Shown piece after piece: positions 1 through 64,000 of a stretch of DNA of 64,000 bases. The notes under the pieces were generated by a model that saw only the letters and a list, made by a program, of their open reading frames with translations, was not told where the DNA came from and did not search any database. The first letter of the stretch is position 1. Every line of letters starts with the position of its first letter. The stretch lies in contig NZ_CP042806.1 of the NCBI RefSeq assembly GCF_008000815.1, forward strand, positions 5,394,001-5,458,000, given 5' to 3'. This DNA is from Terriglobus albidus. Lineage in GTDB: Bacteria > Acidobacteriota > Terriglobia > Terriglobales > Acidobacteriaceae. Made by a program: the position numbers and the translations under genes.

Positions 1-826
1 CAATGCGATCACCATAGGCCACCGTTGCTGCGAGCACGAGCCCCGTGAGCGTCCATATCACCAACAGAGAAACCCATGGGATAGTCGCCCAGTTGAGCTG
101 CCATGGGCCCGCCATGGCGTGCGCTAAATCGAAATATTCCAACCATGACTGGTGTGGTTGGGTTGGCAGGTGCATCTGAACTCGCATGAGCTCTGCCACA
201 CGCACGCGCTGCATATAGAGCTGGAGCCACAGGTACGGAACTCCGATAAGTATCAGCGTGGCGAGCAAGCTTAGATAGTTACCGGGAAGCAGCGTGTAGC
301 AAAGATTGCCGAGGGCGAGCACAAAGGCACCGGCAGCCACCATCAAAGCGGCATGGAGGACCATCTGTGAAATCGAGAAGGTTTGATGAATGACCGATGA
401 ACCGAGAATGACAACGAATACGGCAAACAGGCTCAGCGCGATGCTCTCCAACAGGACCATCGCCAAGCGCGCGAATAGCCAGCGCTTGCGGCTAACCGGA
501 AGGCCTAGGCTGAACAGAGCCGTCCCGCTGGCCCTCTCGCGAATCAACCCATCAAAGGCAAAAAGAGCGGCGAATAATGCCCAGACCTGCTGCAGGTAGT
601 TGTCGTAAAGATAGTGCCAAAGATACCAGCCATATTCATGTATCCCCCACCACATTCCCGAGTGGTAGAAGTAGGGGTTCCTCAAATTCCGTACGTCTGT
701 TGCCCACCACCTGACGAGCCATGCGTGCTGCTCCATATAGAAGATGCAGACGATGGCCACGGCAGTGAGCCCCGCGATGAAGCGCACCCGTGTTTCCAGC
801 CATGCCTTGTAGAGCAGCGCGCTCAT
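1..826 (-). CDS. ABC transporter permease (3' end cut by window edge)
   Basis: Open frame on the minus strand from an ATG at 826 to the window edge, about 275 residues seen. It begins MSALLYKAWLETRVRF and has several hydrophobic stretches (near residues 15-30, 80-95, 125-145, 155-175, 180-200, 245-265), as in ABC-2 type permeases. Its ATG overlaps the TGA stop of the upstream ATPase (ATGA at 823-826), so the two are translationally coupled. With the GntR regulator and ATPase it forms the usual regulator-ATPase-permease layout of Ytr-type exporters. The substrate cannot be told. Because the C-terminus lies outside the window, further permease genes may follow. Confidence 0.82.
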   Translation of the reverse strand, partial: MSALLYKAWLETRVRFIAGLTAVAIVCIFYMEQHAWLVRWWATDVRNLRNPYFYHSGMWWGIHEYGWYLWHYLYDNYLQQVWALFAALFAFDGLIRERASGTALFSLGLPVSRKRWLFARLAMVLLESIALSLFAVFVVILGSSVIHQTFSISQMVLHAALMVAAGAFVLALGNLCYTLLPGNYLSLLATLILIGVPYLWLQLYMQRVRVAELMRVQMHLPTQPHQSWLEYFDLAHAMAGPWQLNWATIPWVSLLVIWTLTGLVLAATVAYGDRI

Positions 827-1713
827 GACCGCACCTTTACTTTTCCGAGGAATATCTCTTTCAGCGAAAGCGGCAGCACATCTATGTTTCCGGCGCGCAG
901 CATGCGAACGTGTTCGATGATTGCGTCCACATTATGGCTGGCGACCAACGAAACGGTGCAACCTTCGGTTCGGATCGTTTCGATTCCAGCCAATCGAAAA
1001 TCGCGCTCTTCGACCGGCTGTGGGAAGACGGCCTGAATGTGCCGATATTGCTCCTTCACCTGGTCCATGGGCGCGTCCAACACGAGCCGGCCGCGGTCGA
1101 TCATAAGTACATGGTCTGCGATTTGCTCCACTTCCACGATCTGGTGCGAAGAGAAGAACACAGTCGTACCTTCGGCTGTCAAAGAGACCACAATCTGTAA
1201 AACGTCTTCGATCGCAACCGGATCGAGGCCTTCCGTGGGCTCATCCAGAATTAGCAGTTCACAACCGCGCGCGAACCCTAGAAGCAGCGCGAGCTTCGTC
1301 CGCATTCCCTTGGAAAGGTGCCGGATTCTGCGCTTCGGTGGCAACTCGAACTGTTCCATCAGTCGGCGTTCGAAGGTGTGATTCCAACGCGGAAAGAATG
1401 CCTTCGTAAACTGCACGATCTGCTCGACCGTCATGTAGTCGTAAAGCCGCTTGTCTTCCGCTACGAAGGCCACTTTCTGCCGGATCAGCAGGCTTTCTTT
1501 CTCCCGGTCGATGCTGTGACCGAGGACGCTGCCCGATCCCCCAGTCGGGTGAACCATTCCCAAAAGCATCTTGATGGTCGAGCTCTTGCCTGCACCATTC
1601 TGACCCAGAAAGGCGCATACCGACCCGGACTGAACGGACAAATTCAAGCCCTGCACGGCCTCGATCTTCCCGTAGCTCTTTTTCAGTTCAACCGTTTCAA
1701 TGACTGCTGCCAC
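823..1713 (-). CDS. ABC transporter ATP-binding protein (YtrB-like)
   Basis: 296 residues. Walker A is GQNGAGKSS near residue 38, the signature is LSKGMRTKLALLLG near 133, Walker B is LLILDEPTEGLDP near 153, and the switch histidine lies in SSHQ near 190. It should energise the permease encoded just downstream. The start is a GTG at 1713 preceded by AAAGGAGG at 7 bases, a near-perfect ribosome site lying inside the end of the regulator gene, which it overlaps by 31 bases. The signature motif is the LSKGM form seen in YhcH/YtrB-type exporters rather than LSGGQ. The substrate is unknown; antimicrobial or envelope-stress export is an inference from the GntR/YtrA partner. Confidence 0.93.
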   Translation of the reverse strand: MAAVIETVELKKSYGKIEAVQGLNLSVQSGSVCAFLGQNGAGKSSTIKMLLGMVHPTGGSGSVLGHSIDREKESLLIRQKVAFVAEDKRLYDYMTVEQIVQFTKAFFPRWNHTFERRLMEQFELPPKRRIRHLSKGMRTKLALLLGFARGCELLILDEPTEGLDPVAIEDVLQIVVSLTAEGTTVFFSSHQIVEVEQIADHVLMIDRGRLVLDAPMDQVKEQYRHIQAVFPQPVEERDFRLAGIETIRTEGCTVSLVASHNVDAIIEHVRMLRAGNIDVLPLSLKEIFLGKVKVRS

Positions 1714-2102
1714 AAGCTACCTCCTTTGAAGCTCTCGGCGAGTTCTGCTTCAAACAAGCGTCGAATCTCGCCCTCGGCTAGACCCCGCTCTTTCAAACTC
1801 TCCACAAATTCGTGTACCGATCGCTGGGCATCCCGCAGATCTTCGGTCTTCGATCGGCCGCGCCGGCGAGAGGCGATGAAAGCGCCCAAACCGTGTCTTA
1901 TTTCGAGCACGTTCTCCTGCTCCAGCTCGCGATATACCTTAATCACGGTATTGGGATTGATGACCAGCGATTCGGCCAGACCGCGAATACCGGGAAGTTG
2001 ATCGCCCGGCGACAATGCGCCAGTCTCGATGGCGTGGCGAATCTGTTCCTTAAGTTGAACGTAGATGGGAACGCCGGAAGACGGGTTTGGTTTGCGAAAC
2101 AC
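1683..2102 (-). CDS. GntR family transcriptional regulator, YtrA type
   Basis: 139 residues. An N-terminal winged helix-turn-helix (about residues 9-75) contains the GntR signature PIYVQLKEQIRHAIETG...LPGIRGLAESLVINPNTVIKVYRELE, followed by a short C-terminal helical region without a large effector domain. That size and shape fit the YtrA subfamily, which represses neighbouring ABC transporter genes until cell-wall-active compounds are present. It is the first gene of a three-gene operon and starts with GTG at 2102. An inverted repeat covers the start codon (see 2100-2142), which suggests autorepression. The effector is not visible from sequence. Confidence 0.9.
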   Translation of the reverse strand: MFRKPNPSSGVPIYVQLKEQIRHAIETGALSPGDQLPGIRGLAESLVINPNTVIKVYRELEQENVLEIRHGLGAFIASRRRGRSKTEDLRDAQRSVHEFVESLKERGLAEGEIRRLFEAELAESFKGGSLWQQSLKRLN

Positions 2103-2142
2103 TGTTCTACAGTAATAGCACAGTGAACTCCCCGAGCGTCAA
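2100..2142 (-). promoter_or_regulatory. promoter and candidate operator of the GntR-ABC operon
   Basis: Reading the minus strand, a TTGACG -35-like box (2137-2142) lies 19 bases before TATTAC (2112-2117). The inverted repeat CACTGT...ACAGTG (2100-2105 and 2120-2125) surrounds the -10 and runs into the GTG start. A repressor bound here would block both RNA polymerase and the start codon. YtrA-type regulators usually control their own operon, but the pairing with this site is inferred. Confidence 0.5.
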
Positions 2143-2171
2143 GCGATATCAACGAATTTCGTTCGATCGTC

Positions 2172-3086
2172 TTAAAACTTCACTGCAGTCGCACTACCTC
2201 GCGGGTGAGGTGGCCATGGGTTCCGTACGATGGCGCCCGCCTCGCCATCCGAGCCCTTCGATTTGATCGGCTCGTACCGCAGGAAGCGCGTGGTATATCC
2301 GCTTCTGCCGCGTGCGCTGGAGCGCAGCACCTCCGCGATGGGAATTGCCGCGCGAATCAGCAGTCCATCCACGGTCTGAGAGATCGATTCGACACGCCCG
2401 AAGCGCGCGTGGATGTCTTCCATCACCGACGACATAAAAGGTGTGGGTAGGTCGATCGTCGCTTCGACCATTGGCTCCAGCACAATCGGCTTAGCCTGTT
2501 TTGCTGCCTCACGAAGGGCCATGGCGCCGGCGATCCTGAGGCTCATCTCGTGGCGGCCAACCTCATCGCAATCGCTTGTGAGCAGTGTGACTTTCAGATC
2601 GACGAGTTCGCAGCCCTGCAGAGTGCCTCCCTGTGCTGCCTCTCGCACGCCGGCTTCAATCGCCTGAACGGACTGCCTGGCAATCGCCTCATTGTCCAGG
2701 TCATAAAGAAACTGCAACCCGCTTCCGCGCGGACCGGGCTCTACCCGAAGCTTGCAATAACCATAGTTTCGGGAGCCGCCGGTATCACGGAGATACGAGT
2801 GTTCTGCTTCCGCAGAACCAAGAACTGTCTCCAGGTAGTTAACCTTCAAGTTGCCCGGTTCGGCCAGCTCTCGCTGAATGACCTTCAAGCGAAGCTCCAG
2901 GAGCTGCAATTCGTCCTCTCCACTGACGAAGAGCCTGTCGTGCTCGATGTGAACTTCGGCCCTCAGTCTGGGGTTTTCCTGGACCAGATCTTCGAGTTTC
3001 TGCCGGACGGAGGCATGCTGCTCCAACGGGATGGAATAGAGCTCAAACGAAAGAATGCGATGAACGGCTCTGCCTGGCCGAGTCAT
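2172..3086 (-). CDS. EF-G-like protein lacking the GTPase domain (domains III-V only)
   Basis: 304 residues from the ATG at 3086. That start has GAGGAGG about 8 bases upstream and is preferred over the ATG 60 bases further up. The protein aligns by eye with the last three domains of elongation factor G: domain III (about residues 10-75), domain IV (about 80-195, with VNYLETVLGSAEAEHSYLRDTGGSRNYGYCKLRVEPG) and domain V (about 200-290, ending GRSGYTTRFLRYEP). No P-loop or other G motif is present. Full EF-G proteins are about 700 residues. It follows the carbohydrate cluster on the same strand after 114 bases. A role at the ribosome, for example as a hibernation or protection factor, is possible but unproven. 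Confidence 0.8.
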   Translation of the reverse strand: MTRPGRAVHRILSFELYSIPLEQHASVRQKLEDLVQENPRLRAEVHIEHDRLFVSGEDELQLLELRLKVIQRELAEPGNLKVNYLETVLGSAEAEHSYLRDTGGSRNYGYCKLRVEPGPRGSGLQFLYDLDNEAIARQSVQAIEAGVREAAQGGTLQGCELVDLKVTLLTSDCDEVGRHEMSLRIAGAMALREAAKQAKPIVLEPMVEATIDLPTPFMSSVMEDIHARFGRVESISQTVDGLLIRAAIPIAEVLRSSARGRSGYTTRFLRYEPIKSKGSDGEAGAIVRNPWPPHPRGSATAVKF

Positions 3087-3200
3087 GGGCGTGCTCCTCC
3101 TCAACAAAACGCGAAGCCCAATCAATGATGGCAACCATTGAGCCATAGGTGAGAGGCGAAAGCAACCGAAAGTTATCTCATTGCGTAACCCTGCCGGGTA

Positions 3201-5363
3201 TCAATAACGGGTCAGGGACAAACCTCGCAGTTCGGGAGTGCACTGAATCACGACATCGCGGCCGCGACCAGTTACTCCGAAAGTAATCGTTGTCTCACCG
3301 ACCCGCAGATTCCTGACTTCGAGATCCTGCAGTGAATCCGGCAGTGCCGGGTGAGTGAGTGTAATCTGCCGTGAGATTCCATCCACCTTCAATCCAAGAC
3401 ACGCCTGAATCAGCACAAAGATGGACGCTGCAGCCCAGGACTGCGGCGCGCACGCGACCGGATAGAGGACCGGCGCCATCCCTTCTGCCCGTGAAAAGCC
3501 GCAAAAGAGCTCTGGAAGGCGATAACGATGGAAGTAGGTCGCCGAAGAGAACAACCCCTCGAAGACGCGGCTGACATGACTCGTTAAACCATAGCGCGCC
3601 ATGCCAAGTGCAATAAGGCCGTTATCGTGCGGCCATACACTGCCGTTGTGATACGACATGGGATTGTAACGTGGCGAGCTGGTAGCGACGGTCCGGATGC
3701 CCCATCCGGAATAACAGTCCTCGGTAAGTAACGTATCCGCTACGCGCCTGGCTCGCTCAGGAGTGGCGATGCCGCTGAAGAGAACCTGGCCTGCATTGGA
3801 TGAGACAACCCGACATAACCGCTTTTCCCCATCAAGGGCCAGACCATATGTTGAAAGCTCTTCACACCAGAAAGCGTCGTTAAACTTTTCCTGCAACATC
3901 TCCGCACGCCGGGTAAGCTCCGCGCAGTCATCGAAATGTCCAAGATGTTCCGCAAGAATCGCGCCGGCCCTCAGCGCGCCATAGGCATACGCCTGCACTT
4001 CGCACACCGCCAGAGCGCCATGGGCAGCACCGCCATCAGCATGAAATACAGCGTCATCCGAGTCCTTCCAGCCTTGATGGATCAGGCCGTTCGGCGCATT
4101 GCGCTTGTACTCGATAAATCCGTCTCCGTCTGCGTCGCCATACTGCTCCATCCAGTCCAGGGCGGCCCGCACAGCAGACCACAGCTCACGGACGAAATCC
4201 AGATCGCCTGTGCGTTCGTAATAGGCTCCTGCCAGCAGGACGAAAAGCGGAGTCGCGTCCACGCTGCCGTAGTAACGGCCGAAGGGCATTTCCTTGAGGG
4301 CGGCCATCTCGCCGTTGCGGGTTTCATGCAGAATCTTTCCCGGCTCCGCATCTTCCTCGGGCACCAGATCGGTGGCCTGGGTCTCGGCGAGATAGGCCAG
4401 CACTCCTTTGGCAACCGACGGATCCATCCATAGGCACTCCAGCGCCGTGACAATTCCGTCGCGTCCGAACGGCGTATTAAACCAGGGCACGCCCGCATAC
4501 GGATATATTCCGGTAGGCAGATGAGTCGACATCAGGTGCAGATCGTAAAGCGAACGCCGATACCACTCGGTGAACTGCCCGTTCGAGGAGCTCACGATCA
4601 CATCGTCTTCAGCCCGCTTTGCCTGCAGCGTAGCGATTCTCCTCTTCGCTTCTTCGAGCGGAAGCGAACCCTGTTCTGTCCGCCGTGATCGATAGCACGA
4701 GATACAGAGCACAATGGAAGTCTGTTCCCGCTCTTTGAGGTCGATACGGAAACAGGCTTCACGAGAGCATAACTCCTGCGGCGCCGGCTCGAATGTAAGC
4801 ACCGTATATCTTTCTTCATGATCGAGCCCGTCATATCCCAACCGCACCCGGTCTTTTTCGAAGACCGGCGCCTGCAACACTCCATGTCTATTCCTCGGCA
4901 AACCTCGGATCTCGAAGATGTCGGCGAAGTCGGCATCGAACCCAACTGCCAGCCCGCATTGCACTTTCTCCTGTGAGAAGTTCTCCAACTCGATGGCCAT
5001 ATAGCAGGTATTGTCGAAGACAAAGATATGACGGCTGATCCGGACCGTGTTGGGGGCCAGGGATCCACCGCTCTCATCATTGGTCTCCGTCACATCCAGC
5101 GAGTCGTTCTGATCCCGGACATACGATCCCAGAACAATAGGAGCCACTCCGTCGAGAAGCAATGAAAACCGTGAAAGAAACCTGGTCCCATCGAAGAAGA
5201 ATCCTTCTTCGCTACCCTCACCGGCACAGATGTCGCCGGAACGATCGCAAACGAGAAATGCATCCTGGTGTTTGAGCGTCTGGCGCGCCATATTCCGAGC
5301 GACAAAGGGAAGCTCCGAAGAGGGCTGGCCGGACTTCTTCTCAACATCAGGATTTGTGATCAT
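3201..5363 (-). CDS. amylo-alpha-1,6-glucosidase / glycogen debranching enzyme-like protein
   Basis: 720 residues. The N-terminal part (about 25-220, QDAFLVCDRSGDICAGEGSEEGFFFDGTRFLSRF) matches the beta-sandwich domain of bacterial debranching-enzyme-like proteins. The C-terminal part is an (alpha/alpha)6 glucosidase-like domain with conserved stretches PWFNTPFGRDGIVTALE (near 290), GWKDSDDAVFHADG (near 430) and NPMSYHNGSVWPHDNGLIALG (near 570). The expected activity is hydrolysis of alpha-1,6 branches in glycogen or a related alpha-glucan. There is no signal peptide, so it is probably cytoplasmic. Its ATG overlaps the stop of the GT4 gene (ATGA at 5360-5363). The exact substrate is uncertain, since related proteins also act on other alpha-glucosides. 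Confidence 0.88.
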   Translation of the reverse strand: MITNPDVEKKSGQPSSELPFVARNMARQTLKHQDAFLVCDRSGDICAGEGSEEGFFFDGTRFLSRFSLLLDGVAPIVLGSYVRDQNDSLDVTETNDESGGSLAPNTVRISRHIFVFDNTCYMAIELENFSQEKVQCGLAVGFDADFADIFEIRGLPRNRHGVLQAPVFEKDRVRLGYDGLDHEERYTVLTFEPAPQELCSREACFRIDLKEREQTSIVLCISCYRSRRTEQGSLPLEEAKRRIATLQAKRAEDDVIVSSSNGQFTEWYRRSLYDLHLMSTHLPTGIYPYAGVPWFNTPFGRDGIVTALECLWMDPSVAKGVLAYLAETQATDLVPEEDAEPGKILHETRNGEMAALKEMPFGRYYGSVDATPLFVLLAGAYYERTGDLDFVRELWSAVRAALDWMEQYGDADGDGFIEYKRNAPNGLIHQGWKDSDDAVFHADGGAAHGALAVCEVQAYAYGALRAGAILAEHLGHFDDCAELTRRAEMLQEKFNDAFWCEELSTYGLALDGEKRLCRVVSSNAGQVLFSGIATPERARRVADTLLTEDCYSGWGIRTVATSSPRYNPMSYHNGSVWPHDNGLIALGMARYGLTSHVSRVFEGLFSSATYFHRYRLPELFCGFSRAEGMAPVLYPVACAPQSWAAASIFVLIQACLGLKVDGISRQITLTHPALPDSLQDLEVRNLRVGETTITFGVTGRGRDVVIQCTPELRGLSLTRY

Positions 5364-6403
5364 AAGCGCCTCTCCATCTCTCGAATCCGTTTTTCATAAA
5401 GGCCGACATACCGCTCGGCCATGCGCCTGGAGGTAAACCGTTCTTCAAATCGGCGTCTGCAGCAGCGTCTACGGATGTGCTTTAGCGAAGCCACAGCGAG
5501 AACAGCATCTGAGATGGAATCCACCACAAAACCGTTGACTCCATGCTCGACAATCTCCGGCACAGCGCCCCGGTTCCAGGCAATGATCGGAGTTCCGCAC
5601 GCCAGGGCTTCAATCAATACAAGCCCGAATGGCTCAGACCATACGACCGGAAAGAGCAGACCGTAGGCATTCCCTAGCAGCTCATTCTTCTCCGCTCCTC
5701 CGACCTCTCCAACAAATGTAATGTTCTCGTTAGCTTTGAAGATCGGTCTGATCGTCTGTTCGAAATACGACCGGTCTTCGTCGTAGATCTTAGCCGCCAC
5801 CTTCAGGTGCATGTGCGCCTGCGATGCAATCTCGATGGCTTGTTCGATGCCCTTGTCCTGCGAGATACGCCCGAGGAATAACAGGTAGTCACCCGCTTGC
5901 TCCCTATACGTATGTAAGCCGGGTGGCATTCCATGATGTACCGTTCCGCACCATGCGGCCTGCGGCAACGGGCTCCGCTGGCTTTCCGAAATTGCCACGA
6001 GCGCAACCTCGGGAAAGGCCTGGAATAACTTTTCATGATCCGGCGGATGCACCAGGCCGTGAAGGGTGGTGACCGACGGCACCTGAAGCCGGCCGACCAG
6101 GGGAAAATGGACATAGTCGCAATGGAAATGGACCACATCGAACTCGTCCGCGTGCCGCAACACCTCTTCAACCTGCAGAACGTGATGTGGCAGCGTCTCG
6201 CGACACGAGACATCCTGCCACAGCGCCCGCTCGCAGGAAGAGATCAACCTGGCATTCGTACGTGAGTCGCCGCTGGCGAATAACGTGACCTCGTGCCCCA
6301 TGGAGACAAGCTCTTCCGTCAGCCAGGAGACGACGCGTTCCGTGCCGCCATATCGTGCAGGCGGCACGCTTTCAAAGAGAGGGGCAACCTGTGCGATTCG
6401 CAT
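5360..6403 (-). CDS. glycosyltransferase family 4 (group 1)
   Basis: 347 residues of GT-B type. The N-terminal domain starts MRIAQVAPLFESVPPARYGGTERVVSWL, typical of GT4 enzymes with the GGxER loop. The C-terminal nucleotide-sugar domain shows LFLGRISQDKGIEQAIEIA (near 172) and the E-x7-E region EPFGLVLIEALACGTPIIAW (near 255). It probably transfers a hexose from a nucleotide donor. It sits between the unclassified glycosyltransferase gene (13 bases away) and the debranching-enzyme gene (4-base overlap), so the three probably form one operon for making or trimming a glucan or compatible glucoside. The product is not identifiable from sequence. Confidence 0.9.
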   Translation of the reverse strand: MRIAQVAPLFESVPPARYGGTERVVSWLTEELVSMGHEVTLFASGDSRTNARLISSCERALWQDVSCRETLPHHVLQVEEVLRHADEFDVVHFHCDYVHFPLVGRLQVPSVTTLHGLVHPPDHEKLFQAFPEVALVAISESQRSPLPQAAWCGTVHHGMPPGLHTYREQAGDYLLFLGRISQDKGIEQAIEIASQAHMHLKVAAKIYDEDRSYFEQTIRPIFKANENITFVGEVGGAEKNELLGNAYGLLFPVVWSEPFGLVLIEALACGTPIIAWNRGAVPEIVEHGVNGFVVDSISDAVLAVASLKHIRRRCCRRRFEERFTSRRMAERYVGLYEKRIREMERRL

Positions 6404-6415
6404 GCTCGTCCCGCA

Positions 6416-7822
6416 CTAGCTCAGTTGGACCATCGGCAGGCCCTGACGTGTCTTCTGGAAGTAGCAGATCTCAACCAGCGTCGGCCATAGCTCTAGAGAA
6501 GACCGTATCGATGCAATCGCGTCGTCTACGATGCGAACCAGGTTGTGCTGGAAGAAGTCAGACTCGAAGCCATAGAAGGCCTTCTGCAGATTTGCAGCGA
6601 ATAAGCGTAGCGACTCCGCACGTTCCTGTGTAGGTGCTCTCTTCACTGCATCCAGGGCACGCGCATGCAGGCCGGTGATCTTGCCAAGGATTTCTTCGGC
6701 ATCCTCGGCTGCCAACTCACCCCGATACTCAAACGTGACACTGAGCTCGTCGATACAGGTGACCGAGTCGCGTATCTTCCGCTTCAACAGGTTTGCAATC
6801 TCTTCATTCAATACCTCGGAGGCGGGTGGATTCCGCATGTAGTTGCTCTTGGTGTGATGCTGCGCCGCATCGACATGAGCCGCCACAATGCCTTCCTGCT
6901 GGATCCAGATGCGATAGATGTAGTCCTCGAAACGAAGCCGGGTGGGAAAGAATGGAGGCAAGCCGAAGCTATTGTCATAGCCTGCGACGCCACAATCCAT
7001 GCGCCAGTTCTTATTCGTCAGAACAGGGCGGAAGTTCTCGAGAACGTAGAGATCATTCAGATCGTCGGGGCTTAGCTGCTCGTCGTTGCCGAGAAACATC
7101 TCAACAAAGTCGATCGCATCGATGTCGTTCGTTCCTGAGCGGAAGGTCTGGGCCATCTTGACGATGTCGCCGTCACGCACCCGGCCGCGCTCCAGCCGCA
7201 TACTGTTCTCTTCGGCCAGCCCTTTGGAGGCGTTGGTCTCCAGTTCCATCGCCGTGTCGACCAGAAGCTCGCCGCGTTCGTAATTTTCTGGGACGTCCGC
7301 GCTCTTCTTTCCGAGCACGTCCAGAAACGCCGACATAATGTCGAAGGACTTCCGGTTGTATCCGTTCTGGCCGACGCGATGCAGCTTGCCTCGGCTCACT
7401 TCGTCGTACTCCAGAGACTCGGGGCTGTCCTGCACCAGGGCATATGGCCTCATGTCATCGTCGGAGCTGATCATCAGGCCGCCCAGCGTATACATCAGGG
7501 TATAGTTGCGATTTCCTCCGTAGCTTGGGCGGAAGAGGTTTTTGACCAGAGGCTCAAGGCGTTTGTTCCTCAAGCGCGAGTTGACGTAAGTAAGGAATTC
7601 TTCTTTCTGCCGTGGGCCTACATAGAACAGATCGGAGCGTGTCTTGATCTCCTGCAACAGCGGGAAATACTTTTCGAAGTTTGCTGGGGTGGAATCATCA
7701 AACACGATAATCGTGGGCGAGTGTCCGTTACGCCAAAAGTGATCGTCGTACTCCCGGATGGTTTCGCGTACATCTCTCAGGCGATGTGTCGGTATGACAA
7801 AGTAACTGTCCGGATCATGCAT
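6416..7822 (-). CDS. glycosyltransferase-like (GT-A-type) protein, unclassified
   Basis: 468 residues. The start at 7822 has AGGGA 6-7 bases upstream. The N-terminus (YFVIPTHRLRDVRETIREYDDHFW...TIIVFDDS) resembles the nucleotide-binding start of GT-A enzymes. The acidic SSDDDMRPY motif near residue 118 could be the DxD metal site. The second half is charged and helical, with FRPVLTNKNWRMDCGVAGYDNSFGLPPFFPTRLRFEDYIYRIW in the middle. I do not recognise a named family. First gene of the glycosyltransferase/debranching cluster. Transfer of a sugar in the same pathway is inferred from context and the DDD motif. Confidence 0.65.
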   Translation of the reverse strand: MHDPDSYFVIPTHRLRDVRETIREYDDHFWRNGHSPTIIVFDDSTPANFEKYFPLLQEIKTRSDLFYVGPRQKEEFLTYVNSRLRNKRLEPLVKNLFRPSYGGNRNYTLMYTLGGLMISSDDDMRPYALVQDSPESLEYDEVSRGKLHRVGQNGYNRKSFDIMSAFLDVLGKKSADVPENYERGELLVDTAMELETNASKGLAEENSMRLERGRVRDGDIVKMAQTFRSGTNDIDAIDFVEMFLGNDEQLSPDDLNDLYVLENFRPVLTNKNWRMDCGVAGYDNSFGLPPFFPTRLRFEDYIYRIWIQQEGIVAAHVDAAQHHTKSNYMRNPPASEVLNEEIANLLKRKIRDSVTCIDELSVTFEYRGELAAEDAEEILGKITGLHARALDAVKRAPTQERAESLRLFAANLQKAFYGFESDFFQHNLVRIVDDAIASIRSSLELWPTLVEICYFQKTRQGLPMVQLS

Positions 7823-7993
7823 ATTCCCTGTTCACTCCCTGGCTGCATCACTAGCAGCCAGAGACTATTGAACAGAGAAAAGCATCAAAAAGGCATATGG
7901 ATTTGCTTTACAACTCCATCAAGCTAGGCGTGGTGAATCTGAAATTCGCAACATAGGCCATGAACGGCCTCGCCGTCCGAAGCGTTGAAAAAA

Positions 7994-8057
7994 CAGGCCC
8001 TTCACGAATCACTCCAGCGAACAAGTTCGCTGAGGACCCGAACGTTCAGGATGACAA
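7994..8057. repeat. dispersed repeat copy (ccagcgaacaag type)
   Basis: A ~64 bp segment with the imperfect hairpin CCAGCGAACAAGTTCGCTGAGG, then GACCCGAACGTTCAGGATGACAA. A closely matching copy is at 33451-33516 and fragments occur near 49920, 51585 and 53970. It lies in the 265-base gap upstream of the glycosyltransferase gene and downstream of the 113-residue ORF. Confidence 0.7.
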
Positions 8058-8087
8058 CATTTTTGATAACACTTTAGACTCATGACA

Positions 8088-8429
8088 CTAGGCGCAGGCG
8101 ATCCGTGTCTCCCAGCGCCAGACGCGTATTGTGTCGAGCAGCTTCGTTCGAGACAACTCTGTAATGCCGATGCGAGCGGCTCCGGTGATGGCATGCAACG
8201 GCCGTATGGCCATGGCATGCTGCGGGCCGGGACAAATACGGAGAAATACACCGGCGTGGGACCTTAACCTGCGAGAGTAGTCTCCGCAGGCAAGACGCAA
8301 TTCGCCCCCGGAACCGATATATGGCAATGCATATACGGCACACTGGCCTTCGTTAAAAAGCTCCTGAATAAGCTCTTCCACCAGCGTGGCCTGACCTTCG
8401 GGAAACTCAATGCCATGAATGTACGGCAT
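8088..8429 (-). CDS. hypothetical protein, 113 residues
   Basis: Starts MPYIHGIEFPEGQATLVEELIQELF. The ATG at 8429 has AGAGGAGG about 8 bases upstream, so translation is well supported. No signal peptide, membrane segment or recognised motif. The N-terminal half looks helical and acidic; the C-terminal half is basic and ends WRWETRIACA. It stands alone on the minus strand between the glycosyltransferase cluster and the TIGR03435 gene. Function unknown; it may be lineage-specific. Confidence 0.5.
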   Translation of the reverse strand: MPYIHGIEFPEGQATLVEELIQELFNEGQCAVYALPYIGSGGELRLACGDYSRRLRSHAGVFLRICPGPQHAMAIRPLHAITGAARIGITELSRTKLLDTIRVWRWETRIACA

Positions 8430-8553
8430 GGATAGAACCTCCTCTGACTCACATTACGAGGAAGTCACTAAGAAAGGCGTAAAGGCCGAACGCCGTAAAT
8501 ACTTACAGCGTTCTTATACTTTTCCTCTATCATTCGTTGGTTCTCAGTGAGAA

Positions 8554-8664
8554 TCATTTGCTGCCGGCGCGGTGACTGTCGAAGGCAAGCGTCTTCTCGA
8601 TGGCCTTCTCGACCAGAGGCTCCATCGACACATAGCCTTCGGCCGTGGGATGAAGACCTGCGGT
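8554..8664 (-). pseudogene. C-terminal remnant of an SGNH/GDSL-type hydrolase
   Basis: The minus strand encodes AGLHPTAEGYVSMEPLVEK followed by AIEKTLAFDSHRAGSK and a TGA at 8554-8556. This matches the C-terminal end of GDSL/SGNH esterases, where a DGxHP motif supplies the catalytic histidine. Here the aspartate is replaced by alanine, and an in-frame TAA at 8665-8667 cuts it off from anything upstream. No N-terminal GDS block is visible nearby. It is best read as a decayed gene end. The rest of the 8430-8716 gap holds nothing recognised. Confidence 0.6.
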
Positions 8665-8716
8665 TTAGGCCTGCGCGGGTCGCCCGCTAATCTGCTAGCC
8701 GAAGTCGCTCTCACAA

Positions 8717-9646
8717 TCAGTTCGAGGACGGGTACTCGACATTGTCGACCACGAAGATACTGATGGCCCCGTCCTCTTTCTTGAGCTGGAGACCGAGTTG
8801 CTCCCTTATAGCCTCGGTAAATGTCGGTCCCGAATCGTCACGTGGGGCGCTGCTAATGCCTTCCCTACCTAAGGATTCAGGATCGAACTCGAGAATGAAA
8901 TCAAACGTTCCGTTTAGCCCTGTCTGATCCAATATAGGTCGATCAGACTCTCCTGCACCGGTCAACCAATCCACAATCGCGTTCATGGTCATGTCACGGC
9001 CGCCTTCTCTGAGACGGTACTTAGAAGTTCGAGCCTCAGTGCCGTCGCCGCAGGTAGCCGGCCAAAGTCCAACCATTGTCGCGACGGGTGTTCCCACCGC
9101 GGGGAGTGGCAGAGGAGCCGAGCACGATAAAGTCGGATTATGCGGTCTCAACTGAGGTCCAGTCTTCCCGGGCCTTGTAAGATACAACCCAAAGACAGGC
9201 ATTTCCCGCTTCTCTCGATGGACCTTCAGGTTGAACCGATCTTCAAGAAGAGACTGCAGCATCAACCGCATGTCTTCCTTGGTTGGCTTCCCGGATTCTG
9301 CTCTTGCGTTGATGTCAAATTTATCCGTCGTTGCCCAACTTGGCAGGCGGCGCATCAATCCGCCGCGAAATTCGCTGATGTTTATCTTGTAGGCAAAGAT
9401 AAGGAGGGTGACGAGGGATTGATTCGTTGCTGAGAAAACTCCTCCTGTGGGGAAATAAACATCTCCGCGATCAAGCGGAAAGTTCGAAGTCCCCCGACCG
9501 CCTGACTTGTTCTCGCGGACGGAAGCTACCTCGAACTCAAGCTTGTGAGGCGCCATCATTGACGATGGGTTCTGGGCAGACGATTGTGCCAGGTACGCCG
9601 GAGCAATCAAAACGACGATAAATCGCAAAAGAAGAAGACGCCGCAT
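8717..9646 (-). CDS. TIGR03435 family protein (soil-associated, function unknown)
   Basis: 309 residues with an N-terminal signal-like segment (MRRLLLLRFIVVLIAPAYLAQSSAQ). Family features are clear: FEVASVRENKSGG near 40, LMLQSLLEDRFNLKVHREKREMPVFGLYLTRPGKTGPQL near 128-165, ILDQTGLNGTFDFILEFDPE near 245 and REQLGLQLKKEDGAISIFVVDNVEYPS at the end. These proteins occur in many copies in Acidobacteria and soil Planctomycetes; no biochemical role is known to me. Probably exported. Standalone gene, with no clear ribosome site before the ATG. A paralogue is at 32507-33244. Confidence 0.93.
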   Translation of the reverse strand: MRRLLLLRFIVVLIAPAYLAQSSAQNPSSMMAPHKLEFEVASVRENKSGGRGTSNFPLDRGDVYFPTGGVFSATNQSLVTLLIFAYKINISEFRGGLMRRLPSWATTDKFDINARAESGKPTKEDMRLMLQSLLEDRFNLKVHREKREMPVFGLYLTRPGKTGPQLRPHNPTLSCSAPLPLPAVGTPVATMVGLWPATCGDGTEARTSKYRLREGGRDMTMNAIVDWLTGAGESDRPILDQTGLNGTFDFILEFDPESLGREGISSAPRDDSGPTFTEAIREQLGLQLKKEDGAISIFVVDNVEYPSSN

Positions 9647-9915
9647 ATGGGGAGGCTAACAAATCTTCAGCCGCTTCTAGACCATAGTTTCGACAACTTC
9701 GAATCCTGATCCGCACCTCCAAAGCAGGCCATGGAAATGACAGAGTGTGGAAAGCATGGAGAGCCATAAAACCGGCTTCCCACCCTTCCCACACTCTTTG
9801 GAAATCCCTTCAGGATTCCCACATTACCACGGCCTCGACGGCGAGTTAGGTGTTAAGGAGCAAAGGCAAAGACCAGCCATAACCTCAATTCAAGCCCTCA
9901 ACTCCGCAAGGGACT

Positions 9916-9958
9916 TGTAACGGATGTTCCCGGTCCAATGTGTAACGGATGTTCCGGT
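9916..9958. repeat. direct repeat TGTAACGGATGTTCC, possible IS-end relic
   Basis: TGTAACGGATGTTCCCGGT (9916-9934) recurs 25 bases later as TGTAACGGATGTTCCGGT (9941-9958). Short repeated ends beginning TGT are typical of some insertion sequence termini, for example the IS21 type. No transposase gene is nearby, so this is at most a relic. The rest of the 9647-9997 gap shows no gene I can support. Confidence 0.35.
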
Positions 9959-9997
9959 ACACTCAACCCCTGCACTATGAGCGCTAAGAATTTTCCC

Positions 9998-10612
9998 CTA
10001 TATCAGGATCCGCTCGGCCAGACGGACCATTTGGTCCACCGCATCTTCCGTCGTCATCTCTTCGGAGACGAAGATGTCGAAGAACTCGAAGGAGGTGAAG
10101 GTGTAAAGGGCCGCGGCTGCTTCGCTGGGCGGCAGAGCCATCGCGCTCGCAAAGCGATTGGCAAGCACCTCAGCCGCGCCACGGCGACGAGCGTACCGGG
10201 ATGAGACGGCCTGACCGAAGGCAAGGTCCAGTGCAGCGATGCCGTGAATGCGGCGGATCAACACACGTTCCTTGCGCCAGAACCGTGTAAACACGCGCAC
10301 AAATCCACGTACGGCGGTACGTGCATCGGTTCCGTGCATCACCTCGCGCATCTCCTCGACACCCGCGCCGAGCGCAATTTGATCGAAGAGCGCCGTGATG
10401 ATGCCCTCCTTGTTGCCAAAGAGGTTGTTCAGTGTCTGCCGCGAGATACCGTTCTTCGCCGAGACGTTCTCCATGGTGAACTCGGCTCCGCCACCCTTCT
10501 CCAGCAACTTTCGCGCTGTTCGCAGCACCCGCTCCCGGGTCACATCGGACTGCACTGCGCGCTGCCCCAGCGTATATGGACGTTTAGCTGGAGGCGGTCG
10601 TCGGGATGGCAT
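9998..10612 (-). CDS. TetR/AcrR family transcriptional regulator
   Basis: 204 residues. The N-terminal helix-turn-helix (about 25-70) contains TRERVLRTARKLLEKGGGAEFTMENVSAKNGISRQTLNNLFGNKEGIITALFDQIA, typical of TetR regulators. The C-terminal ligand domain is helical with no recognised specificity. It is divergent from the DUF2306 membrane protein gene 65 bases away and probably controls it. An inverted repeat (GACA-AGA-TGTC) lies in the shared region at 10643-10653. The ligand is unknown. Confidence 0.9.
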   Translation of the reverse strand: MPSRRPPPAKRPYTLGQRAVQSDVTRERVLRTARKLLEKGGGAEFTMENVSAKNGISRQTLNNLFGNKEGIITALFDQIALGAGVEEMREVMHGTDARTAVRGFVRVFTRFWRKERVLIRRIHGIAALDLAFGQAVSSRYARRRGAAEVLANRFASAMALPPSEAAAALYTFTSFEFFDIFVSEEMTTEDAVDQMVRLAERILI

Positions 10613-10640
10613 GAGGGTATTCTAGAGCCGAAGATTTAAC

Positions 10641-10670
10641 TGGACAAGATGTCTATCTAAATTCTACAGT
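10641..10670 (+). promoter_or_regulatory. candidate promoter of the DUF2306 gene, possibly leaderless
   Basis: TGGACA (10641-10646) and TACAGT (10665-10670) are separated by 18 bases. Transcription would start at about 10677, directly at the ATG at 10678, which also lacks a ribosome site. GACA-AGA-TGTC overlaps the -35 box and could be the TetR operator. Read by eye only. Confidence 0.4.
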
Positions 10671-10677
10671 GCTATCC

Positions 10678-11328
10678 ATGTCGACCGTGCCCTTGTCTTC
10701 GCCCACAACACGGTTTCCACGATGGCTGCGGATCTTCTTCTGGTTCTGCATTGTGATCGCTGTCGCCGTAGTGACGCGCCGCGTCGTCTCCTTCCTGGCG
10801 CCTGCTCGCAATGCACCACCCATGATGGTGAGCGTGGAAGAGGCGTTCATGAGCCGCAAGGCGCTCACGCTGGCGCATATCCTGCCCGCAGGAGCGTTGG
10901 TGCTGCTACTCCCGTTTGTCCTGCGACGCGGACCTGGAACAAGACGCGGTCTTGAAGGTGCAGTCTACGCACTGGGGTTTATCGTCGGCATCACCGCCTA
11001 TGCAATGAGCGGGCATCCGGTCGGCGGAATCATCGAGCGTTCTGCGGTACTGTTCTTCAACACTCTCTATCTCTTCTGCCTGACACGGTCGTTTCTTCTA
11101 TGGAGTTCCAAAGCGTTTCCATTGGCGGGACGATGGCTGCTGCGCGCCATGGGTATCCTGCTGGGGATTGCGACCACGCGGCCTGTCATGGGTGTCTTCT
11201 TCGCGACCAGCAGGCTTACACATATGACGCCGCAGCAATTCTTCGGCATCGCCTTCTGGATCGGTTTTTCCATCAATACGGTCGTAATTGAGTTGTGGCT
11301 GAGAAAGCATCCCGTTATCTCGAATTAG
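10678..11328 (+). CDS. DUF2306-like integral membrane protein
   Basis: 216 residues from the ATG at 10678. About six hydrophobic segments (near residues 15-32, 60-78, 93-111, 120-138, 148-165, 180-200). The layout and the segment RPVMGVFFATSRLTHMTPQQFFGIAFWIGFSINTVVIELWLR resemble DUF2306 membrane proteins, whose role is unknown. It is transcribed divergently from the TetR regulator and probably under its control. No Shine-Dalgarno sequence is visible. The DUF assignment is moderately sure; membrane location is clear. Confidence 0.72.
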   Translation: MSTVPLSSPTTRFPRWLRIFFWFCIVIAVAVVTRRVVSFLAPARNAPPMMVSVEEAFMSRKALTLAHILPAGALVLLLPFVLRRGPGTRRGLEGAVYALGFIVGITAYAMSGHPVGGIIERSAVLFFNTLYLFCLTRSFLLWSSKAFPLAGRWLLRAMGILLGIATTRPVMGVFFATSRLTHMTPQQFFGIAFWIGFSINTVVIELWLRKHPVISN

Positions 11329-11340
11329 GATTGTTCCTGC

Positions 11341-11485
11341 AGTGGTGCCCATCCATCGCATCGCGATGGATGGGATATCTCGCGAAGCGAGATTGCTTTC
11401 CCCTAGCGCAGCAAAAGACAGTTATGGGTAGAGAAGCAGATTTCTCCGCTCCCGCTGGTCGCTACGAAATGACAAACAAAAAGGC
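11341..11485. repeat. intergenic palindromic repeat modules
   Basis: The hairpin CCATCCATCGCATCGCGATGG is followed by TCTCGCGAAGCGAGA and then by a module reading gagaagcagatttctc...ctacgaaatgacaaacaaaa. The last module recurs at 25475-25518 and, inverted, at 38703-38742 and 51640-51680. These fill the gap between the DUF2306 gene and the HD-domain gene. Confidence 0.75.
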
Positions 11486-11591
11486 GATCCCCACAGCTTG
11501 GGACTGTCCAAGCCTGTCCGAAATTGCTGTATTTGTGTCGTGGCGTTCGCTGCCTGACCGCTCTAGGTTTGAGAGCAGGAGGCAGCAGACC

Positions 11592-12245
11592 ATGACCACC
11601 GACACCTTGCCCACCATCTCCGGAGTCACCATTCCCGACAGCAAACTCGCGCAAGCGATTACCACCTTCATCCGCGACACCGAGACTTCCCTGCTCTTCA
11701 ACCACTCCAGCCGTGTTTATCTCTTTGCGGCGCTTGCTGGTAAGCGCCGTGGGCTGAACTTCGATCCTGAACTCCTCTATGCGGGAGCGATGTTCCATGA
11801 CATCGGTCTGATGCCTTCCCACAGCAGTCCTCGCGATCGTTTTGAAGTAGACGGAGCCAATGCCGCGCGCGATTTTCTGCGCAGCCACAAGATCCCGGAG
11901 CAGGAGATCGATCACGTCTGGACAGCCATTGCACTGCACACCACGCCGGGTATTCCGCAGTATATGCATCCGGTCGTCGCCCTGGTGACCGCGGGAGTCG
12001 AGATGGATGTGCTTGGCATTGACTACACCAGCTTTGCCGACGCCGATCGCGAGGCTGTGGTCAACGCCTTCCCACGGACGCCAGCCTTCAAGGAAGACAT
12101 CCTACAGGCCTTCTACGACGGCATTCATCACAAGCCGGAGACTACCTTCGGCAACGTGAAGGCCGACGTGCTCGCCGATAAAGACCCGAACTTCAAACGC
12201 GGTAATTTCTGCCGTGTGATCCGAAACTCCATGTGGCGCGGTTAA
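11592..12245 (+). CDS. HD domain protein, cyanamide hydratase-like
   Basis: 217 residues from the ATG at 11592, which follows CAGGAGG. The long in-frame extension upstream runs through repeat DNA and is rejected. HD-domain metal ligands are visible: NHSSRVYLFAALAG (H near 39), FHDIGLMP (HD near 72-73) and HTTPG near 120. The FHDIGL...FEVDGANAARDFL...IALHTTPGI arrangement is like HD-type cyanamide hydratases and related phosphohydrolases. It is probably a cytoplasmic metal-dependent enzyme with unknown real substrate. It is followed after 51 bases by a GlxA-type regulator on the same strand, a likely functional partner. Confidence 0.82.
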   Translation: MTTDTLPTISGVTIPDSKLAQAITTFIRDTETSLLFNHSSRVYLFAALAGKRRGLNFDPELLYAGAMFHDIGLMPSHSSPRDRFEVDGANAARDFLRSHKIPEQEIDHVWTAIALHTTPGIPQYMHPVVALVTAGVEMDVLGIDYTSFADADREAVVNAFPRTPAFKEDILQAFYDGIHHKPETTFGNVKADVLADKDPNFKRGNFCRVIRNSMWRG

Positions 12246-12296
12246 GCTGTTCGCCACCGGGGAACGACGATCGCGCTTCCTAGTTAGAATCGGAGT

Positions 12297-13250
12297 ATGA
12301 GGAAGGTTGTGATCGTCGGTCCTCCTCCGGTCCAGATTCTCGATGTTGCCGGGCCGCTGGAGGTCTTCAGCAATGTCCCCGGATACGAGGTACAGCTTGC
12401 CCATCCGGGAACCGGCGATACTCTTCCAACTCACCGGGGCTTTGCCCTGACCAACGCCATTCCCATTCGCGAGATCACAGGAAAGATCGACACACTGGTC
12501 GTCGTCGGAGGTCCCGGAGCGGAGAACGGCATCTACGACGAAACCTTCATTGCCTGGATCGCTGAAGCAGGCGCCAAAGCAAGGCGTGTCGCCGCCATTT
12601 GCACCGGAGCTTTCCTTCTCGCAAAAGCTGGTCTGTTGGATGGAAGAAATGCCGTCACGCACTGGAACTTTTGTGACCGGATGGCCAAAGAGTTTCCTGA
12701 AGTCACGGTAAAAGCCGAATCTATCTTCCTGAAGGACGGGCCGATTTATACCTCCGCGGGCATCACCGCCGGTATCGACCTATGCCTTGCGCTCGTCGAA
12801 GAAGACCACGGACATGAAGCGGCGCTACGCGTCGCTCGCTTCCTCGTCATGTTCCTGGTGCGACCGGGCGGGCAATCGCAGTACAGCCATATGCTCTCGC
12901 GCCAGGCGATCACTTCTCAGCCCCTTCGTGAGCTGCAGGTGTGGATGCTGGAACATTTGCGCGAACACCTCACCGTTGACCGTCTTGCGGAACGCATGGG
13001 AATGAGTGCACGTAACTTCACTCGCGTCTGCCTGCGTGAGATGCGTATGAACCCGGGGCAATTCGTTGACCGCATGCGAGTTGAAGCTGCGCAGCAGATG
13101 ATCGACAGCTCATCGATGGGATTGAAGGAGATTGCGGATGCCTGCGGCTTCCGCTCAGCCGATGCCATGCGTCGTACGTTTCTTCGTGTGTTGGGTGTAA
13201 CGGCGGGTGAGTATGTGAATCGCTTCCGGCGGGATGCCACGAAAGCATAG
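12297..13250 (+). CDS. GlxA-family transcriptional regulator (DJ-1/PfpI plus AraC HTH)
   Basis: 317 residues. The N-terminal DJ-1/PfpI-like domain (about 1-185) shows VVGGPGAENG near 64 and the nucleophile-elbow AAICTGAFLLAKAGLLDG near 99, with Cys in the usual position. The C-terminal AraC/XylS DNA-binding domain (about 215-315) contains HLTVDRLAERMGMSARNFTRVCLREM and LKEIADACGFRSADAMRRTFLRVLGVTAGEY. Such proteins are usually activators whose DJ-1-like part senses a metabolite. It probably controls the upstream HD gene or itself; no operator was identified. Confidence 0.92.
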   Translation: MRKVVIVGPPPVQILDVAGPLEVFSNVPGYEVQLAHPGTGDTLPTHRGFALTNAIPIREITGKIDTLVVVGGPGAENGIYDETFIAWIAEAGAKARRVAAICTGAFLLAKAGLLDGRNAVTHWNFCDRMAKEFPEVTVKAESIFLKDGPIYTSAGITAGIDLCLALVEEDHGHEAALRVARFLVMFLVRPGGQSQYSHMLSRQAITSQPLRELQVWMLEHLREHLTVDRLAERMGMSARNFTRVCLREMRMNPGQFVDRMRVEAAQQMIDSSSMGLKEIADACGFRSADAMRRTFLRVLGVTAGEYVNRFRRDATKA

Positions 13251-13339
13251 CAGTCTTAACACCGACGCCCGGCTGCGGGGCAAAAATTGGGGGAGCCTTG
13301 CGGCTCCCCGAAGTGTGTGCAGCAGCGAAATGTGGATTT

Positions 13340-13455
13340 GAGCGTTTTCCCTGTTGCTGGGTATTCCGGAAGGGGCGTGCAGCGGCGTTTTCATTTCGGA
13401 AAACGCCCATAGATGCAGAATCCCTGCATCACACCCACAGGAAAAATGCTCTAGA
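13340..13455. repeat. ~117 bp MITE-like element, copy 1
   Basis: Bounded by inverted ends GAGCGTTTTCCCTG and CAGGAAAAATGCTCTA, with the internal hairpin GGCGTTTTC...GGAAAACGCC. An inverted copy is at 55372-55488, sharing the ends and the core gtgcagcggcgttttca. The right end overlaps the chemoreceptor stop codon at 13451-13453. Confidence 0.7.
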
Positions 13456-15043
13456 ACTCCACAAAGTTTGCGTCGTTGCCGGCGCCGACAGCGACGGGAA
13501 CGGGGATGGCCACCGGACGGATCATCGGTTTTGCAGGCTTTGCGGCAGCCTTTACGGCAGGCTTCGCCGAAACGCTCTTCGCGCTTTGATGAGTCATTGC
13601 GCGAGATGAGGTCTGCACGCCAACCATGGCTCCAAGGCGGGCAGCCAGTTCGTAAAGTGCGCCTGACTGCGCATTGAGCTGCTCAGCGGCTGCGGCAGAC
13701 TCCTCCGCGTTCGCGGCGTTCTTCTGTGTCACCGACTCCATACGGCCGATGGCGCGTGCGATCTGATCGACACCGCCGACCTGCTCCGAGGATCCATCGC
13801 CGATCTGGTCGACCAGCGACTTGATCTCAGTAAAGGAGCCTTCGAGTTTGGCTCCAGCCTCCGCCATCGATTCGATCTTGGTGCGGCCGTCTTCGGCGTT
13901 GGTCAGTGCTGCTCCGATCAGGGCGGAGGTCTCACGTGCTGCTTCGGCCGAACGCTGGGCAAGGTTACGCACCTCTTCGGCAACCACAGCGAAGCCTGCT
14001 CCGGCCTCACCGGCGCGGGCTGCTTCCACCGCTGCATTCAGCGCCAGGATATTGGTCTGGAACGAAATCTTGTCGATGACATTGATGATCTTCGCAATCT
14101 GCTGCGAGCTCTCATTGATGCTGGTCATCGAGTTGACGCACTCCTTCACGGCCGCCGCGCTCTGATGGGAGGTGCCAACGGCAGTGCCGACGATTCCCAT
14201 CGCAGAGCGCGCATTATCTGCGTTGCGCTTCGCCATGGACGAGATCTCTTCAGAGGAGGCCGATGTCTCTTCGATCATCGCCGCCTGCTCCGAGCTGTCA
14301 CGAGCCAGGTTCTGGCTGGAGGAAGAGATCTGCGAGGCTGCAGAGGCAATCTGCTCCGCACCCTGGTTCAGGGCGAGCACGTTTTTGCGCAGGTCGCGTT
14401 CCAGACGAATGACAATCCAACCAACGACAGCGGAGGCAATAAACGCAAGGAGCAGCAGCGTCATCGAAATCGACTCTGCGGTAACTACGGAGCTACGGGC
14501 ATCATTGCTCGCATCTGTCATGATTTTCTGCTGGTGCTCGAGGATCTGACTGCTCAGGTTGTCCGCTTCTTCAAGCGGTTGCGTGAGCTCATTCAGGTTC
14601 AGGTCGGCCGCTTGCTTGAGGTCGTGATTGTTAACCGCGGCGGCAAACCGCACATGGATTGGAGCCAGGCGGTCGAGCGTGGCTTCGGTTTTATTCAATA
14701 GATCTGCACCAGCGGAGCCTACTCCAACGTCGCGAATTCCTTTAATCGCCTTGCGGAACTCAGCTTCGTGCTGTGCGTACTGATGTTCCCGTTGGGCAGC
14801 CATATCCCAGTTCCCCATGGCGGCCTGGGCGAGTTCGCCACGCTGCGCAGCCAGCATCTCGGAACCAGAGGCATCGGCAACGCCGGCGAGATAAAACTTG
14901 TGAGCATCATCCACACCAAGCGTGTGAATCGTATCCCCCAAAGTACTTACGCGGTAGGCGAATGCCCCGCCCAGAACCATCGCCAGAAGGGTGAGGGCGC
15001 CTGTTGCGCTCATAAGCTTTTGCTTGATTGTCAGATTTTTCAT
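13451..15043 (-). CDS. methyl-accepting chemotaxis protein
   Basis: 530 residues from the ATG at 15043, which follows AGGTGG. There is one membrane segment near residues 10-30 (LMSATGALTLLAMVLGGAF), a helical periplasmic sensor of about 155 residues, and a second membrane segment near 190-210. The cytoplasmic signalling domain contains the hairpin tip IAKIINVIDKISFQTNILALNAAVEAARAGEAGAGFAVVAEEVRNLAQRSAEAA. No clear HAMP motif is visible. An Ala/Lys/Pro-rich linker (about 490-520) leads to a C-terminal NFVEF, which resembles the xWxxF pentapeptide that tethers CheR/CheB. No other chemotaxis genes are in the window, so this is an orphan receptor. Confidence 0.95.
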   Translation of the reverse strand: MKNLTIKQKLMSATGALTLLAMVLGGAFAYRVSTLGDTIHTLGVDDAHKFYLAGVADASGSEMLAAQRGELAQAAMGNWDMAAQREHQYAQHEAEFRKAIKGIRDVGVGSAGADLLNKTEATLDRLAPIHVRFAAAVNNHDLKQAADLNLNELTQPLEEADNLSSQILEHQQKIMTDASNDARSSVVTAESISMTLLLLAFIASAVVGWIVIRLERDLRKNVLALNQGAEQIASAASQISSSSQNLARDSSEQAAMIEETSASSEEISSMAKRNADNARSAMGIVGTAVGTSHQSAAAVKECVNSMTSINESSQQIAKIINVIDKISFQTNILALNAAVEAARAGEAGAGFAVVAEEVRNLAQRSAEAARETSALIGAALTNAEDGRTKIESMAEAGAKLEGSFTEIKSLVDQIGDGSSEQVGGVDQIARAIGRMESVTQKNAANAEESAAAAEQLNAQSGALYELAARLGAMVGVQTSSRAMTHQSAKSVSAKPAVKAAAKPAKPMIRPVAIPVPVAVGAGNDANFVEF

Positions 15044-15160
15044 TGTGTGCCACCTGCCAGGGAGAAACTCTGTCCTCTCCATCGGCGGAAAAAGGCATCA
15101 CAATAGCGATTAAGTTATGAGCGGTAAACGACTTAAGCCAATGTTAAGGCTAAATGCGAA

Positions 15161-15206
15161 ACGCCGGACGCCCCTTGACGGCAGCCGTGAAGGGGATATC
15201 CGGCGT
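15161..15206 (-). terminator. hairpin terminator-like structure
   Basis: Nested stem: ACGCCGGA (15161-15168) pairs with TCCGGCGT (15199-15206) and CCCCTT (15171-15176) with AAGGGG (15190-15195). It lies just after the stop of the 15212-15580 gene. The following T-run is weak, so efficiency is uncertain. Confidence 0.55.
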
Positions 15207-15211
15207 ATAAG

Positions 15212-15580
15212 TTACTTCGCCTTGCTGGCGTCGAACGTACCACTCACACCAAACGGATCAACCGTGGTATTCCCGGAGATCTTCTCGCCATCCAGTTTTC
15301 CGTCAAAGCTCAGCAACAGCGCGGTTCCGTTATAGTCGCCGGGTTGCGACCACTTGATCTGCTGGCCATCAATCTTTCCGGTCACCTTAGCCTCGCCTGC
15401 TTCACCTTTGCAGGTGCCCGACAGGTCTGCTCCGGCCTGGACGAAGTTACACTCCATTTCGCTATCGCTACCGCCGACCGACAAGTGGACCTTCCATTTG
15501 CCGCTGGCGTCAGGAGCGGCGGCGGTCTGTGCGAATGAGAGGGTGGAGAGCAGGGTAAGCGAGGCGACGAAGAGTCTCAT
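15212..15580 (-). CDS. secreted small hypothetical protein
   Basis: 122 residues from the ATG at 15580. The signal peptide MRLFVASLTLLSTLSFAQ is followed by a Gly/Lys/Asp-rich beta-type domain (SGKWKVHLSVGGSDSEMECNFVQAGADLSGTCKGEAGEAKVTGKIDGQQIKW). Two cysteines (about 45 and 57) may form a disulfide. The repeated G-x-hydrophobic strands resemble small periplasmic proteins common in Acidobacteria whose role is unknown. An ATG 27 bases upstream (15607) is an alternative start. Lone gene with a hairpin terminator after it. Confidence 0.7.
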   Translation of the reverse strand: MRLFVASLTLLSTLSFAQTAAAPDASGKWKVHLSVGGSDSEMECNFVQAGADLSGTCKGEAGEAKVTGKIDGQQIKWSQPGDYNGTALLLSFDGKLDGEKISGNTTVDPFGVSGTFDASKAK

Positions 15581-15700
15581 GAAGGGATTGACCTTTCCGG
15601 TGCACATGAATTACATACGTGTGAACACGCATTAATCTATACCGCCGGATTCCAATACTGTCCAGCGGAAATTCTTTTTCTCCCTGTGGAGGCTTTTCCC

Positions 15701-16426
15701 ATGACCCTGGCAGGTTTTGAGGCGGTTCAGCCGGCTCACGTACCATCGTTGGTGATGAAGCAAGATAGACCGCTGACCAAACACGCCATCAAGAGCAAGG
15801 CCACCCGCGATGCCCTGCTGAAGGCGGCCGAACAGATCTTTGCGCGTGACGGATACGAGCGGGCGCAGATCGATGAGATCGCACAGCTTTCAGGCCGGAC
15901 CCGCGGCGCCGTCTACGCGCAGTACAAGACCAAAGAACAACTCTTCTTCGCCGTGCAGGAGCGGCAGATTGAGACCGCGAAGGCAGAGGTGCAGAAGCTG
16001 CTCCTTGAGACGGACGACTACGCCGAACGGCTTGCCAGGCTTCGCGAGTACTACAGCGGCCTGCGTGATCCGCGTGCCGGTCTTCTCGATCTGGAGTTGA
16101 AACTCTATGCCATCCGCCATCCGGAGTCGGCTGCCTCCTGGGCCGATCGCTACACGCGGACCTACGGCCCAGGAAGCTTCGACGCTGAGTTCGGCCTGGC
16201 CCAACTACCGGGCCGCTCCAGGCTCCATAGCCGGGCTCTCGCCCTTGCTTCCCTGAAAACGGCGCTGATTCTCACGATGGAGTTTCTTCCCGATCACCTG
16301 CCACGCAGCGAGGCCAAACTGCTGCTGAAAGAAGTCTTCGACGGTCTGTTTCCCCCGAATACCGTTGCCGGCAGTGCGCCGAAAAAGAAAGCTCGCGCTG
16401 TTCGTAAGAAGGTATCCGGTGCGTAG
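15701..16426 (+). CDS. TetR/AcrR family transcriptional regulator
   Basis: 241 residues from the ATG at 15701, which has GGAGG at 9 bases. The helix-turn-helix near residues 30-75 reads KATRDALLKAAEQIFARDGYERAQIDEIAQLSGRTRGAVYAQYKTKEQLFFAV. The ligand-binding part is helical, and the C-terminus is Lys/Arg-rich (KKKARAVRKKVSG). There is no divergent partner: the next gene downstream is the secreted GH79-like hydrolase on the same strand, 284 bases on and separated by repeat DNA. The target is therefore unknown. Confidence 0.88.
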   Translation: MTLAGFEAVQPAHVPSLVMKQDRPLTKHAIKSKATRDALLKAAEQIFARDGYERAQIDEIAQLSGRTRGAVYAQYKTKEQLFFAVQERQIETAKAEVQKLLLETDDYAERLARLREYYSGLRDPRAGLLDLELKLYAIRHPESAASWADRYTRTYGPGSFDAEFGLAQLPGRSRLHSRALALASLKTALILTMEFLPDHLPRSEAKLLLKEVFDGLFPPNTVAGSAPKKKARAVRKKVSGA

Positions 16427-16445
16427 ATCGGGTACCCGGATACCC

Positions 16446-16597
16446 ATACACTGGGTGCCCCATTCACGCGAAGCGTGAGTGGGATATTCGAGCTACGCTC
16501 GAACCGCTTTTCGGTTGTTACCCTGCGGCGCGCCTGCCCAAACTAGATTGCTCACATCCCACCCATCGCGTTGCGATGGATGGGGCACCCAGTGTAT
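16446..16597. repeat. MITE-like element with 18-bp perfect inverted ends
   Basis: ATACACTGGGTGCCCCAT (16446-16463) is repeated exactly as its reverse complement at 16580-16597. The inside has further short palindromes (CACGCGAAGCGTG, TTCGAGCTACGCTCGAA, ACCGCTTTTCGGT). It belongs to the same general family as 34035-34213 and 43443-43617. Confidence 0.8.
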
Positions 16598-16710
16598 TGG
16601 CTATATTCAAAAGCCCAGAATGAGTTTGAGCCTTTTCCAATTTACATCCGTGCAAGCACGCATTTATTGTGATTGCCTACATCAAAAATCGTCCCCCGGA
16701 GCACTCATCC

Positions 16711-18270
16711 ATGCCGCACCCCCGCTTCACACTCGTTCGCAACACTGTTGCAGCATCTCTCGCCGCCGCCTCCGTATGCGCCTCTCTCCAGGGACAGGTC
16801 ACTCTCCAGCCGAAGTCGATGCGCCGCGTCGCGCAGGTCGATCCGCGATATGTCTCGTTCAATGTTGAGGCGATCGAGATCACCGGGGGCCGCTTCTGGA
16901 AGCCCTTCCCCAAGAAAGACCAGCCGCCAGCCGCTCCGGGAACAACCACTGATCCCTACCAGTACCGTCCGCCCATCGACTTGAGCCGCCCAAAGATCCG
17001 CAAGCTCGCCGGAGCACTTGCTCCCAGCTACATGCGTGTCAGCGGCACCTGGCGGAACAGCACGTACTTTCAGGACGATGATGCCCCGCAGATGTCGACA
17101 CCGCCGGCAGGCTTCAAAGGCGTGATGACGCGGGCACAGTGGAAAGGCGCGATCGACTTTGCTCACGCCGTCGGCGCGGACCTGGTGACCTCGGTCGCCA
17201 TCAGTGATGGGACACGCGACGCCAATGGAGACTGGACTACGACCCAGGCCAAGACCTTCTTTGATTTCACCCGCAAAGCCGGCGGACACATCGCCGCAAC
17301 AGAGTTCCTCAATGAGCCGACCTTTGCAGCCCAGGGCGCAGCGCCGACAGGCTACGACGAGGCGGCCTTTGCGAAGGACGTAAAGGCCTTCCGCACCTTC
17401 CTGAAAGCTGAGTCGCCAGAGACCATCTATCTCGGCCCGGGAAGCATCGGCGAAGGTGTTCCCATGATTGTGGGCATGCCCATGCCGAAGATGCTCTCTA
17501 CCGAAAAGATGCTGCAGGCTTCTGGCCCTGTCTTCGACGCGTTTTCGTATCACGTCTACACCACGCTTTCTCCCCGTTGCGTCGGCAAGATGGGTCTCTC
17601 GTGGGAGAAAGTGCTTACGCCCGCCTATCTGGATCGCAATCCCGATACCGAAGCCTTCTATGCCAAGCTCCGTGATACCTACTTGCCCGGCAAGCAGATC
17701 TGGCTGACAGAGACGGGCGAGGCCGGTTGTGGTGGAAGCCCGTGGGCTTCCGCTTTCATCGACACCTTCCGCTTCGCCGATCAGCTCGGCTCGCTGGCTC
17801 GCAGAGATGTACAGACCGTGATGGTCAACACGCTCGCCTCCAGCGACTACGGCCTGCTGAACGAGGAGACCCTCAATCCGCGTCCTGATTACTGGCTCGC
17901 GGTGTTGTGGAAGCGGTTGATGGGAACCACGGTGCTTGATGCCGGCCCGGCGCCGGATGCGACGCTGCGCATCTATGCGCACTGCATGAAAGGCGTCCAG
18001 GGTGGTGTGAGCGTGGTTGCGCTGAATATCGATAAGGATGCTGAACATGCCCTCACGCTTCCCGCGGCAGAACGCTACACGCTGACGGCTCCGGAGCTAT
18101 TGAGCGAGACCATGATGTTGAACGGCAAACCATTGCAGGCGGGTGAGGACGGAACGCTGCCTGCGATCACCGGCGAGCGAGCGAAGGCCGGCGAGCAGAA
18201 GCTTCCACCGGCGTCGATTACGTTCTTTACGGTGCGTAATGCTGGGAATGCTGCCTGTCGTGGAAAGTAA
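16711..18270 (+). CDS. secreted glycoside hydrolase, GH79/heparanase-like
   Basis: 519 residues from the ATG at 16711, with GGAG about 10 bases upstream. The N-terminus (MPHPRFTLVRNTVAASLAAASVCASLQGQ) is a signal peptide. The domain is a TIM barrel of clan-A type. IAATEFLNEPTF near residue 200 carries the probable acid/base Glu after Asn, and QIWLTETGEAGCGG near 335 carries the probable nucleophile Glu. A C-terminal beta domain follows (SVVALNIDKDAEHALTLP). GH79 enzymes cut beta-glucuronides in heparan-like or plant glycans, so a role in scavenging uronate-containing polysaccharide is likely. Exact specificity cannot be read. Isolated gene. Confidence 0.78.
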   Translation: MPHPRFTLVRNTVAASLAAASVCASLQGQVTLQPKSMRRVAQVDPRYVSFNVEAIEITGGRFWKPFPKKDQPPAAPGTTTDPYQYRPPIDLSRPKIRKLAGALAPSYMRVSGTWRNSTYFQDDDAPQMSTPPAGFKGVMTRAQWKGAIDFAHAVGADLVTSVAISDGTRDANGDWTTTQAKTFFDFTRKAGGHIAATEFLNEPTFAAQGAAPTGYDEAAFAKDVKAFRTFLKAESPETIYLGPGSIGEGVPMIVGMPMPKMLSTEKMLQASGPVFDAFSYHVYTTLSPRCVGKMGLSWEKVLTPAYLDRNPDTEAFYAKLRDTYLPGKQIWLTETGEAGCGGSPWASAFIDTFRFADQLGSLARRDVQTVMVNTLASSDYGLLNEETLNPRPDYWLAVLWKRLMGTTVLDAGPAPDATLRIYAHCMKGVQGGVSVVALNIDKDAEHALTLPAAERYTLTAPELLSETMMLNGKPLQAGEDGTLPAITGERAKAGEQKLPPASITFFTVRNAGNAACRGK

Positions 18271-18331
18271 GACACCGAATACATGTCCCCTAGGGACATG
18301 GGTGTTCGAGCGAAGCTCGAAGCAGGTGGGA

Positions 18332-18590
18332 GCCGTGGGCTTCAGCCTAATGTCACTTACTTTCGCAACCAAGAGTGGAACAACGGGCTTCTTGAAGCAA
18401 ATGGAGAGAAATTAGGTTGCCAAACCCTACAGCAGGAACCAAGGCCGGTACCGTTTTCTCAGTGAAAACTAAACTCACATTCATTTCCAGCTCACCCCCT
18501 AAGAGTTCCGTAGTGCAATCGGAACGCATTGGGGGCCTCAACTCCTATGGAAACTGAAAAGTAAGTGACATTAGGCTTCAGCCCACGGTC
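18332..18590. repeat. element bounded by ~32-bp inverted repeats
   Basis: The segment at 18332-18363 (gccgtgggcttcagcctaat...) returns inverted at 18558-18590 with about two mismatches. The ~195 bases between hold no gene I can support. It is part of the 620-base gap after the GH79-like gene. Confidence 0.7.
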
Positions 18591-18599
18591 TATCGATCC

Positions 18600-18890
18600 C
18601 AAAAATAAATGGGCTTTAGCCCTGGGTATTTTGCTTGATCTACAGAAAGGCCCAGGGCTAAAGCCCGTTATATTTTTGCTTTGAATCAGCGGGCTGAAGC
18701 CCGCTGCTCCCACCAGTTCAAGTTCTATGGAGCGGGCCTTCAGCCCTTCGTTTCCTTTCCCCGGGGTGCCCCACCCTAGCGTTGCGAGGGTGGGACCCGG
18801 GCAGACATATTGTTCGCATATTCGAGCGTCGCGCAAACTCCCACCCATTGCTTCGCAATGGATGGGGCACCCAGAGTTGTGGCTCTCGAC
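18600..18890. repeat. palindromic modules between GH79-like gene and RND system 1
   Basis: ATGGGCTTTAGCCCTGGG (18609-18626) pairs with CCCAGGGCTAAAGCCC (18651-18666), a long hairpin also found at 54043-54106. It is followed by AGCGGGCTGAAGCCCGCT and by two cccaccc...gggtggg hairpins ending near 18876. The region lies at a convergent junction where both genes end. Confidence 0.75.
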
Positions 18891-18894
18891 GCGT

Positions 18895-20340
18895 TTACTT
18901 CCATCCACCGCCCAGCGCCGCATACAACTGCACCAGCGAGTTCGCCTCCTGCGATTGCGCCTGTGCCAACTGGAGCTGAGCATCGTAGAGGTTGGTATCT
19001 GTTGCCAGCACCTCGATGTAGCTGGTGTTGCCACCCGCATAGCGAAGCCGTGCCAGACGGACAGCATCTGCGGCCGAAGCCACGGCGTGTGTCTGCTCTT
19101 CCCTGCGGCTCTGCGTCTCCTTGTAGGCCGTCAGTGTGTTCGACACATCCTTCAGCGCGTTCAGGATGGCCTTCTGGTACTGCACCACCATCTCCTGCTG
19201 CTGTGCCTGCGAATACTTGTAATTGCTGCGGATGCGGCCGCCGGCAAAGATTGGCTGCGAGAGCGAGCCGGCAGCGTACCAGTAAGCATTGCCTCCGTCG
19301 AAGATCTTCTGCAGCTGGTTGCTTGCAGAACCGCCCATGCTGGTCAACGAGATCTGCGGGAAGAACTGCGCCTTGGCTACACCGACACGCGCATTCGCCG
19401 CCATCAAGGTCGCCTCTGCCTGGCGGATGTCAGGACGGCGTTCCAACAGTTCCGACGGCAAGCCCGTCGGCACCGCTGCCGGATGCGGCTGGTCGTCGAT
19501 CTTCTGTCCTCGTGCGACATCCTGCGGTGCATGGCCCAGAAGGACGCTAATGGCGTTCTCCTGGGCGACGATCTGACGCCGGAGCTCCGGCAGGTTGGCC
19601 TTTGCCGTATACAGCAGCTCTTCTGCCTGCCGCGTATCAGCACGGGAGCCGGCGCCGTAGTTCTCCAGCGACTGGGTCAGACGCAGCGAATCCTCGCGGG
19701 CCTGGATCGTGTTCTTCGTGATCTCAAGCTGCGAGTCCAGACTGCGGAGCTGGAAGTACGATGCCGCCAGCTGCTGGATCAACGCCGTCCGCGTTGCACG
19801 CTGCGCCCACTCGGTCTGCAACAGTTCCGCGCGAGCGGCCTCGGTCTGGCGGCGATAGTATCCCCAGAAGTCGAGGTTCCACGCAGCCGAAGCACTGAAG
19901 CCGCCGCCGCGGATGAAATCGTTCTTCGTGCCATCACTGTTCTGCGGAGCGAGGCCCTGCGGAAGCTGCAACGCCGAGAAGCTGCCACCGGCGTTCACCG
20001 AAGGCAACTGCTGCGAGCGCACAATACCTACAACCGACTGCGCCTCAAGCACACGCTGCGCTGCGATCTTAAGATCGAGGTTGTTCTTCAGCGCCTCGGC
20101 GATCAGCGCCTGCAGCGCAGGGTCGGTGAAGATGCCCTGCCAGTCCTGCTCAGCGATGGATGCTTGCGGTGCGGGCGTTGTAATCTCGGGCGCCAGGGCT
20201 CCGCGATAACTCTGCGGAGCCACGGCATCCGGGCGCCTGTAATTCGGGCCGACTTTGCAGCCGGTCACCAGCAGCGCGAGCACACCGCCAAGTACGGCGA
20301 TGCCCGCGCCACGAAGCAGAGTCTTAGCGGAGTTCGACAT
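18895..20340 (-). CDS. RND efflux outer membrane lipoprotein, NodT type (system 1)
   Basis: 481 residues from the ATG at 20340, overlapping the adaptor stop by 17 bases. The signal peptide ends in a lipobox (LALLVTGCKVGPNYRRP), so the protein is probably lipid-anchored. It has two repeats of the TolC-type fold, with the NodT start KVGPNYRRPD, Q-A-rich coiled helices (LIQQLAASYFQLRSLDSQLEITKNTI near 185) and the second-repeat PDIRQAEATLMAANARVGVAKAQFFPQISLTS near 300. It forms the outer membrane exit duct for the adaptor and pump encoded upstream. Last gene of the operon. Confidence 0.95.
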   Translation of the reverse strand: MSNSAKTLLRGAGIAVLGGVLALLVTGCKVGPNYRRPDAVAPQSYRGALAPEITTPAPQASIAEQDWQGIFTDPALQALIAEALKNNLDLKIAAQRVLEAQSVVGIVRSQQLPSVNAGGSFSALQLPQGLAPQNSDGTKNDFIRGGGFSASAAWNLDFWGYYRRQTEAARAELLQTEWAQRATRTALIQQLAASYFQLRSLDSQLEITKNTIQAREDSLRLTQSLENYGAGSRADTRQAEELLYTAKANLPELRRQIVAQENAISVLLGHAPQDVARGQKIDDQPHPAAVPTGLPSELLERRPDIRQAEATLMAANARVGVAKAQFFPQISLTSMGGSASNQLQKIFDGGNAYWYAAGSLSQPIFAGGRIRSNYKYSQAQQQEMVVQYQKAILNALKDVSNTLTAYKETQSRREEQTHAVASAADAVRLARLRYAGGNTSYIEVLATDTNLYDAQLQLAQAQSQEANSLVQLYAALGGGWK

Positions 20341-21571
20341 GTTGGCCCTCACTGAGCAGATCGCCCGGGCTTGCGACCAGCGATTCGCTTCCCTTCAGTC
20401 CAGCAAGGACTTCTACCTCTTTACCCATGTCCTTGCCGATGGTTACCGGAACAAAATGTACCTTCTGCCCGGCATCGACCGTCACCACGTGCATGCCCGC
20501 ATGGTCAATGACAAGTGAGCTGGTGGGAATAATGAGCGACGAATGCTGCTGTGACAACGTGAAGTGGACTTGCGCATACATGCCAGGCAGAAGCGAGGCG
20601 TCGTGATTATCGACCTGCACCTCGGTCCGCATGGTACGAGCGGCATCATTCAACGCCGAGGCGTTACGGGTTACGGTGCCGGTGTAATCACGACCCAATC
20701 GCTCGGTGACATCGATGCTCGCCTTCTGTCCGTCACGGATGTTAACCGCCTCGGACTGTGGCACATCGACATAGATGCGCAGCGTGTCGCTCTGCGCGAT
20801 GCTGAAGAGCGGCCTGTTCTGAGCCGATGCGCTGACCAGGTCACCGCGCTCCACATTGCGCTGCGTGATCACGCCGTCAAAGGGAGCCACGATGCGCTCG
20901 AAGTTCTGCATCTGCTGCAGCCGTGCCACGTTGGCCAGGTTCGCAGCTACACTGGCTTCCGCCGCCGCAATGTTTGCGCCGGCTGCGGAGACATCCGCAA
21001 CACGCGCATTGTGGTTTTGCACAGCACTATCCACAATCTGCTGCGAGATCGCGTGCTGCTCTCCCAGAGGGACATCACGCTCACGCGTCAGCCGCGCCAG
21101 CTCGGCATTTGCTTTTGCCTGCTCCAGTGCCGCGCGAGCCTGCAACAGTGCCGCCTGCGACTGTGCGAGGGTCGCCTTTGCCTGGCTCAACTGCTGGTCG
21201 ATCTCAGGCGATGAGATCACCGCCAGCACCTGGCCGGCGCGGACCTTCGTACCGATATCCGCGTTGCGGCGGTCGAGATAACCATCCACGCGGGCATACA
21301 GGTTCGCCGTATACAGCGGCTCGATATTGCCCGGCAGAACAAGCTGCGATGTCGGCTGCCCCTTGGTCGCGTGGATCACGCTGACGACGGGGTGCGTCAC
21401 CGGAGCTTCGTTCGTCGCCGCCAGAGCCTCGCGGTGGCTTGCGATGCGAGGTACGGCGCCGACTGCGGCGAGGGCAAGAAGAACAACCGCACCGCCGCCA
21501 ATCACCTTGGCTCGACTTCCGGATTTCGTCTGGACGCGGTCGCGGGTGGAAGTTTCCTGAGTGCTGATCAT
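20324..21571 (-). CDS. RND efflux periplasmic adaptor (system 1)
   Basis: 415 residues. An N-terminal membrane anchor (about 23-42) is followed by the lipoyl half-motif LPGNIEPLYTANLYARVDGYLDRRNADIGTKVRAGQVLAVI, a long Ala/Gln-rich coiled-coil hairpin (about 125-215), the second lipoyl half FERIVAPFDGVITQRNVERGDLVS near 222, and beta-barrel and membrane-proximal domains. It links the inner membrane pump to the outer membrane duct. The start overlaps the pump stop (ATGA at 21568-21571), so the three genes are coupled. Confidence 0.95.
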   Translation of the reverse strand: MISTQETSTRDRVQTKSGSRAKVIGGGAVVLLALAAVGAVPRIASHREALAATNEAPVTHPVVSVIHATKGQPTSQLVLPGNIEPLYTANLYARVDGYLDRRNADIGTKVRAGQVLAVISSPEIDQQLSQAKATLAQSQAALLQARAALEQAKANAELARLTRERDVPLGEQHAISQQIVDSAVQNHNARVADVSAAGANIAAAEASVAANLANVARLQQMQNFERIVAPFDGVITQRNVERGDLVSASAQNRPLFSIAQSDTLRIYVDVPQSEAVNIRDGQKASIDVTERLGRDYTGTVTRNASALNDAARTMRTEVQVDNHDASLLPGMYAQVHFTLSQQHSSLIIPTSSLVIDHAGMHVVTVDAGQKVHFVPVTIGKDMGKEVEVLAGLKGSESLVASPGDLLSEGQHVELR

Positions 21572-24500
21572 GCGGCCTCCTGAGCTGGTTTCTTTCCGTG
21601 GATCAAAGTGAACATCAATGGGACAAAGAAGAGGGTTGCGAAGGTCGCCATGCTGAGACCTCCGATGACCGCGCGGGCCAGCGGAGCATTCTGCTCACCG
21701 CCTTCGCCCATGCCCAGAGCCATCGGCAGCATGCCGATGATCATCGCGCAGGCTGTCATCAGAATGGGTCTCAGTCGAGTAAAGCCCGCCTGCACCGCAG
21801 CGCCGACCGCCGTCTCTCCACCGACACGTAGCTCGTTCGCAAAGGTGACCAGCAGAATGGAGTTGGCCGTTGCCACACCGATGGACATAATGGCGCCCAT
21901 CAGAGATGGAACGTTGAAGGTGGTCTGCGTGAGGAACAAGGCCCAGACAATTCCGCAGAAGGCTCCAGGCAGCGCGCAGATGATGATGAACGGATCCAGC
22001 CAGCTCTGATAGTTGACGACCATCAGCAGATAGACCAGAAGTGCGGCAAAGGTGAGACCGAGACCCAGACGGGTAAAGGCCTCATTCATGCTCTCCACCT
22101 GCCCGCGGACGACGATCTTCGTGCCCGGCGGCAGATGTGCACTCTCTTCCTTCACGATGCGGTTGACCTTCGACGCCACCGAACCCAGATCGCTGTTCTG
22201 CGTGTTGGCATAGATGTCAAACACCGGAGCGCCGTTATGGTGGTTGACGACTACCGGCAGAATGGCGGGCTTCAGCGTTGCCATGTTGCCGAGCACCTCG
22301 GTGCGGTTGGCAAGCGTATGAATCGGGATCGGCGTATTCTGCAACGCGTTGACCGAGTCGATGCTGTACTGCGGTGTCTGTGCAGCGACGGTGTAGGTGA
22401 TTCCCATCTTCGGGTCGAGCCAGAAGTTCGGCTGCACCGCCGCACTGGAGCTCAGCGAGATATACAGGCTGTTCGCCACATCCTGCTGCGTGAGTCCGAA
22501 CTGCGCTGCACGCACACGGTCGATATCGAGATGCAGGTCAGGCGCATTCACCACCTGGTGCATATGCACATCGACAGCTCCGGGAACCGTTGCCAGCCGC
22601 TCGCGCAGATGCCGCGCGATCTCGTAGTTCGCCGGATCGTATCCCTGCACCTGGATGTCGATCGGCGCAGGCAGACCGAAGTTCAGGATCTGCGTCACCA
22701 TGTCGGCCGGCTGGAAGAAGAAGGTCGCATCGGGGAACTTCTTCGGCAGCTCCGCACGCAGCCGCTTGATATAACCCTCGGTGGAGTGATGCTTCTCATT
22801 CAGCGCGATCAGGACCTCGCCATCGGCACTGCTGATGGTCGAGCCGTCGCCGAAGGCATAGTTGAAGGTCTCCGGCGTGAGGCCGATGTTGTCCATCACC
22901 AGTTCGGTCTCATCCGCGGGAATGATCTTGTGGATCTCGTCCTCCACCTGGCTGAAGACCACCTTGGTGCTCTCGATGCGGGTACCAGGACGCGTGCGGA
23001 TGTGCAGCTTGATCTGCCCGGCATCGACGCTGGGGAAGAAGTCGCGGCCGATGAAAGGCAGCAACACAAAGGCTGAAAGCATCACCCCGACCGAGGCAAA
23101 CAAGGCGGCACGGCGATGAGCGAGAAAGCTCTCGAGTGTCGATGTATAGCCATGCTGCAGCCAGGTGTAGCCCTGGTTGAAGCGGTCGTTGATGCGGCGG
23201 AAGAACCCGCCTGCGCCGGCGGTCAACACATCACCGGTCGTCTGGCCTTCAAAGCTATGCTCCGCTCCCAGGAGATAGTTCACCAGGACCGGTACCAGCG
23301 TACGTGACAGTACGTAGGAGGCCAGCATGGCGAAGACCACGGCAAGCGCCATCGGGGTGAAGAGGAACTTCGCCGGTCCGGTAAGGAAGACCACCGAGAC
23401 AAACACAATGCAGATGGTCAGCGTGGAGATCAGGGTCGGTCCCGCAATCTCGGAGGCGCCAATCAGCACTGCCTCACGCAGCGTCTTGCCGTGCATGTGG
23501 CGGTGAATGTTTTCGATGGTAACGGTCGCGTCGTCCACCAGGATGCCGATGGCCAGCGCCAGACCACCAAGGGTCATGGTGTTCATCGTCTCGCCCAGTG
23601 CAGAAAGGACGATGATGGAGCTCAGGATCGAGAGCGGGATCGAGACCGCAATAATCAGAGTGCTGCGCCAGCTACCGAGGAAGAGCAGAATCATCAGCGC
23701 CGTGAGTGCGGCGGCGATGACGCCTTCACGCAACACGCCAACAATGGCGGCCTTCACGAAGATCGACTGATCGAAAAGCTCCGTAATCTTCAGCCCTGGA
23801 GGCGCGGCGGCACGCGAAGCGGGAAGCACGTCCTCTTTGATCTGTTTGACGATATCAAGCGTCGAGACCGAGCCGGTCTTCATGATGGTGAGCAGCGCGG
23901 CGGGTTTGCCATTTGAACGTGCAACGTTCTGCTGCACTGACCATCCGTCACGCACATGCGCCACGTCACGCATGTAGACCATCGCCCCATTGACTTCCTT
24001 GATGGGGACGTCGTTCAACGAGAGCGCATCGACCGGGCTGGAGTTGGTACTGACGCTATATTCGGTGTTTTCGACCTTGGCGGTACCCGATGGCAGCGTG
24101 ACGTTCTGCGCATTGATGGCGTTGGTGATGTCAATCGGCGTAAGGCCTTTTGCCAGCAGCGCATTCTGGTCGAGGTCGACCATGATCTGACGAGCCACGC
24201 CACCGTAAGGCGTAGGCAGCAGCGTGCCCGGAACTTTGGTTAACTGCTGACGGACACGGAAAAGACCGTAGTCATAGATCTCGGATTCGGAGAGAGTGTC
24301 GCTCGACAGCGATAACTGGATGATGGGTACGGTCGAAGCGCTAAAGCGCAGAATCCATGGCGGGTTTACACCCTGCGGCATGCGGAAGCGGATCGAGTTT
24401 ACGGCGGCTCCGACCTGCGACATCGCCGCATCGATGCGTACCTGCGGCTGGAACGATATCTTGATCACGGCTGCGCCGCTGGTGGTCTGTGAGTCGATGG

Positions 24501-24735
24501 CTTTTACGTCATTGACCACGGCCATCACGAACTCGCTGAAGGTAGTGATGCGCTGCTCCATCTCCTTTGCGGGAAGGCCGGAGTAGGACCAGATCACCGT
24601 AATCTGCGGGATATCGATATTGGGGAAGATGTCGGTCGGAGTCGTCGCAATCGACGAGAAACCCATGATCAGAATGAGGATCGACGCTACTATGAAGGTG
24701 TAGGGGCGATCGAGAGCAAAGCGGACGATCCACAT
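21568..24735 (-). CDS. RND efflux pump permease, HAE-type (system 1)
   Basis: 1055 residues from the ATG at 24735 (MWIVRFALDRPYTFIVASILILIMGF), preceded by AAGGGAAG. The longer in-frame extension is rejected because it runs into the ArsR promoter region. Twelve membrane segments are expected; TM4 has GGLALAIGILVDDATVTIENIHRHM with the double Asp of the proton relay, as in hydrophobe/amphiphile pumps rather than metal pumps. Two large periplasmic loops follow TM1 and TM7 (DFFPSVDAGQIKLHIRTRPGTRIE). First gene of the operon; substrate unknown. A divergent ArsR-type regulator starts 124 bases away. Confidence 0.95.
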   Translation of the reverse strand: MWIVRFALDRPYTFIVASILILIMGFSSIATTPTDIFPNIDIPQITVIWSYSGLPAKEMEQRITTFSEFVMAVVNDVKAIDSQTTSGAAVIKISFQPQVRIDAAMSQVGAAVNSIRFRMPQGVNPPWILRFSASTVPIIQLSLSSDTLSESEIYDYGLFRVRQQLTKVPGTLLPTPYGGVARQIMVDLDQNALLAKGLTPIDITNAINAQNVTLPSGTAKVENTEYSVSTNSSPVDALSLNDVPIKEVNGAMVYMRDVAHVRDGWSVQQNVARSNGKPAALLTIMKTGSVSTLDIVKQIKEDVLPASRAAAPPGLKITELFDQSIFVKAAIVGVLREGVIAAALTALMILLFLGSWRSTLIIAVSIPLSILSSIIVLSALGETMNTMTLGGLALAIGILVDDATVTIENIHRHMHGKTLREAVLIGASEIAGPTLISTLTICIVFVSVVFLTGPAKFLFTPMALAVVFAMLASYVLSRTLVPVLVNYLLGAEHSFEGQTTGDVLTAGAGGFFRRINDRFNQGYTWLQHGYTSTLESFLAHRRAALFASVGVMLSAFVLLPFIGRDFFPSVDAGQIKLHIRTRPGTRIESTKVVFSQVEDEIHKIIPADETELVMDNIGLTPETFNYAFGDGSTISSADGEVLIALNEKHHSTEGYIKRLRAELPKKFPDATFFFQPADMVTQILNFGLPAPIDIQVQGYDPANYEIARHLRERLATVPGAVDVHMHQVVNAPDLHLDIDRVRAAQFGLTQQDVANSLYISLSSSAAVQPNFWLDPKMGITYTVAAQTPQYSIDSVNALQNTPIPIHTLANRTEVLGNMATLKPAILPVVVNHHNGAPVFDIYANTQNSDLGSVASKVNRIVKEESAHLPPGTKIVVRGQVESMNEAFTRLGLGLTFAALLVYLLMVVNYQSWLDPFIIICALPGAFCGIVWALFLTQTTFNVPSLMGAIMSIGVATANSILLVTFANELRVGGETAVGAAVQAGFTRLRPILMTACAMIIGMLPMALGMGEGGEQNAPLARAVIGGLSMATFATLFFVPLMFTLIHGKKPAQEAA

Positions 24736-24858
24736 AATGTCGTCTTCCCTTTCGAAGGTCGTTTTCCCTGTTTCGAGTATTTTGATGCGCGTCGAATTAG
24801 TTGGATTCAGCTTTTGCGTTTGCGCGTCGTTTTGGGCAGGGAGCACGTCTAATTGCGT

Positions 24859-25143
24859 ATGGGCAAGTTGACAGACAAAGAAGCGGCACAGATTGCGAAA
24901 GCGCTCGGGGATCCGAACCGGCTCGCGATCTATGCACAGATTGCCCGGGGCGAAGAGCTCTACTGCGGCGAGATCTGTGAACGGCACTCTATCTCGGCTG
25001 CCACGATCTCACACCATCTGAAGGTGTTGACCGACCTCGGTCTGGTTACGTCGCGCAAAGAAGGGCTGAACGTGTATTACCGTTCACAGCCGGAGAAGAT
25101 TGCCGCGTATCGGAAGTATCTGACGGAGCTTGGTGGGAAGTAG
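24859..25143 (+). CDS. ArsR-family winged-helix transcriptional regulator
   Basis: 94 residues from the ATG at 24859 (MGKLTDKEAAQIAKALGDPNRLAIYAQIARGEELYCGEIC). The winged HTH contains ISAATISHHLKVLTDLGLVTSRKEGLNVYYR. A YCGEIC pair of cysteines sits where ArsR/SmtB proteins may bind metal, though the classical ELCVCDL box is changed. It is divergent from RND system 1 and probably represses it. TTCGA repeats in the shared gap (24751-24756, 24772-24776, 24792-24796) could be part of an operator. The inducer is unknown. Confidence 0.9.
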   Translation: MGKLTDKEAAQIAKALGDPNRLAIYAQIARGEELYCGEICERHSISAATISHHLKVLTDLGLVTSRKEGLNVYYRSQPEKIAAYRKYLTELGGK

Positions 25144-25225
25144 ACCCGCAATATAGTCGCTACGCTGCGATACGACAAAAAGAAATGTGCGGTTAAACGT
25201 CGCGCCTCGACAGTAATGAATTTTG

Positions 25226-25518
25226 CCCTCAGCGACTAAAGCCGCATGTTTCGTAGGCTTTATACGGCACGGCTGAAGCCGTGCCCTTAAGCACGACATC
25301 GCGCTTCGCGCGACCGGATACAGGAGGGATCGTGCTCGGCTCCATCCTTCCGTTGCGCGTAGCGCAACCATTTCGCACCGGAGGTGCGAATGCCTTGCTT
25401 AAGGGGGCGGCTTCGGCCGTCCCGTACAGGCCTGAGCAGAAGGCGGCTTCAGCCGCTGAGGGCAGTGCGTTGGCAGAGAAGCAGATTTCTCGCTTCGCTA
25501 CGAAATGACAAACAAAAA
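25226..25518. repeat. large inverted tandem-hairpin element
   Basis: Two inverted arms: ctcagcgactaaagccgc (25228-25245) with the hairpin GGCACGGCTGAAGCCGTGCC, and the matching right arm gcttaagggggcggcttcggcc...ggcggcttcagccgctgag (to 25463). Between them are hairpins around CGCGCTTCGCGCG and GTTGCGCGTAGCGCAAC. A gagaagcagatttctc...cgaaatgacaaacaaaa module follows to 25518. Near copies are at 49650-49910 and 55126-55353. It occupies the convergent gap between the ArsR and TetR genes. Confidence 0.8.
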
Positions 25519-25537
25519 ACGAATCGAGTGTATGGGT

Positions 25538-26170
25538 TTATCGCTTCAAAGCCTTAGGCTTCTCGTCTTCTGCACGGAAGAGATGCACGATGGCGGTGAA
25601 GACCTCGTCGACGATCTCGGGCATGGCACGTCTCTGGTCCTTTACCCAGATCTCCACACACATTCCCGTTGCGGTCATCGTGAGGCTTGCGAGGATTCTG
25701 TGCTCCAGGGCGGACTCTTTTGCTGCCTTCTTTGAGCGGCTGGCAAAGGCCCAGGTCACCTCTCGCTCCAGCAATGGGACCTGCAGAAACTGTGCCATCC
25801 GGGCCGCGGGACTGCGCTCTGCAACCTGGACCACGCGTTCCGTCAGATGCAGTGTGGGCGCCAACACCTGCTTGATGGCCGCTTTTGCGGCTTCCAGAGA
25901 ACTCAATTCAGCCTTCTGATCGCGGATCGCCTGCGCCAGCGCCTCTCCGTAGCGCTTTACGGTTGCGCCCATCACATCTTCCTTCGACCCGTAGTAGCGG
26001 AAGAAGGTGCGGCGAGATACCCCGGCTTTGGAGGCGATCTGGTCTACATGCACATTGTCGAAGCCGTGTTCAAAAAAGAGATCGATCGCCGCGTTCCAGA
26101 TCTCGCCGCGTACGACCTCCTGTTTCTTTGCCTGCAGCGAATTACGGGGGAAGGCGTCCTGAACTGCCAT
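25538..26170 (-). CDS. TetR/AcrR family regulator of RND system 2
   Basis: 210 residues. The helix-turn-helix (about 22-68) reads GEIWNAAIDLFFEHGFDNVHVDQIASKAGVSRRTFFRYYGSKEDVMGATV. The F-x-x-x-x-F-x-R-Y-Y-G-S-K form is usual for TetR repressors. A helical ligand domain follows. It is divergent from the adaptor gene of RND system 2, and the shared region holds a perfect 19-bp palindrome in the pump promoter. It is therefore very likely the repressor of that operon; the inducer is not known. Confidence 0.92.
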   Translation of the reverse strand: MAVQDAFPRNSLQAKKQEVVRGEIWNAAIDLFFEHGFDNVHVDQIASKAGVSRRTFFRYYGSKEDVMGATVKRYGEALAQAIRDQKAELSSLEAAKAAIKQVLAPTLHLTERVVQVAERSPAARMAQFLQVPLLEREVTWAFASRSKKAAKESALEHRILASLTMTATGMCVEIWVKDQRRAMPEIVDEVFTAIVHLFRAEDEKPKALKR

Positions 26171-26211
26171 ACGGCGATTGTAACCCTGTCCGCCAAATTT
26201 GGCACATTAAG

Positions 26212-26240
26212 TTGACAATGGCACAGTGTGCCATTACGCT
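26212..26240 (+). promoter_or_regulatory. RND system 2 promoter with 19-bp palindromic operator
   Basis: TTGACA (26212-26217) and TACGCT (26235-26240) are 17 bases apart. The perfect palindrome AATGGCACAGTGTGCCATT (26217-26235) fills the spacer, so a bound repressor would shut the promoter. Another TTTGGCACATTAAG half-site lies just upstream (26198-26211). Assignment to the divergent TetR protein is inferred. Confidence 0.65.
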
Positions 26241-26278
26241 CAAGTCAGATCTTCACCTCGCGACCCGGAAGCTGCCCG

Positions 26279-27586
26279 ATGCCGACACACCCTTTGCACG
26301 ACCTTTCCTCCCGATCCAGAGCTCTCGCTTCCCTGCTGCTCATTACGCTTCTGCCTGCCGGCTGCTTCCGCAAAAAAGCAGACAACACCGTCAACGCCGC
26401 GACGGTTGTGCAGGTGAACGCGGCGCGCGCCATCGGCAGGCAGGTTGCCGTCACACTTTCGGAGACAGGTAGCTTCGTCGCTGAAGAGTCCTCGGAGGTT
26501 GCCCCTGCAGTCTCCGGCCGTGTCATCCGCACGCCAGTCTCCGTCGGAGCCTTCGTCAAGGCCGGCGACGTGATCTGCGAGCTTGACCATCGCGATGCCG
26601 AGCTGAAGCTGACTCAGTACAAGGCGCAGCTCGCCGAGGCGCAGGCCTCATTGCGTCAGGCACAGTCGCGCATTGGCTTGGGTACCGGAAACTTCGATGC
26701 CTCCCGCGTTCCTGAGGTCGCCGCAGCAAAAGCAACCTATGAGTCCTCCGCCGCACAGGCCCGGCTCGCTGCGGCCGATGCCAAGCGCTATGCCAACCTG
26801 GTCGCTACTGGAGACGTCTCGCAGAGCGTCTACGAGAAGCAGCGCACCCAGGCTGAGACTGCCGAGGCCCAGGCCAATGCATCGCGGCAACAGTACGAAG
26901 GCGCTTTGAACACAGCACGCCAGAGCTTCCAGATCGTGAACTCGTCGCAGGCATCGCTCGAAGCCATGCAGGCGCAGGTCAGCCAGGCGGAGAAGGCGCT
27001 TGCCGATACCACGATCCGCGCTCCCTTCGATGGCTTTGTCAGCGCGCGGCCGATTGCAGTAGGTGAGTACGTCACTACCTCAAGCTCGGTAGCCACCGTC
27101 GTCCGCATGGATACACTCAAGCTGCAGCTGCAGACACCGGAGAAGAGCGCTGCCGGTCTGAAGGTCGGTATGCCAGTCACGGCCCGCGTTGCTGCCTACG
27201 GTGATCGCGACTTTACAGGCACGACCTCAGCCCTCAACCCAGCCGTCAATCCTGATTCGCGTTCCTTCGTTCTCGAAGCGCGCTTCGCTAACAGCGACAG
27301 CACATTGCGCCCCGGCATGTTCGCCAGTGCACGCGTTGTTCTGCCCGGCATGGAGAATGCCGTCTTCGTTCCGAAGGCCGCCGTCGTCCGCGACCGCACC
27401 ACCGACTCCAACCAGATCTTCGTCCTTGATGGCGGCAAGGCGCACCTGCGCGTTGTCACGCTGGGCGAGACCGAGAACGGCTCCCTTCGTGTCCTCAGCG
27501 GGCTGACCGCCGGCGAGATGGTCGCCCTCAACAAGCAGTCTGACCTGTACGACGGCGCCTCCGTCGCTGTGCAGGCAGGCCGGTAA
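26279..27586 (+). CDS. RND efflux periplasmic adaptor lipoprotein (system 2)
   Basis: 435 residues from the ATG at 26279, with GGAAG at 9 bases. The lipoprotein signal ends in LLITLLPAGCF. The lipoyl half-motifs are SGRVIRTPVSVGAFVKAGDVICELD near 83 and DTTIRAPFDGFVSARPIAVGEYV near 245, with a coiled-coil of about 130 residues between. Beta-barrel and membrane-proximal domains follow. First gene of a three-gene operon with pump (12-base gap) and duct. The extended reading frame upstream runs through the promoter and is not used. Confidence 0.94.
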   Translation: MPTHPLHDLSSRSRALASLLLITLLPAGCFRKKADNTVNAATVVQVNAARAIGRQVAVTLSETGSFVAEESSEVAPAVSGRVIRTPVSVGAFVKAGDVICELDHRDAELKLTQYKAQLAEAQASLRQAQSRIGLGTGNFDASRVPEVAAAKATYESSAAQARLAAADAKRYANLVATGDVSQSVYEKQRTQAETAEAQANASRQQYEGALNTARQSFQIVNSSQASLEAMQAQVSQAEKALADTTIRAPFDGFVSARPIAVGEYVTTSSSVATVVRMDTLKLQLQTPEKSAAGLKVGMPVTARVAAYGDRDFTGTTSALNPAVNPDSRSFVLEARFANSDSTLRPGMFASARVVLPGMENAVFVPKAAVVRDRTTDSNQIFVLDGGKAHLRVVTLGETENGSLRVLSGLTAGEMVALNKQSDLYDGASVAVQAGR

Positions 27587-27598
27587 GGAGTTCCTCTC

Positions 27599-30500
27599 AT
27601 GCACGGTTTAGCTAAACTTTGCGTTCGCCGGCCTGTCTTTGCCACCATGCTGATTCTCTCGCTCATGGTGGTGGGCGCCTTCTCCTACTTCAGCCTCGGA
27701 GTCGATCTGCTGCCCAAGGTCGATGTACCGACCGTCGCTGTGACGGTCGCAGACCCGGGAGCTTCGCCGGAAGAGATCGAGACCGAGATCAGCAAGAAGG
27801 TCGAGGACGCGGTTAACACCATCAGCGGCATCGATGAGCTGCGCTCCAACTCCTCCGAGGGCCAGGCACAGGTCATCATCACCTTCGACCTGGATAAGAA
27901 CGGCGACGTCGCCGCTGAAGAAGTCCAGAACAAGATCAACCTGATCCGCAACGATCTTCCGCAGACGGCGAAGTCTCCGGTGGTGCAGAAGTTCGATCCT
28001 GACGCTGCTCCCGTGCTGCAGATTGCGGTTTCGGCGCCACGGTCATTACGCGACCTCACGCTCATCGCCGACAAGCTGCTGCGGCAGAAGCTTGAGAACA
28101 TCAGCGGGGTCGGCCAGGTACAGCTCGTCGGCGGAGCCAGGCGCGAGATCCACGTCAACGTCGATCCGGAGCGTTTGCGCGCCTACAGCCTGACGATCAC
28201 AGACGTCGTGAACGCCGTGCGTCAGCAGAACCTGGAACTCCCCGGAGGCTCGCTCAACGCGGGCACGCGTGAGTTCACCGTACGCACCATGGGCCGCATT
28301 ACCACCGCGGCACAGTTCAATGACATCGCCATCGCTCCGCGCCAGGGTTATGTCGTCAAGGTCAGCGACATTGGCTCTGCTGAAGACAGCTACGCAGAAC
28401 CCAGAACCTCGGGGCGGTTGAATGGTACGCCGGCGGTCATGCTGGTGGTCTCCAAGCAGTCCGGTGCAAACTCGGTTGAGGTTGCCACCGAGGTCAAACG
28501 ACGGCTCGCCGAGATTGCGCCGACACTTCCCAAAGATGTGCGCACGCAGGTCGTACAGGACCAGTCCATCTTCATTGAAGCTGCGATTGAGTCCATCAAG
28601 CATCACCTGATCGAAGGCAGCATCTTCGCCTGTGCCATCATCTTCGTCTTCCTCGCAAACTGGCGCACCACGCTGATTGCCGCCATCGCCATTCCCACCT
28701 CCATCGTCTCCACCTTCGCGCTAATGAAGGCGATGGGGTTCACGCTGAACCAGATCACGATGCTCGCCCTGACGCTGATGGTCGGTATCGTGATCGACGA
28801 CGCCATCATCGTGCTGGAGAACATCTACCGCTTCATTGAAGAAAAGGGCATGTCTCCCTTCGAAGCGGCGATCGAAGGCACACGTGAGATCGGTCTGGCC
28901 GTCATGGCGACCACGCTCTCTCTGCTCGCGGTCTTTCTACCGGTGGGCTTCATGGGCGGCATCGTTGGCCGCTTCATGAGCTCCTTTGGCTTTACCTCGG
29001 CCTTCGCCATCGCGGTCTCGCTGTTGGTCTCATTCACGCTGACGCCGATGCTTTGCTCGCGTTTCATCAAGGTTCCGGCGAAGAGGGACGGCCATCAGCA
29101 TGCTGACGGTCAACACGGGGCTGGCCAACACGGTTCTAAGGACTCGCGCTTCTTCCGGTACATCAACGGCCACTACCTGCGGCTGCTGGAGTGGTCGATG
29201 GCCCATCGTAAAGCCGTAGTGATGATCTGCGGCGGCACCATCCTGAGCCTGATTCCGCTCTTCATCCTTGTCGGCAAAGACTTCACTCCCGCTGACGATC
29301 AGTCGCAGTTCAATGTTCTGATCCGCACACCAGAGGGAAGCTCTCTGGCGGCGACGACACAGGAGACAGAAGCCATCGCCCAGGCGATCCGCAAGCTGCC
29401 GGGTGTCCAGACCACATTGATGACCGCAGGCGGAGGCACGGACGGAGCAGTGAACAGCGCCAGTATCTACGTCAAGCTGGTGGATGTCGGCGATCGCCAC
29501 GACACGCAGACCGAGCTGATGCAGCAGACCCGTAAGCTGCTGACCACCTTCCCCAGCAACCTGCACACCAGCGTCGAGCTGGTTGCTACCGTCGGCAACG
29601 GAGCCAGCAATGCCCAGGTGCAGTACTACATCCAGGGGCCGGATCTTGACAAGCTGACGCAGTACTCTGATGAGCTGCTGGCGCGGATGAAGAAGATTCC
29701 CGGCGTGACTGATGCGGACTCTTCCCTGCGCAGCGGCAAGCCTGAGGTTCGCCTGGAGATCGACCGTGCCCGTGCTGCCGACCTCGGCGTCTCCGTCAAC
29801 AACATCGAGCAGGCTCTAAATACCCTGGTCGCCGGTGAGACCGCCTCGACCTTCAACGCGGGTGATGAGCAGTACGACGTTCGTGTCCGCGCCGGGGAGC
29901 AGTTCCGCAGCCGCATCGAAGAGCTGAATAAGATTACGGTTCCTTCGACACGCCAGCTGGGTTACGTCGGCCTGAATGAGGTGGTCTCCACGCAGAACTC
30001 TACCGGCCCTTCTTCTGTAAATCGCATCGCGAGGCAGCGGCAGGTGACGGTAAGCTGCAATGTTCTGCCCGGCTACTCGCAGTCGCAGGTCCTCTCTTCT
30101 CTGCAGAAGGCTGTTGCGGAGATGCACCTGGACCCCGACTATCGCACCGGTCTAGCCGGAGCCTCCAAAGAGCTTGGCCGCACCGGCTACTACTTCCTGC
30201 TGGCCTTCGCCCTGACCTTCATCTTCATGTACATCGTGCTGGCGGCACAGTTCGAGTCGTTCATCCATCCGGTGACCATCCTGCTTACACTGCCGCTCGC
30301 TGTTCCCTTCGGCATCCTGTCACTGCTGCTTACCGGGCAGACGGTCAACATCTTCTCCGCGCTTGGCCTGCTGCTGCTCTTCGGCATTGTGAAGAAGAAC
30401 GCCATCCTGCAGATCGATCACACCAACGGTCTGCGCGCCGCCGGCATGCCGCGGTATGAGGCGATTCTGCAGGCCAACCAGGACCGTCTGCGGCCCATCC

Positions 30501-30781
30501 TGATGACCACCCTGGCGCTGGTCGCAGGCATGCTGCCGCTGGTGATCTCGCGCGGTACAGGCTCTGCTACTAACCGGTCGATCGGTGTGCTGGTGGTCGG
30601 CGGTCAATCGCTCTGCCTTCTGCTGACGCTGATCGCTGTGCCGGTCTTCTACTCACTCTTTGAGGACATTGCCGAACACCCCATCTGGAGCAAGCCGGTC
30701 CGTATGGCACAGGCTCTCTTCGCGCGCATTCCCAAGTGGAAGCGCAACACGGTGCCCGCACCCTCCAATGAGGTCGTCTAG
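27599..30781 (+). CDS. RND efflux pump permease, HAE1-type (system 2)
   Basis: 1060 residues; the ATG at 27599 follows AAGGAG. It starts MHGLAKLCVRRPVFATMLILSLMVVGAFSYFSLGVDLLPKVDVPTVAVTV, the classical HAE1 opening. TM4 has MLALTLMVGIVIDDAIIVLENIYRFIEEKG with the Asp-Asp proton relay. The second half repeats the fold (KDFTPADDQSQFNVLIRTPEGSSL; LLLLFGIVKKNAILQIDHTN). A His-rich insertion of about 20 residues near 500 (DGHQHADGQHGAGQHGSKDS) lies between TM6 and TM7 on the cytoplasmic side and is unusual. Substrate unknown. Confidence 0.96.
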   Translation: MHGLAKLCVRRPVFATMLILSLMVVGAFSYFSLGVDLLPKVDVPTVAVTVADPGASPEEIETEISKKVEDAVNTISGIDELRSNSSEGQAQVIITFDLDKNGDVAAEEVQNKINLIRNDLPQTAKSPVVQKFDPDAAPVLQIAVSAPRSLRDLTLIADKLLRQKLENISGVGQVQLVGGARREIHVNVDPERLRAYSLTITDVVNAVRQQNLELPGGSLNAGTREFTVRTMGRITTAAQFNDIAIAPRQGYVVKVSDIGSAEDSYAEPRTSGRLNGTPAVMLVVSKQSGANSVEVATEVKRRLAEIAPTLPKDVRTQVVQDQSIFIEAAIESIKHHLIEGSIFACAIIFVFLANWRTTLIAAIAIPTSIVSTFALMKAMGFTLNQITMLALTLMVGIVIDDAIIVLENIYRFIEEKGMSPFEAAIEGTREIGLAVMATTLSLLAVFLPVGFMGGIVGRFMSSFGFTSAFAIAVSLLVSFTLTPMLCSRFIKVPAKRDGHQHADGQHGAGQHGSKDSRFFRYINGHYLRLLEWSMAHRKAVVMICGGTILSLIPLFILVGKDFTPADDQSQFNVLIRTPEGSSLAATTQETEAIAQAIRKLPGVQTTLMTAGGGTDGAVNSASIYVKLVDVGDRHDTQTELMQQTRKLLTTFPSNLHTSVELVATVGNGASNAQVQYYIQGPDLDKLTQYSDELLARMKKIPGVTDADSSLRSGKPEVRLEIDRARAADLGVSVNNIEQALNTLVAGETASTFNAGDEQYDVRVRAGEQFRSRIEELNKITVPSTRQLGYVGLNEVVSTQNSTGPSSVNRIARQRQVTVSCNVLPGYSQSQVLSSLQKAVAEMHLDPDYRTGLAGASKELGRTGYYFLLAFALTFIFMYIVLAAQFESFIHPVTILLTLPLAVPFGILSLLLTGQTVNIFSALGLLLLFGIVKKNAILQIDHTNGLRAAGMPRYEAILQANQDRLRPILMTTLALVAGMLPLVISRGTGSATNRSIGVLVVGGQSLCLLLTLIAVPVFYSLFEDIAEHPIWSKPVRMAQALFARIPKWKRNTVPAPSNEVV

Positions 30782-30782
30782 C

Positions 30783-32495
30783 ATGAAGCAGTTTGTTATC
30801 GCACTCTCTCTCGCTTCGGCGGCCGCATTCGCACAGGAGGCCTCGCCGGCCTCACCTCCGCTGCCACCTGCTGTTACGCTGCAGATCGCTCCTCGCATCG
30901 GCATCACCGGGGAAGCTCCGATCGCGCTGCCAGACGTGATTCAAGCAGTGCTCGCCAATAATCGCGACATCGAGGTCTCACATCTCGCACAGCGGAAGGC
31001 GGTCCTGAACCTGAAGGCCGCCCGCGGATACTTCGATCCTGTCATCGGAGGTAGTGCGCACACCATGCGCCAGGTCACGCCGGTCTCGTCGTCGCTCGGC
31101 GGAGCCACGAACGGAGCCCTCACACAGAAGGAACTCTATGCCGATCCGCAGATCAGCGGCAACTCCCCCTGGCTGGGAACAACCTACAAGCTCGACTTCG
31201 CTTCGACCCGGAGCAACAGCAGCAACACTTACAACACACTGAACCCGACGTACACCACATCGGCCACGGCGAACTTCACGCAACCGCTGTGGAGCGGCCT
31301 GTTCTTCGACCAGAATCGCGAACGGCTCAAGGTCGCACGCAAGAACATCGCACAGAGTGACGAACAGTTCCGGCAGCGCGTGATTGAGACCACAACTCAA
31401 GCCATCCACGCCTACTGGGAGCTCGACTATGCGCTACGCAATCTCGATGTGCAGATCGAGGCCGTGCGCCTGGCCGAACAGCAGGACGCCAGCAATCGCC
31501 GCCAGGTGGAGCAAGGCACACAGGCGCCGATTGACGTTATCCAGACACAGACGCAGATGTCGACCTATCAGCAGAACGTCTTCAACGCACAGCAGCAGGT
31601 CACCAAGGCAGAGAACTCGCTGAAGGCGCTGATGCTGCCCAATCGGGGCGACCCGCTGTGGAGCGTTGCTCTGAAGACAGCCAGCAGCCCTACGGAGTCG
31701 TCGCCCATCCCCACACTCGAAGAGGCGATGCAGCAGGCGCTCGCCGATCGTCCTGACCTCAAGGCCGGAGCCATCGGAGTTCAGGTCAGCGGTCTGGATG
31801 CACGGCTGGCGCATGAGCAAGCGAAACCGCAGGTCAACCTTACGGCACAGCTTGGCGTGCAGGGGCTTTCGGGCCGCAGCGTGCCGCAGTCCTCCGATCT
31901 CTTCGGAAGCCTGTTTGCTCCGCTGGTCACCCGCATCAACGATCTTTCGACCCTCGCCGGCCTGGCGCCGATCTCACTCTCCAGCGGTAGTAGCTCGAGT
32001 GGAGTTCCGTCGTTCTTTGTCGGCGGCTACGATCAGTCGCTCGGCAATCTGCGCGATGGACGGTTCCCCATCGTCAAGGTCGGCGTTCAGATGTCGTGGC
32101 CCATCGGCAACCGCACCGCGCGTGCGCAGGCCGCTGTTGCCGATGCCAATAAGAAGCAGACCATCGCACAGCAGCAGCAGCTTGAGATGACGGTTGAGAG
32201 CGACGTACGGAACGGCCTGCAGCAGCTTATCAATGCGGACCTTGTGCTGAGTGCCTCGCACCGTGCCGCAATACTCGCGCAGCAGCAGTACGACAGCGAG
32301 CAGCGCCAGTTCAAGGCGGGTACGTCGACTGTTTACCTGGTGCTGCAGCGGCAGAATGAGTTGATCAGCGCCAAGCTGCGTGAGATTCGCGCGGCTGCGG
32401 ATCGCGGTGAAGCCGAAGCAGACTTTGATCGCGCAACGGCGAATACGTTGCGGCGGCAGAATATCGATATTGTGGCGGTTTCGAAGAAGCTGTAA
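30783..32495 (+). CDS. TolC-family outer membrane efflux protein (system 2)
   Basis: 570 residues from the ATG at 30783, one base after the pump stop. The signal peptide is MKQFVIALSLASAAAFAQ. The TolC fold shows VIQAVLANNRDIEVSHLAQRKAVLNLKAARGYFDPVIGGSA near 50 and a C-terminal repeat with ADANKKQTIAQQQQLEMTVESDVRNGLQQLINADLVL near 460. It is longer than usual (about 450) because of Ser/Gly-rich stretches, for example LSSGSSSSGVPSF near 400. It completes the tripartite pump and ends 11 bases from the convergent TIGR03435 gene. Confidence 0.94.
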   Translation: MKQFVIALSLASAAAFAQEASPASPPLPPAVTLQIAPRIGITGEAPIALPDVIQAVLANNRDIEVSHLAQRKAVLNLKAARGYFDPVIGGSAHTMRQVTPVSSSLGGATNGALTQKELYADPQISGNSPWLGTTYKLDFASTRSNSSNTYNTLNPTYTTSATANFTQPLWSGLFFDQNRERLKVARKNIAQSDEQFRQRVIETTTQAIHAYWELDYALRNLDVQIEAVRLAEQQDASNRRQVEQGTQAPIDVIQTQTQMSTYQQNVFNAQQQVTKAENSLKALMLPNRGDPLWSVALKTASSPTESSPIPTLEEAMQQALADRPDLKAGAIGVQVSGLDARLAHEQAKPQVNLTAQLGVQGLSGRSVPQSSDLFGSLFAPLVTRINDLSTLAGLAPISLSSGSSSSGVPSFFVGGYDQSLGNLRDGRFPIVKVGVQMSWPIGNRTARAQAAVADANKKQTIAQQQQLEMTVESDVRNGLQQLINADLVLSASHRAAILAQQQYDSEQRQFKAGTSTVYLVLQRQNELISAKLREIRAAADRGEAEADFDRATANTLRRQNIDIVAVSKKL

Positions 32496-32506
32496 CGACG
32501 TAGCGC

Positions 32507-33244
32507 CTAATCTTCCTTTGGCTCTTTGTTCGCCGCATCCACGACGAGGATCTCCCGGCGGATCTTCTTCGGCTCCAGCTTTAAGCCAAGCTGCTCCTCC
32601 ATCGCAGAAGGCAACGAGGGCAGCCCGGAGTCATTCGTGTCCATGGGTGCAAACTTCAAACTGATCACATAGTTTCCTGTGAGCCCCGTCTCATCCACGA
32701 CTGGGCGGCCTACAGGAATCGTCAGCATACCCGCCAGCGTGGCCATGGACGCACTGCGGTTCTGCACTGCGTCCCTGAGCACATAGCCCTTTTCATCACC
32801 GGGCTCTCCGGTGATGGGGAGCTTCGACCCACCTTTGGCGACCACCAGCGCATAGCCCGGAACTTCACGGGTCTCGCGGTGAACCTTCAGACCGAACCGT
32901 TCCTGCAGCAGCCGCTGTAACGGACCCCGCAACTGCTCGTAGCTGAGCGGAGCGTCAGAGTTCGCCTTCGCCGCAATATCGTAAAGCTCTGAGTTCAGCC
33001 AGCCAGGGCCGCCGGCAACCTGATCGCCATCGACCCCAAAGGCGATCTGAATCAACAGGGATAGCGTTACGTTTCTGGCGGTGAAATGTGGAGCTCCGGA
33101 TGGGCTGATCGAGGTATAACCCTCCTGCTTCACAACCCTTCGGACAGAAGCAACCTCAAAACTTGAAACCACCTGCGCCGCAGCCGGAAGCGACAACGTA
33201 GCAACCACGGCGATACAGAACGCTCTCATCCGCACACGATGCAT
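32507..33244 (-). CDS. TIGR03435 family protein, second copy
   Basis: 245 residues; the start is either ATG at 33244 or ATG at 33229, neither with a good ribosome site. The signal peptide is MRAFCIAVVATLSLPAAAQ. The family blocks FEVASVRRVVKQEG, LQRLLQERFGLKVHRETREVPGYALVVAKGGSKL, VVDETGLTGNYVISLKF and MEEQLGLKLEPKKIRREILVVDAANKEP are all present. It is shorter than the copy at 8717-9646. Probably exported, function unknown. Convergent with RND system 2. Confidence 0.93.
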   Translation of the reverse strand: MHRVRMRAFCIAVVATLSLPAAAQVVSSFEVASVRRVVKQEGYTSISPSGAPHFTARNVTLSLLIQIAFGVDGDQVAGGPGWLNSELYDIAAKANSDAPLSYEQLRGPLQRLLQERFGLKVHRETREVPGYALVVAKGGSKLPITGEPGDEKGYVLRDAVQNRSASMATLAGMLTIPVGRPVVDETGLTGNYVISLKFAPMDTNDSGLPSLPSAMEEQLGLKLEPKKIRREILVVDAANKEPKED

Positions 33245-33404
33245 CCCGATGAAGATAAACCATCGGGATACGTCATAGAAGATGGCTTTGCAAATCCAGC
33301 CGGCATCTCATAGTGCAAGATGACCATGACGCGGAATACCAATGTACTCCAAGCAAGGAGCTGGGCTTCACTACCTGGCATTCATTGCTCTTGTGACTCC
33401 CCTA

Positions 33405-33517
33405 CCCACCCTAGCGTTGCGAGGGTGGGGCACCCGGCAGAGGTAACGAAGCAGGTCCTTCGCTAATCACCCCAGCGAACAAGCTCGCTGGGGACCCCGA
33501 ACGCTCAGGATGACAAG
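33405..33517. repeat. palindromic repeat modules
   Basis: CCCACCCTAGCGTTGCGAGGGTGGG hairpin region followed at 33451-33516 by the ccagcgaacaagctcgctggggacc module ending in caggatgacaa, which matches 7994-8057. The rest of the 33245-33534 gap shows no gene. Confidence 0.72.
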
Positions 33518-33534
33518 GTGAAGACCGCGTCGTT

Positions 33535-33948
33535 TTACCGCAACTGGCGATCTGCTTCCTTGATCGGCATGTCATTGATGCTGGCTTCACGGCGCTGCAT
33601 CAAGCCTGAGGGCACAAACTCCCACAGCTCGTTGCCGTAGCTGCGAAACCACTGACCGCTGTCGTCGTGCCATTCGTAGAAGAACTTCACCGCGATGCGG
33701 TTCTCGCGAAAGGCCCAGAGTTCTTTCTTGAGTTTGTAGTCGAGCTCCCGGTTCCACTTCCGCCGTAGAAACTCGATCACCGCCGGACGGCCATTGAGGA
33801 ATTCGGCGCGGTTTCTCCAGTGCGTGTCCTCGGTGTAAGCCGCAGCAACGCGTTCTGGATCGCGTGTGTTCCACAGGTCTTCCGCAAGCTGCACCTTGCG
33901 TGCTGCCTGTTCCGGATCGGTAAAGGGCGGGGCGATGATGGTGCTCAT
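33535..33948 (-). CDS. DUF1348 / SnoaL-like nuclear transport factor 2 fold protein
   Basis: 137 residues from the ATG at 33948, which follows AGGAGA at 7 bases. The family pattern is clear: [98 protein letters not shown]. These small cone-shaped proteins bind or convert small molecules in a central pocket; members of this subgroup have no assigned reaction. Standalone cytoplasmic gene flanked by repeat DNA on both sides. Confidence 0.9.
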
Positions 33949-34034
33949 AGGGGATCTCCTGCTGCGATCATGGTACGGAGTTGAGATTACGCTCTGATCA
34001 AGGGCAATGCGCCTAACTGGAGAGTCACGAATTT

Positions 34035-34213
34035 GGGTGCCCCACATACGCGCAGCTTATGTGGGAGTATCGAGCAGTAGCTCGATCCGTGTACAGCCCA
34101 CTACAAGGGAGCCAATAATCTTACCGGGACCCTGATTCATACGGAATGACCAACAAAAAGCGGTTCGAGCTTCGCTCGAATGCCCACATAAGCTTCGCGT
34201 ATGTGGGGCACCC
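34035..34213. repeat. MITE-like element with ~31-bp inverted ends, copy 1
   Basis: The left end (gggtgccccacatacgcg...ttatgtggg) is matched by an inverted right end (cccacataagcttcgcgtatg...gcaccc). Inside are TCGAGCAGTAGCTCGA and TTCGAGCTTCGCTCGAA. A full-length relative is at 43443-43617 and a solo end at 38847-38876. It lies between the DUF1348 gene and the end of the MNIO cluster. Confidence 0.85.
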
Positions 34214-34226
34214 GATAGGTGGTTGT

Positions 34227-35084
34227 CTAAAGTGTCGGGCGGCAGAACCATCCGAGCTCTGAGGCAAGCGCGAAGGTTTGTTGCACGGAGGCTGGCTGTT
34301 CCTCGCCGGCAACAACTTCTAAAGCTTCGGCGATTGTCTTCCCTTCTTGCAGCGCGGCCAGCAGCCGGAACTCGCTTTCTTCCAGCGTGCGGTAGTACAC
34401 CACGTCGTCATAGCGATGCACGGCCAGATATCGCCGCTCTGGGGCCATCTCAGGCAATGTGCTCGTGACGATTGTCTGCCGTAGTTGCGCCGCTCCGCTG
34501 TTTACGGCCTTCTCTTCCGGCTTCTTCACTGCAAGCACAAACTCATCGACGGGATAATCCACGGCAAGCAGCCGTAGATGCGGCTGCAGCGCCAGAGATG
34601 ACTCCGGTCCGAGCTGGGCTAGTTCATCCGAAGTAAGCGGCTCGAGCTCAGCGCCATCGAAGGCTTCGACATAGGCCCATTCCAGCCGTGCGATATCCAC
34701 GGCCAGTCGATGTTGCTCGCTGGCGAACGCCGAATGCCGTTCCAGGAACTGCGGCAGATCCGCGCTTAGATCCCGCAAGGTCCACGAGGTCGAAGGACGT
34801 TGTTTCAGATACTCCAACACCAGCGCGTCGAAGCGCTCATCGCCCAACAGCGCCCGCAGCGCGGGATAGTCCTCGGAGACGGCGCTGATCACACGGAACC
34901 AGTACTGCCGGTTGTAGATTTCCAGCCGCTCGAACGAAGTTAGCTCGCTATTAGGACGGATATAGCCAGCCGCAATCTCTTCCATCGACTCGCCTTCGGT
35001 TGTCTGCGACTGCATCGTAAGTTCTGCAGTCAAAGGTCGGCGGACATCCTGCTCCATACGGCGTTGCAGCTCCAGCAGTGTCAT
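34227..35084 (-). CDS. HvfC-type partner protein of MNIO (DUF2063)
   Basis: 285 residues. The N-terminal DUF2063 domain is recognisable: LLELQRRMEQDVRR...YIRPNSELTSFERLEIYNRQYWFRVISAVSEDYPALRALLGDERFDALVLEYLKQRPSTSWTLRDLSADLPQFL (about 3-115). The C-terminal part (about 190-285) ends in a helical RLLAALQEGKTIAEALEVV segment. In MNIO gene pairs this protein binds the precursor and the oxidase and is needed for modification; an old label as DNA-binding is unlikely here. Its ATG overlaps the MNIO stop (ATGA at 35081-35084). Confidence 0.88.
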   Translation of the reverse strand: MTLLELQRRMEQDVRRPLTAELTMQSQTTEGESMEEIAAGYIRPNSELTSFERLEIYNRQYWFRVISAVSEDYPALRALLGDERFDALVLEYLKQRPSTSWTLRDLSADLPQFLERHSAFASEQHRLAVDIARLEWAYVEAFDGAELEPLTSDELAQLGPESSLALQPHLRLLAVDYPVDEFVLAVKKPEEKAVNSGAAQLRQTIVTSTLPEMAPERRYLAVHRYDDVVYYRTLEESEFRLLAALQEGKTIAEALEVVAGEEQPASVQQTFALASELGWFCRPTL

Positions 35085-35935
35085 GCCACCACCTCCTCCA
35101 CAGTTGCCGGCTGCAGAAACTGGTTTGCCTTCAACGCCTCCGCATGCACCTCATCGAAGCTTGGGATTTTGTCATCCCACTCAAGCAACGTCGCCGTCGG
35201 CCCGCAGCGTTCAATGGCGCGCGCGTAGAGACTCCATACCGGATCGAGCACCGGATGATCGTGCGTGTCGAGCGTGTAGCGCTCGAACTGCGAGTGGCCG
35301 GCGATATGGATCTGCGCCACCCGGTCCGCCGGAATGCTGTTCACATACTCCATCGGATCGAACTCATGGTTCCGCGAGGAGACATAGATATTGTTCACAT
35401 CGAGCAGGATGCCGCAGTCGGCGGCATGCACCACCTCGTTCAGGAACTCCCACTCCGTCATCTGCGATTCGTGAAACTCGGCATAGCTGCTGACGTTCTC
35501 CACCGCGACGGGAATCTCCAGAAAGTCCTGCACCTGGCGGATACGTTCCGCAGTGGTCCGCACCGCCTCCCATGTATAAGGCAGCGGCAACAGGTCGTGC
35601 GTATAGCGCCCATCGACACTTCCCCAGCACAGATGGTCCGAGAGCCACGGCGTTCCTGTACGCCGCACCAGGTCCTTTAGTCGCCGCAGATGATCGCGGT
35701 TCGGTGCCTGTGCGCTGCCGAAGTACATCGAGACGCCATGCTGCACTACGCGGTACTGATCGAGGATCTGGTCGAGAATGCGCAGCGGCCTGCCGCCGTC
35801 GACCATGTAGTTCTCTGAGATGATCTCGAACCAGTCGACCACCGGCTTGCGCGAGAGGATGTGGTCGTAGTGCGGCACGCGCAGCCCAATACCGACACCG
35901 TAGTCCGTATATCCATTGAAGCGATTTGCAGGCAT
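35081..35935 (-). CDS. DUF692 multinuclear non-heme iron oxidase (MNIO, HvfB/BufB-like)
   Basis: 284 residues, TIM-barrel family. Candidate metal ligands in conserved blocks: E41 in WFEIISENYM, H66 in VVQHGVSMYFGS, D100 and H101 in LSDHLCW, E146 and N147 in VAVENVSSY, D179 and N181/N182 in ILLDVNNIYVS, H210 and H214 in IHIAGHS, and D223/H225/H227 in LDTHDHP. MNIOs use a di/tri-iron site and O2 to rearrange cysteine residues of a peptide, giving oxazolone-thioamide or thiooxazole groups (methanobactin, TglH and bufferin systems). The substrate here should be the Cys-rich peptide encoded 70 bases upstream. Start supported by GGAG. Confidence 0.93.
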   Translation of the reverse strand: MPANRFNGYTDYGVGIGLRVPHYDHILSRKPVVDWFEIISENYMVDGGRPLRILDQILDQYRVVQHGVSMYFGSAQAPNRDHLRRLKDLVRRTGTPWLSDHLCWGSVDGRYTHDLLPLPYTWEAVRTTAERIRQVQDFLEIPVAVENVSSYAEFHESQMTEWEFLNEVVHAADCGILLDVNNIYVSSRNHEFDPMEYVNSIPADRVAQIHIAGHSQFERYTLDTHDHPVLDPVWSLYARAIERCGPTATLLEWDDKIPSFDEVHAEALKANQFLQPATVEEVVA

Positions 35936-35961
35936 AACAGCTCCATCAAGAGATTGCCGAT

Positions 35962-35991
35962 GAAGACTCGCTATCTGGTCTGCGAGTCTTC
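35962..35991 (-). promoter_or_regulatory. intergenic hairpin between precursor and MNIO genes
   Basis: GAAGACTCGC (35962-35971) pairs perfectly with GCGAGTCTTC (35982-35991) around a 10-base loop. There is no T-run after it. It could lower read-through or stabilise the upstream message, so that the precursor is made in excess over its enzyme. Confidence 0.5.
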
Positions 35992-36005
35992 ACCGGCTTG
36001 CCGCT

Positions 36006-36299
36006 CTAGCTCTTCGGCTTGGAACCGTCGGTGGCGCAGTCGCCCTTGCCCTTGCAGGAGTTCTTGCCGGGGTTCTTACCGCCGCCCTGGCCTTTACAGT
36101 CGTTCTTGCCTTTGCAGGAGTGCTTGGGCAGCTTCTGATCGTCCTGTGCCGTCATCGCAACACCTGCTGCGATGGCAGCGCCGGACACGCTGGCCTCGTG
36201 GCCAGATACGGGCTGTGCGTTCAAACGAGCCGTGGTGCCGCTCAGCAGGCCGGCGAAGGCTGCTGCAAGTGCGAGATTGCTTGCCGTCTTGTGATTCAT
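36006..36299 (-). CDS. bufferin-like secreted RiPP precursor peptide
   Basis: 97 residues. A signal-type N-terminus (NLALAAAFAGLLSGTTARLNAQ) is followed by a small hydrophobic stretch and a Lys/Gly-rich C-terminus with four cysteines at 62, 68, 82 and 88. They form two repeats, CKGKNDC and CKGKGDC, 20 residues apart, each preceded by Ser (HSC, NSC). Precursors encoded beside DUF692/DUF2063 pairs have this build: exported, with Cys in short K/G repeats that the MNIO modifies to bind copper. The start has AAAGGA at 7 bases. An ECF-type promoter lies at 36388-36416. First gene of the peptide-MNIO-HvfC unit. Modification and metal are inferred. Confidence 0.85.
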   Translation of the reverse strand: MNHKTASNLALAAAFAGLLSGTTARLNAQPVSGHEASVSGAAIAAGVAMTAQDDQKLPKHSCKGKNDCKGQGGGKNPGKNSCKGKGDCATDGSKPKS

Positions 36300-36387
36300 G
36301 GTGAAGTTCCTTTCAAGATAAGCACCAGGCTCTGCCTGTGCGGAGGGGATGGGCTCAGGATGCTGTCAGTTTTCCCTTGCCGCTTGG

Positions 36388-36416
36388 TTTGAGACTCCGC
36401 AATGCATTTGGTTACA
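36388..36416 (-). promoter_or_regulatory. ECF-type promoter of the precursor-MNIO operon
   Basis: On the minus strand TGTAACC (36410-36416) is followed after exactly 15 bases by TCTCAAA (36388-36394), about 90 bases before the precursor ATG. The same pair with the same spacing precedes the DoxX-sigma-antisigma operon (37285-37313). The -35 AAC core is typical of ECF sigma promoters. Confidence 0.7.
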
Positions 36417-36437
36417 AGCGGCGGAAGATTTTTTTAT

Positions 36438-37217
36438 TTACTTAACATCGAGAGCCACACTCGTCGCTCCGAGGATCTCTTCCTGATGCGGAACCTGCGC
36501 CAGCAGTACCAGGTGCTGCGCACCATGCGCCAGATGCAGGCTCGAAGGAAGCGCCAGGCGCACGCTCTGTTCACCGTCATTACGAACCGTCGCCACGGTC
36601 GTCATCAGCCGCGCCACTGAAACATGTGTGAGCGAGCGCCCTGAGTTCTCCCCGCGAAGCACACTGGAGCGGTCTGTGTCATCAGTGATTACCGCAACGA
36701 TCTCCACCGGCTTCGCCTTTTCCGAGCCCTGCACCAGCCCTTGCACGGCAAACTTCAGATCGATCGTCTGCGGTTGCACATTCGCAGACGAGATCGTGAC
36801 CTCTACCGACTTCTTTGCCACCTCACGATGCAGCGCATCCTGCAGGGCACGGCTATCGCTGCCAAGTAACTGAACGCGACCGTTCAACACCGCCTGGGGC
36901 GTATATGGCTGCCCATCGGCCAGGCGCGCGGCGTATTTCTCCTGGCGCGCCGTAAAGGTCTCCGCGGAGTACGGGTCCTTCCATCCCAGGCTGTTCCAGT
37001 AGGTCACATGTTCGCTGATGCCGATCACCAGTTGGCCATCCTGTGTCGTCCGTCCATGGACCTGCTGCAGCAGTACATCCGCCTGAGGACAGCTGGAGCA
37101 TCCCTCTGAGGTAAACAGCTCCAGCACCGCAACCTTCTGATTCTGGGGTGGGACGGTTGCCGCATAGCCGCGCAATGAAAGGAAAGCGGCAGCGGCGAGA
37201 AAGATTCGAGCGTACAT
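36438..37217 (-). CDS. secreted DUF1223 thioredoxin-like protein
   Basis: 259 residues from the ATG at 37217, which has GGAGGTG at 6 bases; the ATG at 37232 is less likely. The signal peptide is MYARIFLAAAAFLSLRGYA. The family block VAVLELFTSEGCSSCPQADVLLQQV carries a CSSC redox-type motif near residue 40. It is followed by VIGISEHVTYWNSLGWKDPYSAETFTARQEKYAARL and TPQAVLNGR, all usual in DUF1223. Probably a periplasmic disulfide or metal-handling protein. It lies between the precursor gene and the DoxX operon, consistent with membership of the same stress locus. Confidence 0.9.
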   Translation of the reverse strand: MYARIFLAAAAFLSLRGYAATVPPQNQKVAVLELFTSEGCSSCPQADVLLQQVHGRTTQDGQLVIGISEHVTYWNSLGWKDPYSAETFTARQEKYAARLADGQPYTPQAVLNGRVQLLGSDSRALQDALHREVAKKSVEVTISSANVQPQTIDLKFAVQGLVQGSEKAKPVEIVAVITDDTDRSSVLRGENSGRSLTHVSVARLMTTVATVRNDGEQSVRLALPSSLHLAHGAQHLVLLAQVPHQEEILGATSVALDVK

Positions 37218-37242
37218 AAACAACACCTCCATCAGGCGTCTA

Positions 37243-37272
37243 TCTGATGCCCGTCGCGGCAGGAACGTTACA
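37243..37272 (-). promoter_or_regulatory. possible ECF-type promoter of the DUF1223 gene
   Basis: TGTAACG (37266-37272, minus strand) matches six of seven bases of the -35 motif found at the other two promoters of the locus. The -10 at the same distance reads GCATCAG (or CATCAGA with one more base) and is a poor match to TCTC. Control by the same sigma factor is therefore only possible. Confidence 0.3.
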
Positions 37273-37284
37273 AATCACGCCGGC

Positions 37285-37313
37285 TGTAACCTTTTGCGCT
37301 GTGCTCTCTCTAA
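37285..37313 (+). promoter_or_regulatory. ECF-type promoter of the DoxX-sigma-antisigma operon
   Basis: TGTAACC (37285-37291), 15 bases, then TCTCTAA (37307-37313), about 48 bases before the DoxX ATG. It is identical in -35, spacing and the first four -10 bases to the precursor promoter at 36388-36416. The presence of the sigma gene in this operon implies positive autoregulation. Confidence 0.7.
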
Positions 37314-37361
37314 CGGTGCGGAAAGGGCGGGCGGAATGACCTGCCTCCCACAGGATGGTTC

Positions 37362-37823
37362 ATGGAACCGCTACTTCGTCTCTATCGCAACGCCGCCGGT
37401 GCGCTCTCCAGGCTGCAGTCCCCCATGTTGCTGGCCGTCCGCCTGTACTGGGGCTATCAGTTCGCGCAGACCGGCTGGGGCAAACTCCACCATCTTGCGC
37501 GCATTACCGACTTCTTTACCAGCCTGGGCATCCCCTTCCCCGGTCTGAATGCGCACTTTGTCGCCGGCCTGGAGTTCGCCGGCGGCATTCTGCTGATGCT
37601 TGGCTTGATGTCACGGCCGGTTGCTTTGCTTCTCGCCGGCAACATGTTCGTTGCATACTTGACTGCGGACCGTGAAGCGCTGCTGGCCATCTTCTCCGAT
37701 CCCGGCAAGTTCTACGTCGCCGATCCGTACACGTTTCTCTTCGCCTCCGTCATGGTGCTGATCTTCGGCCCGGGATGGTTCGCGATCGACACTATCATTC
37801 GCAGGAGGCTTGCGAGGCAGTAG
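37362..37823 (+). CDS. DoxX family membrane protein
   Basis: 153 residues; the ATG at 37362 has AGGA at 8 bases. Four hydrophobic segments (about 20-38, 60-80, 83-101, 120-140) with the DoxX pattern LLAVRLYWGYQFAQTGWGKLHHL...FFTSLGIPFPGLNAHFVAGLEFAGGILLMLGLMSRPVALLLAGNMFVAY. DoxX proteins (HvfD/BufD type) are frequent partners of DUF692 peptide systems, where they may move electrons or quinol-linked substrates in the membrane. It is first in an operon with the sigma factor, whose ATG comes 2 bases after this stop. Confidence 0.92.
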   Translation: MEPLLRLYRNAAGALSRLQSPMLLAVRLYWGYQFAQTGWGKLHHLARITDFFTSLGIPFPGLNAHFVAGLEFAGGILLMLGLMSRPVALLLAGNMFVAYLTADREALLAIFSDPGKFYVADPYTFLFASVMVLIFGPGWFAIDTIIRRRLARQ

Positions 37824-37825
37824 CG

Positions 37826-38449
37826 ATGACGCTCCAGGAACAGCAGGGAGAAGCCGAGCTCATCGCCGCCATTCTGGCCGGCGAGACGCAGCTCTACCAT
37901 GATCTGATCCGCCCCTATGAGCGGCCGGTCTATCTGCTGGCGCTCTCGTATGTGAAGAACGAGACCGATGCCGAAGATGTCGCACAGGAAGCCTTCCTCA
38001 AGGCCTTCCGGCATCTCTCGTCCTTTCGGTCTGACGCCAAATTCAGCACCTGGCTCATCAGCATTGCCCTGAATGAGGCTCGCGGACGCCTTCGCCGCCA
38101 GACCGCATCCCGTACCGAATCCCTGGACAAAGATCCTGACGAAGAGGGCGCCGTCTCCCCCGCCCTGTTGCGTGACTGGCGCGAGATCCCTTCCGAGGCA
38201 GTCGAGCGCGGCGAGATCCGCGATCTGCTGCGGAAAGCCGTCGAGACTCTTCCGGAGATCTATCGCGAAGTATTTCTTCTGCGGGACGTGGAGGAGCTTA
38301 ATATCAATGAAACCGCGGAGGCCCTGAACATCAGCGTCTCTGCCGTGAAGGTCAGGCTGCACCGCGCTCGGCTGATGCTGCAGAAGTATCTGGCGCCGCA
38401 GTTGAAGTCGGTAACGAAGCCGAAAAGGAGGTGGTTCGCGTGGTCATAG
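37826..38449 (+). CDS. ECF (RpoE-type) sigma factor
   Basis: 207 residues from the ATG at 37826. Region 2 (about 22-90) reads DLIRPYERPVYLLALSYVKNETDAEDVAQEAFLKAFRHLSSFRSDAKFSTWLISIALNEARGRLRR. Region 4 (about 140-190) reads LPEIYREVFLLRDVEELNINETAEALNISVSAVKVRLHRARLMLQKYL. It should direct RNA polymerase to the TGTAACC-N15-TCTC promoters of this locus. It overlaps the anti-sigma gene by 10 bases, as usual for such pairs. The frame also runs open upstream into the DoxX gene, but that extension is not used. Confidence 0.95.
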   Translation: MTLQEQQGEAELIAAILAGETQLYHDLIRPYERPVYLLALSYVKNETDAEDVAQEAFLKAFRHLSSFRSDAKFSTWLISIALNEARGRLRRQTASRTESLDKDPDEEGAVSPALLRDWREIPSEAVERGEIRDLLRKAVETLPEIYREVFLLRDVEELNINETAEALNISVSAVKVRLHRARLMLQKYLAPQLKSVTKPKRRWFAWS

Positions 38450-38688
38450 AGTGCAAACACGTCTGGACCTACATCTCCGATTACCTTGATGGAACACTCT
38501 CAGAGGAGATCCGCGTGACCGTCCAGAAGCATCTCGAACACTGCGAGCTGTGCTCGGCGATTCTGGACTCGACGCGGAATATCCTTGTGCTTACGGCGGA
38601 TGACCGTGTCTTTGAGCTGCCGGTCGGCTTCAGCGAGCGTTTGCATCAGCGGCTGGAAGAAGAGCTCAAGCCGAAGAAGGGTTCGTGA
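38440..38688 (+). CDS. zinc-binding (zf-HC2 type) anti-sigma factor
   Basis: 82 residues from the GTG at 38440, with AGGAGG at 8-9 bases. The ZAS motif is H31-x3-C35-x2-C38 (HLEHCELC), with a further Cys5 and His7 near the start (ECKHVWTYISDYLDG). There is no membrane segment, so this is a soluble cytoplasmic anti-sigma factor. Such proteins release their sigma factor when thiols are oxidised or metal displaces zinc. That fits induction of a copper-type peptide system, but the signal is inferred. Confidence 0.92.
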   Translation: MVIECKHVWTYISDYLDGTLSEEIRVTVQKHLEHCELCSAILDSTRNILVLTADDRVFELPVGFSERLHQRLEEELKPKKGS

Positions 38689-38702
38689 GGACGACGGTCT
38701 TT

Positions 38703-38876
38703 TTGTTTGTCATTTCGTAGCGATAGCGGAGAAATCTGCTTTTAGCAGCTGTACCTCAGCGGCTAAAGCCGCGGGTTTTTGCGAGCCTGTACGGGACGGC
38801 TGAAGCCGTCCCCTTAAGCAAACCATTCGCGCTCCCGCGCGAACTTCCCACATAAGCTTCGCGTATGTGGGGCACC
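38703..38876. repeat. mixed palindromic repeat modules
   Basis: In order: ttgtttgtcatttcgtagcg module (38703-38742), CAGCGGCTAAAGCCGC and GGGACGGCTGAAGCCGTCCC hairpins (38756-38815), and a solo end of the MITE-like family, cccacataagcttcgcgtat... (38847-38876). They separate the anti-sigma gene from a convergent membrane-protein gene; the rest of the 285-base gap is featureless. Confidence 0.78.
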
Positions 38877-38973
38877 CGGCCGGTGGCTCACGACGAGCGG
38901 ATAACGACACCATTCAACAATTCAACCATTCAACTATCGGAGCCGAAGGCTCCGCCTAAACTAGCAACTATTT

Positions 38974-39393
38974 CTACGGTACGTGGTGAATGATGTGGTG
39001 CGTTGCTGCTTCTGCCGTCACCAGCAGTAGCGTCAGCACGGCCAGCGTGATCTGGAACCTTTCCGACCATAGCGTCTTCGAGGTGGGCGGCGTGATACGC
39101 CACTGCGAGGCCGGCCGGTTGCGCAGCGATCTGATCCTCCAGATCACGTAGAGATTTACGAGCGAACCAACAACCGCGACGATCATCATCGGGATGCGGA
39201 TTGCGTCCTGGTGAAAGCCCGATGCCGGACGATGTACTCCAGCCGCGGCGGCCAGGGCACTGAGGCCGATCACCACACGCACTCCGCTGATGGCCATCAC
39301 TGCCGTACATGCACTCTGCAGCACAATGAAGCCAAAGCTGGTCAACGTTACCAGCCAGTTCGGTTTCGCCTGCTTTTCCGTCTCAACCGCCAC
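38974..39393 (-). CDS. hypothetical integral membrane protein
   Basis: 139 residues from a GTG at 39393, which has CCGGAGGG just upstream. A longer open frame exists but runs antisense-frame through the beta-lactamase gene and is rejected. It has about four hydrophobic stretches (15-35, 38-52, 67-85, 112-128) and ends ATHHIIHHVP, a His-rich tail. No family recognised. It follows the serine hydrolase gene on the same strand after 47 bases and may share its transcript. Confidence 0.65.
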   Translation of the reverse strand: MAVETEKQAKPNWLVTLTSFGFIVLQSACTAVMAISGVRVVIGLSALAAAAGVHRPASGFHQDAIRIPMMIVAVVGSLVNLYVIWRIRSLRNRPASQWRITPPTSKTLWSERFQITLAVLTLLLVTAEAATHHIIHHVP

Positions 39394-39440
39394 ACGTCCC
39401 TCCGGCCTCTTTATCGTACCCGTAAGGCAGACATGAAGGC

Positions 39441-40685
39441 CTAACGTCTGCGGTGGCGAGGCGCCGGCTTGACCACGTGGTGTACTGCTTTCTTTACAAA
39501 AACAGGCCGCGGCGGAGGAGGCGGCAAGGGCGGCAGGCCTGCCATTGCGAGCAGCAGATCGTTCGCGCCATAGAAGAGATTGAAGCCCGTTCCTACCGGA
39601 CCATCGGTTGCGGCAAGAAATACAGCGGTATGGTGCGCCTGGTTGATGGCGATGTAGTTCCGAAAGCCCGCGCCACCGCCGGTCTTCTGGACAATGTGCG
39701 AGGGATCGTCGGGAGGAAGAAGATGAATCCATCCCAGTCCCACTCCGCTGGGTATACCGGCATGGTCCAGACCGACCTGGTGGGCCAGTTTCTCCGGTGG
39801 GAAGTAGACATCCTGCGCGACCTTGTCCTGCACCGGCATGCCGTTCTCTCCGCGATGCAGCAGATACTTCAGCCAGATCGCCATATCGGTTGCCGTGGAG
39901 TAAAGACCGGAACTGCCCGCGGTATTCTCCGTCACGGTGCATGGACCTTCATCATGCCCACTGACCAGCAGCTTGCTGCACTGGGCATCGGTCGGGAAAA
40001 AGGTCGTGTTGCCCATGTGCAGCGGGTTGAGTGTACGTTCTGCCAGCAGCGCGGCGTACTGCTTATGTGTCGCGGATGACAGTGCGTCGCTCAACAGATC
40101 GAAGCCGACGTTCGAGTAAAGCGCTGACGAACCAGGAGCATTGTGCAGCCGCTGCTTCGGCAGCCAACGCCAGCGGGTCTTGTAATCCGGATAGGTAAAG
40201 TGCGGCGTATGCGGTGGAGCCCCGGCGATCTCCCGCGAAAGCCCGGCCGTGTGCGTCGCCAGATCCACCAGCGTGATGGGTGAGTCGCCGCGCGTCGGCA
40301 CGACGATCCGCTTCGGAGAATACTGCTGCAGCGGATCGTCCAGACGGACGACTCGATCGGTGGCAAGCTTGCTGAGCACATCTGTCGTGAAGATCTTCGT
40401 CAGCGAGCAGAGCCGCAGCACTGAATCCTGCGAGGGGAGCTGATGCGACCCCGGAGCGGTCTCCCCATAGCCGTGAAAAAAGACCTGGTCGTCACGCACC
40501 ACCACCAGCACCATGCCTACGGAACCGGAGAGAACGAACAGGTCCTGGCCCATCTCTTCAGCGGTCTGAAGGGCGGGTAACGCCGGCGACGCGGCCGCGG
40601 CTTTTGCCGAGGCAGCAGGAACACCGCAGAGAGACAACAAGGCAGGCAGCAGATACCACAGACGTGCGCGACGCATGATTTCCAT
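39441..40685 (-). CDS. class C beta-lactamase-like serine hydrolase
   Basis: 414 residues with a signal peptide (MRRARLWYLLPALLSLCGVPAASA). Active-site motifs of the beta-lactamase/transpeptidase fold are visible: S-x-x-K as CSLTK near 93, Y-x-N as ALYSNVGF near 188, and KTG as VQKTGGGAGF near 340. The C-terminus is Pro- and basic-rich (PPPPPPRPVFVKKAVHHVVKPAPRHRRR). Probably periplasmic: a peptidase, esterase or beta-lactamase acting on peptidoglycan-like or small substrates. The start could be 40685 or 40676. Confidence 0.9.
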   Translation of the reverse strand: MEIMRRARLWYLLPALLSLCGVPAASAKAAAASPALPALQTAEEMGQDLFVLSGSVGMVLVVVRDDQVFFHGYGETAPGSHQLPSQDSVLRLCSLTKIFTTDVLSKLATDRVVRLDDPLQQYSPKRIVVPTRGDSPITLVDLATHTAGLSREIAGAPPHTPHFTYPDYKTRWRWLPKQRLHNAPGSSALYSNVGFDLLSDALSSATHKQYAALLAERTLNPLHMGNTTFFPTDAQCSKLLVSGHDEGPCTVTENTAGSSGLYSTATDMAIWLKYLLHRGENGMPVQDKVAQDVYFPPEKLAHQVGLDHAGIPSGVGLGWIHLLPPDDPSHIVQKTGGGAGFRNYIAINQAHHTAVFLAATDGPVGTGFNLFYGANDLLLAMAGLPPLPPPPPRPVFVKKAVHHVVKPAPRHRRR

Positions 40686-40863
40686 CTAATCCGCAGATTA
40701 CAAAAACGGCGCGCCCTGCGGTGCGGAAAACTGTGGTGTTTTCGGGGATGTCTCCAGCGAGATACCGTATAATGCCGCGCATCCGGGCGCAGACTATCTC
40801 CGCAACTCTTTATCCCCTAAAGGGTTATCTGACACTATACTGGGCGCGAGGAGCACGAAACCC

Positions 40864-42795
40864 TTGTTGAGTCAGACTGAAGGTTCCTCGAAGAGCGAAA
40901 TTCCATGGCCATTTGCCGATGGCGTCATGGCAGAGGCGATTCGCGCCTTTGACTGGCCCTCCACCGAGCTTGGGTCCATCGACACCTGGCCGGCCGGCCT
41001 TCTCTTCGCCATCGACATGATGTTGGGCTGTGCCTTCCCGGCAACGCTGCAGTGGGGACGCAACCTCATCCTGTTCTATAACGACGCGTATATTCCCCTG
41101 ATCGGCACGCATCATCCACATGCCCTGGGACAACGGCTGCTGTCGAGCTTTCCCGAGATCGCCGCAATCTATCCACCGTTTGCTCAGCGTGTGTGGAACG
41201 GAGAACGCATTGTGCTGGAAGACCAGCTCTTCCACTACACCCGCAACGACGTCCCCGAAGATCGGTGGTTCAATCTTTCTTACAGTCCTGTCCATGATCG
41301 CGATGGAAGTGTCAGCGGCATCCTTGCCGTCGGTCTGGATACGACTGCGAAGGTTCTGGCGGAGCTGGAGCGCTCCACAGCCGATACGCGCCTGAAGCGC
41401 GTTCTCGAGACCGATGCCGTCGGCGTGATCTTCTTCGACTACACCGGGACCGTCGTCGACGCTAACGATGTCTTCCTTCGCATGGTCGGTTACTCCAGGG
41501 CCGAGATCGAAACCCGGACCGTCACCTGGCGCACCCTGACCCCTCCGGAATGGGTGAAGGTCAGCGAAGAGCAGATGCAGAAGTTCGAACAAACCGGACG
41601 CATCGGCCCCTACGAGAAGGAGTACACGCTGAAGGACGGCAGCCGGCGATGGATGCTCTTCACCGGACGCGATCTTGGCGGCGACCGGATCGTTGAATAT
41701 GCCATCGATATCACTCGCCGCAAAGAAGCCGAAGCCACCTCCAAAGCCATGGAAGAACGCTTCCGTGCGCTGGTCGAGGCAAGTTCCGACGTGGTCTATC
41801 GCATGAGCCCCGACTGGAAGGAGATGCGGCAGCTCCAGGGACGGGACTTTCTTGCCAACACCACGGAACCGGAGAGAACCTGGCTGGAGAAGTACATCCA
41901 TCCGGAGGACCAGGCCTTCGTCTGGGCAACGATTCAGGACGCCATCGAAAACCAGAAGACCTTCCAACTGGAGCATCGTGTCCTGCAGGCTGATGGAACT
42001 ATCGGTTGGACCTTCTCGCGCGCCGTCCCGCTGCGTAACAAAGATGGGGAGGTCATCGAATGGTTCGGCGCCGCCACCGACGTCAGTGCGCGTAAACGGG
42101 CTGAAGAGGCACTGCTCCGCAGCGAAAAGCTAGCAACACTCGGCCGTCTGGTGGCCTCGATCTCGCACGAGATCAACAACCCTCTCGAAGCGATGTCGAA
42201 CCTCATCTACCTGGCGCATCGCAGCGAAGGTCTTCCCGAGGAAGCCAGGGAGCTGCTGCAACTGGCCGATGCCGAGTTGAAGCGCATTGCGCACATCACC
42301 CGGCAGTCACTCGGCTTCTATCGTGAATCGAACGTTCCCGCCGACACCTCGGTGACGCAACTGCTGGAGTCGTCCATCGACCTGCTTCGCGGAAAGATCA
42401 ACACCCGGCACGCTGAGATTCATTGTCGGTGGCAGGACGACATCACCATCAAAGCCGTTGCCGGCGAGCTGCGACAGGTCTTCTCCAACCTGTTGGCGAA
42501 CTCTCTGGATGCTCTTGAAACAGGCGGACAGATCACCATCCGAGCAAAACGCTACCTCGGGAAAGACGGCGCCTATGTCAGGATCCTTTTCCTCGACAGC
42601 GGGCGCGGCATTCCCCTGGAGACACAGCACAAGATCTTCGATCCCTTCTTTAGTACGAAGGGCAACCTCGGCACTGGTCTTGGTCTGTGGGTGACCAAAC
42701 AGATTGTCGACAAGCACCACGGCTCCATCCGCGTGCGGAGTCGCAATCTGCCTCCAACGACCGGAACGGCTTTTCAGATCACGCTACCTGCGTGA
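40864..42795 (+). CDS. PAS-domain sensor histidine kinase
   Basis: 643 residues from a TTG at 40864, with GAGGAG at 10 bases; an ATG at 40927 is an alternative. It has a GAF/PAS-like N-terminal region (about 25-170), two PAS/PAC domains (about 178-290 and 300-425), and then a HisKA-type domain with SHEINNPLEAMSNL and the phospho-accepting H435. The HATPase domain shows LRQVFSNLLANSLDAL, LDSGRGIP, FDPFFSTKG and GTGLGLWVTKQI. No membrane segment, so it is cytoplasmic. No response regulator gene is adjacent, which makes it an orphan kinase. Confidence 0.93.
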   Translation: MLSQTEGSSKSEIPWPFADGVMAEAIRAFDWPSTELGSIDTWPAGLLFAIDMMLGCAFPATLQWGRNLILFYNDAYIPLIGTHHPHALGQRLLSSFPEIAAIYPPFAQRVWNGERIVLEDQLFHYTRNDVPEDRWFNLSYSPVHDRDGSVSGILAVGLDTTAKVLAELERSTADTRLKRVLETDAVGVIFFDYTGTVVDANDVFLRMVGYSRAEIETRTVTWRTLTPPEWVKVSEEQMQKFEQTGRIGPYEKEYTLKDGSRRWMLFTGRDLGGDRIVEYAIDITRRKEAEATSKAMEERFRALVEASSDVVYRMSPDWKEMRQLQGRDFLANTTEPERTWLEKYIHPEDQAFVWATIQDAIENQKTFQLEHRVLQADGTIGWTFSRAVPLRNKDGEVIEWFGAATDVSARKRAEEALLRSEKLATLGRLVASISHEINNPLEAMSNLIYLAHRSEGLPEEARELLQLADAELKRIAHITRQSLGFYRESNVPADTSVTQLLESSIDLLRGKINTRHAEIHCRWQDDITIKAVAGELRQVFSNLLANSLDALETGGQITIRAKRYLGKDGAYVRILFLDSGRGIPLETQHKIFDPFFSTKGNLGTGLGLWVTKQIVDKHHGSIRVRSRNLPPTTGTAFQITLPA

Positions 42796-42843
42796 GGTTT
42801 CTTCTCTTTCTCCCTCTCTGGCCTGGGTGTCCGAGAAAAACGA

Positions 42844-42872
42844 AAAGCCGGTCTGCATTGCAGACCGGCTTT
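42844..42872. terminator. bidirectional rho-independent terminator
   Basis: AAAGCCGGTCTGC (42844-42856) pairs perfectly with GCAGACCGGCTTT (42860-42872) around an ATT loop, with A-rich and T-rich flanks on both sides. It serves the converging histidine kinase and thioredoxin genes. Confidence 0.9.
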
Positions 42873-42884
42873 CTTCTTGCACTC

Positions 42885-43376
42885 CTACAGAAGAGACTGA
42901 ATCGTCTTCTCGAAGTCTTCCTTGTTGCCGAATCCCTGCTTTACCGCGCGGATCTTTCCGGTGCGATCGATCAGGTACGTGACTGGTAAGGCATCCGTAA
43001 TACCATACGCCGCAGCAGACTTCCCCTTGTTCACACCCATGGGATACGTGACCTTCAGTTTGCGGGCGACCGGGCCGGCGACCTTCCATCCACCTTCATC
43101 CATGGAGACGCCCAGGACTACAAATCCCTTGTCCTTATATTTCTGCGAAAACTCTTCGAACCACGGCATCTCGACTCGACACGGAGCACACCACGTCGCC
43201 CAGAAGTTGAGCAGAATCACCTTGCCCTTGTACTGCGACAAGTTGATGGTCTGCCCGGACTCCGAAGCGACCGAAAGTGCGGGAGCCACTTTGCCCACCG
43301 GCAAAGGGTCCGCAAAAAACGGCTGCGCGGAAGCGAACGTAAGTGCTGCGAGAACTGCCGAACGAAGGAGTTTCAT
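42885..43376 (-). CDS. TlpA-type exported thioredoxin-like protein
   Basis: 163 residues from the ATG at 43376. The signal peptide is MKLLRSAVLAALTFASAQPFFA. The AhpC/TSA-redoxin fold shows ALSVASESGQTINLSQYKGKVILLNFWATWCAPCRVEMPWFEEF, with the active-site WCAPC near residue 56, and PVTYLIDRTGKIRAVKQGF. It probably reduces or exchanges disulfides in the periplasm. No ribosome site; a TACAAT box lies only about 10 bases before the ATG, so the message may be nearly leaderless. Separated from the kinase gene by a strong terminator. Confidence 0.93.
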   Translation of the reverse strand: MKLLRSAVLAALTFASAQPFFADPLPVGKVAPALSVASESGQTINLSQYKGKVILLNFWATWCAPCRVEMPWFEEFSQKYKDKGFVVLGVSMDEGGWKVAGPVARKLKVTYPMGVNKGKSAAAYGITDALPVTYLIDRTGKIRAVKQGFGNKEDFEKTIQSLL

Positions 43377-43442
43377 CGTGTGTCTATTGTAGATGTCGTG
43401 GTGCGCGGCGTGTCTTTTGTTTGTCATTTCGGGGAGTCAGCC

Positions 43443-43617
43443 GGGTGCCCCACATACGCGAAGCTTATCTGGGAGTATCGAGCGTAAGCTCGATCCGTTT
43501 TGTTGTCATCTCGTAGTGAACCCGAAAAGTCCTTTTCTTTTTGATTCCTCACCAAGAGGATAAAAGCGGTCTCGCTTCGCGAGATGCCCACATAAGCTTC
43601 GCGTATGTGGGGCACCC
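43443..43617. repeat. MITE-like element with ~31-bp inverted ends, copy 2
   Basis: Left end gggtgccccacatacgcgaa... and an inverted right end ...ttcgcgtatgtggggcaccc, with one mismatch (ttatctggg for ttatgtggg). Internal TCGAGCGTAAGCTCGA and TCTCGCTTCGCGAGA palindromes. It is 175 bp and matches 34035-34213 in ends and layout. It lies downstream of RND system 3. Confidence 0.85.
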
Positions 43618-43631
43618 GATCCGTGGCTACT

Positions 43632-46600
43632 CTAGACCTGCTTCGCCTCGTCATGGCGATGTGCTGTCAGCAGGTAATAGACCACCGGCGTCACGATCAG
43701 GCTCAACAGCATCGAGACCACCAGACCGCCGATGACCGAAATCGCCAACGGCTGCAGCATCTGTGAGCCCGAGCCCAGCGCGAAGGCCAGCGGCAGCATG
43801 CCACAGATCGCTGCTGTTGCCGTCATCAGGATCGGACGCAGCCGGCGTTGCGCGGCATGCAGCATCGCGTCATAAGGCGATCCACCCTCGCGGCGGTAGC
43901 GTTCGTCGGCATCGAGCAGCAGGATGCCGTTCTTCGCCACGATACCGATGACCATGATCAGACCCATGAACGAGGCCACGTTGAAGGTCGTTCTCGTCAC
44001 CAGCAACGCCAGCACCACACCCGAGATCGACAAGACCGACGACGTCAGAATGGCGGTCGGAGCATATAGGTTGCGGAACTCCATCAGCAACACTCCAAAG
44101 ACCAGCGCCAGTGAGAGCAACAGCACCTGCAGCAACTGATGGAACGACTGCTGCTGTTCCTGGTAGGTTCCGCCGTACTCGATACGCACCGACGACGGCA
44201 GATGCATGGCATCGACCGTCTGCTGCACGCGCGCGATGGCGCTGCCGAGGTCTGTCCCTTGGAGCTGTGCCGTCACTGTCACCAGGCGCTGCAGGTTCTC
44301 GCGCCGGATCTGGTTCTGTGGTGGAAGCTGCGTCACCTGCGCCAGCGATCCGAGAGTGGCCAGTTTGCCGGTCGCGCTGTTAAAGACCGTATTCTGCATC
44401 GCATCCAGTGACTTGCGCGTCTCGTCGCCCAGTCGCACGCGAATGGTGTACGGCCTGCCGTTCGCGATCAGCGGATCAGTTGGGTTCACACCATCGAGAA
44501 TCGAGGTTGCATCCTCAGCAACCTCCTGCGGTGTGAAGCCCATGCGGGCGGCCACCACGGGATCGACCTGGAAGTTGGTCCCTGAACCGCTGATGGTGTT
44601 CTCGATGCCGTTCTCCACACTGACGACACCGGGAATCTTACTGATAGCATCGCCGACGCGTGGAGCAACATCGTTCAGCACGGCAAAGTTGTCGCAGAAG
44701 AGTTTGATCTGGATCGGCTCCGGCGCGTTCGACAGATCGTTAATCATGTCCTGCAGCACCTGGATGAACTCCACATCCAGCTCCGGCTCGGCCTTCTTGA
44801 TTTGCGCGCGCGCATCGGCGATCACCTCGTCGATACCGCGGTCGCGATCTTTCTTCAGCCTCACGGTCATGTCGCCCGTGTTCGCTTCCGTCACAGCCGC
44901 CAGGCCCATCTGCAAGCCGGTGCGCCGCGAGGTGCTCTCGACCTCCGGCATCGAATGCAGGATTCGGTTCACGTGCTCCAGTACTCGATTCGTCTCGGTC
45001 AACGAGCTGCCCGCGGGCATGATGTAGTCGAGAATGAAGCCGCCCTCATCCATCTCGGGCAGAAGGTCCGAGCCCAGGACACGATAGCCGGCATACGTCC
45101 CCGCTACGAGCAGGCCGCAGATCCCAAGCAGCATCACAGGACGTGCGAGCGACCATGCCAGCACACGATGGTGCGTGGCAATGACCCGCGTCATCAGCTT
45201 GCCATGATGCTCTTCGTGACGCTCCCCTTCCTCACCGTTCTTACGATCGCGCAGCAGCGCGAGACTCAACGCCGGGGTCCAGGTAACGGCCAGAAGCAGT
45301 GAGGTCAGCAGCGCCACCGTCATCGTAATGGCCAGCGCACGGAAGAAGCTTCCAGTCACACCCGTAACCGAGACCAGTGGAAGGAAGACGACGACCGGCG
45401 TAATGGTAGAACCCACCAGCGGCGCGGAGATCTCTTTCAGCGCAAGCCGCGCTGCGCTGGCGCGTGACTCGCCAGTGTCGCGATGCAACACGATGTTCTC
45501 CACCACCACGATGGCGTCATCTATCACCAGGCCAATCGCCGCAGCCAGACCGCCCAGTGTCATGAGATTGAAGCTTTGTCCGATCGTCCACAGCACCAGC
45601 ACCGTGATCGCTACGGTCACCGGAATCACCAGACCGGCCACCAGCGACGAACTCCAGTCGCCAAGGAAGAGGAACAGGATCACGCAGGCAAGCAGCAAGC
45701 CGATCATGATGGCGTCGCGTACGCTGCGGATGCTCTCGCGCACCAGCTCCGCCTGATCGTAGTAAAGCTTCATCTGCACACCGGCGGGCAGGTTCCGCTT
45801 CAACTGCTCTACCTGTGCGGCCACGGCGTCTGCGACGGCAACCGTATTGCTGGAAGGCTGCCGCGTGATGTTCAGCAACACCGCCGCGTGATTGTCGGCC
45901 GTCACGGTCGTATAGACCGGCAACACGCCTGGCTGCACCGTCGCGACATCGCTCACGCGCACGGCGGTTCCACTGGCAGTCGCCTTCACCACCAGATGTC
46001 CGAGTTGGTCGGCATCGTGCGCCTGCGCGCCCACCAGGCCGAGGATGAGCTGATGGTTTTCTTCGTACAGTCCAGGCGAGTCAACGATGTTCGAAGCCTG
46101 TACTGCGTTCACAATATCCAGGATGGTGACGTTGGTCGCCTGCAGCCGCGCCATGTTGGGCACGATGTGAAACTCCGGCACTTTGCCGCCCTGCACCGTG
46201 ACCATGCTGACGCCGGACACACGATTCAACGGCGGCTTCAACGTATAGGTCGCCAACTCCCATAGCTCGGTCTGCGACAAGGTGTCGGAGGTCAGACTGT
46301 AACCAATGATGGGGAAGGTAGCAAAGGTCAGGCGATTGGTGGTGATGACCGCGGTCGCCGGCAGTGTCTGCCGTACCTTGCTCAACGCCGCATCCACAAG
46401 CTGCAGCGTGCGGAACATATCCATGTTCCAGTCGAAGAACAGACTCACCTCAGCCGATCCGCGGCTGGTATTGGAACGCACCGTTGCCAGACCGGGGACA
46501 GAGTTCATCGCGTCCTCAATCGGCTTGGTGATCGTGACCTGCATCTGTTCCACCGGCATGACACCGTTGTCCACGCCGATGACGACACGCGGGAAATTCG

Positions 46601-46751
46601 TCTCAGGAAAGACACTGATCGGCACCTTCTGCGAGGCATAGATACCAGCCAGAGACAACACGATCAGGAAGAAGAAGATCGATGAGCGATACCGCTCCAG
46701 CCAGAAGGGCTTTTCCGTATTGGCCTGGACCTTTTCCGCGAGGACGCTCAT
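43632..46751 (-). CDS. RND efflux pump permease, HAE-type (system 3)
   Basis: 1039 residues. It starts with a short cytoplasmic lead, then YRSSIFFFLIVLSLAGIYASQKVPISVFPETNFPRVVIGVDNG. TM4 carries MTLGGLAAAIGLVIDDAIVVVENIVLHRD with the Asp-Asp pair. The second half has DLLPEMDEGGFILDYIMPAGSSL and GLIMVIGIVAKNGILLLDADERYRREG. The MDEGG/PAGSSL region is somewhat like metal-type pumps, but DD favours an organic substrate. Start overlaps the adaptor stop (ATGA at 46748-46751). Last gene of the duct-adaptor-pump operon, the reverse gene order of system 1. Confidence 0.95.
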   Translation of the reverse strand: MSVLAEKVQANTEKPFWLERYRSSIFFFLIVLSLAGIYASQKVPISVFPETNFPRVVIGVDNGVMPVEQMQVTITKPIEDAMNSVPGLATVRSNTSRGSAEVSLFFDWNMDMFRTLQLVDAALSKVRQTLPATAVITTNRLTFATFPIIGYSLTSDTLSQTELWELATYTLKPPLNRVSGVSMVTVQGGKVPEFHIVPNMARLQATNVTILDIVNAVQASNIVDSPGLYEENHQLILGLVGAQAHDADQLGHLVVKATASGTAVRVSDVATVQPGVLPVYTTVTADNHAAVLLNITRQPSSNTVAVADAVAAQVEQLKRNLPAGVQMKLYYDQAELVRESIRSVRDAIMIGLLLACVILFLFLGDWSSSLVAGLVIPVTVAITVLVLWTIGQSFNLMTLGGLAAAIGLVIDDAIVVVENIVLHRDTGESRASAARLALKEISAPLVGSTITPVVVFLPLVSVTGVTGSFFRALAITMTVALLTSLLLAVTWTPALSLALLRDRKNGEEGERHEEHHGKLMTRVIATHHRVLAWSLARPVMLLGICGLLVAGTYAGYRVLGSDLLPEMDEGGFILDYIMPAGSSLTETNRVLEHVNRILHSMPEVESTSRRTGLQMGLAAVTEANTGDMTVRLKKDRDRGIDEVIADARAQIKKAEPELDVEFIQVLQDMINDLSNAPEPIQIKLFCDNFAVLNDVAPRVGDAISKIPGVVSVENGIENTISGSGTNFQVDPVVAARMGFTPQEVAEDATSILDGVNPTDPLIANGRPYTIRVRLGDETRKSLDAMQNTVFNSATGKLATLGSLAQVTQLPPQNQIRRENLQRLVTVTAQLQGTDLGSAIARVQQTVDAMHLPSSVRIEYGGTYQEQQQSFHQLLQVLLLSLALVFGVLLMEFRNLYAPTAILTSSVLSISGVVLALLVTRTTFNVASFMGLIMVIGIVAKNGILLLDADERYRREGGSPYDAMLHAAQRRLRPILMTATAAICGMLPLAFALGSGSQMLQPLAISVIGGLVVSMLLSLIVTPVVYYLLTAHRHDEAKQV

Positions 46752-48043
46752 TCCTTCTCGTCTCCCTCATCCGCTTTGCCGATCTTTACCTTGGTGCCCT
46801 CTTCCAGCGCGTAGGCCCCGTTGGTGACAACGGTCTCTGACCCGTTCAATCCCTGCGTGATCTGGATATCTTCGCCGTCGGTAATACCGGTCTGCACCTT
46901 CACCTTGTGAGAGGTGCTATCGGCCTTGACCACCATCACGGACTTCCCGCCATCCTGCGCCGTAACCACCGCCGCCACCGGCACCTTTACGGCCTGGGGT
47001 ACAGAGCGTCCTGCAATCGCGACCCGTACGGGCGTGCCCGCCTTGTACTTGCCGGCTGCATTGTCGACACGCAGCCAGACCTCGACAGTCGTGCTGCCGG
47101 GATCAACCGCGGGGCTGATCAGCGTTACCTTCGCAGGCACCGGATCGGTCACACCCGGAACCATGATCTGCGCCTCGTTCCCCAGAGCCAGCCGCTGCAC
47201 CACGATCTGCGCGAGATGCACCTTGGCAATCAGCGCCGAGGTATCCATCACCGTGATCAAAGGAGAACCCGCGGTCACCGTCTCGCCGGGAAAGAGAGGA
47301 CGGTCGGTCACCACGCCAGAGATGGGACTATGGATCTCCGAGTAGGAGACCTGTGCGGATGCAGCCTGGTACTTACCTTCCGCCGAGGAGAGCTGCCCTT
47401 CCGCCGACTTCAGCGAAGCGGTACGGTTTACCTTCTTCACCGAGTTCAGATGGTTGGCGGCAACGTCATACGCGGCCTGGGCCTGCACCAGTGCAGCGAC
47501 AGCGGTGTCATAGTCGCGGCCTGGAATCGCGCCCTCTTCGAAGAGCTTCTTGCGCGCCGCCACAATCTCCTGTTGCAGCTTGAGCTGTGCCTGCGCCTGG
47601 GCAACATCCAACTCCGCCTTCGCGGCATCCTCAGGCACCTGCGACTTGGTCTGCATCTCGTAGGTCGCCTGCGCCGACGCGAACTGTCCCTTGGTGTCGA
47701 GTGCCTGCGCCGCCAGGTCGCGGTTTTCCAGCACGGCCAATAACTGACCCTCTTTCACCTTCGATCCACGCTGTACGTAGAAGGTCTTGACCGGCGCGGA
47801 GATCTTGGGGGAGATCGCTGCCTGCGCCAGCGGGGAAAGCGTGGCGTCGGCCATGATGCGTTCGGAGATCTCTCCGGTCTCGGGCTTTTCCGCCTCCACC
47901 GCAACCAGCGACTGCGCTTCACTGTCGGCAGGCTTCTTACAACCGCCAAGAGTAAAGGCACATGCCATCGCCAGCACCGGGACACACCCGGCCCATACCA
48001 GAGTTCGTGATGTGTTCTCAACCAATCGTGCCGTGTTCTTCAT
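46748..48043 (-). CDS. RND efflux periplasmic adaptor lipoprotein (system 3)
   Basis: 431 residues. Lipoprotein signal with lipobox FTLGGCKKP. The lipoyl halves are KISAPVKTFYVQRGSKVKEGQLLAVLENRDLAAQA near 80 and YSEIHSPISGVVTDRPLFPGETV near 232, with a coiled-coil between. It ends in an acidic KIGKADEGDEKE tail. The ATG overlaps the TolC-family stop (TAATG at 48041-48045). It connects pump and duct in the periplasm. Confidence 0.94.
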   Translation of the reverse strand: MKNTARLVENTSRTLVWAGCVPVLAMACAFTLGGCKKPADSEAQSLVAVEAEKPETGEISERIMADATLSPLAQAAISPKISAPVKTFYVQRGSKVKEGQLLAVLENRDLAAQALDTKGQFASAQATYEMQTKSQVPEDAAKAELDVAQAQAQLKLQQEIVAARKKLFEEGAIPGRDYDTAVAALVQAQAAYDVAANHLNSVKKVNRTASLKSAEGQLSSAEGKYQAASAQVSYSEIHSPISGVVTDRPLFPGETVTAGSPLITVMDTSALIAKVHLAQIVVQRLALGNEAQIMVPGVTDPVPAKVTLISPAVDPGSTTVEVWLRVDNAAGKYKAGTPVRVAIAGRSVPQAVKVPVAAVVTAQDGGKSVMVVKADSTSHKVKVQTGITDGEDIQITQGLNGSETVVTNGAYALEEGTKVKIGKADEGDEKE

Positions 48044-49380
48044 TACAGGGTTCCTGTCAGGATCTGAAGTGCGGACAATGCGCTCTCATAGCGCACAACA
48101 CCGTCGGCCTGGGCTGTCTGCGCGGTAAGCAACGCGTTCTGCGCATCGACAACCTCAAGCACCGTGGACTCACCCGCCGCGTACCGCAGGCGCGTCAGCC
48201 GCAGACTTTCGGCCGCAGTCTGCGCGCTTTGCTCCAGCAGCGCCAGTTGATTGCGCGCCGCCGCGGCTTCGGCATAACTCTCTTCCAGATTGGCGATCAG
48301 CCGGCGCTGGGCTGACGTCAAGCTAACCTTGGCGACATTGCGCTGAATCTGGCTCTGCTGAATCTTCTTCTGCGTCGAAAACCAGTCCCACACCGGAATA
48401 TCAAGCGTTCCGCTGATGGAGTAGCCGAGGTTGCGCACATCCTCCGGTCCGCGTTTAGCGAACTGCGGAGCGTCGATACCGTAGGTGAAGTTGAGACCGA
48501 GGTCGGGCAGATATCCAGCCTTGGCCGAACGCACACCCGCGTTGGCAGCGGCCAGGTCGGCCAGCGCGCTGCGAATCTCAGGATTGTTGGTGGAGGCAAG
48601 CTTATTCACCTCGTCACGCGTCGGCAGCTCCGGCGGGTTCTGCGGAGCGTCCGTCACATAGGGCGTGCGCGGATCCGGAAAGAGCAACACCGCAAGCTCC
48701 AGCCGCGCCTTGTCCGCGGCCAGCTTCGCGTCAGCAAGGTCGCGCTGACGGCCCTGTAGCTGCAGTTGTGCCTTGACCACATCGGCACGCGCCACCTCAC
48801 GGCCGGCCTCACGCTTCTGCGTGATGTCAGCGAAGCTCTGTGCCTCGGCCAATCCCTCTTCCATGAGGGTCTGTTTCCGCGCCGCCACGTAAACCATGTA
48901 GTACAGATTGACGACCGCACTTGTCAGGCCGCGGCGCGCAATCTCGGCTTCAGCCTGGGCTCGAGCCGCAACGGCAGAGGCTACCTGGGCGTCGGCGATT
49001 CCCTTCAGGCCGACCGTCTCATTGATCACCGCCTGGCTGCTGTACTCATGCACCGCATTGTTGGCGATGAAGATCGGCGAGGCCTGCGTTCCCGCCTGCC
49101 CGCCCTGATTGGTCTGGCCGTTGGGCTGGGTATAGAGCATCTGGTTGTGATATGTCACGGATGGCAGCAACGCCGCCTTCGCCAGATAACTGTCAATCTT
49201 TGCGGAACGCCCTGCCGCAACGGCCGCGGCAAAGATCGGTTCATTCGCCTGCGCTCGGCGAATGGCCTCGGTCAGCGTGATCTTTTCCGGCTGTGGGTCC
49301 TTTGCCCAGGTCACCGGCGCTACAAAAAGCAGCAAGGCGGCGCCGACCACACAACCGCCTGCCCGACACACTCGAATCAT
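48043..49380 (-). CDS. TolC-family outer membrane efflux protein (system 3)
   Basis: 445 residues from the ATG at 49380; an in-frame TTG at 49401 is less likely. The signal peptide is MIRVCRAGGCVVGAALLLFVAPVTWA. The TolC fold shows ITLTEAIRRAQANEPIFAAAVAAGRSAKIDSYLAKAALLPSVTY near 35 and the C-terminal repeat QRRLIANLEESYAEAAAARNQLALLEQSAQTAAESLRLTRLRYAAGESTVLEVVDAQNALL. First gene of the operon; no regulator gene is adjacent, unlike the other two pumps. The gap upstream (49381-50058) is full of repeats. Confidence 0.93.
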   Translation of the reverse strand: MIRVCRAGGCVVGAALLLFVAPVTWAKDPQPEKITLTEAIRRAQANEPIFAAAVAAGRSAKIDSYLAKAALLPSVTYHNQMLYTQPNGQTNQGGQAGTQASPIFIANNAVHEYSSQAVINETVGLKGIADAQVASAVAARAQAEAEIARRGLTSAVVNLYYMVYVAARKQTLMEEGLAEAQSFADITQKREAGREVARADVVKAQLQLQGRQRDLADAKLAADKARLELAVLLFPDPRTPYVTDAPQNPPELPTRDEVNKLASTNNPEIRSALADLAAANAGVRSAKAGYLPDLGLNFTYGIDAPQFAKRGPEDVRNLGYSISGTLDIPVWDWFSTQKKIQQSQIQRNVAKVSLTSAQRRLIANLEESYAEAAAARNQLALLEQSAQTAAESLRLTRLRYAAGESTVLEVVDAQNALLTAQTAQADGVVRYESALSALQILTGTL

Positions 49381-49539
49381 GCAATCACTGTAGTTTGCCA
49401 ACCTTAATGAAGGCTGAACTATTTACCAGGCTGGATAGGGTTTCTTACTGCGCCCATGAATCCTGTGTAAAACGGATTCGGCTGCCCATCCATTGCATAG
49501 CAAATGGGTGGGATGTTTGAACAGAACTCGAACCGGGTG

Positions 49540-49945
49540 GGAGCCGAGGGCTTCAGCCGCTGAGGGCGATATCTCGGGCCACCAGATTCTTCATTGCGGA
49601 TGAAGGCAAAGGATTCGAGACGGGATATCGTACTTAGGCTGGACCTGACCTCAGCGGCTAAAGCCGCACTCTCACGACGCTGTTTCGGCACGGCTGAAGC
49701 CGTGCCCTTAAGCACGACATCGCGCTTCGCGCGACCAGGACCGATCGTGCTCGCCTCCATCTTTCCGTTGCGACCGGTCGTGCTCTGGCTCCATCCTCCG
49801 TCGCGCAACGCCCAACCGTTTTCGCACCGCAAGTGCGAATGTCTTGCTTAAGGGGACGGCTTCAGCCGTCCCGTATCGAGCCTGCAAAGAACGCGCCTTC
49901 AGCCGCTGAACACCCAGCCGGCAAGCTGGCTGGGGACCCGCTGCT
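49540..49945. repeat. large inverted tandem-hairpin element and fragments
   Basis: Left arm ctcagcggctaaagccgc (49650-49667) and GGCACGGCTGAAGCCGTGCC (49687-49706), CGCGCTTCGCGCG centre, right arm cttgcttaaggggacggctt... ending gccttcagccgctga near 49909. A gccggcaagctggctggggacc fragment follows. Layout matches 25226-25463. The 49402-49540 part has a ccatccattgc hairpin fragment and nothing else. No gene in this 650-base gap. Confidence 0.78.
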
Positions 49946-50058
49946 CCCACCAGTTTCAACCATGCTCTGGGAATTTCCACACGCTGCAAATGCAGTTATT
50001 TCCCTATCTTCCTCAGGTTTGACCTTATTTTGCCGATTCAAATCAAGCGGGTACTTCT

Positions 50059-51318
50059 ATGCCCAGCGACCAGTCTCGACGACTCAACAAACCGATTCAG
50101 GAGCAGATCGACCACTTACGGTCGCACAGGCTCGCGCGCATGCGCTTTATTCCAGCGCTGGAGACACAGTTCGAAAAGAACGTCTCCTGGGTGCGCTCCC
50201 GCCGTCTGTCCTACGCCATGCTGTTGATGGCGCTGCTCAATGCCTTTCTGTTTCTGGGCGACCTCCGCTCCATTCCCAGCCGCATTCGTACCTCCGGCTT
50301 CCTTCGTCTGGTCTTCTTCCCACTTCTCGCGTTGGCGGCTGCCCTGTTTCTACGGTTCAATCCACGCCGCCTCGTCCGCGGCATCACCGTAATTGCGGTA
50401 GCGGGTGTAGCGGCAGGAAGCTTCTTTTATCTCTATTCCGGTCCGGGAGAGACGCTGTTGGCACACATGCAGGCGAGCCTGATGTTGTTGCTGCTCATCA
50501 CCAACATCGTGATGCGCCTGCGCTGGAGCTACGCCCTGTTCTGTTCGGTGGCCTATATCGTCACCTCCATCGCGTTTCTCCGCATCAACTGGACCGCATC
50601 TTTCTTAGGAACCCTGGGATTAGGCAGTGTCTCCGCCTGCTGCGCTGCCATGATGCTGCTTGCCAACTACAGCCTGGAACGGGATGAACGCCTTTCCTAT
50701 CTGCTGCAGCAGAGCAATGACTTGAAGAACGCCGAGCTAAACCAGCTGAATATCGAGCTGGGACAATTGAATCGTGAGCTGGAGGTGCTGTCGCATCTGG
50801 ACAGCCTGACGCAACTGGCAAACCGCACGGCCTTCGATCGCCGCGTACGGGAGCTGTGGCAGGACGCGGCAGAGACCGGTCAGCCGCTGTCAGCCGTCAT
50901 GATCGACATCGATCATTTCAAGCTGGTGAATGACACCCAGGGACACCTCTACGGAGATGCCGTGATTCGCCGCGTCGCCGCCCTGGTGCAGCAGTCCATG
51001 CGCGGCCATGGCGACTTCGCCGCGCGTTACGGCGGCGAAGAGTTTGTGCTGCTGCTGCCTGGTGCTGATCTGATGACGGCGCTCTCGGTTGCGGAACGGG
51101 CCCGTATGATGGTGCACACCGCCGGAGCTCCCGCACCGAAACAGCCCGTCGCCCGTCCGGAGATCGGTTTATGGACAACCGTGAGCTGCGGAGTCGCGAC
51201 GGCCCTCCGGATGCCGGACGCCGATTTTGTTCGCCTGCTGCATGCGGCCGATACCGCTCTCTACCGCGCCAAAGCAGAAGGCCGTAACCGTGTATGCGCC
51301 GCGGCTCCTTTGGTCTAG
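50059..51318 (+). CDS. membrane-bound diguanylate cyclase (GGDEF)
   Basis: 419 residues. The N-terminal half has about five membrane segments (near 50-65, 80-98, 107-125, 135-150, 160-200). A coiled-coil (LKNAELNQLNIELGQLNRELEVL) leads into the GGDEF domain (about 250-415), which contains DSLTQLANRTAFDRRV, MIDIDHFKLVNDTQGHLYGD and the intact active site RYGGEEFVLLLPGAD. It should make cyclic-di-GMP. The feedback I-site RxxD before GGEEF is degenerate (GHGD), so product inhibition may be lost. No sensor domain other than the membrane region. Isolated gene. Confidence 0.93.
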   Translation: MPSDQSRRLNKPIQEQIDHLRSHRLARMRFIPALETQFEKNVSWVRSRRLSYAMLLMALLNAFLFLGDLRSIPSRIRTSGFLRLVFFPLLALAAALFLRFNPRRLVRGITVIAVAGVAAGSFFYLYSGPGETLLAHMQASLMLLLLITNIVMRLRWSYALFCSVAYIVTSIAFLRINWTASFLGTLGLGSVSACCAAMMLLANYSLERDERLSYLLQQSNDLKNAELNQLNIELGQLNRELEVLSHLDSLTQLANRTAFDRRVRELWQDAAETGQPLSAVMIDIDHFKLVNDTQGHLYGDAVIRRVAALVQQSMRGHGDFAARYGGEEFVLLLPGADLMTALSVAERARMMVHTAGAPAPKQPVARPEIGLWTTVSCGVATALRMPDADFVRLLHAADTALYRAKAEGRNRVCAAAPLV

Positions 51319-51339
51319 AGCGTATCGACAAATTCGAGA

Positions 51340-51690
51340 TAGCTCGCACGTTGGATGCCCATATCCCCCGAGGGACACGTGCCCGGCCTTTCCGCTCCCA
51401 GGCAGAACTCTTCAGGCAGCGCGAACTTCACTCCTATGGCATGTCGCCGAACTTGCTTTGTATTGAGAGTTATAGAGCGGGCCTTCAGCCCTTGATCGTT
51501 CAATATGCTCGAAACCTGGGGCGTTTTCCCCGGGCTGGTCCTGGGGCGTTTTCCCCGGGCTGGTATAGAACACGTCTCCACCCCGACGAACAAGTTCGCC
51601 GGAGACCCCGGCCTTCAGCGCTTAGAACTGTGGCACCCTTTGTTTGTCATTTCGTAGCGAAGCGGAGAAATCTGCTTTTGATACTTTCTC
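51340..51690. repeat. repeat-rich gap with 25-bp tandem duplication
   Basis: The 25-bp unit starting cctggggcgttttccccggg is present twice back to back (51515-51539 and 51540-51564). Also here are an agcgggccttcagccctt fragment, a gacgaacaagttcgccggagacc fragment and the inverted ttgtttgtcatttcgtagcg module (51640-51680). The remaining part to 52024 holds no gene I can support. Confidence 0.75.
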
Positions 51691-52024
51691 CCTAGCCGGG
51701 TATCCCACCCTGCAGAGTCCCAATGAACCTGATTCGTTGGGGTGAACGCTCGCAACGCCAGGTGGGTAAGGAATACCCCAAAATTTCCTACCAAATGCAG
51801 CACAAATTTGTCGATATAGGCCTAGAATCTCCTCTCGACTGTAAACCAGTGGGCTCAGCTGCGATCGAAACGGCTCATCGACCAATGGGGCATTCTCCTA
51901 TCCCCTGAAGTAGGGCGGGACACATCCCCCCAAAGTGGCTGTGACATTGCTTTCCTCTCTGCCATCCTCAAAAGCATCGGGACTGATACGGACCTGCAAG
52001 AACGATCCCCCCTGGAGGATTTCC

Positions 52025-52699
52025 GTGACTACATCAACGTTGGCCCCTGTACCGCACAATGCTCAGCAGAGAGCGACCACCCCGCAGAGAATCATCGCCC
52101 GGCAGACAACCATCGACTCAGAAGAGCTCGTCGCGCTAAGCCGTAAAGGAGATCTCTCGGCCTGGAGCGAGCTGATGAAACGCCACAAAGGGACGGCGTA
52201 CAAGGCAGCGATACGCATCCTGAAGAACACTGAGGATGCCGAGGACGCCGTGCAGGACGCCATGCTCCGCGCCTTCCGCAAGCTCTCGACCTTCCGCGGC
52301 GAAGCCACGTTCGCAACCTGGATCACCCGCATCTCCATCAACTCCGCGCTGATGCAGCTCAGAAAGAAGAGGCGGCATCCCACCCTCGCACTCGAAGACC
52401 TGCTCGGCAATGAGACCGGCAAACCGGCTCTGTACCTGACAGCCAACTGCCCCACCCCGGAAGAACACTATTTTGACTGGGAGGCACGGAGGCGGCTACA
52501 CAGGGCGATTGGCCAGCTCCCGACCATCCTGCAGGGCGTTGCCAAAGACAGAATCGTGAAGGAGCTTCCGGTCGAAGAACTGGCCGTCAAGCATGGCCTG
52601 TCGAGCGCAGCCGCCAAATCGCGCCTGATGCGCGCCCGGCGCATGATTGCTCATCGCCTGGCGCCAGTGCCCAGGGTAGAACCTCAGGTCTATTGCTGA
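52025..52699 (+). CDS. ECF-type RNA polymerase sigma factor
   Basis: 224 residues from the GTG at 52025, which has CTGGAGG at 7 bases; an in-frame ATG at 51935 is possible but poorly placed. Region 2 reads LMKRHKGTAYKAAIRILKNTEDAEDAVQDAMLRAFRKLSTFRGEATFATWITRISINSALMQLRKKRRHP. Region 4 is RAIGQLPTILQGVAKDRIVKELPVEELAVKHGLSSAAAKSRLMRARRMI. No anti-sigma gene is adjacent. The short gap to the toxin-antitoxin pair (85 bases) holds that pair's own promoter, so the link is probably only proximity. Confidence 0.92.
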   Translation: MTTSTLAPVPHNAQQRATTPQRIIARQTTIDSEELVALSRKGDLSAWSELMKRHKGTAYKAAIRILKNTEDAEDAVQDAMLRAFRKLSTFRGEATFATWITRISINSALMQLRKKRRHPTLALEDLLGNETGKPALYLTANCPTPEEHYFDWEARRRLHRAIGQLPTILQGVAKDRIVKELPVEELAVKHGLSSAAAKSRLMRARRMIAHRLAPVPRVEPQVYC

Positions 52700-52732
52700 T
52701 CCATCCTGGCTGCTCAACGCTGGCGGCATGCC

Positions 52733-52778
52733 TTGCTTTTAATCTCGAATTCGAGGATAATTTTTCTCGAAAGCGAGA
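52733..52778 (+). promoter_or_regulatory. toxin-antitoxin promoter with two inverted-repeat operators
   Basis: TTGCTT (52733-52738), 17 bases, GATAAT (52756-52761). The palindrome CTCGAATTCGAG (52744-52755) sits in the spacer and TCTCG-AAAG-CGAGA (52765-52778) just after the -10, both sharing the CTCGA half-site. This placement suits autorepression by the Xre-type antitoxin, alone or with toxin. Confidence 0.75.
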
Positions 52779-52784
52779 GTAATT

Positions 52785-53231
52785 ATGGCAGCCGCCACGG
52801 CACTCGTTCTTCCCAGAATCGCCGGGTATGACTTTGACTCCGGCGCCGATCTCGGCAATCCGTCAGAGCGCGCGGAGCTCTCTTCCGCGGCGATCAAGGC
52901 TTTTCTCAATCTCCGCAAAAAGTGGAATCTCAACGAGGAACAGTCGCGCGCTCTGCTCGGTGGAGTTGCCTCTTCCACCTTCCACGCCTGGAAGACCCAC
53001 CCAAGGCGGACGCTCGATCAGGACACGCTTACTCGCATCTCGCTGTTAATTGGGATCTACAAAGCGCTCCACATCTACTTCGGCAAGCCGTGGGCAGATC
53101 GCTGGATCACGCTTGAAAATCGCGGATCGCTCTTCTCCGGCCGTACACCGCTGGCCTATATGATTCAGCGCGGCATGCCCGGCATGCTGGATGTCCGTCG
53201 CATGCTCGACTCCTGGCGCGGTGGGCAGTGA
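52785..53231 (+). CDS. Xre/MbcA/ParS-type antitoxin (DUF2384)
   Basis: 148 residues. An N-terminal Xre-like helical part (about 30-75: SSAAIKAFLNLRKKWNLNEEQSRALLGGVASSTFHAWKT) is followed by the toxin-binding C-terminal domain (about 85-145) with LTRISLLIGIYKALHIYFGKPWADRWITLEN and RTPLAYMIQRGMPGMLDVRRMLDSWRGG. Such proteins neutralise RES-domain toxins and repress their own operon. Its stop overlaps the toxin start (GTGA at 53228-53231). Two inverted repeats lie in its promoter. Confidence 0.93.
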   Translation: MAAATALVLPRIAGYDFDSGADLGNPSERAELSSAAIKAFLNLRKKWNLNEEQSRALLGGVASSTFHAWKTHPRRTLDQDTLTRISLLIGIYKALHIYFGKPWADRWITLENRGSLFSGRTPLAYMIQRGMPGMLDVRRMLDSWRGGQ

Positions 53232-53956
53232 CGCCACCCATCCGTCGGATCGATCAGGACGGCATGCATCGCTTGATCCCCTCCCGCTATAGCGACAGCG
53301 GTACCGTGCTCAGTGAGCTTACGGATGACGATGAGATGCTCGAAAAGCTCATCCGGCTTGATGGCGCTACGAACGATCGTATTCAAGGCGAACAATCCGG
53401 TCTCGTCGGCATCAGCACCTATGAGCTCGTCTACGGCATTCCAAATGCTCATATCATCCGCGCGGCCTACCTTCATCCAAGTCCGACAGGATCGAGATTT
53501 AACGACTCGACCCGCGGAGCCTGGTATGCCGCGGACAAACTCGAAACCTCACTGGATGAGGTGGGCTATCACAAGGCCAAACGTCTGGCGGAGATCGTAG
53601 TTCCGGAGGCGGCCGATGGTGTCCCGCCCTCCGAATCGTCCACCTATGACGATTGGCTCGCCGACTTCCATGCAGACTTTCATGCGCTGGAGCCCGCAAC
53701 CGACTACGCGGATTGCCTCGCCGCTGAGCCTGTTCCGGAGTGCTACGCGGAATCGCAGAAACTCGCAGCGCGACTTCTGAGGACGCAGTCAAACGGCATC
53801 TATTACCCAAGCGTCAGGCGCAAAGGCGGACGATGCCTCGCATGCTTTCGGCCGCCGCTTGTCTACCAGCCCCGGAGAGATAAGCGATATGAGATCTCGT
53901 TCCGCTGGGAGCGCCGGCGGTATAAGCGCGAAGTCCACGAAGTGCCAATTGAATAG
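53228..53956 (+). CDS. RES-domain toxin (NAD+-degrading type)
   Basis: 242 residues from a GTG coupled to the antitoxin stop. RES family landmarks: the invariant Arg in HIIRAAYLHPSPTGSRFND (near 80-95), GAWYAADKLETSLDEVGYHKAKRL with Glu near 110, and the Ser in LRTQSNGIYYPSVRRKGGRCLACFRP (near 190). RES toxins (MbcT, ParT, Res) destroy NAD+ by glycohydrolysis or phosphorolysis, or ADP-ribosylate a target. The protein is a little longer than the usual 150-190 residues, with extra residues at both ends. Probably a type II stress or defence module. Confidence 0.92.
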   Translation: MTPPIRRIDQDGMHRLIPSRYSDSGTVLSELTDDDEMLEKLIRLDGATNDRIQGEQSGLVGISTYELVYGIPNAHIIRAAYLHPSPTGSRFNDSTRGAWYAADKLETSLDEVGYHKAKRLAEIVVPEAADGVPPSESSTYDDWLADFHADFHALEPATDYADCLAAEPVPECYAESQKLAARLLRTQSNGIYYPSVRRKGGRCLACFRPPLVYQPRRDKRYEISFRWERRRYKREVHEVPIE

Positions 53957-53959
53957 GTG

Positions 53960-54170
53960 GGGTGGGAGCAGCGGGGTCCCCGGCCCAGCTTGCTGGCTGG
54001 GGTGCTCAGCCGGCTTCAGCCCGCTGATAAAGACGTAAAAGTAAATGGGCTTTAGCCCTGGGCCTTTTCCCTAGCGGAGAAAGAAACCCAGGGCTAAAGC
54101 CCATTTCTTATAGAGCCAACAAACGCGGGCTGAAGCCCGCGTCTCCCACCCAATTCGAGCTTTGCTCGAA
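53960..54170. repeat. palindromic repeat modules after the toxin gene
   Basis: ggggtccccggcccagcttgctggctgg fragment, CAGCCGGCTTCAGCCCGCTG, then a 20-bp perfect inverted repeat around aaatgggctttagccctggg (54043-54062 and 54087-54106) like that at 18609-18666, and GCGGGCTGAAGCCCGC near 54125-54140. It fills the convergent gap between the toxin and aquaporin genes. Confidence 0.78.
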
Positions 54171-54233
54171 TGGTTCACCCCAGCGAACCAAAGGCCAAAA
54201 CTAGACAGCCGCTACAACAGGCCATCCACCGGC

Positions 54234-54995
<762 letters not shown>

Positions 54996-55125
54996 GGATC
55001 CCTCCACAGTACGGCGGCATGAGATTTTACGGCGGGATCATCCTACCATGCGGGGAAAAACAGGAGATTTTTATTTGGTTGCGAGGTCCTGGAGCTTCGA
55101 CGCGTGTCAAGCAATTCAGCTATTT

Positions 55126-55353
55126 TCATCCGCTGTACCCGGTTCGCGCTTAGCGCGAATGTATTGCTTAAGGGGACGACTTCAGTCGTCCCGCACGGAA
55201 CCGCAAAGATATGCGGCTTTAGCCGCTGAGGTACCAAAGCTATGACCTCAGCGGCTAAAGCCGCGATCACTTGGCACGCACGGCGACACGGCTGAAGCCG
55301 TGTCCTTAAGCAAGGCATTCGCACCTGCGGTGCGAAAATGGTTGCGCTACGCG
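55126..55353. repeat. two tandem-hairpin half-elements facing outward
   Basis: One half, inverted, spans the palindrome CGCGCTTAGCGCG to GCGGCTTTAGCCGC (55126-55230). The second runs from CAGCGGCTAAAGCCGC (55248-55263) through ACACGGCTGAAGCCGTGT, TTCGCACCTGCGGTGCGAA and GTTGCGCTACGCGCAAC (to 55351). Each half has four hairpins in the same order as the copies at 25226 and 49650, but here the halves are in the opposite relative orientation. Confidence 0.8.
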
Positions 55354-55371
55354 CAACGGTTTTGGTTTCGA

Positions 55372-55488
55372 TAGAGCATTTTCCCTGTAGGGGTAGCTTA
55401 GAGCTTTCGCATCTATGGACGTTTTCCGCAGTGAAAACGCCGCTGCACGACTTCTTACGGAATATCCGGTAGCAGGGAAATCCTCTAG
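55372..55488. repeat. ~117 bp MITE-like element, copy 2 (inverted)
   Basis: Reverse complement of the element at 13340-13455: outer ends TAGAGCATTTTCCCTG and CAGGGAAATCCTCTA, internal GTTTTCCGC/GTGAAAAC arms and the shared tgcacgac region. It lies between the aquaporin promoter and the end of the patatin gene. Confidence 0.7.
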
Positions 55489-55573
55489 CGGAGCAAATGC
55501 GACGAAACGCCTCTATCTCTATAGGGGATTTCAATATCCGATTCTTGTCGTCGCCGCGGGCGTGTCGATACTC

Positions 55574-58500
55574 CTACTGCACATGCGTCTTCACCCATTC
55601 CTGAATCTCTTTTCTCAGGATGATGTGTTCGCCCAGCCGGCGATAGCTTTCAAACTGCGACTCGGTAAAGAACTGGTCGAGAGTCGTGTCAAAGGGAAAG
55701 GCGTTATGCACTCGGTGGTAGTTCAGGATGTCCGCCGGCTCGTCACCCGTGAGTGTGCTCTTCAGATAGAGCAGCTTTCCATACGGCTCGCCCCTCTTGT
55801 CTTCGGGATAGTAGATATCTGCCTCCAGCGCATGGAAGAGGTTTCCCGGAAAATGCTTGAACTTGAGCAGGCCTTCCGCTCCTGACGGCTGGTGCTGATC
55901 CGGAGGTGAGGGTGCGGCAGCATCGACGGGCGGCTCGACGATCTCTACCTGCAGTGGCTCATTCTCGTCGGGTTTCTCCTGAAGCGGCGCCTTATCGCGG
56001 GCGAGGCCCTCTCCTCCGGGAGTCGGATAGTCCACTGTGTTCCTGATCCGGATCTCGATGCCGAAGTCCACGCGCACCTTGCGAATGGCCATGCCGATGC
56101 CTTCAAACCGCAGCGATCCGTCTGCTTCCGCGTCGCAGACAATCACCGTACGGCAGCGCCGGCGCAGCAGCTCATAGAGGCCCATGTTCTCGAAGTGGCC
56201 GCCGTCGGAGAGATAGACATATCCGGCGGTATCGTTGGTCACTCCCCAGAGCTCCTTTACCAGTTGCGCCAGGCCATTGAGTGGGTAGTCGGGAATCCCG
56301 GCCCGGCGCGGGTTCCTGATCCACCAGCCCAAGCGAACGTTGAAGACTGTCATCAGGAAGGCCATCGCTTTGCTGGAATGGAAGCCCATGTTGGGCGAAG
56401 CCGCCGCTCCGGAGATCGCGACGGCACTTGCAACCGTAATCCCTTTGCCCTTCTTGATGTGAGCGATGGTAGGCACAAAGCCGTTGTATTGCAGCGTGTC
56501 GTTGGTGCCGTCGGTCCAACCGGTCGAGTAGCCGGAGTAGAGCGGCGTGATCGCAAAGCTGGCCGCCTTGCGTTCCTGATAGGCAAGATCGCGTCCGGTG
56601 GTGAGATTGAGCGCGGTACAGAAGATGGGGAACGGTCCCTGATAGGCGCCGGGCTGACCGTTGAGGTCTACCCAGGAAGAAGGCACCAGGTCTTTGACCC
56701 GCAGCCGGCCATCTTCGACATCGAAGCCTGTGAAACGATTCGGAACGCGGTTTGGGTTCGACGCTCCGGCATAACAACGCGCCAGGCGATCACGGTAGAA
56801 CGCGTTCATCGAGAACTCATTGATGTCGATGCGGCTGCTGAAGAAGAATGCTGTTGCCACCATCGCCAGAAGCAGCCATGCCCACCGGGAGGTAACCTCC
56901 ATCACGACGTTTGGGTCGTGCCCTTCAAGCAGCCAACTGGTCAGTGTGGCGAGCAGAAGGAAGAGGCCGACGATAAAGACAGGGGGAGCGATTTTGACAA
57001 CGAGCTCAGCCGGGCTCCAGCTGCTGCCCTGACCTGGAGCGTCAGGATCCTCATTCGGTTTGCCACTGGTCAGACGGCTCTTGCCCAGTAGAACGCCTGA
57101 TATCGTACTAACGACCCAGGTGCCCCAGACCGCATACTTCACGATCACCTGCTGCGCAATCAGCTCCGACGCATAGCGCCCAAGCAGCGAGACGCCAAAC
57201 AAGGCGAACCATACCACGCCATATTGCACAGAGACAGCACGCAGCCGGGCGACCCACTCACGTTGTGCACTGCCGAAGAGTGTACCCATCAGGCCGGTAC
57301 AGAGCTCCAGCGAGATAAATGGAACGGCCAGCAACAGTGAAGGAAGTACGGCGATGCCTAGCGAAGCAATCAGTTTCTGATGGACGAGGAAGGTTCCCAC
57401 GAAGAACAGATAGCCAATGCCGTAGAGCAGCACGATACAGAAGATGCCTCCAAAGAGTGGGAACAGGAGGGAGGTAATCTTCCAACGGAGAGAGGCCGAT
57501 TCCTTGTGTCCTGCCCAGATGGCAAGACAGAAGAGGATGCACAACAACGGAAAGGCATCATAGAGCCAGATCAGGGGAGATTCGTCCAGCCACGTCGACT
57601 CCGGAGTGATGAGGTGACGCTCTACATACGCCTGATGGGTCGCCTCGCATGGAATCCATTGGGCCTTGAGCACCGCCGGAACACTACACTTCGGTTTGTA
57701 GTCAGACCAGGCACGGGCGAGGCGCAAATCATTCTGCGATGAAGCAGGCTTGCAGCTATCCCCCTGGTCTTTGCAGATCGTCCACTCAGCCTTGGTCGTG
57801 TCAGAGTTCGCCTGAACGATCACACGCTCTGACGGCACCTTCGGTCTCGGCCGCTGTGCATAAGCGCGATTGGCGCGCCTGCTGAACTGCGATCCACCCG
57901 GCACCGAAAGCTTGTACACCATCGGCGCGATGCAGGCTGCGAGCAGCAGCCAGCTTGCCACAATCGCATGCACATGCCATGGGTGCGTGCGATCACCGCA
58001 ACAAGCTTTCCGGGTTTTCTTATCGGCCTCTGTGACGACATCGCAGAACCGTGGGAAGGCATACCAAAGCACTGCGGCAGCGAAAAGCGCAATGCCCGCC
58101 AGAAGCGCAAAGATCAGCAGCCGGATGGTCATGCTTCCGACGCTGCCGACACCAAGATGGCGCACCACCCACTCCGTCACCGCGATATGGGGTAGCAGCA
58201 GAAGCGTCATGATGGCCGAGATCAAGATGACCAGGTTGAGCAGCATGTTGCGGATCCAGACAGTAAAGATGGTCCACACATCCGCGCCGAAGAGACTGAC
58301 AGAAGGCGACAGATAGTTCGAGTACCGGCGCAGCCAGCGGATCGGCTCAGGTGGAATGACGCGTCCGGAGTCCACGGCAGGAATGGGAACCATCTTCTCC
58401 TGCACACTTTTGAGCCCCGCCCGCTTGATCCACGACGACAGGAACTGATGGATATAACCGCCGCCGGAGACGCTGGAGAGATAGTCAATCTCGCCCAGCT

Positions 58501-58975
58501 TGCGCAGTTGTGCGAGTCCCTGGAGCACACCGAGATTGAACGTTGCGCTACGGATGCCACCGCCGGAGAGACACACCCCGACATCGCGCACCGTCTTCGC
58601 GCGTTCGTACACATCGGTCGTCGTGTCCGTCGGATCGATCAGCCGCTTGCCTGGGTCCTTCGGGTCGAGGCGCGCCTTGAACTCCTGCTCGAGCAGCCAT
58701 TTGCCAGGCGTGTATTGCGTGAGCAACGCGATTCTCGACTGTAGATCAGGGTGACGCTGGAAGTTGCGAATCAGTGCAGCCTCATCCAGAAACTCCCCGC
58801 GCACGACATCTTCCGTACCGGCATAGGTACCGCTTTCGAGAAGCTGGACGATCTCAGGGCAGCACGGGTGTTTGGCGTCGCCACAGCACATCGCGATTGC
58901 AGTCTGTGCAAGCCGATGGCGATATTGCTGGTCGGAATCGAGGGAGGGATTCTGCTGTGTCTGCGGATCTGACAT
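55574..58975 (-). CDS. multi-pass membrane patatin-like phospholipase
   Basis: 1133 residues from the ATG at 58975, with GAGAGA upstream. The patatin catalytic parts are split. The oxyanion loop CLSGGGIRSATFNLGVLQGL lies near 137, the serine elbow YLSSVSGGGYIHQFLSSW near 169, and the DGG aspartate in YLSDGGHFENMGLYELLRRRC near 924. Between them are about ten membrane segments (roughly 240-800), an insert of some 700 residues. It probably cuts acyl esters of membrane lipids from a membrane-embedded position. Acidic Pro-rich linker near 1010-1050. Upstream on the same strand, 91 bases away, is a secreted unknown gene, and a PLD-like gene is divergent beyond it. Confidence 0.88.
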   Translation of the reverse strand: MSDPQTQQNPSLDSDQQYRHRLAQTAIAMCCGDAKHPCCPEIVQLLESGTYAGTEDVVRGEFLDEAALIRNFQRHPDLQSRIALLTQYTPGKWLLEQEFKARLDPKDPGKRLIDPTDTTTDVYERAKTVRDVGVCLSGGGIRSATFNLGVLQGLAQLRKLGEIDYLSSVSGGGYIHQFLSSWIKRAGLKSVQEKMVPIPAVDSGRVIPPEPIRWLRRYSNYLSPSVSLFGADVWTIFTVWIRNMLLNLVILISAIMTLLLLPHIAVTEWVVRHLGVGSVGSMTIRLLIFALLAGIALFAAAVLWYAFPRFCDVVTEADKKTRKACCGDRTHPWHVHAIVASWLLLAACIAPMVYKLSVPGGSQFSRRANRAYAQRPRPKVPSERVIVQANSDTTKAEWTICKDQGDSCKPASSQNDLRLARAWSDYKPKCSVPAVLKAQWIPCEATHQAYVERHLITPESTWLDESPLIWLYDAFPLLCILFCLAIWAGHKESASLRWKITSLLFPLFGGIFCIVLLYGIGYLFFVGTFLVHQKLIASLGIAVLPSLLLAVPFISLELCTGLMGTLFGSAQREWVARLRAVSVQYGVVWFALFGVSLLGRYASELIAQQVIVKYAVWGTWVVSTISGVLLGKSRLTSGKPNEDPDAPGQGSSWSPAELVVKIAPPVFIVGLFLLLATLTSWLLEGHDPNVVMEVTSRWAWLLLAMVATAFFFSSRIDINEFSMNAFYRDRLARCYAGASNPNRVPNRFTGFDVEDGRLRVKDLVPSSWVDLNGQPGAYQGPFPIFCTALNLTTGRDLAYQERKAASFAITPLYSGYSTGWTDGTNDTLQYNGFVPTIAHIKKGKGITVASAVAISGAAASPNMGFHSSKAMAFLMTVFNVRLGWWIRNPRRAGIPDYPLNGLAQLVKELWGVTNDTAGYVYLSDGGHFENMGLYELLRRRCRTVIVCDAEADGSLRFEGIGMAIRKVRVDFGIEIRIRNTVDYPTPGGEGLARDKAPLQEKPDENEPLQVEIVEPPVDAAAPSPPDQHQPSGAEGLLKFKHFPGNLFHALEADIYYPEDKRGEPYGKLLYLKSTLTGDEPADILNYHRVHNAFPFDTTLDQFFTESQFESYRRLGEHIILRKEIQEWVKTHVQ

Positions 58976-59066
58976 GATGTTCTCTCTCAGCCACGCTGCT
59001 TTCAACCGTGACCGCACGCATGAATTTTTGAAGCCCCGACGCCTTACGGCGCCTTATACAGCACAG

Positions 59067-60518
59067 TTACTCGGGAGAAACCACGTACAGGAACGGCGCG
59101 CTCGATGTGGTGCTCTTATCCTGGGCTGTCTTGGTAACGCTGAAAGAAATCTTTGTCCCAGGGGCAATATCATTGGTCCCAACGACAGCGCTGAAGGGCA
59201 TGCTCGCATCGGAGCCTGCAGCCGAATCGCTCTTCACACTGCCCAATGCCGTTGTCGATGTGGAGCCGGTCGCGTCGGTCGTCGACATGGACAATACTCC
59301 GCCAGACAGGAACGTTCCGGTCACGGTTCCTGTAATTGTCTGGCCGCTCTTCCATGTACTTACCTGGTGGTCGTTCTCGATTTGCACCGATGAGATTGTG
59401 GCTGGAATCGACGCCACGTCCACCGTCATGATGCCGCCGACGACCACGCGAATGTTATTCAGGCTGGCCCGGTTCAGTAACGCCACATTGAAGCAGTCCT
59501 TTTGCAGGCCAGAGGCGGCTTTTTCATCCGCGCACGGATTCGGCGGGTTCCCTCCGCCTTTCTGCTGTGCTTTCGCCTGTTCGTAAGCCACTTCATACCG
59601 CGTGACGGAACCAACCAGCGTGCACCGCACGCTTTTCTCGGACGAGTTTTCGCCACACGGTGAGGGTTGAATGAGCCCGGACTCCTCGATCAACCGCAAC
59701 AGATGTCCGGCGCCGTGAGGGCTGGAACGCTCAAAGATCAGCTCACTGGGGTTGAAGAAAGCTGCGGGAGCCTTCTTATAGATCTCATGCAGCGTCGGCG
59801 TAAGAAACCGTTCTGTGGGGAAGAACGCGACCACGATATCCGCGGACTTAGCGGCAATAACATGGTTCGTACGAAATCCGATATCGTTCAGCAGGTTTAA
59901 CTGGCTTTGAGAGTTATCGGGCCAGATGATGCCGAGAGCCGGAACCACATTGCCGTTGAAGGCTGCCACGCTGGGAGCAAAGAGATCGCTCGCGGTTGAG
60001 AAGGAGACCGCCCCCGCCGCCGCACCGACTGCGGTAGCAATATGGATGACCCAGTTTCTCGTGCTCCAGAGCTGTGCGTCCTGAAAGTCGGTCCGCACCG
60101 TGCGCACTTCGGCGCTGGCGACCTGTGACGGTTTACTCTGCTGCTGCCATACCTCCTGAGGAGCCTGCGCACGGTTTGTCAGGCCGGCAAAGACGCCGCT
60201 GAACAACCATCGGCTGTAATCGAGGAAGACGCTCTGCAGCACGACTCCCTGCTTCGGATCGCGGTTCGAAACGGTGAGCGAGACGACGGCATACTTCTCC
60301 GCAACTTCCTTCCCGAAGGTTCGTTTCGCCACGCTGTACGGCAGCAGCACCGCTTCTACGCTGACCGTCGAGGAAAGGTCGCTGGCAGTCGAGATCGCGA
60401 TTCCCTGTTTCGATGCATTTTGGGCAGCCGTCTGTGCCGCATTGGTTGCCGGCGCCTGTGCCGCCGCTGCGAGATCAAGACAGAAGCAGGCTACAAGCAT
60501 AAAAAACGCAACGCGCAT
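59067..60518 (-). CDS. secreted hypothetical protein, 483 residues
   Basis: Signal peptide MRVAFFMLVACFCLDLAAAAQA. The body starts with beta-rich sequence (TVSVEAVLLPYSVAKRTFGKEVAEKYAVVSLTVSNRDPKQGVVLQSVFLDYS). A Gly/Ala-rich hydrophobic stretch near 155-180 (NWVIHIATAVGAAAGAVSF) could be a membrane hairpin. The C-terminal part (about 355-480) looks like Ig-type beta repeats rich in Ser/Thr (ITGTVTGTFLSGGVLSMSTTDATGS). No family recognised. It is 91 bases upstream of the patatin gene on the same strand and divergent from the PLD-like gene, so it may belong to the same lipid-linked locus. Confidence 0.72.
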   Translation of the reverse strand: MRVAFFMLVACFCLDLAAAAQAPATNAAQTAAQNASKQGIAISTASDLSSTVSVEAVLLPYSVAKRTFGKEVAEKYAVVSLTVSNRDPKQGVVLQSVFLDYSRWLFSGVFAGLTNRAQAPQEVWQQQSKPSQVASAEVRTVRTDFQDAQLWSTRNWVIHIATAVGAAAGAVSFSTASDLFAPSVAAFNGNVVPALGIIWPDNSQSQLNLLNDIGFRTNHVIAAKSADIVVAFFPTERFLTPTLHEIYKKAPAAFFNPSELIFERSSPHGAGHLLRLIEESGLIQPSPCGENSSEKSVRCTLVGSVTRYEVAYEQAKAQQKGGGNPPNPCADEKAASGLQKDCFNVALLNRASLNNIRVVVGGIMTVDVASIPATISSVQIENDHQVSTWKSGQTITGTVTGTFLSGGVLSMSTTDATGSTSTTALGSVKSDSAAGSDASMPFSAVVGTNDIAPGTKISFSVTKTAQDKSTTSSAPFLYVVSPE

Positions 60519-60814
60519 TCTCTGAGCTCCCTCCGGGAACGTTCTCTCTCATTGGCGCAACGCAGGACGGAAAGGGGACAGAAAAAACAGCAGGGGAAAC
60601 GAAGCGAAGCCCACTGCAGGCGCAGGCAGGCCTCTAAGTCCGGATCTGTTTTGAAACTTCACCACTATGGCCCACCGATACGGCCTCGTCAAGTATTCGT
60701 ATTGCGCGTAAGGGCAAAACCGGACGCGATGCTACACTGACCGCGTTTCCGGTATTCATCTGTTTGTAGCGGCCCGCTTGTATAGATGTGTCTGCCTGTT
60801 CTGAGGAGGAGTTG

Positions 60815-62725
60815 ATGGCAGTCGTTACCGCGACCAAAGGTCCTTTTTCAGTAAAAGCCTATATAGGCGATTCGAAAACTCTGCTGGCCTTCAATTTTGC
60901 CAGTGCCGCCGATGCCAGGAACCTTGCCGGCTTCAGCATCTACTGCCAGCCGCCCAGCGGCGCGAAGCCGTATTACCTCTCCAACAACCTGCGCTTCGCA
61001 CTTCCGGCCAATCATGCTCAAGTTGCCAGTGAGCCGCCTACCTCCACGGCCAACGCTCCCATTCAGAAGTACCGCTGGGTCGCATTCCCTGGCCTGCTGC
61101 ACGGCGGCACTCAGCCGCCGACGGGTGACTACCTCTATACGGTCACGCCCCGGTTCTTCGATAGCAACGGGAAGATGCTCCCGATGGATTCCAACCGTGC
61201 GGCCACGGTCAAGGTGCCCGTCGGTCCCTTTGCCAAAGGTGCGCTGACAGTCGGCTTCACACGGGGCTACATGCAGTCGCAGGCGTATGCCCACCACTTC
61301 GGTGCATCGACGCGGATCGAGCCGGCAAACCGCGGCCTGCAATACAACACTGCCGCGCAGGCAGGAACGAATGCCCAGGGCACGCCCTGCACTTATAACG
61401 ACATCTATGCCTGGATGGGAGCTTCGGCTCGCAAGCTGGTCTTCGATCTGTTGAATCAGGTCGAGAACGATGACTCGTTCACGCTCGATGTCTTTGCCTA
61501 CGACCTCGATGAGCCGGACATCGTCACCATCTTTCTGAAGCTGGCGGCGCAGGGTAAGGTCCGCATGATTCTGGATGATGCGACCCTGCACATCCAGCAC
61601 ACGGACTCGAAGACACATAAAACGATCACGCCACTGGAGGTGCCCTTCGCGCAGCAGTTCCAGGCGATGGCCAAGGCGCCTGCGGCCCTTGTGCGCGGAT
61701 GCTTCGACCGCTACTCGCATGACAAGATCTTCATCCTCTCGAAGAACGGCAGCCCGGTCCGAGTGCTGACCGGCTCGACCAACTTTTCGGTCACCGGCCT
61801 CTATGTCAATGCCAACCACGTGCTGGCCTTTGATGACCCCGGCGTGGCCCAGCACTACTCCGATGTCTTCGAGCAGAGCTGGACGCTGCTGCAGCAGTAT
61901 CCGAACCAGTCGCAGGCGGCTGCATCCAGTTTTGCCGGTACTCCTTTGGCGGAGCAGCCGTTTACTCCAACCGGACGACGCGTGCCGCAGATGAGCGTAA
62001 CGTTCTCACCGCATACACTCGACACGACGCAGAGCCTGCTGACCGCGATCTCTGACCGCATTACCAGCGAGGCGCAGGCAGACAAAGGAAACGTCATCTT
62101 CGCGGTGATGCAGCTGACCGGCAGCAATACACCGGTCTACAACACGCTCGATGCCATTCACAACACAACGACGCTCTACAGCTACGGCATCTCCGATGCA
62201 CCCGAGGGCACGTACCTCTACAAGCCTGGTACAGCCACTGGCGTACTGGTCACAGGAAGGCCGGGCAAGACGACCCTTCCGCCCCCCTTCGATCAGGTGC
62301 CGTCACCGCCGGGACACGAGATCCACGACAAGTTCGTCGTCTGCGGACTGAATGGAGACGATCCCGTGGTGTACTGCGGCTCCTCCAATCTGGCGACCGG
62401 CGGCGAGCAGCAGAACGGGGATAATCTGCTGCAGATTCACGACGCCGATGTAGCCACTGCGTTTGCGATCGAAGCGCTGCTGCTGGTGGATCACTATAGC
62501 TTCCTCAATCGCTACGCGAATCCGAAGAAACCGCACGCAGCGCCGACGGCGGCCACTGCTACGAAGAAAGCTGCTACGAAAAAAACCGTGGGGAAGAAGA
62601 CGGTAAAGAAAGCTGCAAAGAAGACTGTGGCCAAGAAAGTAGCTGTTAAGACAGCAACGAAGAAAGTGGCAAAGAAGGCCGTCAAGAAGGCTGCGAAAAA
62701 AACAACGAAGAAGGCTAGGCCATAG
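60815..62725 (+). CDS. phospholipase D-like protein with histone H1-like tail
   Basis: 636 residues from the ATG at 60815, with GAGGAGG just upstream. Two PLD-type halves: SHDKIFILSKNGSPVRVLTGSTNFSVTG (H302, K304) and IHDKFVVCGLNGDDPVVYCGSSNLATGG (H504, K506). HxK and GSxN are present in both, but the Asp of the HxKx4D motif is Ser or Gly. An N-terminal beta domain (1-170) precedes them. From about 578 on, the tail is an Ala/Lys/Thr repeat (TKKAATKKTVGKKTVKKAAKK type), like histone H1 or bacterial Hc1. No signal peptide, so probably cytoplasmic and able to bind nucleic acid. Enzymatic activity is not assured. Confidence 0.83.
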   Translation: MAVVTATKGPFSVKAYIGDSKTLLAFNFASAADARNLAGFSIYCQPPSGAKPYYLSNNLRFALPANHAQVASEPPTSTANAPIQKYRWVAFPGLLHGGTQPPTGDYLYTVTPRFFDSNGKMLPMDSNRAATVKVPVGPFAKGALTVGFTRGYMQSQAYAHHFGASTRIEPANRGLQYNTAAQAGTNAQGTPCTYNDIYAWMGASARKLVFDLLNQVENDDSFTLDVFAYDLDEPDIVTIFLKLAAQGKVRMILDDATLHIQHTDSKTHKTITPLEVPFAQQFQAMAKAPAALVRGCFDRYSHDKIFILSKNGSPVRVLTGSTNFSVTGLYVNANHVLAFDDPGVAQHYSDVFEQSWTLLQQYPNQSQAAASSFAGTPLAEQPFTPTGRRVPQMSVTFSPHTLDTTQSLLTAISDRITSEAQADKGNVIFAVMQLTGSNTPVYNTLDAIHNTTTLYSYGISDAPEGTYLYKPGTATGVLVTGRPGKTTLPPPFDQVPSPPGHEIHDKFVVCGLNGDDPVVYCGSSNLATGGEQQNGDNLLQIHDADVATAFAIEALLLVDHYSFLNRYANPKKPHAAPTAATATKKAATKKTVGKKTVKKAAKKTVAKKVAVKTATKKVAKKAVKKAAKKTTKKARP

Positions 62726-62740
62726 CCGGAAGGAGACCAC

Positions 62741-62935
62741 ATGGCGCCGCGTAAATCGAAGACAGCCGCACCTGCATCGACACCACAGCCCCAGCCGCTT
62801 CTCGCGGCACAGCCACAGTCTGCCCAGGCAGCAGCGGTGCAGAAGGGGTTGTTTCTTTACACCGATGATTCCTGGTCGCAGGATTACTTCAATAAGAATG
62901 ACCTTCACTTTATTGAGCGGGAGTTGTTTGGGTAG
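62741..62935 (+). CDS. small hypothetical protein, 64 residues
   Basis: The ATG at 62741 follows AAGGAGA at 6-7 bases and lies 15 bases after the PLD-like stop, so the two are probably co-transcribed. A basic, Ala/Gln/Pro-rich first half (MAPRKSKTAAPASTPQPQPL) is followed by an aromatic acidic second half (GLFLYTDDSWSQDYFNKNDL). No family recognised. A partner or modifier of the PLD-like protein is possible from position alone. Confidence 0.6.
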   Translation: MAPRKSKTAAPASTPQPQPLLAAQPQSAQAAAVQKGLFLYTDDSWSQDYFNKNDLHFIERELFG

Positions 62936-62964
62936 AAGCTAAGCGCCAAATAAAGCCGTGTTCG

Positions 62965-63055
62965 TTGCGGGCTCGGTATAGGACGGCTGAAGCCGTCCCC
63001 TTAAGCAAGACATTCGCATCTGCGATGCGAAACGGTTGCGCCGCGCGCAACCTCT
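62965..63055. repeat. tandem-hairpin half-element
   Basis: GGACGGCTGAAGCCGTCC followed by ccttaagcaagacattcgc, GCATCTGCGATGC and GTTGCGCCGCGCGCAAC, in the same order as at 55270-55351. It lies at the convergent end of the small gene and the DUF1868 gene. Confidence 0.78.
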
Positions 63056-63063
63056 CTACGAGT

Positions 63064-63861
63064 CTATGAACACACCAGCAGATGCTGCGGTTCGAAGCGG
63101 AACATGTCCGGGAAGCTGCAGAACTCGGGGATACCCAGCTCCAGCACCGGCACAGCCTCTGCGATGCGCTTGATGTGAACCCGCATCAGGTCGCGATAGG
63201 CACTCCGCTCTTCCGCGGTAAACGGAACCATCTGGTACGACATCGTCATGTGGAACTGATATTCGGCGTGATCCCGTAGCCGGAAGCCAAAGACCTCCGC
63301 AAGTTGATCGCGTAGTGACCGCAGCTTCCTGCCTTCCTCTGCATCAGCCCCTACCAACCGCAAGCTGCATGCCATGGGATAGTTGATGGTGTATTCCTGG
63401 TCGACGCGGACACGCAGCGGCAACTGGCATGCGAATTGTTTCTTCGCGATCCGCTCGCCCACCATGCGGGTGCAGACTTCGATGGGAGCGTCAGAGGGGA
63501 CATAGGATGGCCACCCATATGCGGAACGGTCCAGGTCGTTTGCTCCCGGAAAGATGGTCATGTGGTAGCTATCGGTCGAGGTCAGTCCGAGCTTGGTGTG
63601 GTAGCTCGCGCGCTTCAGCTCCTGATGCAGCGTCGCCATCGCATCGCGCATCGCCGACTGCACGGGAAGATGACAAATCACCGTGTTTCCTGCAAACGGG
63701 CGCGGTGTGCCATCGGGATTGAACTTGAGCGTCGTGTCGCGGTTTGGAATCTTAGGTGTTTCTGCCGCGGCGGGTTGCGCGAACAACGAAGACGGAAGCA
63801 GCGATGCGGCTACGGCAGCAGAGGACTCGAGAAGAAACTGACGGCGGGTGTGGGTGGTCAA
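63064..63861 (-). CDS. DUF1868 protein, 2H phosphoesterase-like, Tat-exported
   Basis: 265 residues. The N-terminus MTTHTRRQFLLESSAAVAASLLPSSLFAQ is a twin-arginine signal peptide. Two H-x-T motifs, SYHMTIFPG near 98 and QFHMTMSYQ near 205, are the paired catalytic histidines of the 2H phosphoesterase fold. DUF1868 context is seen in GNTVICHLPVQSAMRDAMATLHQELKRASYHTKLGLTSTDSYHMTIF. A periplasmic phosphodiesterase role on cyclic or 2',3'-type phosphates is likely by fold, but the substrate is unknown. Not part of an obvious operon; the upstream side has the TonB receptor terminator. Confidence 0.87.
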   Translation of the reverse strand: MTTHTRRQFLLESSAAVAASLLPSSLFAQPAAAETPKIPNRDTTLKFNPDGTPRPFAGNTVICHLPVQSAMRDAMATLHQELKRASYHTKLGLTSTDSYHMTIFPGANDLDRSAYGWPSYVPSDAPIEVCTRMVGERIAKKQFACQLPLRVRVDQEYTINYPMACSLRLVGADAEEGRKLRSLRDQLAEVFGFRLRDHAEYQFHMTMSYQMVPFTAEERSAYRDLMRVHIKRIAEAVPVLELGIPEFCSFPDMFRFEPQHLLVCS

Positions 63862-63899
63862 GGAACGATCCTTTCCAGAAGAATTTTGAAAAAAGAAAA

Positions 63900-63924
63900 G
63901 CCGGCAGAACCGAGCTCTGCCGGC
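63900..63924 (-). terminator. rho-independent terminator of the TonB receptor gene
   Basis: GCCGGCAGA (63900-63908) pairs with TCTGCCGGC (63916-63924). On the minus strand the stem is followed by TTTTCTTTTTTC. It lies 20 bases after the receptor stop codon. Confidence 0.9.
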
Positions 63925-63944
63925 CTGGGAGGGCTGAGTTTCAG

Positions 63945-64000
63945 TTAGAAGGCAACGCGCAGTACAAGCTGCACCTGGCGTGATGGATACACACTGGTGC
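63945..64000 (-). CDS. TonB-dependent (Oar-like) receptor, C-terminal end only
   Basis: The last 18 codons before a TAA at 63945-63947 read TSVYPSRQVQLVLRVAF. The PSRQVQLVLRVAF ending is the last outer membrane beta strand of the large Oar-like TonB-dependent receptors that are abundant in Terriglobia. The terminal Phe is the barrel-assembly signal. The rest of the gene lies outside the window. A strong terminator follows. Confidence 0.72.
   Translation of the reverse strand, partial: TSVYPSRQVQLVLRVAF

Follow-up and report, generated by a model that had tools for sequence, protein, structure and literature searches.

Several loci that combine an MNIO enzyme, a DUF2063 partner and a cysteine-containing precursor peptide have been described in other bacteria. 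Within this class, 4 Da are lost per cysteine and the products bind copper (PMC13097082, PMC12452194). Buf2 bufferins, which have BufA2 precursors and are found in Caulobacter and Legionella, carry six conserved cysteines (about 90%) or twelve, and sigma factors are reported in Buf1 clusters but not in Buf2 clusters (PMC12452194). ECF control has been described for operons of related content. In Caulobacter, precursor-MNIO-DUF2063-DoxX operons are under sigmaF and its anti-sigma factor NrsF (PMC3511200), and in Haemophilus, RpoE2 and HrsE, an ECF sigma factor with a small cytoplasmic anti-sigma factor, act in trans on a DoxX-MNIO-DUF2063 (COG3220) cluster and have msrAB in their regulon (PMC7907618). 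The Neisseria operon NMB2140-NMB2145 encodes DoxX, three then-hypothetical proteins, rpoE and MseR, and its regulon takes in msrA/msrB (PMC2893595). Because the three middle genes are homologous to the Haemophilus cluster (PMC7907618), they appear to be precursor, MNIO and DUF2063. Gonophorin, considered here together with the Neisseria system, is described in PMC13097082, which also names HvfA.

The locus described here lies in Terriglobus albidus (genome of 6.4 Mb), within a stretch of 64,000 nt (contig NZ_CP042806.1, positions 5,394,001-5,458,000, forward strand) that is referred to as the window. With a probability of roughly 0.7, it is a self-regulated locus of the bufferin/captophorin class, whose product would be a cysteine-derived peptide that resides in the periplasm and probably binds copper. 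It is a variant of this recently described family and no novel type of system; since a Neisseria operon of similar plan has been published, the plan itself is precedented, and the new parts are the lineage, the precursor variant, the promoter code, DUF1223 and a membrane protein.

Gene content and conservation of the locus

All seven ORFs at 34227-38688 are open and match their expected families by Pfam and NCBIfam profiles: the DUF2063 partner, the MNIO enzyme, a 97-residue cysteine peptide, DUF1223, DoxX, an ECF sigma factor and a zinc anti-sigma factor. These are the seven families listed by an earlier sequence-only reading, whose CKGKNDC, CKGKGDC and CSSC motifs are also present as given. 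That list was right but one gene short. The locus, as judged from conserved gene order, runs on to 39393, where we have moved its end because an eighth gene (38974-39393, minus strand), encoding a membrane protein of 139 aa, is conserved beside the anti-sigma gene.

The MNIO gene (35081-35935, minus strand; PF05114, 5.5e-109) adjoins that of DUF2063, and a cysteine-containing precursor gene lies directly upstream of it, which is the arrangement of the captophorin/bufferin class. Its product scores 355 bits against the bufferin-maturase model NF050167 (cut-off 310) and is thus of BufB grade, which supports the bufferin-type MNIO/DUF2063 RiPP locus that had been proposed for this member of the Acidobacteriota. 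In alignments, the PDB relatives 3bww, 8hci and 7fc0 share its H, EN, D, H, D-x-H and E residues. The DUF2063 protein (34227-35084, minus strand), a partner of the BufC/HvfC/PME1 type whose start overlaps the MNIO stop, matches PF09836 (66.7 bits against a cut-off of 27.2; 2.3e-18) and reaches 53.5 bits with the NCBIfam HvfC model, below its cut-off of 142. DoxX (37362-37823, plus strand; PF07681, 68 bits, 1.1e-18) likewise stays below the cut-off of the HvfX model (55.3 bits against 80).

MNIO occurs in 47 of the 150 sampled genomes of the host's family, with the host's own genome counted. Related loci were collected via MNIO alone, and the best 80 of 567, i.e., the closest ones and not a random sample, were compared. 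A homologue of the CKG peptide is found upstream of MNIO in 75 of these 80, and DUF2063 and DoxX are encoded within 4.5 kb in 78 and 64, respectively; three of the five loci lacking the peptide have fewer than 420 bases upstream. Such recurrence across loci found by MNIO argues that the association is not due to chance. Both sigma and anti-sigma genes lie within 4.5 kb in 26 of the 49 loci, a subset of the same best 80 of 567, that have at least 4.5 kb on either side. The membrane-protein gene is present in 22 of the 26 loci with the anti-sigma gene (a count from a search that omitted L002 and L003, with L002 entered as a miss) and in none of the 23 without it, which suggests that this unnamed protein is part of the system. 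Cys29, His61 and His132 are invariant in its 30 sequences and three long helices are predicted; it gave no Pfam match over cut-off, and the best PDB fold match had an E value of 0.24.

DUF1223 (36438-37232, minus strand, with a start that may be 37217) is a thioredoxin-fold protein with a CSSC motif that by eye appears to be exported (PF06764, 180 bits, 7.4e-53; PDB 2axo, 1.6e-23). It has one match in its own genome and lies within 3 kb of MNIO in only 5 of the best 80 of 567 loci, and on the latter count it is a lineage-specific add-on. Neither DUF1223 nor the 139-aa membrane protein is mentioned for the Neisseria operon in the available sections of PMC2893595, and a Granulicella omics paper contains no mention of the genes of this locus.

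Flanking RND/TolC genes were considered as members of the unit and rejected: no window gene appeared in the 25 most widespread clusters listed by a comparison of window positions 26000-50000 (with 21568-26000 outside its range) and 78 named loci. No copper ATPase, CueR or Cus gene was found among the ten ORFs scanned at 32507-40685, seven of which are the locus itself; in this the locus differs from a Pseudomonas mandelii plasmid locus (L133), which has such a context.

Sigma factor, zinc anti-sigma factor and promoters

The sigma factor (207 aa, Sigma70_r2 and r4_2) is encoded at 37826-38449 on the plus strand. Its more likely start is the ATG at 37826, two bases past the doxX stop, as the listed ORF start at 37775 falls inside doxX. 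Its identity to 34 sigma factors encoded at further MNIO loci ranges from 51 to 98%, but reaches only 24-25% with two plasmid-borne sigma factors (L135, L136) that stand beside BufA2 operons with NrsF/DUF1109 anti-sigma factors, an identity on which orthology of the sigmaF kind was rejected. The anti-sigma gene (38440-38688, plus strand) overlaps the end of the sigma gene, with GTG 38440 (or 38431) as the more likely start. Its product is not of the NrsF/DUF1109 family and instead carries zf-HC2 (43.1 bits, 4.4e-11), as in zinc anti-sigma factors (ZAS) of the RsrA/MseR type, while its score with the RsrA model TIGR03988 is 32.1 bits, below the cut-off of 62.5. It has no membrane segment by eye, and C5, H31, C35 and C38 are its candidate zinc ligands. 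The pattern C-x25-H-x3-C-x2-C is shared by all 37 of its homologues (E <1e-15) at the fetched MNIO loci, and the same spacing is given for RsrA and MseR in PMC2893595. The locus and the Neisseria operon are thus alike in having DoxX, an ECF sigma factor and a ZAS anti-sigma factor with identical ligand spacing in one autoregulated unit, but Neisseria has a single operon, whereas the window has two divergent units.

Predicted ECF promoters precede both units, at 36388-36416 on the minus strand for the precursor operon (TGTAACC-N17-TCAAA) and at 37285-37313 on the plus strand for doxX-sigma-anti-sigma (TGTAACC-N17-TCTAA). When the window was scanned with a matrix built from sites of relatives, which had been picked by a core-fixing pattern and included neither the window's own nor those of the three loci closest to it, the doxX promoter ranked first (28.8) and the precursor promoter second (21.5), followed by a third site at 10.5. 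A pattern covering both, written after they had been viewed, has two matches in the 6.4 Mb genome, both at the locus; because a reversed control pattern likewise has two, the placement of the sites and not their count is the evidence. Of 70 relatives, 36 have GTAAC[CT]-N17/18-TCNNA upstream of the precursor, where dinucleotide shuffling predicts 0.1 and the opposite strand yields 4, and a broader pattern lies upstream of 43 of 94 precursors versus none of 99 MNIO genes. With N17 only, the motif occurs in 11 of 26 loci with a linked anti-sigma gene and 6 of 22 without (p 0.37); with N17/18, a widening made after the misses of the strict test had been seen, in 17 of 25 and 7 of 20 (Fisher p 0.04). 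Six further misses (L009, L010, L014, L017, L021 and L024) show, by eye and uncounted, TGTTAC(C/T) at equal spacing.

A link of the sigma factor to the locus promoters is supported by these sequence patterns, and with the two sites holding the top matrix scores and being the sole pattern matches in the genome, self-regulation by an own ECF sigma and zinc anti-sigma pair, as proposed earlier, is likewise supported. For DUF1223, the window offers no convincing site (matrix score -5.7, off-consensus), and its control by the same promoter was rejected there; the broader pattern does give a DUF1223 site in L004, L005 and L006. Caulobacter sigmaF promoters share the -35 element GTAACC but have a -10 CGAA at N16, and their anti-sigma factor is DUF1109/NrsF (PMC3511200).

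At a threshold of 95 bits, which was chosen after the list had been viewed, anti-sigma homologues occur in 29 of the 47 genomes with MNIO and 7 of the 103 without it, a co-occurrence test that ignores kinship of the genomes; 18 of the 47 MNIO genomes lack such a homologue, and 7 of the 36 genomes with one have no MNIO match. At E 1e-12, some match is found in 87 of 150 genomes.

As to the stimulus, the "metal stress" proposed earlier has one serious competitor, since related ECF systems have been linked to heavy-metal stress (PMC3511200) and to hypochlorite stress (PMC7907618). It is credible, although the odds lean against it, that the signal is not copper but thiol stress caused by oxidants or hypochlorite, with the modified peptide and DoxX/DUF1223 guarding envelope thiols and metal binding being secondary. 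The RsrA-type zinc site points in this direction, as do two loci (L125, L127) where sigma and anti-sigma genes accompany DoxX and DUF1223 and the stretch holds no MNIO gene, and two more (L122, L123) where a cytochrome b561 gene is found at a distance of 0.8-2 kb from their homologues, in L122 along with a molybdopterin oxidoreductase gene. The DoxX-MNIO cluster controlled by RpoE2 was, moreover, tested under HOCl in Haemophilus (PMC7907618). However, all characterised MNIO-PME1 cases install thiooxazoles according to PMC13097082, with generally copper-binding products (oxazolin is still listed with a different cysteine-derived, copper-binding group in PMC12452194), Caulobacter sigmaF belongs to a heavy-metal response (PMC3511200), and expression of meningococcal sigmaE is unchanged by oxidants (PMC2893595).

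The precursor peptide and its cysteines

The precursor (36006-36299, minus strand; 97 aa) has a signal-peptide-like N-terminus by eye (AAFAGLLSGT) and a four-cysteine core, HSCKGKNDCKGQGGGKNPGKNSCKGKGDCATDG. The motif AAxAGLLxGT is conserved in the alignment, and a helix at residues 4-20 is predicted at low confidence; the structure prediction as a whole was uninformative (mean pLDDT 51.5). The family search that had been suggested for both proteins placed the MNIO enzyme, as given above, and left the peptide below threshold: the BufA2 model NF050166 gives it 26.5 bits against a curated cut-off of 60. Peptides of six relatives score 18.2-40.9 bits and four proteobacterial BufA2 peptides 88.5-105.6, and for 61 of the 63 precursors in the alignment the model gives an E value no higher than 0.01. 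A search of the host genome with this model at E 0.01 gave no match; with the precursor it gave a single convincing match (2e-59, the next being 0.09). A relative's peptide had no match when searched against plasmids, and 3 of the 63 precursors weakly match DUF7640 in Pfam.

Six cysteines are found in 56 of 75 relatives' peptides (among the best 80 of 567 MNIO loci). The window's four are the invariant cysteines of an alignment of 63 sequences (the window and 62 of 71 parsed relatives), an invariance that two of the nine relatives left out (L016, L020, L022, L025, L030, L043, L044, L054 and L079), namely L043 (three cysteines) and L044 (two), would break; L019, L064, L070 and L072, with three cysteines each, were unparsed and are also outside it. 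The window belongs to a clade without Cys3 and Cys4, both lost together, and the tree requires at least three changes between six and four cysteines. In six-cysteine relatives, the first five cysteines are spaced x5, x5, x6, x5, as in the four proteobacterial BufA2 peptides, but C5 and C6 are 5 residues apart instead of 12. By its sequence, the precursor is thus a divergent BufA2 relative, a shortened, cysteine-depleted derivative of the known six-cysteine type. A DUF2282 (Buf1) or EGKCG/oxazolin precursor was rejected, with no DUF2282/HvfA-type match in Pfam or NCBIfam and EGKCG absent; we take the Neisseria and Haemophilus precursors to be of the EGKCG type. The K/G-rich core is indeed unlike that type, as the sequence-only reading had it, but is not a new core.

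It is unlikely that this is simply an ordinary Buf2 cluster with a drifted peptide, in which the host alone is new. The precursor directly before a BufB-grade MNIO, DUF2063 and DoxX are shared with Buf2 (PMC12452194), the MNIO score and the spacing of the first five cysteines fit, and the Neisseria operon is of similar plan. Unlike Buf2, however, the window has a linked zinc anti-sigma factor and four cysteines, outside the six or twelve of that group; the BufA2 score lies far under the cut-off, the C5-C6 spacing differs, Cys3 and Cys4 were lost jointly with at least three such changes on the tree, and a further membrane gene is conserved. One relative (L130) has a second cluster in a degraded state. 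That copy and the two lost cysteines could be taken to mean that the peptide is itself decaying and no longer modified, which is very improbable given a four-cysteine clade of 15 rows (support 99), in every one of which a peptide bearing the four cysteines accompanies an MNIO reading frame.

Proposed mechanism and implications

The reading as a self-regulated bufferin/captophorin locus is supported by gene content, orthology, promoter sites, zinc-site spacing and conservation of the four cysteines; copper binding, the cysteine chemistry and the inducer are inferred. Speaking against this reading are the BufA2 score of the peptide below the cut-off, the lack of copper-resistance genes among the ten ORFs scanned, the occurrence of the promoter motif in just 36 of 70 relatives, with or without a linked anti-sigma gene, and the genomes in which either MNIO or the anti-sigma homologue is missing. 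As in the ZAS family, the zinc anti-sigma factor would keep the sigma factor in the cytoplasm until thiol-oxidising or metal stress upsets the C/H/C/C zinc site and frees it. The sigma factor would then fire TGTAACC-N17-TC(A/T)AA before precursor-MNIO-DUF2063 and before its own doxX-sigma-anti-sigma operon. DUF2063 would present the precursor, with the signal peptide as leader, to MNIO, which would convert some cysteines to 5-thiooxazoles. The product would exit via Sec and bind Cu(I/II) in the periplasm, and DoxX, the CSSC protein DUF1223 and the new membrane protein may take part in thiol or copper handling in the envelope. If the Buf1 rule holds (outer cysteines in a disulphide, inner ones modified), the mature peptide would be about 10 Da below its reduced unmodified form, with the two modified cysteines accounting for 4 Da each and the disulphide for 2 Da.

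A more specific picture is offered tentatively: the Acidobacteriota would have a distinct, loop-shortened branch of Buf2 in which the two central cysteines were pruned in this lineage and, in separate events, in two or more others, converging on the Buf1 plan of one disulphide and two thiooxazoles. A private RsrA-type sigma switch would run the synthesis, and periplasmic DUF1223 and the Cys/His membrane protein would form a dedicated thiol/copper relay.

The sigma-linked locus bears on the statement in PMC12452194 that sigma factors occur in Buf1 and not in Buf2 clusters. With it, a large soil-dwelling bacterial group joins the likely producers of thiooxazole peptides that bind copper, and its precursor variant and promoter code open the circuit to direct tests. 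Since the same two cysteines were lost repeatedly, nature has provided an experiment on which cysteines need modification.

Gene layout and predicted promoters

The locus is genuine and conserved, a RiPP locus that has an ECF sigma/zinc anti-sigma switch of its own, and family searches bore out all the gene assignments made in the sequence-only reading. The minus strand carries the genes for the DUF1223 protein (36438-37232), the precursor (36006-36299), the MNIO (35081-35935) and its DUF2063 partner (34227-35084), the last two overlapping, and on the plus strand doxX (37362-37823), the ECF sigma gene (37826-38449) and the anti-sigma gene (38440-38688) are packed with hardly a gap. The two units diverge from 37233-37361. 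Beyond the end first assigned to the locus, a minus-strand gene for a 139-aa membrane protein (38974-39393) converges with the anti-sigma gene.

The motif TGTAAC(C/T)TTT-N14-TCnnA was identified upstream of precursor genes. In the form GTAAC[CT]-N17/18-TCNNA, it precedes the precursor in 36 of 70 relatives (0.1 expected from dinucleotide shuffles; 4 on the opposite strand). An earlier, broader pattern occurred upstream of 43/94 precursor, 10/84 DoxX, 5/42 sigma, 4/7 DUF1223 and 0/99 MNIO genes. A matrix built from 40 sites in 33 relatives, excluding the window itself and the three relatives closest to it, ranked the doxX promoter (28.8) and the precursor promoter (21.5) of the window ahead of a third site (10.5). 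These two promoters are the only matches to TGTAACY-N17-TCWAA in the 6.4-Mb genome; the reversed control pattern likewise gave two matches, so the evidence lies in the location of the sites. The spacing is similar to that of RpoE-type promoters. The -35 element of Caulobacter sigmaF promoters, GTAACC (PMC3511200), is also that of the predicted window promoters.

By eye, three RND pumps, two adaptors and a TolC-type protein can be named around the locus (21568-32495 and 42885-48043), as can a TlpA/ResA-like thioredoxin (42885-43427). A REP-like palindromic repeat, CCCACATAAGCTTCGCGTATGTGGGGCACCC, lies on either side of the locus, with five copies in the window at up to 3 mismatches: 34035-34065(-), 34183-34213(+), 38847-38877(+), 43443-43473(-) and 43587-43617(+). 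Its 27-base core has 42 copies genome-wide (up to 2 mismatches), including seven cases of inverted pairs 119-157 bases apart.

Conservation and the cysteines of the precursor

A scan of genome contigs, queried with the MNIO alone, confirmed 567 loci, the best 80 of which come mostly from Acidobacteriaceae and other Acidobacteriota, with some records labelled Verrucomicrobiota. Among these best 80, DUF2063 is present in 78, a precursor homologue upstream of the MNIO in 75, DoxX within 4.5 kb of the MNIO in 64 and DUF1223 within 3 kb in 5. The MNIO occurs in 47 of 150 sampled genomes of the family, T. albidus included, and the T. albidus genome holds a single convincing match each for MNIO, precursor and DUF1223. 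One fetched locus (L130:6498-8456) is a second, degraded cluster copy, its precursor open and its MNIO and DUF2063 reduced to fragments; an open MNIO is present elsewhere in that genome.

The usual precursor core in relatives is CKGKNDCKGQGGCKSSDNGCKGKNSCKGKGGCATDG, with six Cys. The 75 precursor-bearing loci from the best 80 comprise 56 with six Cys, 14 with four, two with three, one with five, one with two and one that was not parsed. The window precursor retains Cys 1, 2, 5 and 6, exactly the four that are invariant in an alignment of 63 of the 72 parsed sequences. On a midpoint-rooted tree of MNIO and DUF2063, built from 84 rows by a quick method, the 15 rows with the window's four-Cys type group as a single clade (support 99) that is nested within rows of the six-Cys type, and at least three switches between the four- and six-Cys states are needed; the four-Cys rows outside this clade (locus L033, and L007 with L023) lack, by eye, the same two Cys. 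This nesting, together with BufA2, suggests that six Cys was the ancestral state.

The acidobacterial family has the spacing C-x5-C-x5-C-x6-C-x5-C-x5-C; four proteobacterial BufA2 peptides from plasmid loci, scoring 88.5-105.6 bits, have C-x5-C-x5-C-x6-C-x5-C-x12-C. The BufA2 model matched 61 of the 63 aligned precursors at E <=0.01 (best 5.5e-12), and six relatives' precursors scanned singly scored 18.2-40.9 bits (cut-off 60). Because of this spacing and these matches, the family can be read, on sequence grounds, as a divergent branch of Buf2. Buf1 peptides carry their modifications on the inner Cys, while a disulphide links the two outer ones (PMC12452194); by analogy, the window precursor would follow the same plan.

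Anti-sigma factor and accessory genes

The putative zinc ligands of the anti-sigma factor, at positions 5, 31, 35 and 38, have the same spacing as those of MseR (4/30/34/37) and RsrA (11/37/41/44) (PMC2893595), and it is retained in all 37 anti-sigma homologues of the fetched loci. Among the 150 family genomes, 29 of the 47 that have the MNIO also have an anti-sigma homologue of at least 95 bits, against 7 of the 103 that lack the MNIO (Fisher p 1.6e-12, which ignores the kinship of genomes). In two other loci (L122:6558-9986 and L123:2734-3441), sigma/anti-sigma homologues lie 0.8-2 kb from cytochrome b561 genes; L122 also has a molybdopterin oxidoreductase, reminiscent of the YedY gene of the Caulobacter sigmaF regulon (PMC3511200).

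The membrane protein accompanies the anti-sigma factor, being found in 22/26 loci with it and 0/23 without (locus L002 lay outside this search). Its Cys29, His61 and His132 are invariant; it had no Pfam match over cut-off, and its predicted structure of three long helices (pLDDT 80) found nothing in a PDB fold search at E <0.001.

DUF1223, a thioredoxin-fold family (PMC3091736), has a relative in the PDB, 2axo. Two family genomes (L125, L127) carry sigma, anti-sigma, DoxX and DUF1223 together with no MNIO in the stretch, nor was one matched in the whole genomes, which are 81% and 77% complete. This part may thus exist independently of the peptide, pointing towards a role in handling thiols or redox stress.

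Relation to known bufferin systems

The plan of the locus is already known. A meningococcal operon that was shown in 2010 to be autoregulated encodes DoxX, three proteins still hypothetical at the time, rpoE and MseR, a zinc anti-sigma (PMC2893595); the corresponding cluster was described in a Haemophilus paper as DoxX, a periplasmic protein, a COG3220 protein and a DUF2063 protein (PMC7907618); and a gonococcal MNIO cluster yields a thiooxazole peptide (PMC13097082). Because of these precedents the plan is not new, and the locus is a variant of the known bufferin-type system, not a separate kind. One study found 290 relatives of the six-Cys precursors that it described, nearly all of them in Proteobacteria (PMC8692599). 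No paper on such clusters in Acidobacteriota was among the matches listed, and 'Acidobacter' is absent from the main text of both PMC12452194 and PMC13097082.

Plasmids of Asticcacaulis and Sphingomonas (L135, L136) carry BufA2 operons with sigma and NrsF/DUF1109 genes as immediate neighbours, their sigma factors being 24-25% identical to that of the window; a DUF2282 (Buf1) gene is also near. A Pseudomonas mandelii plasmid (L133) has a BufA2 cluster with a metal P-type ATPase/MerR pair on one side and TolC/RND genes on the other, and a Rhodanobacter plasmid (L139) a DUF2282 (Buf1) cluster amid mercury genes.

A role of the locus in copper or thiol stress is predicted and likely. If counted as Buf2, the window family is an exception to the generalisation that sigma factors occur in Buf1 but not Buf2 clusters (PMC12452194), and the Asticcacaulis and Sphingomonas BufA2 operons, although a DUF2282 gene lies nearby, are further exceptions.
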